From Chamaesiphon sp. GL140_3_metabinner_129_sub (GTDB taxonomy: Bacteria; Cyanobacteriota; Cyanobacteriia; Cyanobacteriales; Chamaesiphonaceae), in assembly GCA_025358725.1 (NCBI GenBank), contig JANYIT010000324.1, forward strand, positions 1 through 35,351: 35,351 bases of DNA, given 5' to 3'. This document shows positions 1-35,351 of the stretch, piece after piece (the first letter of the stretch is position 1; the number at the start of each line of letters is the position of its first letter). The notes under the pieces are model-generated. The model did not search any database. It was given only the letters and a program-made list of their open reading frames with translations, and was not told the DNA's origin. Position numbers and translations under genes: made by a program.

Positions 1-121
1 AAGTAACCCGCGCGTTGTTAAAAAGACCCGTTCAAAATTTCCAGCGAAAAAACCTTTTCATCCTGGTACGGGAACTCAGCACCCACACCTTAGTTTCTCT
101 ATTGCTAGCACTGCTTAGAGC
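1..121. other. Non-coding window edge, possible mobile-element remnant
   Basis: There is no convincing reading frame here. The stretch starts exactly where the minus-strand secreted-protein gene (122-520) stops. None of the three minus-strand frames continues that protein, so the missing 3' part of the gene is not present as a frameshifted continuation. A junction with a mobile element would explain this, but no terminal inverted repeat can be shown because the other side lies outside the window. Inference only. Confidence 0.25.
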
Positions 122-520
122 TTAACCGAGAAGTATTGAGACAGATCCGGCCACGCCACTCAAAATACCTGTGAGATCGATCGATGATAATGTGAATGCT
201 CCACCGTCTACTTTGGCTAGACGAATGCCGCCGCCAGCAGTATTGTAAAGCAGAGCTGTGTTGGGCGAACCAAGCGTCGAGTTTGGAGAGCTACCGCTCA
301 GCAGACCAAAGGAAACAAATTTATTAAGATCGCTAGGGGTAGTGCTAGTCAGTACAAAACCATCTTCTGTATAGCTACTGCCGACAATATTAAGCAGAAA
401 ATTATTCTGCTGCAAGCTTTCAAAATCCATGATGACGGCTTGAGCAGGAGCCGCAGCAAGTATTGATAAATTAATTAAGGCAAGGGCTTTGACTATTTCG
501 ATCGGGGTAAACTGTTTCAT
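122..520 (-). CDS. Secreted hypothetical protein, probably 3'-truncated (PEP-CTERM-like N-terminus)
   Basis: This 132-residue protein has a clear Sec signal peptide: a basic start (MKQF), a hydrophobic stretch ALALINLSILAAA and an APAQA cleavage site at about residues 24-28. The mature part begins VIMDFESL, contains GGGIRLAKVDGGAFTLSSIDL, and stops at SVSILLG. This layout (signal peptide, MDFE, then a beta-rich FTLSSIDL strand) resembles the N-terminal half of cyanobacterial PEP-CTERM exported proteins, which normally continue with another strand-rich half and a C-terminal PEP sorting helix. Neither is present, and no other frame continues the protein, so it may be truncated. The start is an ATG at 520. 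The function is unknown. It could also be a naturally short exported protein. Confidence 0.55.
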   Translation of the reverse strand: MKQFTPIEIVKALALINLSILAAAPAQAVIMDFESLQQNNFLLNIVGSSYTEDGFVLTSTTPSDLNKFVSFGLLSGSSPNSTLGSPNTALLYNTAGGGIRLAKVDGGAFTLSSIDLTGILSGVAGSVSILLG

Positions 521-630
521 GGTTTTTTAAGTTAGAAGTGTAATGCTGGACACAATAACTATGTGGCGTGAGTAACAAAGGCTGTCTCACAAAATTTCAC
601 CACCAAAGCAAGAGTATCTGCAAGTATTCC

Positions 631-690
631 CTCAAAAAATCAGAAACTAACATCCTAAATAGAATTTTCTCAAAAAATCAGAAACTAACA
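631..690. repeat. 22-base exact direct repeat, period 38
   Basis: Positions 631-652 and 669-690 are identical, each beginning CTCAAAAAATCAG and ending AAACTAACA, with 16 bases between them. The copies lie upstream (on the minus strand) of the truncated secreted-protein gene, so they could be a duplicated regulator site or a residue of a transposition event. No further copy was noticed nearby. Confidence 0.7.
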
Positions 691-750
691 CGATCGATCT
701 TGAAACACTAAATGCTCACATCTTTCACCAGTGTAGGAATACTATTGCTC

Positions 751-935
751 AGCGTAGATCCAGGGTACCCATTAAGCTGCGTTTTTATTCGGGGGGAACC
801 CCCGAATAAAAAAACGACAAGACAGCGGTGCGCTATGGGCGGGGTTCCCCCGCACATAAAAGCGCAACAAGACAGGGCACCCCTACAAAATTAACCTGTA
901 GGGGTGCCCTTAATGGGTACCCTGAAATCTACGCT
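751..935. repeat. Modular palindromic element with about 26-bp terminal inverted repeats
   Basis: The outer arms 751-776 and 909-935 are inverted copies that differ only by a small gap or mismatch; the core AGGGTACCCATTAAG is perfect. Inside are three consecutive hairpins. The first is 782-795/799-812, a 14-bp perfect stem with loop GAA. The second is 829-834/861-866 enclosing GCGGGG/CCCCGC (839-844/848-853). The third is 874-887/897-910, a 14-bp perfect stem (AGGGCACCCCTACA and its complement). The hairpins are separated by two copies of ACAAGACAG (817-825, 867-875). It contains no gene and looks MITE-like or REP-like. A shorter relative lies at 4433-4540. Confidence 0.75.
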
Positions 936-1027
936 TTTACTAAAATTGATGTATTAGTGCAAGATGTAAGCATGTCAATAGCCACAAAACAAGTTTTGCT
1001 TTGTCTCATTCAATCCGGCTACTACAT

Positions 1028-1402
1028 CTAGACTGAATTTGTACGTAACCACACCAAACCCGACATCCCAATCCCGCAATAATTTGCTGCCAGATCGACC
1101 AGATCGAATGTCCGTAAAGGTATCCAAATTTGGGAAAACTCTTCAAGCGTAATCGCTACCGCGATAATTGAGCAGCCTAATAATATTTTTAGACGACCGA
1201 TTTTTAGCATTCGACCGTCAAGCGCGTAATTCAGTAAAAATGCTAAAGTGCCGATCAGAATAAAATGTACCCATTTATCACCAAATGGCAAACTACTAAC
1301 CCAGCCGATAATTCCGCTGAGTCGCCCCAAATCATTGGCAATAATAATGCCAGCCACAAACCCGAAAAATAATGAAAAAGGTACCCAGCGTTTAAATCGC
1401 AT
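1028..1402 (-). CDS. VanZ-like family membrane protein
   Basis: This 124-residue protein has about four hydrophobic segments (around residues 8-23, 47-60, 71-86 and 106-118). The family motifs are visible: GDKWVHF in the second segment, EEFSQIWIPLRTFDLVDLAANYCGIG near the C-terminus. This matches the VanZ-like layout of D-K-x-x-H-F followed by E-x-x-Q, R, D and N. VanZ gives low-level teicoplanin resistance in enterococci, but the role of most homologues is not known. It starts 24 bases after the murJ stop on the same strand, so the two are probably co-transcribed, suggesting a cell-envelope link. The length is typical of a small VanZ protein. Confidence 0.85.
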   Translation of the reverse strand: MRFKRWVPFSLFFGFVAGIIIANDLGRLSGIIGWVSSLPFGDKWVHFILIGTLAFLLNYALDGRMLKIGRLKILLGCSIIAVAITLEEFSQIWIPLRTFDLVDLAANYCGIGMSGLVWLRTNSV

Positions 1403-1426
1403 ATGTTTAGATCCACAGGGGTAATA

Positions 1427-3052
1427 TTACTTCCTGACCAATTTTTGGCGAATCTGTCCTACAAACTTATCGAATTCTGGTAATTTGAGCTGAGCAACGA
1501 TCGCGACAAATACCCCAAAACCAATCCCCCCAGATAGTGCTAATTGTATCAAAAGAGTAATTGTATTGCTAGCAGGGACAAACTGCTGCCAAGCATAGCT
1601 GACACCCCAAGTTACCCCACCTGTCACTACACTGGCGAGAAATACACCCACCAGTGGTAAAAATCTTTGCCACGGTAAACCATTCAACCGTCGATCGAGT
1701 AAGAATAACATTACCGAAAAAGAAATCAGATTGATACATACTGTCGATAAAGTAATCCCAGCCGCACCAAATGGTTTCCAGAATAAATAGTCAAATAGGA
1801 AATTGAAGAAGATATTCACCATGCTGATCTTAAATGGCGTACTACCATCACCGAGCGCGTAGAAGACTCGGACTAAAACATCCCGCCCTAAAAAGATAAA
1901 CATCCCCAAACTCGATGCGATTAAAATCGAGCCGACTAATTGAGAATCTTGAGTTTTGAACGCACCATACTGATAAACTGCGGTGACGATCGGGTAAGCT
2001 AAAGCAATCATAATCGCACTCAGGGGCATCATCGCAATCCCCGTCAGCATTAATCCCTGGCGAATCCGATCCTTGAGTTGTCCCCAATTGTCGGGATCTG
2101 TCAGCCTGGAAAATTCGGGCAATAGGGAGACTAAAATGATATTGGAAATAATGCCCAAGGGAGTCTGAATCAATAGCCCCGAATACTGCATCGCCGAAGC
2201 TGCGCCTGCAATACCTGAAGCAAAAGACAGATCGATAAATAGGTTAATTTGAAGTGTACCTGAAGAAAATGTCGCTGGGCCAAGAATTTTCAATACATCT
2301 TGGACACCTTTGCGCCGCCAATCCAATCGGGGTTTAATCGTCCCCAATCCTACCCGCCACTGGGTAATCACCTGCATCAACCATTGTAAAATCGCTCCAA
2401 TTAATGCTGTACCTGCCAGCACCTTACCACCCAAGAGCGCGTATTCAGGTAGCATGGTCTTCTGCCCCAAATAAATCGCTAGCACCCCTACGCCAACAAT
2501 TGTCGTGAAGCTAGAGAGGAGGGGGCTAATGGAAGGCAACCAGTAAAATTGAGCCGAACTGAGCGTGCCAAAACCAATCCCAATTAAGCCAGCTAGGACT
2601 GCGAGTAATGACATAATTTGTAACTGCTCGATCGCACTTTGGCGCACCAAGGTACCTCGAATCACATCACTACTATGAGTTAAATTAGGGGCGATAATAT
2701 CGATCGCATTGCTAGCAAAACAGAAAATACTGATACTCACACAGAGTAAAATTATGCTAACGATCGTGGTAATTGTTTCGACGATCGGTGCAACTTGCGA
2801 TTTGTCTTTTTCCTTGGTAAGAACACTGACGATCGCACTATGAAATGGCCCATTAATCCCGCCGAGTAAAATCAGTAAAAATCCGGGAATTGCATAGGCA
2901 TAAGTAAACGCCTCAAACGCGATGCCATTACCAAAGGCAGCGGCTAGAGCCATTTGCCGCACCAGCCCAAATACTTTACTAATTAAGGTGGCAGCAGCTA
3001 CGATGCCAGCGATATTAGCGATTGATTTGGTTGGTTTTTTCGATTCAGTCAC
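1427..3052 (-). CDS. murJ: MurJ/MviN lipid II flippase
   Basis: This 541-residue polytopic membrane protein with about 14 hydrophobic segments belongs to the MVF branch of the MOP exporter superfamily. It opens with KSIANIAGIVAAATLISKVFGLVRQMALAAAFG, the conserved MurJ N-terminus, in which the R of GLVRQ is diagnostic. Other typical stretches are GPFHSAIVSVL, LPEFSRL and GDGSTPFKISM. MurJ moves lipid-linked peptidoglycan precursor across the cytoplasmic membrane. The start codon is GTG at 3052, chosen because it gives the complete hydrophilic N-terminal tail (MTESKKPTKS). The gene is followed after 24 bases by the vanZ-like gene, and is divergent from the permease gene at 3316 across about 260 bases that must hold both promoters. 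Confidence 0.93.
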   Translation of the reverse strand: MTESKKPTKSIANIAGIVAAATLISKVFGLVRQMALAAAFGNGIAFEAFTYAYAIPGFLLILLGGINGPFHSAIVSVLTKEKDKSQVAPIVETITTIVSIILLCVSISIFCFASNAIDIIAPNLTHSSDVIRGTLVRQSAIEQLQIMSLLAVLAGLIGIGFGTLSSAQFYWLPSISPLLSSFTTIVGVGVLAIYLGQKTMLPEYALLGGKVLAGTALIGAILQWLMQVITQWRVGLGTIKPRLDWRRKGVQDVLKILGPATFSSGTLQINLFIDLSFASGIAGAASAMQYSGLLIQTPLGIISNIILVSLLPEFSRLTDPDNWGQLKDRIRQGLMLTGIAMMPLSAIMIALAYPIVTAVYQYGAFKTQDSQLVGSILIASSLGMFIFLGRDVLVRVFYALGDGSTPFKISMVNIFFNFLFDYLFWKPFGAAGITLSTVCINLISFSVMLFLLDRRLNGLPWQRFLPLVGVFLASVVTGGVTWGVSYAWQQFVPASNTITLLIQLALSGGIGFGVFVAIVAQLKLPEFDKFVGQIRQKLVRK

Positions 3053-3315
3053 AAAGCTTAAAATTAGAGGTTAGGGAGGTAGGGGCGAGTTGATCCGATT
3101 GACTCAACCGAATCTAGCTGTTGACTTTAAAACCCGCCCTTACCGGAGTTATCAAGGTGATTGGAATGGGGATACAGGATTAAATACTCACTTATCTTAG
3201 CTTAAACAGTAGAATCCTCTCACTTGGAACATCGACTCGCACTGACATTTTTGTGTTTAGAGGTCGATCGTAGCTTAAACTGATAATTAAATAATTGCTC
3301 ATCGATCGATACCCA

Positions 3316-4398
3316 ATGCGTCGTTTCCCCACCAACATCCAGAACTTATTAATCATTGGATTGGGATTTCCAGTCATTGGACTCAACCTCTGGGTACTAT
3401 CACAGTTCTTTCGATATTTCGAGCATCTAATTACCGTTTTGACGATCGCGGCACTGATTGCCTTTTTACTCAATTATCCCGTTAAAATCCTCGAACGAAT
3501 CTTTCGGCGAGTGCCTGCAATTATTGGTGTTTTGTTCATTACGATTGCCCTCCTCACTATTTTAGGTGTGACAGTAGTCCCTAGCGCGATCGATCAAACA
3601 ACTGAATTAGTCAAGCAGATACCAGAGTGGATTTTGGCAAGTAATGAAAATATTAATGGTTGGGAAGAATGGGGCAAAGGCAAAGGCTTCCCGATTGATT
3701 TTAATGTCTTGCGAACTCAGATTAATGCCAAGATCGACACCCAATTACAAATTATTGGTGCTCAGATAGTAGGACTAGCAGTGGGCACTGTTTCTGGCGT
3801 GATTGATACGCTCTCAATTATCGTTTTATCCATCTATATGTTGCTATATGGCGATCGATTGTGGATCGGTATTGTGGCGACATTACCCGATCGGATTGGG
3901 ATGCCATTGAGTGAATCATTACGGCTAAATTTTCAGAACTTTTTCATCAGCCAGTTGATATTAGGGACATTCATGGCATCCATCCTCACCCCGATCTTCT
4001 TTGTCCTAAAAGTTCCCTTTGGGCTATCTTTTGCGATCTTCATTGGTACTGCCGAACTGATTCCTTTTATCGGTGCTAGTTTGGGAATTGGGTTAGTGAC
4101 AATTGTGATTATGTTGAAAAACTTTGGTTTAGGAATCTCTGTTTTAATTGCTTCAATTATTATGCAACAAATCAAAGATAATTTGTTAGCCCCCAAATTG
4201 ATGGGTGAGTTTATCGGCTTAAATCCGATTGCCATTTTGATTTGTTTACTCACAGGCGGACAAATTGCTGGATTATTAGGTGTAATTGTTTCAGTTCCGC
4301 TCGCCGGGACGATCAAAGGTACGATCGATCTGATTCGTCAACAGTCCAATAGTACTCCGCAGCCAGAATTTGCAGGGGAATCGGTGGATAGTGAGTAG
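3316..4398 (+). CDS. AI-2E family transporter (PerM/UPF0118)
   Basis: The protein has 360 residues from the ATG at 3316; an in-frame TTG seven codons upstream (3295) is a weaker alternative. It has seven to eight hydrophobic segments with the usual AI-2E/PerM layout: two N-terminal helices, a soluble loop (roughly residues 95-150), and a C-terminal bundle with ELIPFIGASLGIG, QQIKDNLLAPKLMGEFIGLNPIAIL and GGQIAGLLGVIVSVPLAG. These are the strongest family signatures. Members export autoinducer-2 or act as Na+/H+ antiporters in some bacteria; the cyanobacterial substrate is not known. It stands alone, divergent from murJ. Confidence 0.9.
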   Translation: MRRFPTNIQNLLIIGLGFPVIGLNLWVLSQFFRYFEHLITVLTIAALIAFLLNYPVKILERIFRRVPAIIGVLFITIALLTILGVTVVPSAIDQTTELVKQIPEWILASNENINGWEEWGKGKGFPIDFNVLRTQINAKIDTQLQIIGAQIVGLAVGTVSGVIDTLSIIVLSIYMLLYGDRLWIGIVATLPDRIGMPLSESLRLNFQNFFISQLILGTFMASILTPIFFVLKVPFGLSFAIFIGTAELIPFIGASLGIGLVTIVIMLKNFGLGISVLIASIIMQQIKDNLLAPKLMGEFIGLNPIAILICLLTGGQIAGLLGVIVSVPLAGTIKGTIDLIRQQSNSTPQPEFAGESVDSE

Positions 4399-4402
4399 TT
4401 AA

Positions 4403-4426
4403 AAGTTGAAAGTTGAAAGTTGAAAG
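4403..4426. repeat. Heptamer tandem repeat (AAGTTGA x3)
   Basis: AAGTTGA occurs three times in tandem followed by AAG, just after the permease stop codon. A two-unit version follows lgt at 7714-7727. Short tandemly repeated heptamers are a known feature of cyanobacterial intergenic DNA. Confidence 0.8.
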
Positions 4427-4432
4427 CGGAGT

Positions 4433-4540
4433 GAGTACCCATCAAGGGCACCCCTACAAGCTACCTGTAGAGGTGCCCCTGGGTACCCTAAGATCTATGC
4501 CAATTACTAATATTTTCGTACTGGCGCAAGCTGTGAGTAG
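4433..4540. repeat. Minimal copy of the GTAGGGG palindromic repeat family
   Basis: The hairpin arms 4445-4458 and 4466-4480 pair with one mismatch and are flanked by GTACCCAT and GGGTACCC. The stretch after the hairpin (GGGTACCCTAAGATCTATGC and on to about 4540) resembles 917-980, including CTGGCGCAAGCTGTGAG against TTAGTGCAAGATGTAAG. It is therefore a diverged relative of the 751-935 element that lacks the two extra internal hairpins. Confidence 0.65.
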
Positions 4541-4583
4541 ATAGATCCCTACCGCTTGTCTCTGGCTGTTAGCCCTAAACGTC

Positions 4584-4589
4584 TATAAT
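4584..4589 (+). promoter_or_regulatory. Candidate -10 box of the CyanoP gene
   Basis: A perfect TATAAT lies 37 bases before the ATG at 4627. No -35 hexamer at the usual 16-18 base distance is convincing, because the nearest TTGTCT (4556-4561) is too far. A weak call. Confidence 0.35.
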
Positions 4590-4626
4590 TATTACCGAAT
4601 ACATAAAATATTAAATTCATCACCTC

Positions 4627-5172
4627 ATGTGGAAAAAAATCACCGTGTCATTGATCTTGACATTAGCAATAATATTCCAAATTAATGTTGCTCCTGTTCA
4701 AGCAGCGGGACTCCAAGGCTATATCGATACTGCCGATGGCTACAAATTTCTCTACCCCAATGGCTGGGTAGCTGTCAAAACCACCAAAGGCGCAGATATT
4801 ATCTTTCATGACTTGATTGAATCTAGCGAAAATATCAGCGTCGTGATCAGTCAGGTAGATAAGGACAAAAAATTGAGCGACATTGGTACTGCTTCCGATG
4901 TTGGGTATAAACTAGGTAAAAACGCGATCGCTCCGCCAGGATCGGGACGGGAAGCTGAGTTGATTAGTGCAGAGACAAATGAATCTAAAGGCAAAACTTA
5001 CTACATCCTCGAATACGATGTCAAACTACCAAATAGTCATCGACATAACATTGCCAGTGTTGTGGTCAGTCGTGGTAAATTATTCACATTCAACGCCTCT
5101 ACTACTGATAAACGGTGGCAGAAAATGAAACAGGTATTCGGTGAAGTGATTAATTCCTTTAGTGTTGCCTAG
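4627..5172 (+). CDS. psbP: CyanoP, PsbP-family photosystem II protein
   Basis: The 181 residues start with a signal peptide (MWKKITVSLILTLAIIFQINVAPVQA), cleaved at about residue 26. The PsbP fold follows: LQGYIDTADGYKFLYPNGWVAV, then DIIFHDLIESSENISVVIS, YYILEYDVKLPNSHRHNIASVVVSRGKLFTFNAST and ERWQKM-like DKRWQKMKQVFGEVINSFSV. CyanoP sits on the lumenal side of the thylakoid and assists photosystem II assembly. Characterised CyanoP proteins are usually lipoproteins, but this one has no cysteine at the end of its signal peptide, so it would be a soluble lumenal protein. It is the first gene of a close-packed run with maf (21 bases on), a hypothetical gene and lgt. Confidence 0.9.
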   Translation: MWKKITVSLILTLAIIFQINVAPVQAAGLQGYIDTADGYKFLYPNGWVAVKTTKGADIIFHDLIESSENISVVISQVDKDKKLSDIGTASDVGYKLGKNAIAPPGSGREAELISAETNESKGKTYYILEYDVKLPNSHRHNIASVVVSRGKLFTFNASTTDKRWQKMKQVFGEVINSFSVA

Positions 5173-5193
5173 ATAGCCATTAACACCTCCAGT

Positions 5194-5781
5194 ATGACTC
5201 TCAACTTTGTCTTGGCTTCTGCTTCCCCCGCACGACGACGATTGCTGCAAAGTGTGGGGATCAACCCTCTCGTGTGTGTAAGTCACTTCGATGAATCGCA
5301 GATTCAACTAACAGATCCAATTGCGCTAGTGGAGACATTGGCACAGCGCAAAGCAGAAGTCGTATTGAATCAAGTTCATGATTCCTTGATATTGGGTTGT
5401 GATTCAGTCTTAGTCGTCGGTGACGAAATTTATGGGAAACCACGAGATCCTGCTGAAGCATTTACTCGTTGGCAACAAATGCGCGGCAATCACGGTACTC
5501 TATATACTGGGCATGCATTAATCGACCAACGCCAATCCCAACAAGTTGTTCGTTGTGGCATTACGCAAGTTTATTTTGGTCGAGTTTCTGATCCTCAGAT
5601 TCAGGCTTATATCGCTACTGGCGAACCATTGGTTTGTGCGGGGGGGTTTGCACTAGAAGGCAAAGGAAGTGCCTTGATTGACAAAATTGAGGGTTGTCAT
5701 AGTAATGTTATTGGTCTAAGCTTGCCATTACTTCGATCGATGCTGGCCGAACTGCGCTACGATCTCAGCAACTACTGGTGA
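5194..5781 (+). CDS. maf: Maf family nucleotide pyrophosphatase
   Basis: The 195 residues match the usual Maf length. The signature [17 protein letters not shown] lies at the N-terminus (nucleotide-binding SxSxRR loop). [19 protein letters not shown] carries the catalytic acidic residue, followed by YTGHALI and [33 protein letters not shown]. Maf proteins hydrolyse non-canonical or modified nucleoside triphosphates to monophosphates and were first noted as septation inhibitors when overproduced. The ATG lies 21 bases after the CyanoP stop, so the two are likely co-transcribed. The subfamily (dTTP/UTP type or m7GTP type) was not resolved. Confidence 0.93.
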
Positions 5782-5802
5782 GTCCTGTTTTATCCCGAAT
5801 CT

Positions 5803-6789
5803 ATGATCTCCAGCGAAGAATTTAATCAAAAACTACAAGCCGGACAAATTCATGAAGCTTTAGCACTAGTCATGCGTGATGCGATGGAATTGGATGTCAC
5901 AACTCGGATGACTGAAGCTGCGATGACTATCAGTCATCCAGGTAGTGAATATCTTCGGACCAAAATTAATTTACTAACAGGGGATGTTCAGAACGAAGTA
6001 GGCAAAGATGTAATCATTGATAGCACCAGTTATCTTAAGCTTCAACAATTACATCTCGACCAAATTATTGCCAGTCATCGGATTGTAAAAAGTTATTTAG
6101 ATCGGATTCAATCAATTTTTACAGTCTTACCACCGTCCCCACCGAGTAGCGATTTTTCAGAGGAACGGCTAGTGACGATGCCAACGGTTGAATCAGATCG
6201 CTTAAATTCAAACTCTTTATTGGCACGATTGACTCAACTCACTGCAATGCCGATGCAAAATCCTAGTATTCAACAGTTTGAATTAACTACCGTTCCTGAC
6301 TCAACATTCACTGATTGTCAGTCGGCTGAGTTGACCAATAGCACCAATCTCTCTGAGCAACAGCAATCGCAACTAGCCATAAATAACACGATCGAATCGA
6401 TTGCTGTGACAGATAATAATCGAGTACTAATCGATCTCGTTGCTGTTGATGATGATAACCTTGATTTATCCATAGATCGAGATGGAACTGTTTGGGAAGA
6501 ATGGGTTGAAGATGAAGACTTGATGCCCGAATTAGTCATCCCACAACCACCAGTTTTACCAATAGTGACAATGCCTGATTGGGAAGAAAACTCGGTGCGA
6601 CAGCAGCTCAATCCGATCGAAGTAAAACCAATTATCCCTCGCTCTACAGCTAAATCAGTCGATTCTTCTGCACCGTGGGACAAATTTGGACCTGAATATG
6701 TCGGGATCATTACCAATCCGCAATCTCAGCTTGACAACAACAGCAATTCTGATCAAATCGATCGACTATTAGCAGATCTGGATATTTAG
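5803..6789 (+). CDS. Hypothetical protein with alpha-helical N-terminal domain and acidic tail
   Basis: This 328-residue cytoplasmic-looking protein has no signal peptide or membrane segment. Residues 1-110 look folded and helical ([32 protein letters not shown], then [30 protein letters not shown]). The rest is low-complexity, rich in Asp, Glu, Asn, Ser and Pro, with an acidic patch ([13 protein letters not shown]). The last residues, [12 protein letters not shown], form a short amphipathic helix that could be a docking peptide. It sits 21 bases after maf and 5 bases before lgt, so it is in the same transcription unit. I do not recognise the family and assign no function. Confidence 0.75.
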
Positions 6790-6794
6790 TATAT

Positions 6795-7697
6795 ATGTTA
6801 ATAATAGATTTATTTTCAACTCTTCAACTACCCTCTTTAGACTTTGCTACTTTAGCTCCGATTATTAGTAGTCATGATCATTCAGGACAATCTCTACTCG
6901 CTTTTCAATTTATGTCGCCAGGGGAAGAGATTTTTCATCTGGGAAGTTTTCGATTAAAGTGGTATGGCTTATTGATTGCCACAGCGGTATTAATTGGTGT
7001 TAATTTATCGATGCGGTTGGGAAAGTCCCGCAAGATTGACCCTGAATTAATTGCCGATCTAGCGATTTGTTTAGTATTAGGCGCGATTCCCACTGCCAGA
7101 CTATATTATGTTGCCTTTGAATGGCACAACTACTCTCAACATCCAGAGGATATTATCAAGATTTGGGAGGGCGGTATCGCTATTCATGGCTCACTGATTG
7201 GTGGATCGATCGCCGCGATTATTTTTGCTAAATTTAAACAAATTTCATTTTGGCAATTAGCTGATATTATTGCGCCTTCTGTGGCTTTGGGACAAGCGAT
7301 CGGTCGGTGGGGTAATTTCTTTAATTCTGAAGCCTTTGGTAGTCAGACAGATCTACCGTGGAAGTTATGTATTGTGAATACCAATAATCATCAATGTAAT
7401 TATGTTCACCCGACATTTTTGTATGAATCCTTATGGAATTTGCTGGTATTCACAGTTTTGATGTGGTTATTTATCGATGACAATCGACATCACCGCTTAA
7501 AAGCTGGTTCAATCTTTTTAGTTTATTTAATTGCTTATAGTATCGGGCGGTTTGGGATCGAGGGTTTACGAACAGATAGTCTGATGTTTGGCTCTCTCCG
7601 AATGGCACAGGTGATTAGTCTCGTCGGAATCGCGATCGGATCGATCGGGTTATTATGGTTGTATATTCGTCAGCGAAAGTTGCCAGATGTGGTTTAA
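6795..7697 (+). CDS. lgt: Prolipoprotein diacylglyceryl transferase
   Basis: Lgt transfers diacylglycerol from phosphatidylglycerol to the lipobox cysteine of prolipoproteins in the cytoplasmic membrane. The Lgt signature [13 protein letters not shown] is at about residues 170-182. The conserved [11 protein letters not shown] lies in the first membrane segment, HGSLIGG around residue 131 carries an essential histidine region, and [11 protein letters not shown] and [24 protein letters not shown] are typical of the C-terminal half. Seven membrane segments are expected. The ATG at 6795 gives an N-terminal extension of about 40 residues before the core; an internal ATG at 6912 ([11 protein letters not shown]) is a plausible alternative start. 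It follows the hypothetical gene by 5 bases. Confidence 0.95.
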
Positions 7698-7713
7698 ATG
7701 AGTGGAAAGTGGA

Positions 7714-7727
7714 CAGTTGAAAGTTGA
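7714..7727. repeat. Heptamer repeat (cAGTTGA-AAGTTGA)
   Basis: Two tandem units, the first with C for A at its first position, match the AAGTTGA heptamer at 4403-4426. They lie in the 113-base gap after lgt, again immediately downstream of a plus-strand gene. Confidence 0.6.
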
Positions 7728-7810
7728 AAACGTTGCCATAATACGGGAACGCTGTTACTGTCGAACTTTAATGAGTGGTTGCTAAACAATATCAAGATCG
7801 AGATTGAGTA

Positions 7811-8698
7811 ATGCAAAACCAATTAGTCAAAGCTACTGTTTCCAAATATCAATGGTGCTGGCAAGGACAAGCATTAACCATTGCTTATGAGACAAATGGT
7901 GCTGGAGAGCCTATTCTCCTCTTACCTTCGTTTAGTACAGTTTCTAGCCGGACTGAGATGTCTAGCTTGGCGGATTATTTAGCTCCGCAATTCCAAGTTA
8001 CTACTGTTGATTTTCCAGGTTTCGGTGACTCTACTCGATCGCGGCTAGATTATTCGCCACCACTCTATCGCCAGTTTCTAGCAGACTTTGTTCGAGATAT
8101 CTATGCGTCGTCACCAGTGACAATGATCGCGGCTGGACATGCCGCAGGTTACGCGCTAGATCTTGCTGCCAGAATACCAACTAGTGTCTCCAAATTGGTT
8201 TTAGTCGCACCTACCTGGAGGGGACCATTACCAACGATGGCACGGGGACAAAAACCGTGGTTGCCAGTGGTGCGCGAACTAATTCGCACGCCGATTCTCG
8301 GTCAATTTTTTTACCAATTGAATACTACCCCCAGCTTCCTAAAATTTATGTATCGGCGACATGTTTATGCCGATGTTAGTAAATTGACTCCTACTCTGCT
8401 TAGCCAAAAACGACAATTGACTCAACAGCCAGGCGCAAGATTTGGGGCAGCCGCCTTTGTGACTGGGGGACTAGATCCCTATGTCGATCGATCTGACGCG
8501 ATCGCACATCTTCAATCTCTGAGTATACCTGTGACGATCGCGATCGGTGAAAATAGTCCACCCAAATCCAAAGCCGAAATGTTTGCCCTCGCCGAAGTTG
8601 CTCATGTGACTAGTTTTAGTCTACCTGGTACGCTGGGATTGCATGAGGAATATCCAGCCGAATTGTATACTCACATCAAACCATTCTTGTCTAGTTAA
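7811..8698 (+). CDS. Alpha/beta hydrolase-fold protein lacking the nucleophile serine
   Basis: The 295 residues have an alpha/beta-hydrolase fold: strand and oxyanion region EPILLLPSFSTVSSRTEM, then VTTVDFPGFGDSTRSRLDYSPPLYRQFLADFV, the elbow at residues 105-115, KLVLVAPTWRGPLPTMARG, and a late LGLHEEYPAELY with a candidate histidine. The nucleophile elbow reads GHAAG (109-113), where the family has GxSxG. The serine position is Ala111, so classical esterase or lipase chemistry is not expected. It may be a non-catalytic scaffold or a binder, or may use a different mechanism. No partner is obvious from the neighbours. The ATG at 7811 gives a full N-terminus. Confidence 0.8.
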   Translation: MQNQLVKATVSKYQWCWQGQALTIAYETNGAGEPILLLPSFSTVSSRTEMSSLADYLAPQFQVTTVDFPGFGDSTRSRLDYSPPLYRQFLADFVRDIYASSPVTMIAAGHAAGYALDLAARIPTSVSKLVLVAPTWRGPLPTMARGQKPWLPVVRELIRTPILGQFFYQLNTTPSFLKFMYRRHVYADVSKLTPTLLSQKRQLTQQPGARFGAAAFVTGGLDPYVDRSDAIAHLQSLSIPVTIAIGENSPPKSKAEMFALAEVAHVTSFSLPGTLGLHEEYPAELYTHIKPFLSS

Positions 8699-8718
8699 GT
8701 GAAATAAAGCAACAGCAA

Positions 8719-9915
8719 TTATCGTTTTGGTGCGCGATCAAAAGCTCGCGCGATCGCCTTCCATGCTAATTTAGGTTTCATCTCTCGATCGAATGGTAAA
8801 GGTCGAACAGGCGATCGATCGTCACGCGGAAATCTGTCTGATAGCCAACTATATCGATCGCTCAAACCCCAATTAACCACCGCAATTACCGATTTTTCAG
8901 CTAAAGCAGCAGTGAGATAATCTTCATATACTCCGGCGATCAGTCGATCTCGTTTAGTTACATCGATCGGCAAATTGTTGTCAGATACATCCAGCTCAGT
9001 AATCATAATTTTTAGCCCCAAGCTAGTGACATTCCGCAGAAATTTTCTAAACTGCTGCGGTTTAAAATCACTAGCACCATTCAAGTGAGACTGAATTCCC
9101 AAAGCATGTATTGGTGTACCTTTAGATTTGAGGTTCCTGAGTAGTTTCAGCACAGCAGCCTGTTGGACTGGGTTTTCTAGGTTGGTTTCATTGTAGACCA
9201 GCAAAGCCCGTGGATCCGATCTTGCGGCAATCCGAAATGCCAGATCGATAAAATTTGAACCTACATATTTTACCCATAGATCGTTTCTTAAACCATCAGA
9301 TCGACCATCGCCAACATCAATTGCTTCATTAACTACATCCCACGAATGCATTTTTCCGGCATAACGCTTCACCACAGTTTCAATATGATGAGTAAAAATT
9401 TGCTTGGCATTTTGATGATTTATTGTGCTTTCTAGCCAGCTAGGCAAGGCATCATAATAGATCAAAGGATGTCCCCGCAACAACATCTGATGATCGGCGG
9501 CAAACTTAGCAAAATAATCAGCTCTTTCAAAGTTAAACGTATCGACACTCGGACGAATCTGACTCCAATAAACTCCTGCTACCATCAAGCCACAGTCCCG
9601 AGCGAAAATAGACCGCAAGGTTGGATCATCTTTAAAGTTCTGATGATCGGCTTCTGGAAAAGCTCCATAAATTAAGCCTTTTGCCTTTGCTCTATTTTTG
9701 AGAGAATTCTTCCCAACTATTTTGAAAGTTCTCCGCTCGGAATCTTTGATTCTCTGTTGTAACCCCTTGCCTGGTGCATCAGTAAATAGATAAATTAGGT
9801 AACTTAATACTTTTAATTTACCTAATGACAAAACAGCCAAAGCCGTTACAGAGCTAATCCCGATCTGCAAAGCTTGTCGCCTAGATAGTAAGCGGTTTCG
9901 AGAAAATTTAACCAT
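8719..9915 (-). CDS. GH10 family endo-beta-1,4-xylanase-like enzyme, Tat-type N-terminus
   Basis: This 398-residue glycoside hydrolase has a (beta/alpha)8 fold. The acid/base Glu197 is in SWDVVNEAID and the nucleophile Glu307 in LKIMITELDVSD. Other GH10 landmarks are RGHPLIYYDALPSWL (usually RGHTLVWH...PSW), ALGIQSHLNG and NWGLSDRYSWL. The N-terminus has a twin-arginine motif (LLSRRQALQIG) before a hydrophobic stretch, so it is probably exported by Tat or left anchored in the membrane. The replacement of VWH by IYY in the substrate-cleft loop suggests a substrate other than plain xylan. It is on the same strand as the glycan block, 301 bases beyond the epimerase gene, which fits a role in trimming or remodelling an exopolysaccharide. 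That role is inferred. Confidence 0.88.
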   Translation of the reverse strand: MVKFSRNRLLSRRQALQIGISSVTALAVLSLGKLKVLSYLIYLFTDAPGKGLQQRIKDSERRTFKIVGKNSLKNRAKAKGLIYGAFPEADHQNFKDDPTLRSIFARDCGLMVAGVYWSQIRPSVDTFNFERADYFAKFAADHQMLLRGHPLIYYDALPSWLESTINHQNAKQIFTHHIETVVKRYAGKMHSWDVVNEAIDVGDGRSDGLRNDLWVKYVGSNFIDLAFRIAARSDPRALLVYNETNLENPVQQAAVLKLLRNLKSKGTPIHALGIQSHLNGASDFKPQQFRKFLRNVTSLGLKIMITELDVSDNNLPIDVTKRDRLIAGVYEDYLTAALAEKSVIAVVNWGLSDRYSWLSDRFPRDDRSPVRPLPFDREMKPKLAWKAIARAFDRAPKR

Positions 9916-10216
9916 AGAGCAATTCTATCTGAGTTCCTATCGCAATCCTATTTGAGTTCTTTTGTTAGTAATGTTAACTTTTAGAGGGCAGACATGAAGC
10001 ACCGCCCTCTAAAAGTAAAGTTACGCTTCTCACTTAAGATCGCTATAGCAGTAACGTTAACTCGTAGGGGCGGTGCTTCACTAGTAATGAGCGCAGCCTC
10101 TGCCTCAGCAGAAGTATGCTCGCTCTACTCGATAATTTGTGTCGATTTCCTTGCTTGAGAAGTTATGTACTGCTGGCATTGGCGATCCAAAGCACAAGTA
10201 CACCAACGAAACATTA
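9916..10216. other. Intergenic region with alternative inverted repeats
   Basis: It separates the epimerase gene from the GH10 gene. It holds the inverted repeats at 9977-10016 and 9995-10080, described separately. No gene was seen. Confidence 0.6.
9973..10080. repeat. Overlapping inverted repeats able to form alternative hairpins
   Basis: ACTTTTAGAGGGC (9977-9989) pairs with GCCCTCTAAAAGT (10004-10016) as a 13-bp stem. TGAAGCACCGCCC (9995-10007), which lies mostly in the loop of that hairpin, also pairs perfectly with GGGCGGTGCTTCA (10068-10080). The two pairings overlap at 10004-10007 and exclude each other. The second arm sits in GTAGGGGCGG, a GTAGGGG repeat-family sequence common between cyanobacterial genes. 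There is no T run, so this is not a standard terminator. Confidence 0.65.
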
Positions 10217-11173
10217 CTATTTTTTCAGTTGAGCGTCGATCCATTTGTAAGTATCGGACATTCCTTGTTCTAAAGTGATGTTAGGCGACCAACCCAGCTT
10301 TGCTTGAATCAGGGTGTTGTCTGAGTTTCGGCCTTTAGGTCCGACAGGTTTGGTCAGATCGTACTTACAGTGAATCTTCTTACCAGAAATATCACTAATC
10401 ATGGCAATCAACTCATTGATTGTGACCATCCGATCTGAACCTAGATTGAGTGGGATGGTGACATCTGAGTTCATGATCCGAATGCAACCTTCTACGCAAT
10501 CATCGACATAACAATAAGAGCGCGCCTGAGTACCATCGCCCCAAACCTCAATTTCACCCTCATTGCCTTCGATTTTGGCAATTTTCCGACAGAGTGCGGC
10601 TGGAGACTTTTCTCTCCCCCCGTCGTAGGTGCCTAATGGGCCGTAGATATTGTGAAAGCGAGCCACTTTGATATTCAAACCGTAAGACTTGCGATAGGTT
10701 TCATGCATCATCTCCGCAGTCAATTTTTCCCAACCATATTCCATATCAGGATCGGCAGGAAAAACTTTATCTTCTTTCAGACCTGGGCTATCATTTGTCT
10801 CTTGTAAATAATTTGGGTATACACAAGCGGAGGATGAATAAAAAATATTTTCTACTCCACTTAAGCGACAAGCTTCTAATGTATTTGTAGACATCAGGAG
10901 ATTGTCATGGAGAATCTCGGCTGGCGCAGCATGAGTCCAACCAATACCCCCCATATTAGCAGCCAAGCAATATGCGGTATCTACATCTCTGGTCGCTTTG
11001 AGACAATCATCCTGTCTTCTGAGATCTAAAATTTCAAATTCATCAGCACAGGTTTCATCAAATTCAGGACGTTTGACATCTACTCCTCTCACCCAAAAAC
11101 CCTGCTCTTTCAGTCTTTTAACCAAGTGAGAACCGATAAATCCACCTGCACCACCGACTAGAATTTTTTTCAT
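10217..11173 (-). CDS. GDP-mannose 3,5-epimerase homologue (extended SDR)
   Basis: The 318-residue SDR protein has a Rossmann NAD site GGAGGFIG (residues 7-14) and the pair Tyr146/Lys150 in MEYGWEK. Its closest recognisable relative is plant GDP-D-mannose 3,5-epimerase: SSACVYP, RFHNIYGPLGTYDGGREKSPAAL, WGDGTQARSYCYVDDCVEG, NLGSD, GPKGRNSDN and KLGWSPN all match. The epimerase acid/base residues are conserved with the same spacing as in the Arabidopsis enzyme (Cys145, Tyr174, Lys217): here Cys117, Tyr146, Lys189. It should convert GDP-D-mannose to GDP-L-galactose and/or GDP-L-gulose, supplying an unusual sugar to the glycosyltransferases upstream in the same run. The ATG at 11173 gives a full Rossmann start. 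Confidence 0.87.
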   Translation of the reverse strand: MKKILVGGAGGFIGSHLVKRLKEQGFWVRGVDVKRPEFDETCADEFEILDLRRQDDCLKATRDVDTAYCLAANMGGIGWTHAAPAEILHDNLLMSTNTLEACRLSGVENIFYSSSACVYPNYLQETNDSPGLKEDKVFPADPDMEYGWEKLTAEMMHETYRKSYGLNIKVARFHNIYGPLGTYDGGREKSPAALCRKIAKIEGNEGEIEVWGDGTQARSYCYVDDCVEGCIRIMNSDVTIPLNLGSDRMVTINELIAMISDISGKKIHCKYDLTKPVGPKGRNSDNTLIQAKLGWSPNITLEQGMSDTYKWIDAQLKK

Positions 11174-11232
11174 TTTATTTTTGTTTGATAATTACAGCTT
11201 AAGTCTACGTTGCCTGGAAATATTGGGAGAAT

Positions 11233-12006
11233 TTAGATTTTTCGAGTGTTAAATTTCTTCAGACCCACGACCTGCAAAAAGAACATCCATAGAAAAATAA
11301 CATTATATAATGTATATCGTTTCCACAATCTTTTTGGATCTTGAAACAATCTAAATAGCCATTCAAATCCTGACTTTTGGATTAAAACTGGAGCCTGATT
11401 AATCGTGCCACCAAAAAAATCAAATGCTGCTCCAGAGGCAATCATGATCGTCCCTGGAATTTTATCTAAATGTGCTTGCATCCATCTATCTTGCTTAGGA
11501 GATCCTAATCCGACAATAATGAAATCAGGATTTGTCTGATTAATTTGCGCACAAATTTCTCGATCTTCTGCTGGTGTTAATTGTCTAAATGGAGGTGAAT
11601 ATGCTCCGACAATATTTATACCCGGAAACTTGTTTTCGAGAAATGATTGCATTTTTTCGGGAACACCTTCAGCACCACCGTACAAATATAACCGATAATT
11701 AGATTGAAGGCTTCTTTCGCACAATTTCAAAATGATATCTGGTGCATAAAGACGATCGCATCTTTCACCAGTCAAAAGTTTAATCCAGTATACAAATGGC
11801 ATACTATCTGCACCTGAAATATCAGCCTTATCAAAAATCTCTGCTATTTCAGGATTCAAATAGCTCTCAACAGCACAGTTGACATTTAAACAAGCAACAT
11901 GTTTGGATTTGGCTTGCTTATCTTGTAGCCAGTCATCACACCGTTCAAATAATTTGTTGTAGGTGATTGCATCTACACGAGTACCAATAAAATTACATGT
12001 TTTCAT
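11233..12006 (-). CDS. WecG/TagA/CpsF family glycosyltransferase (GT26)
   Basis: The 257 residues match the WecG/TagA/CpsF fold. Features are LNVNCAVESYLNP, the conserved aspartate in ADISGADSMPFVYW (Asp67), RLYLYGGAEGVPEKMQSFLENKFPGINIVGAYSPPF, IIVGLGSPKQDRWMQAHLDKI, GAAFDFFGGTINQAP and the C-terminal membrane-targeting tail GFEWLFRLFQDPKRLWKRY. Members add the second sugar (for example ManNAcA or ManNAc) onto an undecaprenyl-linked first sugar. That fits the initiating sugar-phosphate transferase at 31253 and the flippase at 14925. The epimerase gene follows 59 bases on. A 414-base AT-rich gap lies upstream, so this gene may start its own transcript. Confidence 0.92.
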   Translation of the reverse strand: MKTCNFIGTRVDAITYNKLFERCDDWLQDKQAKSKHVACLNVNCAVESYLNPEIAEIFDKADISGADSMPFVYWIKLLTGERCDRLYAPDIILKLCERSLQSNYRLYLYGGAEGVPEKMQSFLENKFPGINIVGAYSPPFRQLTPAEDREICAQINQTNPDFIIVGLGSPKQDRWMQAHLDKIPGTIMIASGAAFDFFGGTINQAPVLIQKSGFEWLFRLFQDPKRLWKRYTLYNVIFLWMFFLQVVGLKKFNTRKI

Positions 12007-12420
12007 ATTTTTGATCGAGAACTCTTTTTGTGCTTTTTAATTCATCATTTATAATAAAACAATCCCAAAGTAGAACTTAAAGATTTATGTATGAAGGATA
12101 ATTACCGAACCGAAGTTGGTTTGATTGCTGAGATTATCCATTAATAACTTTTGATCGTTACATCAACTAATTTGGATAGCAAATGTGTACTGTTTGGTAT
12201 CGACCATCTAAATTATAATAAACTATTAGTCCTGATTAGATCGTCAGCCATTAGGCTTAAACGATTAATATATATTATACATTTTTTATTGGCATCATTA
12301 TGTTTAGGTTAGTTCAATCAAAACAAAGATTATATAATTAATTTCACCAGCTTCCTAGATCTATATTTATCATTTTTTATTTATCCGAATAGTATTTCTT
12401 GTGGTTCTATAGATATTGCT
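12007..12420. other. AT-rich gap within the glycan run
   Basis: These 414 bases hold no open frame with protein character. The side next to the WecG-family gene reads, on the minus strand, GTTTTATTATAAATGATG about 45 bases before its ATG. This contains a -10-like TTATAA/TATAAA but no clear -35. A separate promoter for the last two genes is plausible. Nothing else was seen. Confidence 0.4.
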
Positions 12421-13503
12421 TTATCTGTCGATTGTATTATCAAGGCACTCTGTAAAAATATTTACTAATCGAACACAATACTTACTTACTTCAAAAGGAC
12501 TAACTGCTTCTTTAGCCGCACTTCCTAAAGATAGCCTCAAATGTTCATTGTCGATTAAAGATTGCATTATATCTGACAATTGTTTGATCTCGCCAGGATT
12601 TACTAATAGACCATTTACACCCGAGATTACTAACTCAGGAATACCACCTACTGGTGTCGTGATCGTCGGTAATTGCCAACTCATTGCCTCCAGTAGTGCC
12701 ATTGGCAGACCTTCATTGTAAGAAGGCAATACAAAGACATCTGCACTCGCTAAAAGTTCATTTCTTTGCTGTTCATCTACCCAGTCTAAAATTGTAATGT
12801 ATTGATTTAAATTAAGTTTCTCTATTAAATCTCTTGCTCTTTCACCTTCTCCATCACCTGCCATAATCAATCGAGCATTCTGTTTTTTAGCCAAAGGAAT
12901 TGAATCAAAAGCATCGATTAAATCGAATGCTCCTTTTCGTTCACCAATTCTGCCTAAAAATAGAAAAGTAACCTTTTTAGAATTAATTCTATGAGGAACT
13001 TTTATCGGAAATTTAACAGGATTAGGCAGGACAATTACTCGTTCTGCTTTTAGTCCAAGATTCTCTACGTAGAATTTCTTCCAACTATGCGACAAAACAA
13101 TAAATCTGGTTGATTTACAAAATGTCCATCTTAATCCAAGTCTAACTATCGGTGGTAGATTAGCATAAAATACATGAAAATCAGCACTATGACTATGAAG
13201 GACTACTGGCTTACGAAACAGCCAAGCGATCGTCGTGGTACATGCTTGACGAAAAGCACTACCTCTCTCTGCAACATGAATATGTACGAGATCGACTTCT
13301 GTTGTCAAGAGTCGCCAGGATAATAATCCTAAAGCTTGAATAAATACTAATATTTTACGTGCTGTCGATCCATTTGGTAATGTAACAATATGATGAATTT
13401 CGATCTGATTAGGCGTATTATTCAATATCAATTTTTGAACAGAAACTATGCCACCCGATCGATCTAAACTTTCCCCTAGCATGAGAATTTGGATTTTGTT
13501 CAT
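12421..13503 (-). CDS. GT4 family glycosyltransferase
   Basis: The 360 residues form a two-domain GT-B enzyme. The N-terminal acceptor domain has the glycine-rich loop LDRSGGIVSVQKL and VDLVHIHVAERGSAFRQA. The linker is VIVLPNPV and the donor domain starts FLFLGRIGERKGAFDLIDAF. The GT4 EX7E motif is intact: Glu264 and Glu272 in NEGLPMALLEAMSWQLPTI. It should be a retaining, cytoplasmic, membrane-associated enzyme adding one sugar of the repeat unit. The donor and acceptor cannot be read from the sequence. It lies between the Wzy-like gene (108 bases upstream) and the AT-rich gap. Confidence 0.92.
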   Translation of the reverse strand: MNKIQILMLGESLDRSGGIVSVQKLILNNTPNQIEIHHIVTLPNGSTARKILVFIQALGLLSWRLLTTEVDLVHIHVAERGSAFRQACTTTIAWLFRKPVVLHSHSADFHVFYANLPPIVRLGLRWTFCKSTRFIVLSHSWKKFYVENLGLKAERVIVLPNPVKFPIKVPHRINSKKVTFLFLGRIGERKGAFDLIDAFDSIPLAKKQNARLIMAGDGEGERARDLIEKLNLNQYITILDWVDEQQRNELLASADVFVLPSYNEGLPMALLEAMSWQLPTITTPVGGIPELVISGVNGLLVNPGEIKQLSDIMQSLIDNEHLRLSLGSAAKEAVSPFEVSKYCVRLVNIFTECLDNTIDR

Positions 13504-13611
13504 TGCTAATCTATATATATTTTGTATGCAAATATTGAATACGATAATAGCCGCTTAATTGCTCTCGAAAATCGTAAATCAATTGAATCCAGGGTAACCA
13601 TCAAAATAATA

Positions 13612-14874
13612 TTATGCTTCCTCCAGAACTGAATCGACCATGCTACTTGATGTTGGGATGGAGAGAGAGAAAAATACTGACAATTGTAAAACCCACAAAA
13701 AGTTATTTTGTAATACTAAAACACTTTCTGTTAAATTTGATAAGACAATATAAGAAAGCAGTAGTATTGGCCAAAATGCTTCTGATGTTTTGGTGTTTTT
13801 GATATATATTAGTGATTTTTGAAAACTAATAATGTATTGAATCGTATAAATTAAAAGTCCAACTAATCCTAGTTCGAGGCAAAGATCTAGATAACCATTA
13901 TGACCGTTGGGAGCTTTGAATTCGGATGCATTCAAGACATAGGCAGAAGGACCATCTAATCCTTGCCAAAATGCACCATATCCATAGCCTAACCAAGGAT
14001 TTTCCCAAATTTTGTCCAACATTAGCGGCCAAAAATTTGTGCGGCCAGTAAATGTTAGATCTTTGCCCAATGCACCTACAAGTTGTTCGGAATTAGCTGC
14101 AATTAATAAGTAAAAGAGTATCCCAATTGATGTCATTCCAATTATGATCGGAACCATGAAAAGATAGTTCCAGCGTAAAATAGGTAAAATAGCTAACAAG
14201 CTCAGCAAGATGATCAGGTTAATTATCGGTGACGCTGCTTTTGTAAATATCATTAGCATTACTGATGCACCGAGTAGACTCCAAAAAATCCACCGCTGTT
14301 TTGGAGAGATTAATGCCAAAAGGTAAAAGACAATAGCACTAGGAACCATGATTTTACCAAGAACATTCTTGTGATTATAAATGCCACGCCAAGCTCCGAC
14401 ATGAAAGCCACCCATCACTCCATACTTCGGCAGTAATACTACAAATAGTAGACTAGTAAAAATAATGATGCCAAAGATCCAACCCAGTAAATATAGCTGT
14501 TCCTTTAAACTATAGCGACTGGATAAATAAAGTGAAAACATGATTGTACCAGTCAATGCAATCACGCGAGTTCTGGTTAAATCTGGTGAATACGACCAAA
14601 AGATGGAAAATACAGCTAATCCTAATAACAACCAGATAAATTGACTTTTTAAAATTACGAGTATCACTTTTTGCCACCTTAAAATCAACAGACAAAAAGT
14701 GATCAGATAAATCAATAGAAATATTTGATTAATAGAGGGTAGCTCAGGAGTAGTGTCAGGAAACTCACCCTCGCTTACTCCATTAGTAAAAATTACAAAT
14801 AATGGTCCTCCTGAATAATGAATAAAAGAAATAATCGCGAATATTTTTTCGGATAAGATTAATAGCTTATTCAT
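13612..14874 (-). CDS. O-antigen ligase/Wzy-like polymerase family membrane protein
   Basis: The 420 residues have about ten to twelve hydrophobic segments, short loops and one longer periplasmic loop, the standard layout of the Wzy_C (O-antigen ligase/polymerase) family. The loop contains DLTFTGRTNFWPLMLDKIWENPWLGYGYGAFW and then FKAPNGHNGYLDLCLELGLVGLLIY. The GRxxFW and GHNGYLDLxLELGLxG patterns carry the arginine and histidine thought to act on the polyprenyl-linked donor. It either polymerises the repeat unit (Wzy) or transfers the finished glycan to an acceptor (WaaL-like); sequence alone does not separate these. It is 50 bases after the flippase gene on the same strand. Confidence 0.88.
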   Translation of the reverse strand: MNKLLILSEKIFAIISFIHYSGGPLFVIFTNGVSEGEFPDTTPELPSINQIFLLIYLITFCLLILRWQKVILVILKSQFIWLLLGLAVFSIFWSYSPDLTRTRVIALTGTIMFSLYLSSRYSLKEQLYLLGWIFGIIIFTSLLFVVLLPKYGVMGGFHVGAWRGIYNHKNVLGKIMVPSAIVFYLLALISPKQRWIFWSLLGASVMLMIFTKAASPIINLIILLSLLAILPILRWNYLFMVPIIIGMTSIGILFYLLIAANSEQLVGALGKDLTFTGRTNFWPLMLDKIWENPWLGYGYGAFWQGLDGPSAYVLNASEFKAPNGHNGYLDLCLELGLVGLLIYTIQYIISFQKSLIYIKNTKTSEAFWPILLLSYIVLSNLTESVLVLQNNFLWVLQLSVFFSLSIPTSSSMVDSVLEEA

Positions 14875-14924
14875 GGCTGTAAGTATTGCAATAACTCATT
14901 TTCTCATTCTATAATCTGCATCCA

Positions 14925-16256
14925 TCATTTTTGCTTGTCTTGGACAAAGATATTTAAAGCTAATGCTTTTGTCATAACCCAACCAAATTTACGTGCTGGT
15001 GGATAGATAAAGCACACAATATAATCTGCAAATAAATAAGAAATGACTGTTGCAATAGCTGCGCCCAATTCTTTGTAGATCGGGATTAGCCAAAAATTTA
15101 AGCCAATATTCATTGCTGCACCGATAAAACTAGCTGTCATCGCAAATATAGTCAACTCTTCTGCCGCCACCCAAATTTGCCTGACGTTACCAAAAAACAA
15201 CCAGATCGAGGACCAAATATGGATTGACAATATTACACCAGCAGGAGCGTAACTTTCACCAAATACAAAAACAACTATTGGTGTTGCAAAAAATGTTGTA
15301 GGAATAGCTACACCATAAAATATCAGTGCCAATAAGTTACAAAGCTTTTGCATTTTTTGATAGTATGCTTTCTCACTGATCTGCTTTGCTTCCATAATAT
15401 AAGGGGTTACCGATCTAGTAATTGCTAGAACAAGCCACGCCCAATTCTCTGATAATTTTACTGCTACTGCATAGATACCTACAGCATGGGAATCAGCTAG
15501 TTGTCCGATCATGATTTGATCTACATTTAGATAAATCATCACTGATAAGCTGGAAAATATTAACGGCCAGCTTACTTTAACTAGTTTAATAGCACGCTGT
15601 TTGTTAACATGCCATTTTTGAATTTTTTGTCCGGTGATTTGATAAGCAACGATACAAGTAATTGTCGCTAAAACACTCTCCACCAAGATCAACACAGCAA
15701 AAGCAATCAGTGGTGCTTGGATCTGGATTAATACAACCCTGCCCAATGTAGCAATTAGAAAAGCTGTATAGCTTGAGATGATTGAATATTTTGACTGAAC
15801 CTGAGATTGAAACCAAGTATCGATATTATCAGGTAACGTTTGAAAAAGTAGGGAACTTGACATAATCAGGACGATCATCCGCGCTGTTGGATCGTCGGGG
15901 CGTAGCCAAAAAATTACGCCGATTAATAAGCAAAAAGAGACAATTCCACTAATAAACTGTACAAAAGCTGCGGTACCAAGTACTTCATATCGATTAGATG
16001 GTTCGTTTACTGAGTCGCGGAGCACAAAATGGCTGATACCCATTTGAGCGATATTGGCAGAAATAGCTGCCAGTGCAAACCCATAATTTAAGGTTCCAAA
16101 TTGTTCTACTCCCAAATAGCGAGCCATCCAAGCAGCTACCACAACAGCTAAACCTGCTCGCAAGATACGCCCGCCGATCAACCAGCTCATATTAGCAAGT
16201 ATCTTGCGGATGTTAGGACTAAGATTTTTAATTGTGCTGTTTAATTTATTTAACAT
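14925..16256 (-). CDS. Wzx-like polysaccharide/oligosaccharide flippase
   Basis: This 443-residue polytopic protein of the MOP superfamily has about 12 hydrophobic segments. The typical start is NMSWLIGGRILRAGLAVVVAAWMARYLGVEQFGTLNYGFALAAI. LNVDQIMIGQLADSHAVGIYAVAVKLSENW carries the family's mid-protein VDxxMIG motif, and the C-terminus has AAMNIGLNFWLIPIYKELGAAIATVISY. It should flip the undecaprenyl-linked unit made by the neighbouring glycosyltransferases to the outside. It is distinct from the MurJ at 1427, which serves peptidoglycan. A cargo that carries the NRPS/PKS product is possible but not shown. Confidence 0.93.
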   Translation of the reverse strand: MLNKLNSTIKNLSPNIRKILANMSWLIGGRILRAGLAVVVAAWMARYLGVEQFGTLNYGFALAAISANIAQMGISHFVLRDSVNEPSNRYEVLGTAAFVQFISGIVSFCLLIGVIFWLRPDDPTARMIVLIMSSSLLFQTLPDNIDTWFQSQVQSKYSIISSYTAFLIATLGRVVLIQIQAPLIAFAVLILVESVLATITCIVAYQITGQKIQKWHVNKQRAIKLVKVSWPLIFSSLSVMIYLNVDQIMIGQLADSHAVGIYAVAVKLSENWAWLVLAITRSVTPYIMEAKQISEKAYYQKMQKLCNLLALIFYGVAIPTTFFATPIVVFVFGESYAPAGVILSIHIWSSIWLFFGNVRQIWVAAEELTIFAMTASFIGAAMNIGLNFWLIPIYKELGAAIATVISYLFADYIVCFIYPPARKFGWVMTKALALNIFVQDKQK

Positions 16257-16393
16257 TTGACTTAAAATAGATTATGCTATATTTCATGCAATTTTAGATA
16301 GTAAATAATTAATTAATAACGCAATCAAAAATATGATATCTATCTTAAATTGCTTGTGAATTTTTTATTCAAAAATCTAGTGATCGATATTAA

Positions 16394-17491
16394 TCAATCA
16401 AAATCAAACAATTGTTGATACTTTATTAAAGCAGCTTCTAAAGAAAACTCTTGACCCCTTCTTCTCAACAATTCAGCATCGAGCGGGTTTTTCAAGGTAT
16501 CGATCATGGCTGTTGCTAAACCTTGAATATCTCCGACTTTTACTAAGGTACCATATTTACCATCAGCTAAAATTTCAGAAGGGCCACTTTCACAATCAGT
16601 AGAAACTACGGGGGTTCCTGCGAGCATTCCTTCTACAAGGACATTACCAAAGCCCTCAAATATTGAAGTCATTACCAGTACTTTAGCTTTTGGCATGTAA
16701 GCATAAGGATTGGCTACAAATCCTGGAAAAGCTACATTATCAACTAAATTGAGCTGCTGAACTAGCACTTCTAAATCGGGGAGTTCTTCTCCTTGTCCCA
16801 AAATCATCAATCTGACATTGTATTGCTTTTGAACTAATGCAAAAGCACGGATCAGGGTAGAAAAATCTTTTTGTTTAGTTAACCGTCCTACACCTAAAAT
16901 CACAGGTGGTTGGTGTTCTAAAAACCAAGGATGGTTGACTGGTTCGTGAAATTTTTCGAGCAGATCGGGAGTGAAAATTGGATTGTATATTACTTGAATA
17001 TTTTTTGAAGGTAGCCCACTCAACTTTTCGACATCATCAGCAACACCTTGTGATACTGAAACGACATTATTGGCAAAGGGGAACAACCAACGGACAAAAA
17101 AAGGTATGAGTTTAGATTTTAAATCATTCGATTGTTTGTAACTACAAGAAAGATGATTGTGGACAGTAACTATTAAGCGAGTAGGTACACGAGCGAGTAT
17201 TTTGGCAATAATTGATAACGTATTTGGATCTTCTAATGCAGAAATAAAAACTTTGGGGCGATTTTTCTTTAAATAGCTAACTAGTAAAGGTAGACTAGTA
17301 ATTAGTCTAGAACTTGAGAAGTTTATTAATCGCACATTTGGTGAAATAAGCTCTAGATATTCTCCTTCGAGTTTAACGATAACTAAATCTACTTTTAGCC
17401 CCTTTTCTGCAAACCCACTTGCTAAACTTAACATGACTTTTTCTGCACCGCCACCTTCAAGATTAACTAAGAAAAAGGCTATATCTGTCAT
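16394..17491 (-). CDS. GT4 family glycosyltransferase
   Basis: The 365-residue GT-B enzyme opens DIAFFLVNLEGGGAEKVMLSLA, the glycine-rich N-terminal loop of GT4 enzymes. It continues with VVSVSQGVADDV, IYNPI and the donor-domain start ILGVGRLTKQKDFSTLIRAFA. EX7E is intact at Glu279 and Glu287 (FEGFGNVLVEGML), followed by GTPVVSTDCESGPSEIL. It is a retaining sugar transferase of unknown donor. It is the first glycan gene after the NRPS-TE gene (126-base gap) and carries a clean Shine-Dalgarno AGGAG (17499-17503 on the plus strand) seven bases before its ATG, so it is translated independently of its upstream neighbour. Confidence 0.92.
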   Translation of the reverse strand: MTDIAFFLVNLEGGGAEKVMLSLASGFAEKGLKVDLVIVKLEGEYLELISPNVRLINFSSSRLITSLPLLVSYLKKNRPKVFISALEDPNTLSIIAKILARVPTRLIVTVHNHLSCSYKQSNDLKSKLIPFFVRWLFPFANNVVSVSQGVADDVEKLSGLPSKNIQVIYNPIFTPDLLEKFHEPVNHPWFLEHQPPVILGVGRLTKQKDFSTLIRAFALVQKQYNVRLMILGQGEELPDLEVLVQQLNLVDNVAFPGFVANPYAYMPKAKVLVMTSIFEGFGNVLVEGMLAGTPVVSTDCESGPSEILADGKYGTLVKVGDIQGLATAMIDTLKNPLDAELLRRRGQEFSLEAALIKYQQLFDFD

Positions 17492-17498
17492 TTGATAA

Positions 17499-17503
17499 CT
17501 CCT
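17499..17503 (-). promoter_or_regulatory. Strong Shine-Dalgarno of the GT4 gene
   Basis: AGGAG on the minus strand lies seven bases before the ATG at 17491. Most other starts in this cluster lack a site this clear, so this gene is probably well translated. Confidence 0.7.
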
Positions 17504-17617
17504 GATAAAAATCTGTACAATAAATACAAATCACAATACATATATATTTATCTATTAAAAAGAATTATTTGGATAATTCAGATAAAATGTGTAAACAAAG
17601 TGTATTTATAAAATATT

Positions 17618-20600
17618 TCAACATTCTTGCTCGTGGGCTAAATAAGAACTGAATTTAGCACACAATATTGTAACATTAGGTTCTTCCATAATCTCTATAT
17701 GTGATCCTGGCATTGACTCAATATCTACTCCATCACTAGCAAGAAATTTCCACTCTGATTCGGAATTATCTTCACCACCAATTCCCGGATCTGTACTTTT
17801 AAATAGAGTAACTTTGCCAACATATTGCTTGGGTATATAGCTGAATTGGGTAAGATAATTTGCCCAAAAGACATCTAGTAGCCTCAGTTCAGTAATAGAA
17901 CGTTTGATGTAGCGTAGATATGCTTTACGGAGCATGTTCGCATGACCTACGGTCAAATTCCAGTATAATCTTTCCCACACATAAGTTATTTGGTCTTTGA
18001 GGCTTAACTTTAACATCGTTCGTAAATGGGAAACAGTTTTTGTTAATAATGATGTTTGAGCGACAGCATTAATATCTGCATCCGATGTAGTTAGAGTAGG
18101 ACTAGCTGGATCTAATAAAGCCAGCAATTGAATTTCTTGACCTTGAGCCTGAAGTTGTTGAGCTACTTCAAAAGCAATTAGACCACCTAATGAAAAACCT
18201 GTTAGTAAATAAGGCCCTTGTGGTTGAACGCGTTGGATCTCTTGAATGTAGTTAGCTGCCATTTCTGGGATGGAAGTACAGAGGGGGTACTGGCCATCAA
18301 GTCCCTTGGATTGGAGTCCATATACAGACCGATCTGTTTCTAGATATTGGGCAAAATTTCGATAGAATAAAATATTGCCCCAAATAGCGTGCATACAAAA
18401 TAGAGGAGCTTTTGTAGGGCTACCTGTTTTTATTTGCACCAAAGATTGCCATGTTTTAGCAGATTCTTTGTGTTCAAAAACTTCGGCAAGATCTTCGATT
18501 GTTTGAGCGTGAAAAAGAGTGGATAGTAGAATATTTTTATTTAAAGTTTTTTCGATTTCATTAAATATTTTCACCGCCAGCAGAGAATGACCGCCCAATT
18601 CAAAGAAATTGTCTCTAATGCCGATCGATTGCACCCCCAATACCCGTTCCCAAATTTTGGTGAGCTGAAGTTCTAACTCGTTCCTGGGAGCCACAAATAT
18701 ATCTTCGGACTCTTGCCGATTGTATTCAGGGACAGGCAATGCTTGACGATCGACTTTACCATTGGGCGTAAGTGGTAAAGCATCGATCATCACAAAAGCT
18801 GAGGGAATCATATAATCTGGCAACTTCGATCGCAGAAATGTTTGTAACTCCCGACCTACGATGCTGCCACTATCGGTGGGATATTCTTGTGACTGAAGAA
18901 TTACATAACCAACTAACCGTTTATCACCTGGTCGATCTTCACGATCGATCACTCTCACCTCTCGGACAATTGGATGCTGACTAATTACAGTTTCAATTTC
19001 GCCCAGCTCGATCCGGAAGCCACGGACTTTGACTTGATTGTCGATGCGTCCCAAGCATTCAATGTTGCCATCGGGGAGATAGCGGGCTAGATCGCCTGTT
19101 TTATACAGTTTTCCTGAAGCTGTGAATGGGTTCGGAATAAATCTTTCTAAGTTTAAGTCGGGACGATTGAGGTAGCCACGTGCTAATCCATCCCCACCGA
19201 TATAGAGTTCGCCCGGAATGCCGATTGGCAGGGGTTGGAGCTGGCAGTCCAGAATGTAGATTTGAGTATTGGCGATCGGTTTGCCGATGGGGATGCGTCG
19301 TTCATCTGCGTTAATTTGATGAATTGTTGACCAAATTGTGGTTTCAGTGGGGCCGTACATATTCCACACCGCAGCACTTTTTGATAATAACTGAGCTGCT
19401 AAATCATGAGTGATCGGTTCTCCCCCAGAGAGGATTTTCAGATGTTGATTACCTTGCCATGCGGCTGCTAGTAATAATTGCCAAGTTGCTGGAGTGGCTT
19501 GCATGATGGTGATTGCCGATCGATCGATTGTTGCTGCCAATTTTCGCCCATCCATGGCATCTTCCCGACTGAGTAGTACAACCCGTGCGCCGACAGTCAT
19601 CGGTAAGAAAATCTCCAGCACCGCAATATCAAAGGATAATGTGGTCACAGATAGTAGAATATCTGTAGCGGCGATGCCTGGTTGTTGCTGCATCGAAGTT
19701 AAAAAATTCACTACTCCCCGATGCCGAACTTCTACGCCTTTGGGTTTGCCTGTAGAACCTGATGTAAAAATTACATAGGCGATATTCTCAGCGGTGATGT
19801 TAACCAGCGGTGTGACTGCCGATGTTTGAGCAATTTTAGCCCAGTCGGTGTCCAGGCAAACTATTTGGTTGATTTGAGTGGGTAGGTGATCAACGAGCGG
19901 CTGTTGGGTTAATAAAACCTCGATCTGAGCAGTTTCGAGCATATACTCAATCCGATCGAGTGGATAATTGGGATCGATCGGCACATAAGCTCCACCTGCT
20001 TTGAGAATGCCCAGTAATCCTACTACCAGTTTCAGCGAACGCTCAACACAGATGCCGACAAAGGTTTCCGTCCGAACGCCCAGATCGACGAGGTAGTTGG
20101 CTAATTGATTTGCTTGACGATCTAGCTCTGCATAGGTGATCTGTTCGTCCTGATAGACTACAGCGATCGCCTGGGGAGTCAGTTTGACTTGCGCCTCAAC
20201 TAACTGATGCAGACACTTAGCATCTGGATATGTTGCCTGAGTAGCATTCCAATCTACGATTAACTGCTGTTGCTCTGGTGCCGCTAGTAAAGGTAACTTG
20301 GCAATTGACTGTGAGGGATGAGCGACAATTCCCGATAACAAAGTTTCCAACTCTGCCAACCGTCGCTTGATCGTCGCTGCATCAAATAAATTAGTGTTAT
20401 ATCGACATTCCAAGACGATTTTGCCATTAATTTCTAATGCATTGACAAATAGTTCAAAATTCCCAAAATCGCGAGGATTGGTAAAAGAGGCGATCTCTAG
20501 CCCCGGGAATGAAAGTAGATCCCCTGCTCGATCGAGATTAAAGATAATTGGGACGAGGGGAATCCGGCTCGGATCTCGTGGTAGAGCTAGTTTGCTCATC

Positions 20601-21685
20601 AAACTCCCAAATGTAAACTCTTGGTGATCGTAAGCATCTAAAATAGTTGCTCGACGGACTTTTAAGTATTCAGCGAAAGATGCTTGACTGTCAATTTTGG
20701 TGCGTAGCGGTAATAAATTTACGCAGTGTCCCACTAGTCGATCTTGCCCTGCCGCAGGTTGTCCCGCCGCAGGGAGTCCGACAATCAAATCATTTTGTCC
20801 TGTCAGTCGATGCAACCAGACCTCAAATCCAGCCAAAATAGTCGTCACCAAGCTACACCCAAATTTGGTGCCGAGCTGTTTGAGCTGGCTGACTAATTCG
20901 GGAGCTAAGTCTCGGTATTCACAGGTAGCATCATAAGTTCGGAGTGGTGGACGGGGGCGATCTGTGGGAAAGTCAACCACTGGCACCGAGTCAGCAAATT
21001 GAGCAAGCCAGTATTCTTCGATTTCGATCCCTTCTGGCTGCTGCGCTGCGGCTGCTTTGGCAATGGCATAGTCACTAAATTTTTCGGGAGCTGATAAATC
21101 GGCAATCGTGCCCTGATGGTAAGCAGCATATAACTTGCTGAGATCTTCGAGCAGCACGGCCAAAGACCAGCCGTCACAGATAATATGGTGGACATTGAGC
21201 AGCAGCAAATGTTCGCAAGCGTGCAATTTGATAATTTGTACGCTCAATAGTGGCCCTTTGACAATATCAAATGCTTGGTTGACATCTTGGTTCAATATTT
21301 GTGCCAGTTTGGCATCGCGGGCCGCTACTGTTAGGGCCGAAAGATCGATCAAGGGAATTTCGATTTTCAGGCTTGCCAGAATACACAATGTTTCGCCATG
21401 CGGACTAAAAGTTGTCCTCAGTGATTCATGTCTTTGCACTAATTGTTGGAGCGCAAATTCGAGAGCCGATCGATCCAGTTCGCCAGTTAATCGCAGTGAT
21501 TCAGACAGATTAGCTGCGCGATTAGCTGCATCCCCCATTTGGACGGACAGCCAAATTTCTGTTTGAGACTCGGTCGCTGGCGCAGTTAATAACAATTCAC
21601 CATCGGCAAACGGATCGAAGTCAACAGCAATTAATCTAGGCTGGGAAATTAACTTAGATGGAGGATCGATACAGACTGAATTCAT
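17618..21685 (-). CDS. NRPS termination module: C - A(Gly) - PCP - TE
   Basis: This 1355-residue single-module NRPS should be the last step of the line. The condensation domain (about 30-470) has an intact HHIICDG (166-172). The adenylation domain (about 490-985) has TSGSTGKPKG (641-650), YGPTE and NGKVDR with Lys977. The PCP (about 1005-1070) has GGHSLL with Ser1034 for phosphopantetheine. The thioesterase (about 1090-1350) has GFSLGG with Ser1165, Asp1192 and His1329. Hand alignment to GrsA gives the specificity residues D686 I687 L690 Q729 L752 G754 M776 I784 W785 K977. DILQLGMIWK is one residue from the known glycine code DILQLGLIW. The C domain carries a tandem PAAGQPAAGQ (305-314). It should join Gly to the amine product of the PKS and release it by hydrolysis, cyclisation or transfer. 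Confidence 0.95.
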   Translation of the reverse strand: MNSVCIDPPSKLISQPRLIAVDFDPFADGELLLTAPATESQTEIWLSVQMGDAANRAANLSESLRLTGELDRSALEFALQQLVQRHESLRTTFSPHGETLCILASLKIEIPLIDLSALTVAARDAKLAQILNQDVNQAFDIVKGPLLSVQIIKLHACEHLLLLNVHHIICDGWSLAVLLEDLSKLYAAYHQGTIADLSAPEKFSDYAIAKAAAAQQPEGIEIEEYWLAQFADSVPVVDFPTDRPRPPLRTYDATCEYRDLAPELVSQLKQLGTKFGCSLVTTILAGFEVWLHRLTGQNDLIVGLPAAGQPAAGQDRLVGHCVNLLPLRTKIDSQASFAEYLKVRRATILDAYDHQEFTFGSLMSKLALPRDPSRIPLVPIIFNLDRAGDLLSFPGLEIASFTNPRDFGNFELFVNALEINGKIVLECRYNTNLFDAATIKRRLAELETLLSGIVAHPSQSIAKLPLLAAPEQQQLIVDWNATQATYPDAKCLHQLVEAQVKLTPQAIAVVYQDEQITYAELDRQANQLANYLVDLGVRTETFVGICVERSLKLVVGLLGILKAGGAYVPIDPNYPLDRIEYMLETAQIEVLLTQQPLVDHLPTQINQIVCLDTDWAKIAQTSAVTPLVNITAENIAYVIFTSGSTGKPKGVEVRHRGVVNFLTSMQQQPGIAATDILLSVTTLSFDIAVLEIFLPMTVGARVVLLSREDAMDGRKLAATIDRSAITIMQATPATWQLLLAAAWQGNQHLKILSGGEPITHDLAAQLLSKSAAVWNMYGPTETTIWSTIHQINADERRIPIGKPIANTQIYILDCQLQPLPIGIPGELYIGGDGLARGYLNRPDLNLERFIPNPFTASGKLYKTGDLARYLPDGNIECLGRIDNQVKVRGFRIELGEIETVISQHPIVREVRVIDREDRPGDKRLVGYVILQSQEYPTDSGSIVGRELQTFLRSKLPDYMIPSAFVMIDALPLTPNGKVDRQALPVPEYNRQESEDIFVAPRNELELQLTKIWERVLGVQSIGIRDNFFELGGHSLLAVKIFNEIEKTLNKNILLSTLFHAQTIEDLAEVFEHKESAKTWQSLVQIKTGSPTKAPLFCMHAIWGNILFYRNFAQYLETDRSVYGLQSKGLDGQYPLCTSIPEMAANYIQEIQRVQPQGPYLLTGFSLGGLIAFEVAQQLQAQGQEIQLLALLDPASPTLTTSDADINAVAQTSLLTKTVSHLRTMLKLSLKDQITYVWERLYWNLTVGHANMLRKAYLRYIKRSITELRLLDVFWANYLTQFSYIPKQYVGKVTLFKSTDPGIGGEDNSESEWKFLASDGVDIESMPGSHIEIMEEPNVTILCAKFSSYLAHEQEC

Positions 21686-21941
21686 ACTAAAGGTTGAAAA
21701 TTAAAGTTTTGAAAAGAGAATTAAAAGTAGATGCTTTAAAATATATTTTTGATGACACCAATTTCAAGAATTAAAGCTACAGATCTTTACCCCACCCAAC
21801 CTCCCCTTATCAAGGGGAGGAGCTACATCTGTCATCTAGTAAGCTTAATTTGGTATGAGATCGAACCATTAGTAATTAAGTAATTTAAGGTGAAATTTTC
21901 GCGCTAGATGCGATCGAGTCTAGACCGGAAATTCAATTTAC
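21686..21941. repeat. Intergenic gap with a 9-bp perfect hairpin
   Basis: CCTCCCCTT (21800-21808) and AAGGGGAGG (21812-21820) form a perfect stem with loop ATC between the PKS and NRPS genes. There is no T run on either strand, so it is more likely a dispersed palindromic repeat than a terminator. It could still stabilise or process the long mRNA. Confidence 0.6.
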
Positions 21942-24900
21942 CTATTCAATTTGGAAGTATTTACCCGTCCGATTTGGGTCGGGAATAAACCAAGCTGGAT
22001 TCCCTTGCGGATCTCGACCTAGTTTGGCATTGGGCTGTGGCGGTTGACTGGCAAGTTGCTGATTACCATTGTGGGATACAGTTGCGAGTGGGCGACTCAC
22101 AGACGGCTCTGGTGGCGATAAAAATCCCGCAGTTTGTAACTCGTCAATACTTTCCCGAAAAGCTGTCATCACCACTGCCCAATCAGCATCGGTATGGGCT
22201 GTAGTCACGAAGCAAGGACGACGATCGTATATATAAATACCTTTGGCGCGGAGGAGGTAAAATAACAGATCTCTATCAACGAAATTGGGTGGATACTTCA
22301 ACAGAAACAGCGAACCAAAATGTTGAATGGTAAACGGTGCCCCAACTTGATCAAAATAAGCTGTTAGTTCTGCCACAAATCGATCGGTTGTAGCATTGAG
22401 CTGTTGTTGCAGACTAGGGCCACTTTGTTTGAGATGAGTGAGTACTGCTTTTGCCGCTGCCAGGGCGAGGGGATGACGCACGAATGTCCCAGCGAAGAAA
22501 GTCACACCTACTTCGGGGATTGAATCATCCCCAAATTGCCATTTGCCACCATCAAAAGCGTCCATGTAGGTGGAGCTGCCAGCAATGATCCCAATCGGGA
22601 GTCCACCACCGACGACCTTGCCATAGGTAGCGATATCAGCTTTGACCCCAAAATGCGCCTGTGCGCCCCCCAGGTGGATGCGGAATCCGGTCACAACTTC
22701 ATCAAAAATTAAGGCAATCCCCGCTTGCTGAGTGAATTCGCGCAGTTGGTGCAGCAGTTCACGAGGTTGGTATGCCGGAGATCGACTCTGGACTGGTTCG
22801 ACGATGACTGCGGCTAATTCATCAGCGCGACTGCGGAGAAGATCGAGCGCGTCTGGTGCGTCATAATCGATGACCAAAATATTGGCGACCATTTCGGCGG
22901 GGATACCTGGAGATGCCGGAATCGATCGCAATTGCTTGGTGCCGCGCACGATGACTTCATCCAAAATCCCATGATAAGATCCGGCGAAAATAGCGATTAA
23001 ATCCCGCCCAGTCACCGTCCGCGCGATGCGCACTGCGCCCAATACGGCTTCCGAGTCAGTATTGCAAAAGGCGGCTCGATCGAAATCGGTCAACTCGCAG
23101 ATCAGTTTGGCAACTTCACCAGCTAGGGGCGACTGTGGCCCAATTTCCATCCCGAGTTGGAGTTGGTCAGTAATTGCTGCCGTTACAAAAGCTGGCGACC
23201 ATCCGAATAAATTTAGACCAAATCCACTGACTAAATCGACATACTCATTGCCATCAATATCCCAGATTTTAGATCCACTCGATCGATTGACGACAATGGG
23301 ATAGACCATCTCTTTGAGCGTCGGATTGAATCCAGACACCGTGCGCGGATCTGCCAAATAAGCTCGATGCGCTCCCACAAATTCCTTAGATTTTTGAGTT
23401 TTCTGAGTATATCTGTAGATAATTTGGTCTAGATAAGTTCGTTGTCCATTTGTGAGCGTTTTAGTTTTATTTTTACTAGTATTTGGCAGTTCGATCCGAC
23501 TGCGCAATAGTTCAGGAGATGGGGTTTGCTGCGGATCGATCGTACCGATGGCGGTAGCTGTATTAGATTTTTCATTTTGCGGTGAGCTGACCCGCTCCAG
23601 GGGAATTGCCGTCGGTGTGGGCACGATCGGGACTGGAAGGACATGATTATTACCCAATAGAGCTAGTTGCTGGGTCATTAGTTGCAACTGTCGATCGATC
23701 ACCGATTCCACAAAACTCGATGAAACTGCTTGGGGCAAGAAATTTGGGGCAATCTCTGGTTGCGTCAGGGGAGCTACGGCAACAGTCGGCAGCGGCATCG
23801 GTGCAGTTGGGGCGATGGTGACGAGCGGTGCCACAATCGTAGGCACCTCTGCTGGCAAAACTTCTGGCGGTAAAACTTGGAGCAAAAATTCAGCTAGCGT
23901 GCCGAAAGTGGGGGAAATTTCTAGTAACTGCCTAAGTGTGACTTTGACCTTAAATTTTTTCTTCAAAGCCAGTCCCACTTGGGTGAGAGATAGAGAATCT
24001 AACCCCATCTCTAAAAATGTTGTTGATTCATTCATCTTCCCCATTTCCAGCCCTGATGTGGCGGTAAAAACTTCCTGGAGGAGGGTAATTAGCAATTCAT
24101 GGCGGGATGCCGAGCGTTCCAATAATGTAGGCGACATAACTGTTTCTAGCTGAGGTTGAGAAGTTGGTAAAGTTGGTAAATCTACCGCGACTGGATTGGG
24201 CTGATTGGAGTTGGGATGGGGGCTGGGATCGATCCAAAAGTGTTGACGATCAAAGGGATAAGTAGATAAAGGAATTCTCGATCGAATTTCCGCTCCCTCG
24301 AAGTTGTCCCAATTAATCGCCACTCCCGCTAACCACAATTGGCCTAATGCCTGTAGTAATGCTGTCCACTCTGTCGTGCTGTCCGATCGATCTCCGAGTG
24401 AAGAGATGGCAATTTGGGTTTGAATATCTTGTGCTTGTTGACGCGCTAGTGTCGCAGTCGTCGTGCGCGGGCCTACTTCTAATAACACCCGTTCTGGACG
24501 CTGCCAAATTGTTTGAATCCCCTGCGCAAATCGCACCGTCTGACGGAGATGATTTGCCCAGTAGTGGGGATCGGTTGCCTGCGCGTCAGTAATCCAATCG
24601 CCAGTAACTGTAGAAACAAAGGGAAGTTGCGGTGGCGATAATTTTACCTGTTGCGCCACTGCCGCAAAGGGCGCAATGATCGAGTCCATCATCGGCGAGT
24701 GGAAGGCGTGAGAAGTATGTAAATGACGACAGACTATTTCTTGGGCTTCTAGTTCGGCTTGAAGTGTGGCAATCGCTGGTTCTGGACCAGATACGACGCA
24801 CAGCGATGGCCCATTAATCGCGGCAATTGCCAGATCCGCACTCAATCTTGGCTCGATTTCTGCTGCTGGCAATCGCACTGAGAGCATCGATCCGCGTGGC

Positions 24901-26891
24901 AGATCCCACATCAGCCGTCCGCGAGTTGCCACGAGCAGCAAGGCATCTTCAAGACTGAAGACTCCCGCTAGACAAGCAGATACAAATTCCCCAATACTAT
25001 GCCCGATCGTTGCGTGGGGAATTATCCCCCAACTGCGCCACAGTTGGGCGAGGGCATATTCTGTGACAAATAAGGCTGGTTGGGTATAAAAGGTTTGCTC
25101 CAAAGAAATTGCCGCAGTTGCCGCATCATCAGCGGCAGGATACATAATCGATCGTAAGTCCACACCCATCAACGGCGTGAGGATCTCCGCACAGCGATCG
25201 ACTATGGCTCTAAATCCAGGTTCATCATGGTAGAGCGTGACACCCATATTTACATATTGCGAACCTTGCCCCGGAAACATAAATACGATCTCGGGATTTT
25301 GGACTGCTGTCTGACGAGTCAAGACTCGACGAGGATCACCCGACAAGGCTCGAACAGCATCAGCCGAATCTTGACAAACAACACAACTGCGATGGTTAAA
25401 TGCTTTCCGTCCACGTCGGAGGGTATAGGCGACATCCGCCAGATCAAGATCGGGGTTGGATTCCAGATCGGCCTGTAAATTGCTGGTGGCGGTAGCCAGA
25501 GCCGAACTAGTTTTCGCAGATAGTAGCAATAGCTGTTGGGGGCGAGAGCTACCGGAAGGTTGGACAGGAGGGGCTTCTTCGACCACTAAATGAACATTCG
25601 TACCGCCGACCCCAAAAGAACTCACCCCCGCTCGGCGGGGACTCTCACCTTTGGGCCATGCCATCAACTCAGTATTGACGTAGAAGGGACTATTTTCGAG
25701 ATCGAGTTTGGGGTTGGGAGTCTCAAAATTGATACTAGGGGGAATCTGTTGCCGATCGAGAGCTAAAGCTGTTTTAATTAACCCGACAACGCCAGAGGCA
25801 TCGGCAAGATGTCCGAGATTGCTTTTAATTGACCCGATCGCACAAAATTGTTTAGCAGCCGTTTGGAGCCGAAATGCCTGAGTCAGAGCCGCGATCTCGA
25901 TCGGATCGCCCATTTGCGTCCCCGTCCCGTGAGCCTCAATATAAGAAATGGTATCAGGGTGAAAATCAGCATAAGCTTGAGCCATCGCGATCGCTTGTGC
26001 TTGTCCCTCCACACTTGGAGCTGAAAAACTGACCTTATCAGCCCCATCATTATTGACCGCTACACCGCGAATAACCGCATAAATCCGATCTCGATCGGCA
26101 AGTGCCTCATCTAACCGCTTCAGCACCACTAACCCCGCACCGTTGCTAAATACCGTCCCCTGCGCCTGAGCATCAAACGGCCGACAATGCCCATCGGGGG
26201 CAAAAATGCTCCCCTCTTGATACAAATAGCCACTATTTTGGGGTGAAAGCACCGCCACCGCCCCCGCCACTGCCAGATCGCACTGATAACTGGTTAAAGC
26301 TTGAAAAGCCTGACTGACTGCCACCAAAGAACTCGAACAAGAGGTACTAACACTGACACTCGGCCCCTTGAGATTGAGCTTATAAGAAGCACGAGTTGTC
26401 AAATAGTCTTTTTCACTCGCAAACAGCATCTGCAACTCACCGATGCGATCGATGATGTCCTGACGACCCGCCAGGTGGTTGGCAAAATAAGTATTATTAC
26501 AACATCCACCATATAGCCCAATTAGACCATCAAATGCTTCTGGCTCATAACCAGCATTTTCTAATGCCGCAACTACTAGTTCCAAGAAAATTCGAGCTTG
26601 AGGATCGATGACCTCAGCATCACGTGTATTAATCCCAAAGAAAGCAGCATCAAAAGATGCTACCTCAGCAATAATTCCTCTCGCTTTGATATAGTTGGGA
26701 TCTTGAATTAAATCTGGATTGATACTCGGATCTAAATCCCGATCTTCAAAGAAAGTTGTTGACTCGATCCCCTGACAAAGATTTTGCCAGAGCTGCTCAA
26801 TGCCATTAGCTCCAGGAAATTTGCCGACCATCCCAATAATAGCAATACCATCAAGGGCCTCTTGGTTTTCTGCTGTTTGGATGTCACTCAT
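21942..26891 (-). CDS. Hybrid PKS: KS - AT(malonyl) - ACP - aminotransferase
   Basis: The 1649-residue type I PKS has no KR, DH, ER or methyltransferase. The ketosynthase (about 12-440) has catalytic Cys185 in VSTSCSSS and His321/His361 in HGTGT and SNLGHL. The acyltransferase (about 530-870) has GHSIGE (Ser632) and HAFHS (728-732), which mark malonyl-CoA. The ACP (about 930-1005) has EMGLDSLSL with Ser966. After a long Pro/Ala-rich linker comes a class III, GSA-type aminotransferase (about 1130-1590) with Asp1397 (IFDEVVTGFR) and PLP lysine Lys1425 (TYGKVVGGG). This ACP-aminotransferase order is known from mycosubtilin, iturin and microcystin synthases, where a beta-keto thioester becomes a beta-amino thioester. 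The tail GRDPQGNPAWFIPDPN usually leads into a C domain; here the C domain is in the next protein. Confidence 0.95.
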   Translation of the reverse strand: MSDIQTAENQEALDGIAIIGMVGKFPGANGIEQLWQNLCQGIESTTFFEDRDLDPSINPDLIQDPNYIKARGIIAEVASFDAAFFGINTRDAEVIDPQARIFLELVVAALENAGYEPEAFDGLIGLYGGCCNNTYFANHLAGRQDIIDRIGELQMLFASEKDYLTTRASYKLNLKGPSVSVSTSCSSSLVAVSQAFQALTSYQCDLAVAGAVAVLSPQNSGYLYQEGSIFAPDGHCRPFDAQAQGTVFSNGAGLVVLKRLDEALADRDRIYAVIRGVAVNNDGADKVSFSAPSVEGQAQAIAMAQAYADFHPDTISYIEAHGTGTQMGDPIEIAALTQAFRLQTAAKQFCAIGSIKSNLGHLADASGVVGLIKTALALDRQQIPPSINFETPNPKLDLENSPFYVNTELMAWPKGESPRRAGVSSFGVGGTNVHLVVEEAPPVQPSGSSRPQQLLLLSAKTSSALATATSNLQADLESNPDLDLADVAYTLRRGRKAFNHRSCVVCQDSADAVRALSGDPRRVLTRQTAVQNPEIVFMFPGQGSQYVNMGVTLYHDEPGFRAIVDRCAEILTPLMGVDLRSIMYPAADDAATAAISLEQTFYTQPALFVTEYALAQLWRSWGIIPHATIGHSIGEFVSACLAGVFSLEDALLLVATRGRLMWDLPRGSMLSVRLPAAEIEPRLSADLAIAAINGPSLCVVSGPEPAIATLQAELEAQEIVCRHLHTSHAFHSPMMDSIIAPFAAVAQQVKLSPPQLPFVSTVTGDWITDAQATDPHYWANHLRQTVRFAQGIQTIWQRPERVLLEVGPRTTTATLARQQAQDIQTQIAISSLGDRSDSTTEWTALLQALGQLWLAGVAINWDNFEGAEIRSRIPLSTYPFDRQHFWIDPSPHPNSNQPNPVAVDLPTLPTSQPQLETVMSPTLLERSASRHELLITLLQEVFTATSGLEMGKMNESTTFLEMGLDSLSLTQVGLALKKKFKVKVTLRQLLEISPTFGTLAEFLLQVLPPEVLPAEVPTIVAPLVTIAPTAPMPLPTVAVAPLTQPEIAPNFLPQAVSSSFVESVIDRQLQLMTQQLALLGNNHVLPVPIVPTPTAIPLERVSSPQNEKSNTATAIGTIDPQQTPSPELLRSRIELPNTSKNKTKTLTNGQRTYLDQIIYRYTQKTQKSKEFVGAHRAYLADPRTVSGFNPTLKEMVYPIVVNRSSGSKIWDIDGNEYVDLVSGFGLNLFGWSPAFVTAAITDQLQLGMEIGPQSPLAGEVAKLICELTDFDRAAFCNTDSEAVLGAVRIARTVTGRDLIAIFAGSYHGILDEVIVRGTKQLRSIPASPGIPAEMVANILVIDYDAPDALDLLRSRADELAAVIVEPVQSRSPAYQPRELLHQLREFTQQAGIALIFDEVVTGFRIHLGGAQAHFGVKADIATYGKVVGGGLPIGIIAGSSTYMDAFDGGKWQFGDDSIPEVGVTFFAGTFVRHPLALAAAKAVLTHLKQSGPSLQQQLNATTDRFVAELTAYFDQVGAPFTIQHFGSLFLLKYPPNFVDRDLLFYLLRAKGIYIYDRRPCFVTTAHTDADWAVVMTAFRESIDELQTAGFLSPPEPSVSRPLATVSHNGNQQLASQPPQPNAKLGRDPQGNPAWFIPDPNRTGKYFQIE

Positions 26892-26931
26892 TAGGAATTA
26901 AGGGGTAATGATTGAAGGGATAGGGTGTAAC

Positions 26932-26950
26932 TGTAATTGTAATTGTAATT
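26932..26950. repeat. Hexamer tandem repeat (TGTAAT x3)
   Basis: TGTAAT repeats three times 40-60 bases upstream of the PKS start, in the 115-base gap after the GT2-NRPS gene. It is probably slippage-prone spacer DNA with no assigned role. Confidence 0.5.
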
Positions 26951-27006
26951 TATACTCAATGTTTATCGTGGTTGGTATAAATATCAGCCAATACCGATGA
27001 TTTTAA

Positions 27007-30000
27007 TTATCTCCGACGACGAGCATTCGCTGCTTTTTGCTGCTGAGCACGATTTTTGAGTTGTAGCTCGGATTGTTGACTCTGTTGTTCGCCATTCAAA
27101 TATGCAGCTAATCTGGCAATTGTTGGATACTGAAATAGCTTGACAACAGCTATTTCAATCCCACCCAATTGCTGTTGAATTCCTGCGGCAACTTGAAGAA
27201 TAGAGATTGAATGTCCACCCAATTCAAAGAAATTGCGATCGATCCCAATCTGTTGTTGACCTAAAACTTCCGACCAAATGGCGACGAGGATTTCTTCTGT
27301 TGGATTTCTGGGTGCAGATCCAGTGGCTAAATTGCGTTGAGTTGAATTGGGTGGCGATCGATGATTGGATGATGATAAAACAGGATCACTACCGAGCAGC
27401 CGACTCTCGATTTTATTTGCCAACAATGCCCGTCGATCGACTTTACCGTTAATTGTCAGTGGCAATGCTTTGACGATCGCAAACGTCGTCGGCAACATGT
27501 ATATGGGTAGTTGTTGAGCTAGAAATTCACGCAGTTCATCAATTGTGAGTTGATGATTTTGGGTAACTAAATAAGCTACTAATCGTCTATCCCCAGGTAG
27601 ATCCTCACGGACAATTACGGTGTTTTCATCGATCGCCGGATGTTGACTCAGCACAGCTTCGATCTCGCCTAGCTCGATCCGAAATCCGCGAATTTTGACC
27701 TGAGTATCGATCCGTCCGAGATACTCCAGAGTGCCATCTGCCAAATAACGCGCCAAGTCACCAGTTCGATATAGTCGTGCGGTTGGATCTTGACTGAAAG
27801 GGTGCTGAATAAATCGCGCTGTTGTCAATTCATTTCGCCGCCAATAGCCCTGTGCTACGCCAGCACCACCTATATACATTTCACCACTGATCCCGATCGG
27901 TACAGGCTGAAGATAGGCATCTAAGAGGTAAACTTGTAAGTCAGGAATCGGTCGTCCGATCAAACTCCCAGTAGCGTTGACATCCTCACGAGTCAGCGGA
28001 CGATAAGTGACATGCACGGTAGTTTCGGTAATCCCATACATATTAACCAATTGAGGCACTGTATCGCCATGTCGATCAAACCAAGGTGCTAAACTAGCTA
28101 AGTTCAGTGCTTCACCCCCAAAAATGATCAGTCGCAAGCTTAATTGCTCGCTTAGATCCAACCGTTGATCGATCTTGATTAATTGATAAAAAGCGGATGG
28201 CGTTTGGTTGAGCACTGTAACTCGCTCGGATACGAGTAATTGGTAAAATGCGGTGGGATCTCGACTTACCAAATAGGGCACGATCACAACTCGTCCACCA
28301 TAAAATAATGCGCCCCAGATTTCCCAGACAGAAAAGTCAAAGGCGAAAGAATGAAATAGTGTCCAAACATCCCGCTCGTTAAAACGGTACCAATCTTCGG
28401 TAGCGGTAAATAACCGAACAACATTATCATGATTGACCAATACACCTTTAGGCTGTCCGGTCGATCCTGATGTATAAATCACATAAGCCAAATTATGCGA
28501 TTGTCCACGATCGGCTAGATTAGCAGTAGGATACTCACCAATCACCTGAAGATCTGTATCTAAACAAATAACCTGTTCACAACTAGGCAAATTAGTCAGC
28601 AAGACAGATTCAGTTACCAAGATTTTGACTTGGGCATCGGTGAGGATGTATTCTAATCGATCAGCAGGATTGCTCGGATCTAGCGGGAGATAGGCTCCAC
28701 CCGCTTTGAGAATTCCCAAAATTCCGACGATTGTCTCGATCGATCGTTCGACGCAGATCCCCACCAATTCAGCCACCTGCACGCCCAATTCTTGTAAGTG
28801 GTGCGCCAATTGATTTGCTCGACTATTTAACTCTCGATAGGTAAGCTGTTCTCCTTCAAAACAGATCGCGATTCGATCGGGATGTTGGGCTACCTGCTCC
28901 TCAAACAAGTGATGGATACATTTACCCAAACAGTAGTCTTGAAGCAAATCTCCAGCTCCAATCAGATGCTGTCGCTCGATCTCAGTCAATAATGGTAATT
29001 CGGAGATTGACTGTGTTGGGTTGGCGACAATTGCCGTTAGTAAATTGTGGAAATGCCCATTCAATCGATCGATCGTCGCCGCATCAAATAAGTCTGAATT
29101 GTAGATCCATTGCCCCTCTAATCTCTGACTAGTTTGTTTGAAAAATAACGTGAGATCGAACTTGGCGGTGTCCCGTTCATTCGTCCACGGAATGGCGGTA
29201 AGACTAGAAAGCTCAATCTTGTCAAAGGGCAAATCCGCCTCAAACACAAAGGTTACTTGAAGCTGTAAATCTTCAATTAGCTCGATCGGGACTGTTTGAT
29301 GACTCTGTGCTAAAGTAACAACCCGATCCACCTGTTTAACCAACGCTTGAAATGATGGATTGCTGGCTAAATCAGTCCGCACCGCTACCGCATTTACAAA
29401 AATTTCGGCATCAATCCGCTCGATCGTGGGAATACCCACAATCAGATCTTCTGTGCCCGTATAGCGGTAGAGCAGAGTATTAAATATTGTCAGTAGTGTG
29501 GTAGATAGCGTAGTACCTTGCTGCTGACTGAGCAAATTGAGTGCTGTAGTTAGCTCTCGATCTATCGCAAAAGATTTAGACTTGCCCTGAAAAGTCTGTA
29601 GTAATTGTCTGGGGCGATCGATGGGCAGTGATAATAATTCTGACGCTCCGCCCAGTTGTGCTTGCCAGTAAGCTAATGAAGATTGAATCGGTAACTCGCG
29701 CAATTGTGCGCGTAAAGCCAACTCTGCCGACGCATGAACTTCTCGATCGATTAATTCCAATCGCGGATCGTAATTTAACAGCAATCGCAGATTCCCTAAT
29801 GCCGCCACCCAGTTTTTAGCCTGAACACAGCGCATCATCTCATAAGGTAGTCGATCTCCATAAAATTTGATCGCAGCCGATCTACCACATTCATAAGCCG
29901 TCAGATCGGCTCCATTACCAGCTTGTTGCAGATAATCCCACTCCAAATCGTAAGCCTGTAACGTAATCATCAGCATTTTTGCAGACTGACTAGATACATT

Positions 30001-30645
30001 ACTCCCGTGGTAACGATATTCAGACACTACTTGATCGTGAAAGTAAATCGGAAACTTTCGCCCAACGCGAAGATATAAATTCAGATCCTCCATCACGATC
30101 TCACTTGACTCAAACCCTCCCACAGTATCGATCGCCACTCGCCGAAACATTGCAGCAGCACACTGGATCTTGTGTTCGCCAGCTAAAACAGTTGCATAGC
30201 TAGCTACGATGGGTGGCTCATCAAAGAGTTTTTGGGTTGTATACGATCCATCGGGATTCATGACTTGGAATAGATATCTACCAAAAACAAAGCCAGCATC
30301 AGGATGAGCATTCAGGCAATTTATGCCAATTTCAATAGCCTCAGGCAACAGACAATCGTCACTATCGAGAAAAATTAGAGCCGATCCCTGGCTAACGCTA
30401 ATCCCCGTATTTCTAGCCCCAGCAAGACCCTGATTACTTTGGTAAATATATTTTACAGTTGGATAGCGATCGCAAACTAGCTTCGTGTCATCAGTTGAAC
30501 CATCATCAACAATAACAATCTCGACATCTGGGTAGGTTTGATTGATGACACTCTCAATTGCTGCTGGTAAAAATTTACCACTGTTATATGCTGGAATTAT
30601 AACGGAGACACTACCGTAGTTCAAGTTAGCTAAAGGTTGATGCAT
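27007..30645 (-). CDS. GT2 glycosyltransferase fused to half C domain - A(Thr) - PCP
   Basis: This 1212-residue fusion is the first gene of the line. Residues 10-245 are a GT2 (GT-A) glycosyltransferase: VSVIIPAYNSGKFLPAAIESV, VDDGSTDD (46-53), DSDD (94-97, metal-binding DxD) and the base region MEDLNLYLRVG (185-195). A helical stretch follows. Residues 316-555 match only the C-terminal lobe of a condensation domain, from SSLAYWQAQLGGASELLSLPIDRPR through DLIVGIPT and LFDAATIDRL; the lobe with HHxxxDG is absent. The A domain (575-1075) has TSGSTGQPKG (725-734) and code D770 F771 W774 N813 I841 G843 M869 V877 H878 K1068. This is DFWNIGMVHK, the threonine code. The PCP has GGHSIS (Ser1146), followed by a basic Gln/Ala/Arg tail. 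It should load Thr for the PKS. The GT2 acceptor is unknown; the Thr hydroxyl is an attractive guess. Confidence 0.95.
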   Translation of the reverse strand: MHQPLANLNYGSVSVIIPAYNSGKFLPAAIESVINQTYPDVEIVIVDDGSTDDTKLVCDRYPTVKYIYQSNQGLAGARNTGISVSQGSALIFLDSDDCLLPEAIEIGINCLNAHPDAGFVFGRYLFQVMNPDGSYTTQKLFDEPPIVASYATVLAGEHKIQCAAAMFRRVAIDTVGGFESSEIVMEDLNLYLRVGRKFPIYFHDQVVSEYRYHGSNVSSQSAKMLMITLQAYDLEWDYLQQAGNGADLTAYECGRSAAIKFYGDRLPYEMMRCVQAKNWVAALGNLRLLLNYDPRLELIDREVHASAELALRAQLRELPIQSSLAYWQAQLGGASELLSLPIDRPRQLLQTFQGKSKSFAIDRELTTALNLLSQQQGTTLSTTLLTIFNTLLYRYTGTEDLIVGIPTIERIDAEIFVNAVAVRTDLASNPSFQALVKQVDRVVTLAQSHQTVPIELIEDLQLQVTFVFEADLPFDKIELSSLTAIPWTNERDTAKFDLTLFFKQTSQRLEGQWIYNSDLFDAATIDRLNGHFHNLLTAIVANPTQSISELPLLTEIERQHLIGAGDLLQDYCLGKCIHHLFEEQVAQHPDRIAICFEGEQLTYRELNSRANQLAHHLQELGVQVAELVGICVERSIETIVGILGILKAGGAYLPLDPSNPADRLEYILTDAQVKILVTESVLLTNLPSCEQVICLDTDLQVIGEYPTANLADRGQSHNLAYVIYTSGSTGQPKGVLVNHDNVVRLFTATEDWYRFNERDVWTLFHSFAFDFSVWEIWGALFYGGRVVIVPYLVSRDPTAFYQLLVSERVTVLNQTPSAFYQLIKIDQRLDLSEQLSLRLIIFGGEALNLASLAPWFDRHGDTVPQLVNMYGITETTVHVTYRPLTREDVNATGSLIGRPIPDLQVYLLDAYLQPVPIGISGEMYIGGAGVAQGYWRRNELTTARFIQHPFSQDPTARLYRTGDLARYLADGTLEYLGRIDTQVKIRGFRIELGEIEAVLSQHPAIDENTVIVREDLPGDRRLVAYLVTQNHQLTIDELREFLAQQLPIYMLPTTFAIVKALPLTINGKVDRRALLANKIESRLLGSDPVLSSSNHRSPPNSTQRNLATGSAPRNPTEEILVAIWSEVLGQQQIGIDRNFFELGGHSISILQVAAGIQQQLGGIEIAVVKLFQYPTIARLAAYLNGEQQSQQSELQLKNRAQQQKAANARRRR

Positions 30646-31252
30646 GAATTTTTTATTCCCTGTAATAATTTTTTAGTTTTGGGATCGCAACCAAAATTAT
30701 CTATGTAGAGTAAACTACAAATTTTCAACTGGAGTATGAATCATCTGTAATGTCACTACTTCCAGTTATCTACCAGCAGAAGCTGCTCCAATACTTAAAT
30801 ACCAGCTCAACCGCATTTTTTTGTTTCAAACTTATTTTAGAGAGCTACATCGACATTTGCAATCTATCCGATCTGGCCTTAGACATAGACAATTCGATAT
30901 TGTTTTAGCTAGCTTTCAGCTACTTTATTAATTAGCTATCGTAATCACAAACATTATAGACTACTTAATTTATATATCTAATTTTTCGATAGTGGTACTA
31001 AATTTTCAACAGCCAGATGACTGAATCTATCTTTATTAATGGATCGGATTGGTTCTTTTGTGTTAGTTTTTATTTGGGCTAAATATTGTACTCCTAAAAA
31101 TTCGGCCAAACCATGATTGACATTACCCCTATTTTTTGGTGATGATGGTAGAACATATTTAAACAGAAATTAAACAAGTATTCCTAATTATTAGTGATTA
31201 AGATCACTGCAAAATTTTTATTTAACCCCATATACTTTATCGGAGCGATCGC
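30646..31252. promoter_or_regulatory. Divergent promoter region between NRPS/PKS line and sugar transferase gene
   Basis: These 607 AT-rich bases hold no gene and must contain the promoters of both the leftward 20-kb gene run and the rightward sugar transferase gene. A GTA-N8-TAC palindrome lies at 30705-30718. Near the right end TATACT (31231-31236) is a possible -10 for the plus-strand gene, with only a poor -35. No riboswitch or antiterminator structure was recognised. Confidence 0.55.
30705..30718 (-). promoter_or_regulatory. Candidate NtcA-type site (GTA-N8-TAC)
   Basis: GTAGAGTAAACTAC matches the cyanobacterial nitrogen regulator consensus GTA-N8-TAC and sits inside a TGTAG/CTACA inverted repeat, 60-73 bases before the GT2-NRPS start. 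No good -10 hexamer was found 20-23 bases downstream on the minus strand, and the short consensus arises by chance at a noticeable rate in 600 bases, so the call is weak. Confidence 0.3.
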
Positions 31253-32710
31253 ATGACCGATCTAAAAAAATCGGATAACACAGTTAATCTGTGGCAGACA
31301 GAAGATATTCGGGCGCGAAATCTATCAATTCGGTGGCAAACACTGATTACGAGCTTACAACTGATTATTTTAGTATTACTCGACACGGCGATGCTATTTG
31401 TGTCATGGACTGTCGCAGATCATCTTGGTACGCCCACCGTTGGTTTGCATATCGCTGACTCAATGATCCCAATTCTGGCAGTTAGTATCGGCACTCTTAC
31501 AGCATCAGGATTTTATGGAACTGATGATAAACTTCACCGATTTGCCAAGTTGTTCAGATCGTTGACGCTGGCACAAATTGTTGTATTAATCGCCGCTTTT
31601 TTCTACCAACCTGAATTATGGGTATCTCGTTCAGTTTTTTTGATTGCTTGGGTGCTAAATTTTTTCTTTGTTAGTTCGGCGAGATTATTGCTTGATTTCT
31701 GCACCATTCAGCTTCGCAAGCGCAATCCAATTTTCCAACAATCGATCGTCCTGGTGGGCAATCAAGTCGATATTGAGCATGTCAAAAAATTATTGAAGCG
31801 ATCCCGACAATTTAAAGTTGATAGTGTCATCGACTTGTCAGTTTGGGATATCCAACGTCAATTAGAACAGATTATCGCTCAAATTCGATCGCGTAACATT
31901 AGTGAGGTTTTTATTTGTTCTCAACAATTAATCGATAATCAAATTATCTTTTTTTGGAATTTAAAAGCAGCCGGAATTCATCTCAGAATAGTACCAACTG
32001 AACTAGAACTACCTCAACGATCTGCTGAGACCAAGATGATCGAAGAAATCCCCACTATTCGCTTTAAATCTTTACCAATTTTTGGGTTTAATTTTTGGTT
32101 GAAACGTATCCTCGATCTAATCGCCGCATCACTGATTTTATTAACCATATCACCGATTTTTTTACTAGTTGCAATTCTGGTCAAAAAAACATCTCCTGGA
32201 CCAATTTTTTACAAGCAGTATCGTGTTGGTTTAAAAGGTCGCCGCTTCCAAGTCTGGAAATTTCGGACGATGGTAGAAAATGCTAACGAACTGCAAAAAG
32301 AGCTAGAAGCGCAAAATGAAATTAAAGGTGGAGTCCTATTTAAAATCAAAGATGATCCTCGGATCACCAAAATTGGTAAATTCTTGCGCGACTATAGCAT
32401 CGACGAATTGCCACAATTGATCAATGTTTTGCAAGGAGAAATGAGTTTGGTTGGGCCACGTCCACTGCCCATCAGAGACTACGAGTTATCAATCCAAAAT
32501 GTCGCACAATTTTCTCGCGATCGATTTCTACGTTATGAAGTTTTACCTGGGATTACTGGGCTATGGCAAGTTAAAGGACGTGCGACCATTGAATCAGATG
32601 AAATTTTTTATTGGGATATGATTTATATTCTCCAATGGTCACTCACTCTCGATTTTAGAATTTTGCTCCAAACTATTAAGGTAGTCTTATTTAAGAAAGG
32701 ATCTTATTAA
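31253..32710 (+). CDS. Polyprenyl-phosphate sugar-1-phosphate transferase (WbaP/WcaJ type)
   Basis: The 485-residue enzyme should start lipid-linked glycan synthesis by moving a hexose-1-phosphate from a UDP-sugar to undecaprenyl phosphate. Residues 1-150 hold about four membrane segments. Residues 160-260 form a Rossmann-like CoA_binding_3-type domain (SIVLVGNQ...). The catalytic bacterial sugar transferase domain (280-485) starts FWLKRILDLIAASLILLTISPIFLLVAI and holds SPGPIFYKQYRVGLKGRRFQVWKFRTM, DDPRITKIGKFLRDYSIDELPQLINVLQGEMSLVGPRP (Asp384/Glu385) and GITGLWQVKGR. HIP1 (GCGATCGC) lies immediately before the ATG and GGAG is a usable Shine-Dalgarno. It is divergent from the NRPS/PKS and glycan run and is its likely initiating enzyme. 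The sugar is not predicted. Confidence 0.94.
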   Translation: MTDLKKSDNTVNLWQTEDIRARNLSIRWQTLITSLQLIILVLLDTAMLFVSWTVADHLGTPTVGLHIADSMIPILAVSIGTLTASGFYGTDDKLHRFAKLFRSLTLAQIVVLIAAFFYQPELWVSRSVFLIAWVLNFFFVSSARLLLDFCTIQLRKRNPIFQQSIVLVGNQVDIEHVKKLLKRSRQFKVDSVIDLSVWDIQRQLEQIIAQIRSRNISEVFICSQQLIDNQIIFFWNLKAAGIHLRIVPTELELPQRSAETKMIEEIPTIRFKSLPIFGFNFWLKRILDLIAASLILLTISPIFLLVAILVKKTSPGPIFYKQYRVGLKGRRFQVWKFRTMVENANELQKELEAQNEIKGGVLFKIKDDPRITKIGKFLRDYSIDELPQLINVLQGEMSLVGPRPLPIRDYELSIQNVAQFSRDRFLRYEVLPGITGLWQVKGRATIESDEIFYWDMIYILQWSLTLDFRILLQTIKVVLFKKGSY

Positions 32711-32821
32711 TTAAGCCAATTTTTTTAGTAACTAACTAAGACTACTGATAGAATTTTTTGGCATTATTTTGATAATCTTGTAAATCAGCGGTGAATAAAA
32801 AAATTCCCAGGTTTATATGTT

Positions 32822-34264
32822 ATGAATAAATACAAATATTTGTTTTTGCTCACGCTCTTGGTGGCGACAGCTATTCTGAGCCTAATCGACTTAGCAAAGG
32901 GGAGTTACCGATGGCAAATGCTACCAGTATATGTTTCTAGTATCTTGCTGTTGCTATCATTTTTAGCGATTCTAAAGCCAATGATCGACTTGCCACAGTT
33001 GTTTCCTTATGTGGCGGGAGTGGGACTGTTTAGTTTATTGGCTGCGGCTATATTTTCTTACTTGTATCCTATTTTCACATTTCCAGTTCCCACTGGTCAG
33101 TATACCGTCAGCACAACATCGATCGATTTAGTGGATAAATCGCGGACTGAGCTGTGCGATTTATCCACTCAATCAGCCCGCGAACTGGTCATTCAAGTTT
33201 GGTATCCTGCCACGAGCAGCAATGGGGCCAAAGCAGCTTATTTACAAGACAAACGGTTGATTCCCACCGGAGTATTCAGTCATTTAGGTCTGATTAAAAC
33301 CAATGCCGTTCGAGACGCTAGTATTGCGGCTAGTGACTCCCCGTATCCGATTGTCATCTATACTCCCTCATGGAGTGGATTTAGAACAGATAATACTTTT
33401 CAGACTGAAGAACTTGCCAGCCACGGATTTGTCGTGATTGGATTGGAACATCCTTGTTCTGTGCCAATGGCGATATATCCCAATGGTAGAGTTATTTACA
33501 GCAATTTATCGGCTGACTATACCTCTTCAGAGGAGGCTTTGAATCAGTGGCTCCGAGTCGGCGAGGAGCAATTGGCACTGAGGACTAAAGATATTCTGTT
33601 TGTAATCGACCAATTGCCGCAAATCAATGCTCGTTTGGATCGGCTGCACCAACATCAGGCACCATCAAACAGCACTCTCGATCTGAACAAAATTGGTATT
33701 TTTGGGCACTCATTTGGCGGCGCGGCTGCTGCACAGGCTTGCGCGATCGATCCCCGTCTCAAAGCCGGAATGAACATGGATGGCTTGTTATTTGGCTCGG
33801 CTGCCCAACATGGTGCATCTCAACCATTTTTTTTCATGAATTCGGACTATCCTCGCCCCACCGCTGCAGATCTAAACTCAACAAACGGTAGTAAGCGACG
33901 ATCGAAACAAACTGATGCGTGGGGATATCAACAACGAGATCGATGGTTTGAACATCATGGTGGCTACGATCTAAAGCTCTTGGAATCTGCTCACATGAAT
34001 TTCTCAGATTATCCATTGCGATCGCGGATTGCCAATGGTGGCGGCCACATTTCAACCGATCGAGCGATGAAAATAATTAATGATTACACGGTGGCTTTTT
34101 TCGATCGAGAGTTAAAGAACAAACCCTCCTCATTGTTAAATCGGCAGTCTGGCAGTCCCTTTCCCGAAGTAATTTTTCAATCATATTCTAGTGGAGGGAT
34201 TGGTAGTAGCCCCCATACAAAATTCGACCAACAATCCAACTCGATCGATATCAACACAAAATAA
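32822..34264 (+). CDS. Membrane-anchored PAF-acetylhydrolase-like alpha/beta hydrolase
   Basis: The 480 residues begin with three hydrophobic segments (about 5-22, 33-51, 61-83) that anchor the protein. A catalytic domain of the PAF-acetylhydrolase isoform II type follows: RELVIQVWYPATSS, YPIVIYTPSWSGFRTDN, ELASHGFVVIGLEHP, IGIFGHSFGGAAAAQACAIDPRLKAGMNMDG and SAHMNFSDYPL. The triad is probably Ser297 (GHSFGG), Asp320 (NMDG) and His391. Such enzymes cleave short or oxidised acyl esters from phospholipids or other acylated substrates. It lies 111 bases after the sugar transferase gene on the same strand, so removal of acyl groups from the nearby glycan or lipid is possible. That is inference. 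Confidence 0.85.
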   Translation: MNKYKYLFLLTLLVATAILSLIDLAKGSYRWQMLPVYVSSILLLLSFLAILKPMIDLPQLFPYVAGVGLFSLLAAAIFSYLYPIFTFPVPTGQYTVSTTSIDLVDKSRTELCDLSTQSARELVIQVWYPATSSNGAKAAYLQDKRLIPTGVFSHLGLIKTNAVRDASIAASDSPYPIVIYTPSWSGFRTDNTFQTEELASHGFVVIGLEHPCSVPMAIYPNGRVIYSNLSADYTSSEEALNQWLRVGEEQLALRTKDILFVIDQLPQINARLDRLHQHQAPSNSTLDLNKIGIFGHSFGGAAAAQACAIDPRLKAGMNMDGLLFGSAAQHGASQPFFFMNSDYPRPTAADLNSTNGSKRRSKQTDAWGYQQRDRWFEHHGGYDLKLLESAHMNFSDYPLRSRIANGGGHISTDRAMKIINDYTVAFFDRELKNKPSSLLNRQSGSPFPEVIFQSYSSGGIGSSPHTKFDQQSNSIDINTK

Positions 34265-34303
34265 TAACCAGCGATCGATATAAATGACGAATCGCTGGTC
34301 ATT
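34263..34303. terminator. Candidate bidirectional terminator between convergent genes
   Basis: AATAACCAGCGA (34263-34274) and TCGCTGGTCATT (34292-34303) form a 12-bp stem with one mismatch and a 17-base loop. They lie exactly between the convergent hydrolase and hsp20 genes. The position is right, but there is no T run, so termination would be weak or factor-dependent. Confidence 0.4.
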
Positions 34304-34312
34304 AACTAGATA

Positions 34313-34756
34313 TTAACCGACATTTACTTTGACGATTTTATTCTTCTCTTCCTCTGCTTTAGGTAAAACTAGCTTGAGAATACCGTCTTTATAGTCTGCC
34401 TGAACATTGGTATTTTGAATCCGTACAGGTAGCGGAATTATCCGCTGAAAACGACCATAGCGGAATTCGCTGCGAGTCATCCCTTTATCTTCAGTCACTG
34501 TTTCTTCTTTGCGTTCTCCACTAACAGAAACAGTATCAGCAGTCACCTGAATATCAATATCTTGGGCACTCATACCTGGTGCTTCTAGACTTAAATGAAC
34601 TGCTTCCGGTGTTTCCTGTAATTCGGCAGCGGGAACAAAGGACTGAAGAGAATGTTTACCTTCGCCATTAGTTGTATTGAGCGTATCAAACAAACGGTTC
34701 ATACTCCGTTGTAAGTAATCAGTCTCTTCAAATGGTTGCCAACGAATCAGAGCCAT
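34313..34756 (-). CDS. hspA: Small heat shock protein, Hsp20/alpha-crystallin family
   Basis: The 147 residues from the ATG at 34756 (MALIRWQPFEE) are preferred because AAGGTG lies six bases upstream. A GTG three codons earlier (34765) lies inside that site. The alpha-crystallin domain spans about residues 42-135: PAAELQETPEAVHLSLEAPGMSAQDIDIQV, VSGERKEET, RSEFRYGRFQRIIPLPVRI and DYKDGILKLVLPKAEEEKNKIVKV, ending with the I-x-V type motif used for oligomer assembly. The N-terminal YLQRSMNRLFD is typical of cyanobacterial HspA/Hsp17. It holds unfolding proteins, and thylakoid membranes in some species, during heat or light stress. No CIRCE element is visible upstream. Confidence 0.93.
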   Translation of the reverse strand: MALIRWQPFEETDYLQRSMNRLFDTLNTTNGEGKHSLQSFVPAAELQETPEAVHLSLEAPGMSAQDIDIQVTADTVSVSGERKEETVTEDKGMTRSEFRYGRFQRIIPLPVRIQNTNVQADYKDGILKLVLPKAEEEKNKIVKVNVG

Positions 34757-35117
34757 AACAATCACCTTTTAACTAAACTACTCATCGGTTAACGACTTGG
34801 TTTTAATTTAGCGTAAGTATTCGTAAGCAGCGGTTCGGTTTTCTGGAATTATCAAAGTGGTTTTTCCCGAACAATTGTCGCAACTTTCGATCGGATCTGC
34901 AATTGCAGAAATCACCAGATCGATCGAATACCGCACGATCGAAATCGTCGCTCATGATGCAAAGTTCGCCTACGCGGACTAATATCCCCAACCCGCGAAG
35001 GCGGGTTTCGCACCACGAGCGGCGGTTTTAACCGCTGACTCATCCAGGACGATCGATCCCCCACTCAACTTGGGCATATTAAGATTGTCAATTTTAGAGC
35101 GATTCGCGATCGTCAAA
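34757..35117. other. Intergenic region with small palindromes upstream of transposase remnant
   Basis: It holds the hsp20 promoter region on its left and three short palindromes on its right (34964-35035, listed separately). A 62-codon minus-strand frame across it has no protein-like character and is not called. Confidence 0.55.
34964..35035. repeat. Cluster of three small palindromes
   Basis: GTTCGCCTACGCGGACT (34964-34980) is a near-palindrome. AACCCGC/GCGGGTT (34990-34996/35001-35007) is a 7-bp hairpin with loop GAAG. GCGGTTTTAACCGC (35022-35035) is a perfect palindrome. They lie 80-150 bases upstream of an IS200/IS605-type transposase start. Elements of that type are bounded by hairpins, so one could be the left-end hairpin. 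The first two also resemble dispersed cyanobacterial intergenic palindromes. Confidence 0.5.
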
Positions 35118-35259
35118 ATGCCTTCAAATTTTACCCGCATCTATATTCATCATATCTGGTCAACTTGGGATCGACAACCGATGTTGATACCGGAGATTCG
35201 AGATGCCGCGTATAAGGTAATTCGAGAAGAATGTAAATCTTTGAAATGCGAACTAATTA
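35118..35259 (+). pseudogene. IS200/IS605-type (Y1/HUH) transposase, 5' fragment
   Basis: About 47 codons from the ATG at 35118 read FTRIYIHHIWSTWDRQPMLIPEIRDAAYKVIREECKSLKCELIRA. This is the N-terminus of the single-strand Y1 transposase family, whose members of about 130-150 residues start with an I-x-I-H-x-x-W-S-T-x-x-R strand and later carry an H-x-H pair and a catalytic tyrosine. Both later motifs are missing: the frame runs into unrelated sequence at about 35260 and stops at once. The break coincides with GGGCTTGCTGAA, which looks like the end of another insertion sequence. It is therefore inactive. Confidence 0.7.
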
Positions 35260-35351
35260 GGGCTTGCTGAAGATCTCAGCAAGGCATTCACTGCAGGGGT
35301 TTTGAGCCTTTTTTTGCGAATCAAGTGCAAGGTTTTGATGCTTAAAGGCTC
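35260..35351. mobile_element. Probable end of an insertion sequence, cut by the window edge
   Basis: The sequence starts GGGCTTGCTGAA at the point where the transposase remnant is interrupted. CTTGCTGA (35263-35270) and TCAGCAAG (35276-35283) form an 8-bp terminal hairpin, and the stretch continues non-coding to the window end. An abrupt break in a conserved reading frame plus a terminal palindrome supports an insertion boundary. The family cannot be assigned without the transposase gene, which would lie beyond the window. Confidence 0.5.

Follow-up and report, generated by a model that had tools for sequence, protein, structure and literature searches.

What does a glycosyltransferase do at the head of a nonribosomal peptide synthetase (NRPS)? 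The question is raised by P1, a 1212-residue protein encoded on the minus strand, from an ATG start codon, at 27007..30645 of a Chamaesiphon contig of 35,351 nucleotides (the whole stretch that was analysed, hereafter the window). Pfam matches and motifs place in it, from the N-terminus, a GT2 glycosyltransferase, half a condensation (C) domain, an A domain and a PCP, the architecture given in a preliminary description of the locus. The coordinates in that description, 28981-30645, hold for the GT2 plus the half C; the open reading frame itself continues to 27007. The GT2 core (residues 14-173, minus strand 30127..30606) matched Glycos_transf_2 with an E value of 4.8e-36, scored 124.7 bits against PF00535 (cut-off 23.3) and has kept its DxD motif, with DDGSTD at residue 47 and DSDD at residue 94; its best solved relative is chondroitin synthase 2z87. 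It is followed by a conserved tail (residues 231-315, minus strand 29701..29955), which forms one unit with the GT2 in the relatives of P1. The half C (residues 320-561, minus strand 28963..29688) matched only positions 191-455 of the 456 of the Condensation profile (E 3.3e-40) and residues 190-448 of Txo1 (E 1.6e-36), that is, the C-lobe. P1 lacks the two lobes and the HHxxxDG of a full condensation domain, the latter motif being found nowhere in the protein, as had been noted. The A domain (residues 581-1068, minus strand 27442..28905; AMP-binding 581-935, AMP-binding_C 994-1068) carries the ten-letter code DFWNIGMVHK, which we take to specify Thr, and the PCP (PP-binding, residues 1119-1183, minus strand 27097..27291) has LGGHS at residue 1142. 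An A-PCP pair without a working C domain, first in line, is what defines an NRPS loading module; gene order and the position of the release domain indicate that P1 would act first. The domain content thus supports the claim that P1 is a loading module carrying a GT2 in cis together with a C-lobe that is catalytically inactive.

Since the window's assembly is in 408 contigs, we considered whether misassembly or a frameshift had made the fusion. Position 29700 shows neither a direct repeat nor a break in base composition. A tblastn search of the window with four N-lobe queries found no C-domain N-lobe near P1 in any frame: the significant matches all lay at 21041-21610, in the C domain of another synthetase, P3, and a single chance match occurred at 16739-16885 (E 0.58). 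The same fusion, which the preliminary description had suggested looking for in other cyanobacteria, recurred: relatives of P1 were identified in 23 genomes, and the same join occurs in assemblies of few contigs such as G733 (1 contig), G677 (4) and G280 (6). Because the relatives are spread over 23 genomes, some of one to six contigs, P1 is not an artefact, and the chance that an assembly or reading-frame error made it is negligible. The GT2-to-half-C stretch was matched end to end, in one open frame and at 55-69% identity, at six other loci. In two of these six, G167 and G114, one stop lies within the longer profile match; in either case the frame stays open for 1446-1449 aa once the start codon is reached. 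A scan of contigs yielded at least 80 loci, of which L056 and L057 were annotated, no others among the matches listed having 62% identity. None of 1587 matching plasmid records covered 80% of the query; a match on an Aulosira laxa plasmid came from another GT2 gene, separated by 17 bp from a following synthetase whose C domain is full. P1 belongs to a conserved family of cyanobacterial NRPS loading modules headed by a GT2 with intact motifs, to which the C-lobe of a former condensation domain, an A domain and a PCP are attached.

We then asked whether the leftover lobe does nothing but support the A domain as a platform, as had been proposed. Among the 24 family genes the half C was present in 18, gone from 5 and unseen in 1; on the GT2 tree its absence from the five genes requires at least three changes, and the A domain was never lost (the test for half-C remnants left out the linker of the second L041 copy). 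Where the half C is present, dN/dS values of 0.115-0.272 in 7 of 8 pairs indicate that it is under purifying selection. The A domain, for its part, has been exchanged between Thr-type and Gly-type while GT2 and half C stayed joined. Of the 22 starter codes tabulated, a set without L050 (cut by a contig end) and L211, 21 were of either the Thr or the Gly type and 12 of the Gly type, on what we presume to be the correct Thr and Gly assignments. The idea of a dedicated A-domain platform is weakened by this exchange and by the loss of the half C without loss of the A domain, and we did not retain it.

Where did the half C come from? In a tree of C-lobes, one branch (support 99/96) separated 16 fused and 3 unfused half C domains from 36 full C domains, and the full C domains nearest the half-C family were those that lie within L043, itself a fused protein. 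An earlier tree was built without the long branches L008, L009 and the C domain of P3; the later one, which holds the 99/96 branch, additionally went without L202, the second half C of L042 and L010b, and L047, whose reading frame is broken within the half C, stood outside the C-lobe trees. On the best tree the half-C family has a single origin near ordinary condensation domains. Such an origin fits the recombination of a GT2 gene into a C-A-PCP module, which was the initial proposal and is compatible with the half-C tree. In the reverse order, a loading module would have lost its N-lobe first and a neighbouring GT2 gene would have joined it later through loss of a stop codon. This would account for the N-terminal half C domains without GT2 in L172-L174, L009, L042 (16788-20000) and L202 and for a standalone GT2 near such a synthetase in G248, and the AU test leaves it room, a fused-only clade not being rejected with either of two trees (p 0.229 and p 0.104). 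However, the best tree places the unfused L172-L174 within the fused clade, with the fused L043 branching first, beside its own full C domains, and a fused-only group appeared in just 2% of bootstrap trees. We regard the half-C-first order as rather unlikely. The unfused synthetases were also considered as ancestors of the fused ones, which the best tree does not favour and the AU test permits.

The neighbourhood of P1 bears on its function. P1 heads a co-directional block of ten genes, P1-P3 and seven sugar genes, all on the minus strand. P2 (21942..26891, 1649 aa) is a KS-AT-ACP-aminotransferase (class III) protein, and P3 (17618..21685, 1355 aa) consists of a full C domain (HHIICDG), an A domain, a PCP and a TE; the P3 code, DILQLGMIWK, we read as Gly. 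The three-protein line is thus GT2-half C-A(Thr)-PCP, KS-AT-ACP-aminotransferase and C-A(Gly)-PCP-TE. Behind it lie a GT4-type glycosyltransferase (16394..17491), a Wzx-type flippase (Polysacc_synt, 14925..16256), a Wzy_C/O-antigen ligase-type polymerase (13612..14874), a second GT4-type glycosyltransferase (12421..13503), a WecG/TagA/CpsF glycosyltransferase (11233..12006), an NAD-dependent sugar epimerase/dehydratase (10217..11173) and, last, a GH10 glycoside hydrolase (8719..9915). Divergent from P1, on the plus strand at 31253..32710, is a polyprenyl glycosylphosphotransferase (Bac_transf; TIGR03025 above cut-off). The window thus holds phosphotransferase, flippase and polymerase together, the mark of a Wzx/Wzy exopolysaccharide (EPS) locus. 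Across the family, 13 of the 23 genomes had EPS initiation, polymerase or flippase genes close to the GT2-headed synthetase, and 12 of these had a homologue of the window's phosphotransferase; in a fourteenth, G733, a flippase lies directly behind the synthetase. In 8 of the 23 genomes the 10-50 kb examined showed no homologue of the initiation, polymerase or flippase genes of the window's EPS locus, and in G677 and G678 the multi-module members are not part of EPS loci. Within the operons of L042 and L051 there are genes for PF01757 membrane acyltransferases.

Could the GT2 be a mere passenger, fixed in the fusion by chance and acting on a substrate unrelated to that of the NRPS? In one EPS-linked gene, the L041 copy at 11760-19829, the DxD motif of the GT2 has been lost and the A domain kept, and the fusion also occurs in the eight genomes where EPS genes were not seen. 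Against this, the GT2 is constrained (dN/dS 0.09-0.43 over eight pairs) and the same junction persists in several families, and we consider a passenger role quite improbable.

The product is most likely, at a confidence somewhat short of even, a glycan bearing an aminoacyl or peptidyl group, made by GT2 and NRPS/PKS on one scaffold. The A domain of P1 would load Thr onto the PCP, P2 would add a two-carbon unit and convert its keto group to an amine, P3 would add Gly, and the TE of P3 would hand the acyl chain to a sugar rather than to water. The GT2 would add sugar to a lipid-linked glycan begun by the neighbouring phosphotransferase, and a single scaffold would thereby hold both the glycan and the peptide chemistry. 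The half C would have no bond-forming role and would be a dispensable relic, serving as spacer and fold at the joint. The architecture with its intact motifs, the EPS setting in the window and beyond, the PF01757 genes and the persistence of the GT2-half C pair under changing A domains all argue for this reading. Single-module forms of the family, GT2-half C-A(Gly)-PCP-TE, alone make no peptide, and transfer to another molecule is consequently a sensible end for them. The genomes without EPS genes seen nearby and the L041 copy with its degenerate GT2 argue against it, as does the TE, which shows no feature favouring sugars over water; the confinement of starter codes to two types hints that the loaded residue may matter upstream. 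A broader version, unlikely as it stands, is a class of glycan-peptide hybrid megaenzymes in which the EPS repeat unit would be sugared and peptidylated on one scaffold, with starter A and extension modules swapped under a fixed GT2-half C head to give variable surface decorations.

The GT2 might instead glycosylate the PCP-loaded starter residue, the product being a secreted glycopeptide or glyco-polyketide, with EPS genes serving to provide or export sugars. As in LgrA, a domain at the N-terminus of a loading module usually modifies the loaded residue; in linear gramicidin synthetase an N-terminal formyltransferase reportedly formylates it. The narrow range of starter codes and the multi-module members outside EPS loci point the same way, as does a formyltransferase-half C-A protein in the window's own genome. 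Yet in the 12 of 22 genes whose code is Gly-type the amine is the sole acceptor, one GT2 family is used irrespective of the loaded residue, and the EPS genes in 13 genomes would be incidental. If the codes are read correctly, those of the Gly type rule out O-glycosylation of the loaded residue as the common role. We hold starter glycosylation to be possible and less probable than the glycan-acyl product.

How does P1 compare with known systems? A full-text search of the open-licence literature yielded no description of a GT2-NRPS fusion, in agreement with the initial impression that such a synthetase is undescribed. In LgrA a formyltransferase stands in place of the GT2, and no half C is known to intervene; its structures (6mfz, 5es5) share with P1 a tailoring enzyme fused ahead of a loading A-PCP. 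Other half-C loading modules occur in the window's own genome. One, L008 (12123-17546; formyltransferase-half C-A-MT-PCP-TE), resembles P1 in that a tailoring enzyme precedes a lone C-lobe (profile 189-455) and an A domain, but its enzyme is different and its C-lobe, on a long branch, falls outside the GT2 family. The order of P2 is that of mycosubtilin/iturin-type modules, also KS-AT-ACP-aminotransferase, whose starter is a fatty acid, whereas that of the present line is an amino acid. The window has the phosphotransferase, glycosyltransferases, flippase and polymerase of Wzx/Wzy-type EPS loci, in which NRPS/PKS genes are not known to be usual. The DltABCD proteins follow the same scheme as AlmEFG and are likewise separate proteins; among the window proteins scanned there was no membrane transferase of the Dlt/Alm kind, and in P1 A domain and carrier are fused. 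AlmEFG, which transfers glycine to lipid A (PMC4790380), resembles our proposal in that an amino acid is attached to a glycolipid or polymer of the cell surface by means of an adenylating enzyme and a carrier protein; as presented in that account, it differs in being made of separate small proteins with a membrane/acyl transferase, and no TE or GT2 in cis figures there. Half-C loading modules without GT2 are already known, for example in the thermoactinoamide synthetase ThdA, drawn with a truncated, probably inactive C domain before A-PCP (PMC7253712); as depicted there, ThdA shares that arrangement with P1, has no glycosyltransferase and makes a free peptide.

Loading modules with a fused tailoring enzyme are thus known, and among the papers searched none described a glycosyltransferase in that place. 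The exchange of A domains casts doubt on the notion that a C-lobe has to remain with its own A domain, and a natural GT2-half C head with exchanged A domains would be useful for NRPS engineering. To our knowledge, the enzymes for amino-acid- or peptide-bearing polysaccharides are largely unassigned. If the EPS link is true, it would provide a genetic route to such polymers, and the family suggests an unrecognised way to join sugars and peptides.

P1, the GT2-half C-A-PCP synthetase, is encoded on the minus strand (27007-30645) as a single open frame of 1212 residues. Pfam assigns residues 14-173 to a GT2 domain, which resembles chondroitin synthase 2z87 (E 7.8e-30), and residues 320-561 to a Condensation domain that covers only positions 191-455 of the 456 in the profile; a complete A domain and then a PCP follow. 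Solved C domains match the half C from about residue 190 onward (Txo1, 190-448). The preliminary description had claimed that HHxxxDG is absent, and indeed P1 lacks the motif; the C domain of P3 has HHIICDG. A tblastn search with four N-lobes found none near P1 and detected P3's own N-lobe. Eleven residues, the SxSPLF stretch among them, are missing from the half C of the window (28963-29688) and of two relatives (L041, L042) and are kept by the other fused half Cs.

A truncated C domain has already been published for the ThdA loading module (PMC7253712). Full-text literature searches returned no description of a GT2 ahead of an NRPS loading module. Tailoring enzymes ahead of loading modules are known, LgrA being an example. 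The window's own genome encodes a second loader with a tailoring enzyme and a half C, formyltransferase-half C-A-methyltransferase-PCP-TE in one protein (L008, contig C221, 12123-17546). Its contig C103 encodes a protein starting with a half C (profile 193-456), then A-PCP-KS-AT-ACP-aminotransferase (L009, 11453-19060). In L208 (11995-21443), on a plasmid of Aulosira laxa NIES-50, only 17 bp separate the end of a different GT2 gene from a synthetase gene whose C domain is complete and whose A domain is of the Thr type.

The same fusion, which the preliminary description had proposed to seek in other cyanobacteria, belongs to a family found in 23 genomes and, since G003 carries two, 24 genes. 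Whole-genome searches, in which a GT2 family gene counted if it was joined to an NRPS or truncated at a contig end, found it in 8/11 genomes of the window's own family, 6/29 of the genus of G280 and 8/217 of the family of G360; G025 is one further carrier. Matches above 400 bits occurred in 16 of 388 genomes drawn evenly from the order and in 5 of 386 from an overlapping draw of the phylum. The half C is present in 18 of the 24 genes (window, first copy of L041, L042-L047, L056 [Scytonema MAG, G791], L057 [Rhizonema, G789], L162-L164, L211, scored on 1.5 kb per side only, L216-L218 and L220) and absent from five (second copy of L041, L048, L049, L051, L052); in L050 the gene is cut short by the contig end. 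The second GT2-A copy of L041 (11760-19829) lies in the same locus on the opposite side of the phosphotransferase gene, and its GT2 has lost the DxD motif. In L047 (970-5345) the fused gene is split over two overlapping open frames within the half C. The window is one entire contig of a 4.39 Mb genome in 408 contigs. An assembly fault as the origin of the join is ruled out, because the join is also found in G733 (1 contig), G677 (4) and G280 (6).

In C-lobe trees, the fused rows fell into a single group with three half-C rows that lack the fusion (L172-L174; half C at the N terminus without GT2), with support of 96/96 (15 rows), 100/96 (second tree) and 99/96 (19 rows, with 36 full C domains for comparison). 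The closest full C domains were two internal ones of L043, and the other half Cs (formyltransferase-linked L008, L009, the second of L042, L202) fell outside on long branches. A fused-only group was not rejected by the AU test in two trees (p 0.229 and p 0.104). Lack of the half C requires at least three changes on the GT2 tree. Half-C remnants were detected in the linkers of L048, L051 and L052 (equalled by 2, 0 and 0 of 300 shuffles); the shuffle test found none in the L049 linker (241/300). Half-C dN/dS was 0.115-0.272 in seven of eight pairs and 0.705, at a dS of 0.018, in the eighth. The window shares 66% identity with L056 in GT2, 60% in the half C and 49% in A; with L217 the values are 58%, 54-55% and 73%. 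L217 (Thr code) and L216 (Gly code) pair in the half-C tree. These identity contrasts, together with the pairing, show that starter A domains have been swapped beneath a persistent GT2-half C head.

Beyond the P1-P2-P3 type, a line of three proteins in the window's genus, architectures comprise the single-module GT2-half C-A-PCP-TE; GT2-half C-A-PCP-C-A-PCP-C-A-PCP-TE (L043); GT2-half C-A-PCP-KS-AT-KR-ACP-C-A-PCP-TE (L216); the same without KR (L217, L218); and, with no half C, GT2-A-PCP-KS-AT-ACP-aminotransferase. All share a GT2 head and a starter A-PCP, and lines complete in the DNA examined also end in a TE. In an alignment of 22 starter A domains, nine carried DFWN(I/V)GMVHK, which we take to specify Thr, 12 carried DILQLGMVWK, presumably Gly, and one (L049) carried DVWCIAMVYK. 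The P3 code, DILQLGMIWK, is likewise taken as Gly. The limitation of starter codes to Thr or Gly favors starter glycosylation, in which the GT2 would place a sugar on the loaded residue.

In the window, P2 (KS-AT-ACP-aminotransferase) and P3 (C-A-PCP-TE) lie on the same strand as P1, and seven co-directional sugar genes come next (GT4, flippase, polymerase, GT4, WecG, epimerase, GH10); a polyprenyl glycosylphosphotransferase gene exceeding the TIGR03025 cut-off is divergent from P1. The KS cysteine and AT, ACP and TE serine motifs were all found. The GH10 gene (8719-9915), last of the block, has homologues in further exopolysaccharide (EPS) loci (L054, L055, L167, L169, L204). A homologue of the phosphotransferase lies near the family gene in 12 of the 23 genomes (G000, G002-G006, G009, G010, G025, G360, G791, G804). 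A short contig of G789 carries genes for a polymerase, a flippase and GT4 enzymes; G790 has a GT4 alone within the 1.5 kb examined, and G733 a flippase immediately behind the synthetase. No such EPS-type genes were found in 10-50 kb examined in each of the remaining eight (G011, G114, G167, G179, G208, G280, G677, G678), G280 having GT-like genes about 20 kb off. That some members lie outside EPS loci also favors starter glycosylation. A membrane acyltransferase gene (PF01757) stands between the operon's synthetase genes in L042 (4726-5859) and L051 (5296-6501).

Unfused half-C synthetases with differing starter codes also occur in EPS loci. Two genomes of one genus have equivalent half C-A-PCP-TE genes (L054, 8437-11997; L055, 8417-11923) with the codes DILQMGMIW and DIEDVGTVSK, respectively, as if a surface decoration had been switched. 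A third (L203 in G196, 11046-13609) is fragmented into short frames.

To the observed domain content, motifs, conservation and locus setting of the P1 line, general enzymology would add the following route. Thr would be loaded first and extended by a two-carbon unit, assumed to be malonyl; beta-amination would then give a 3,4-diamino-5-hydroxyhexanoyl unit, Gly would be added and the TE would release the chain. Glycosylation of the starter by the GT2 is a serious but somewhat less probable reading. Most likely, the TE hands the chain to a sugar and the GT2 acts on the glycan, since the GT2 is unchanged when the loaded residue changes and single-module Gly forms would otherwise yield nothing.
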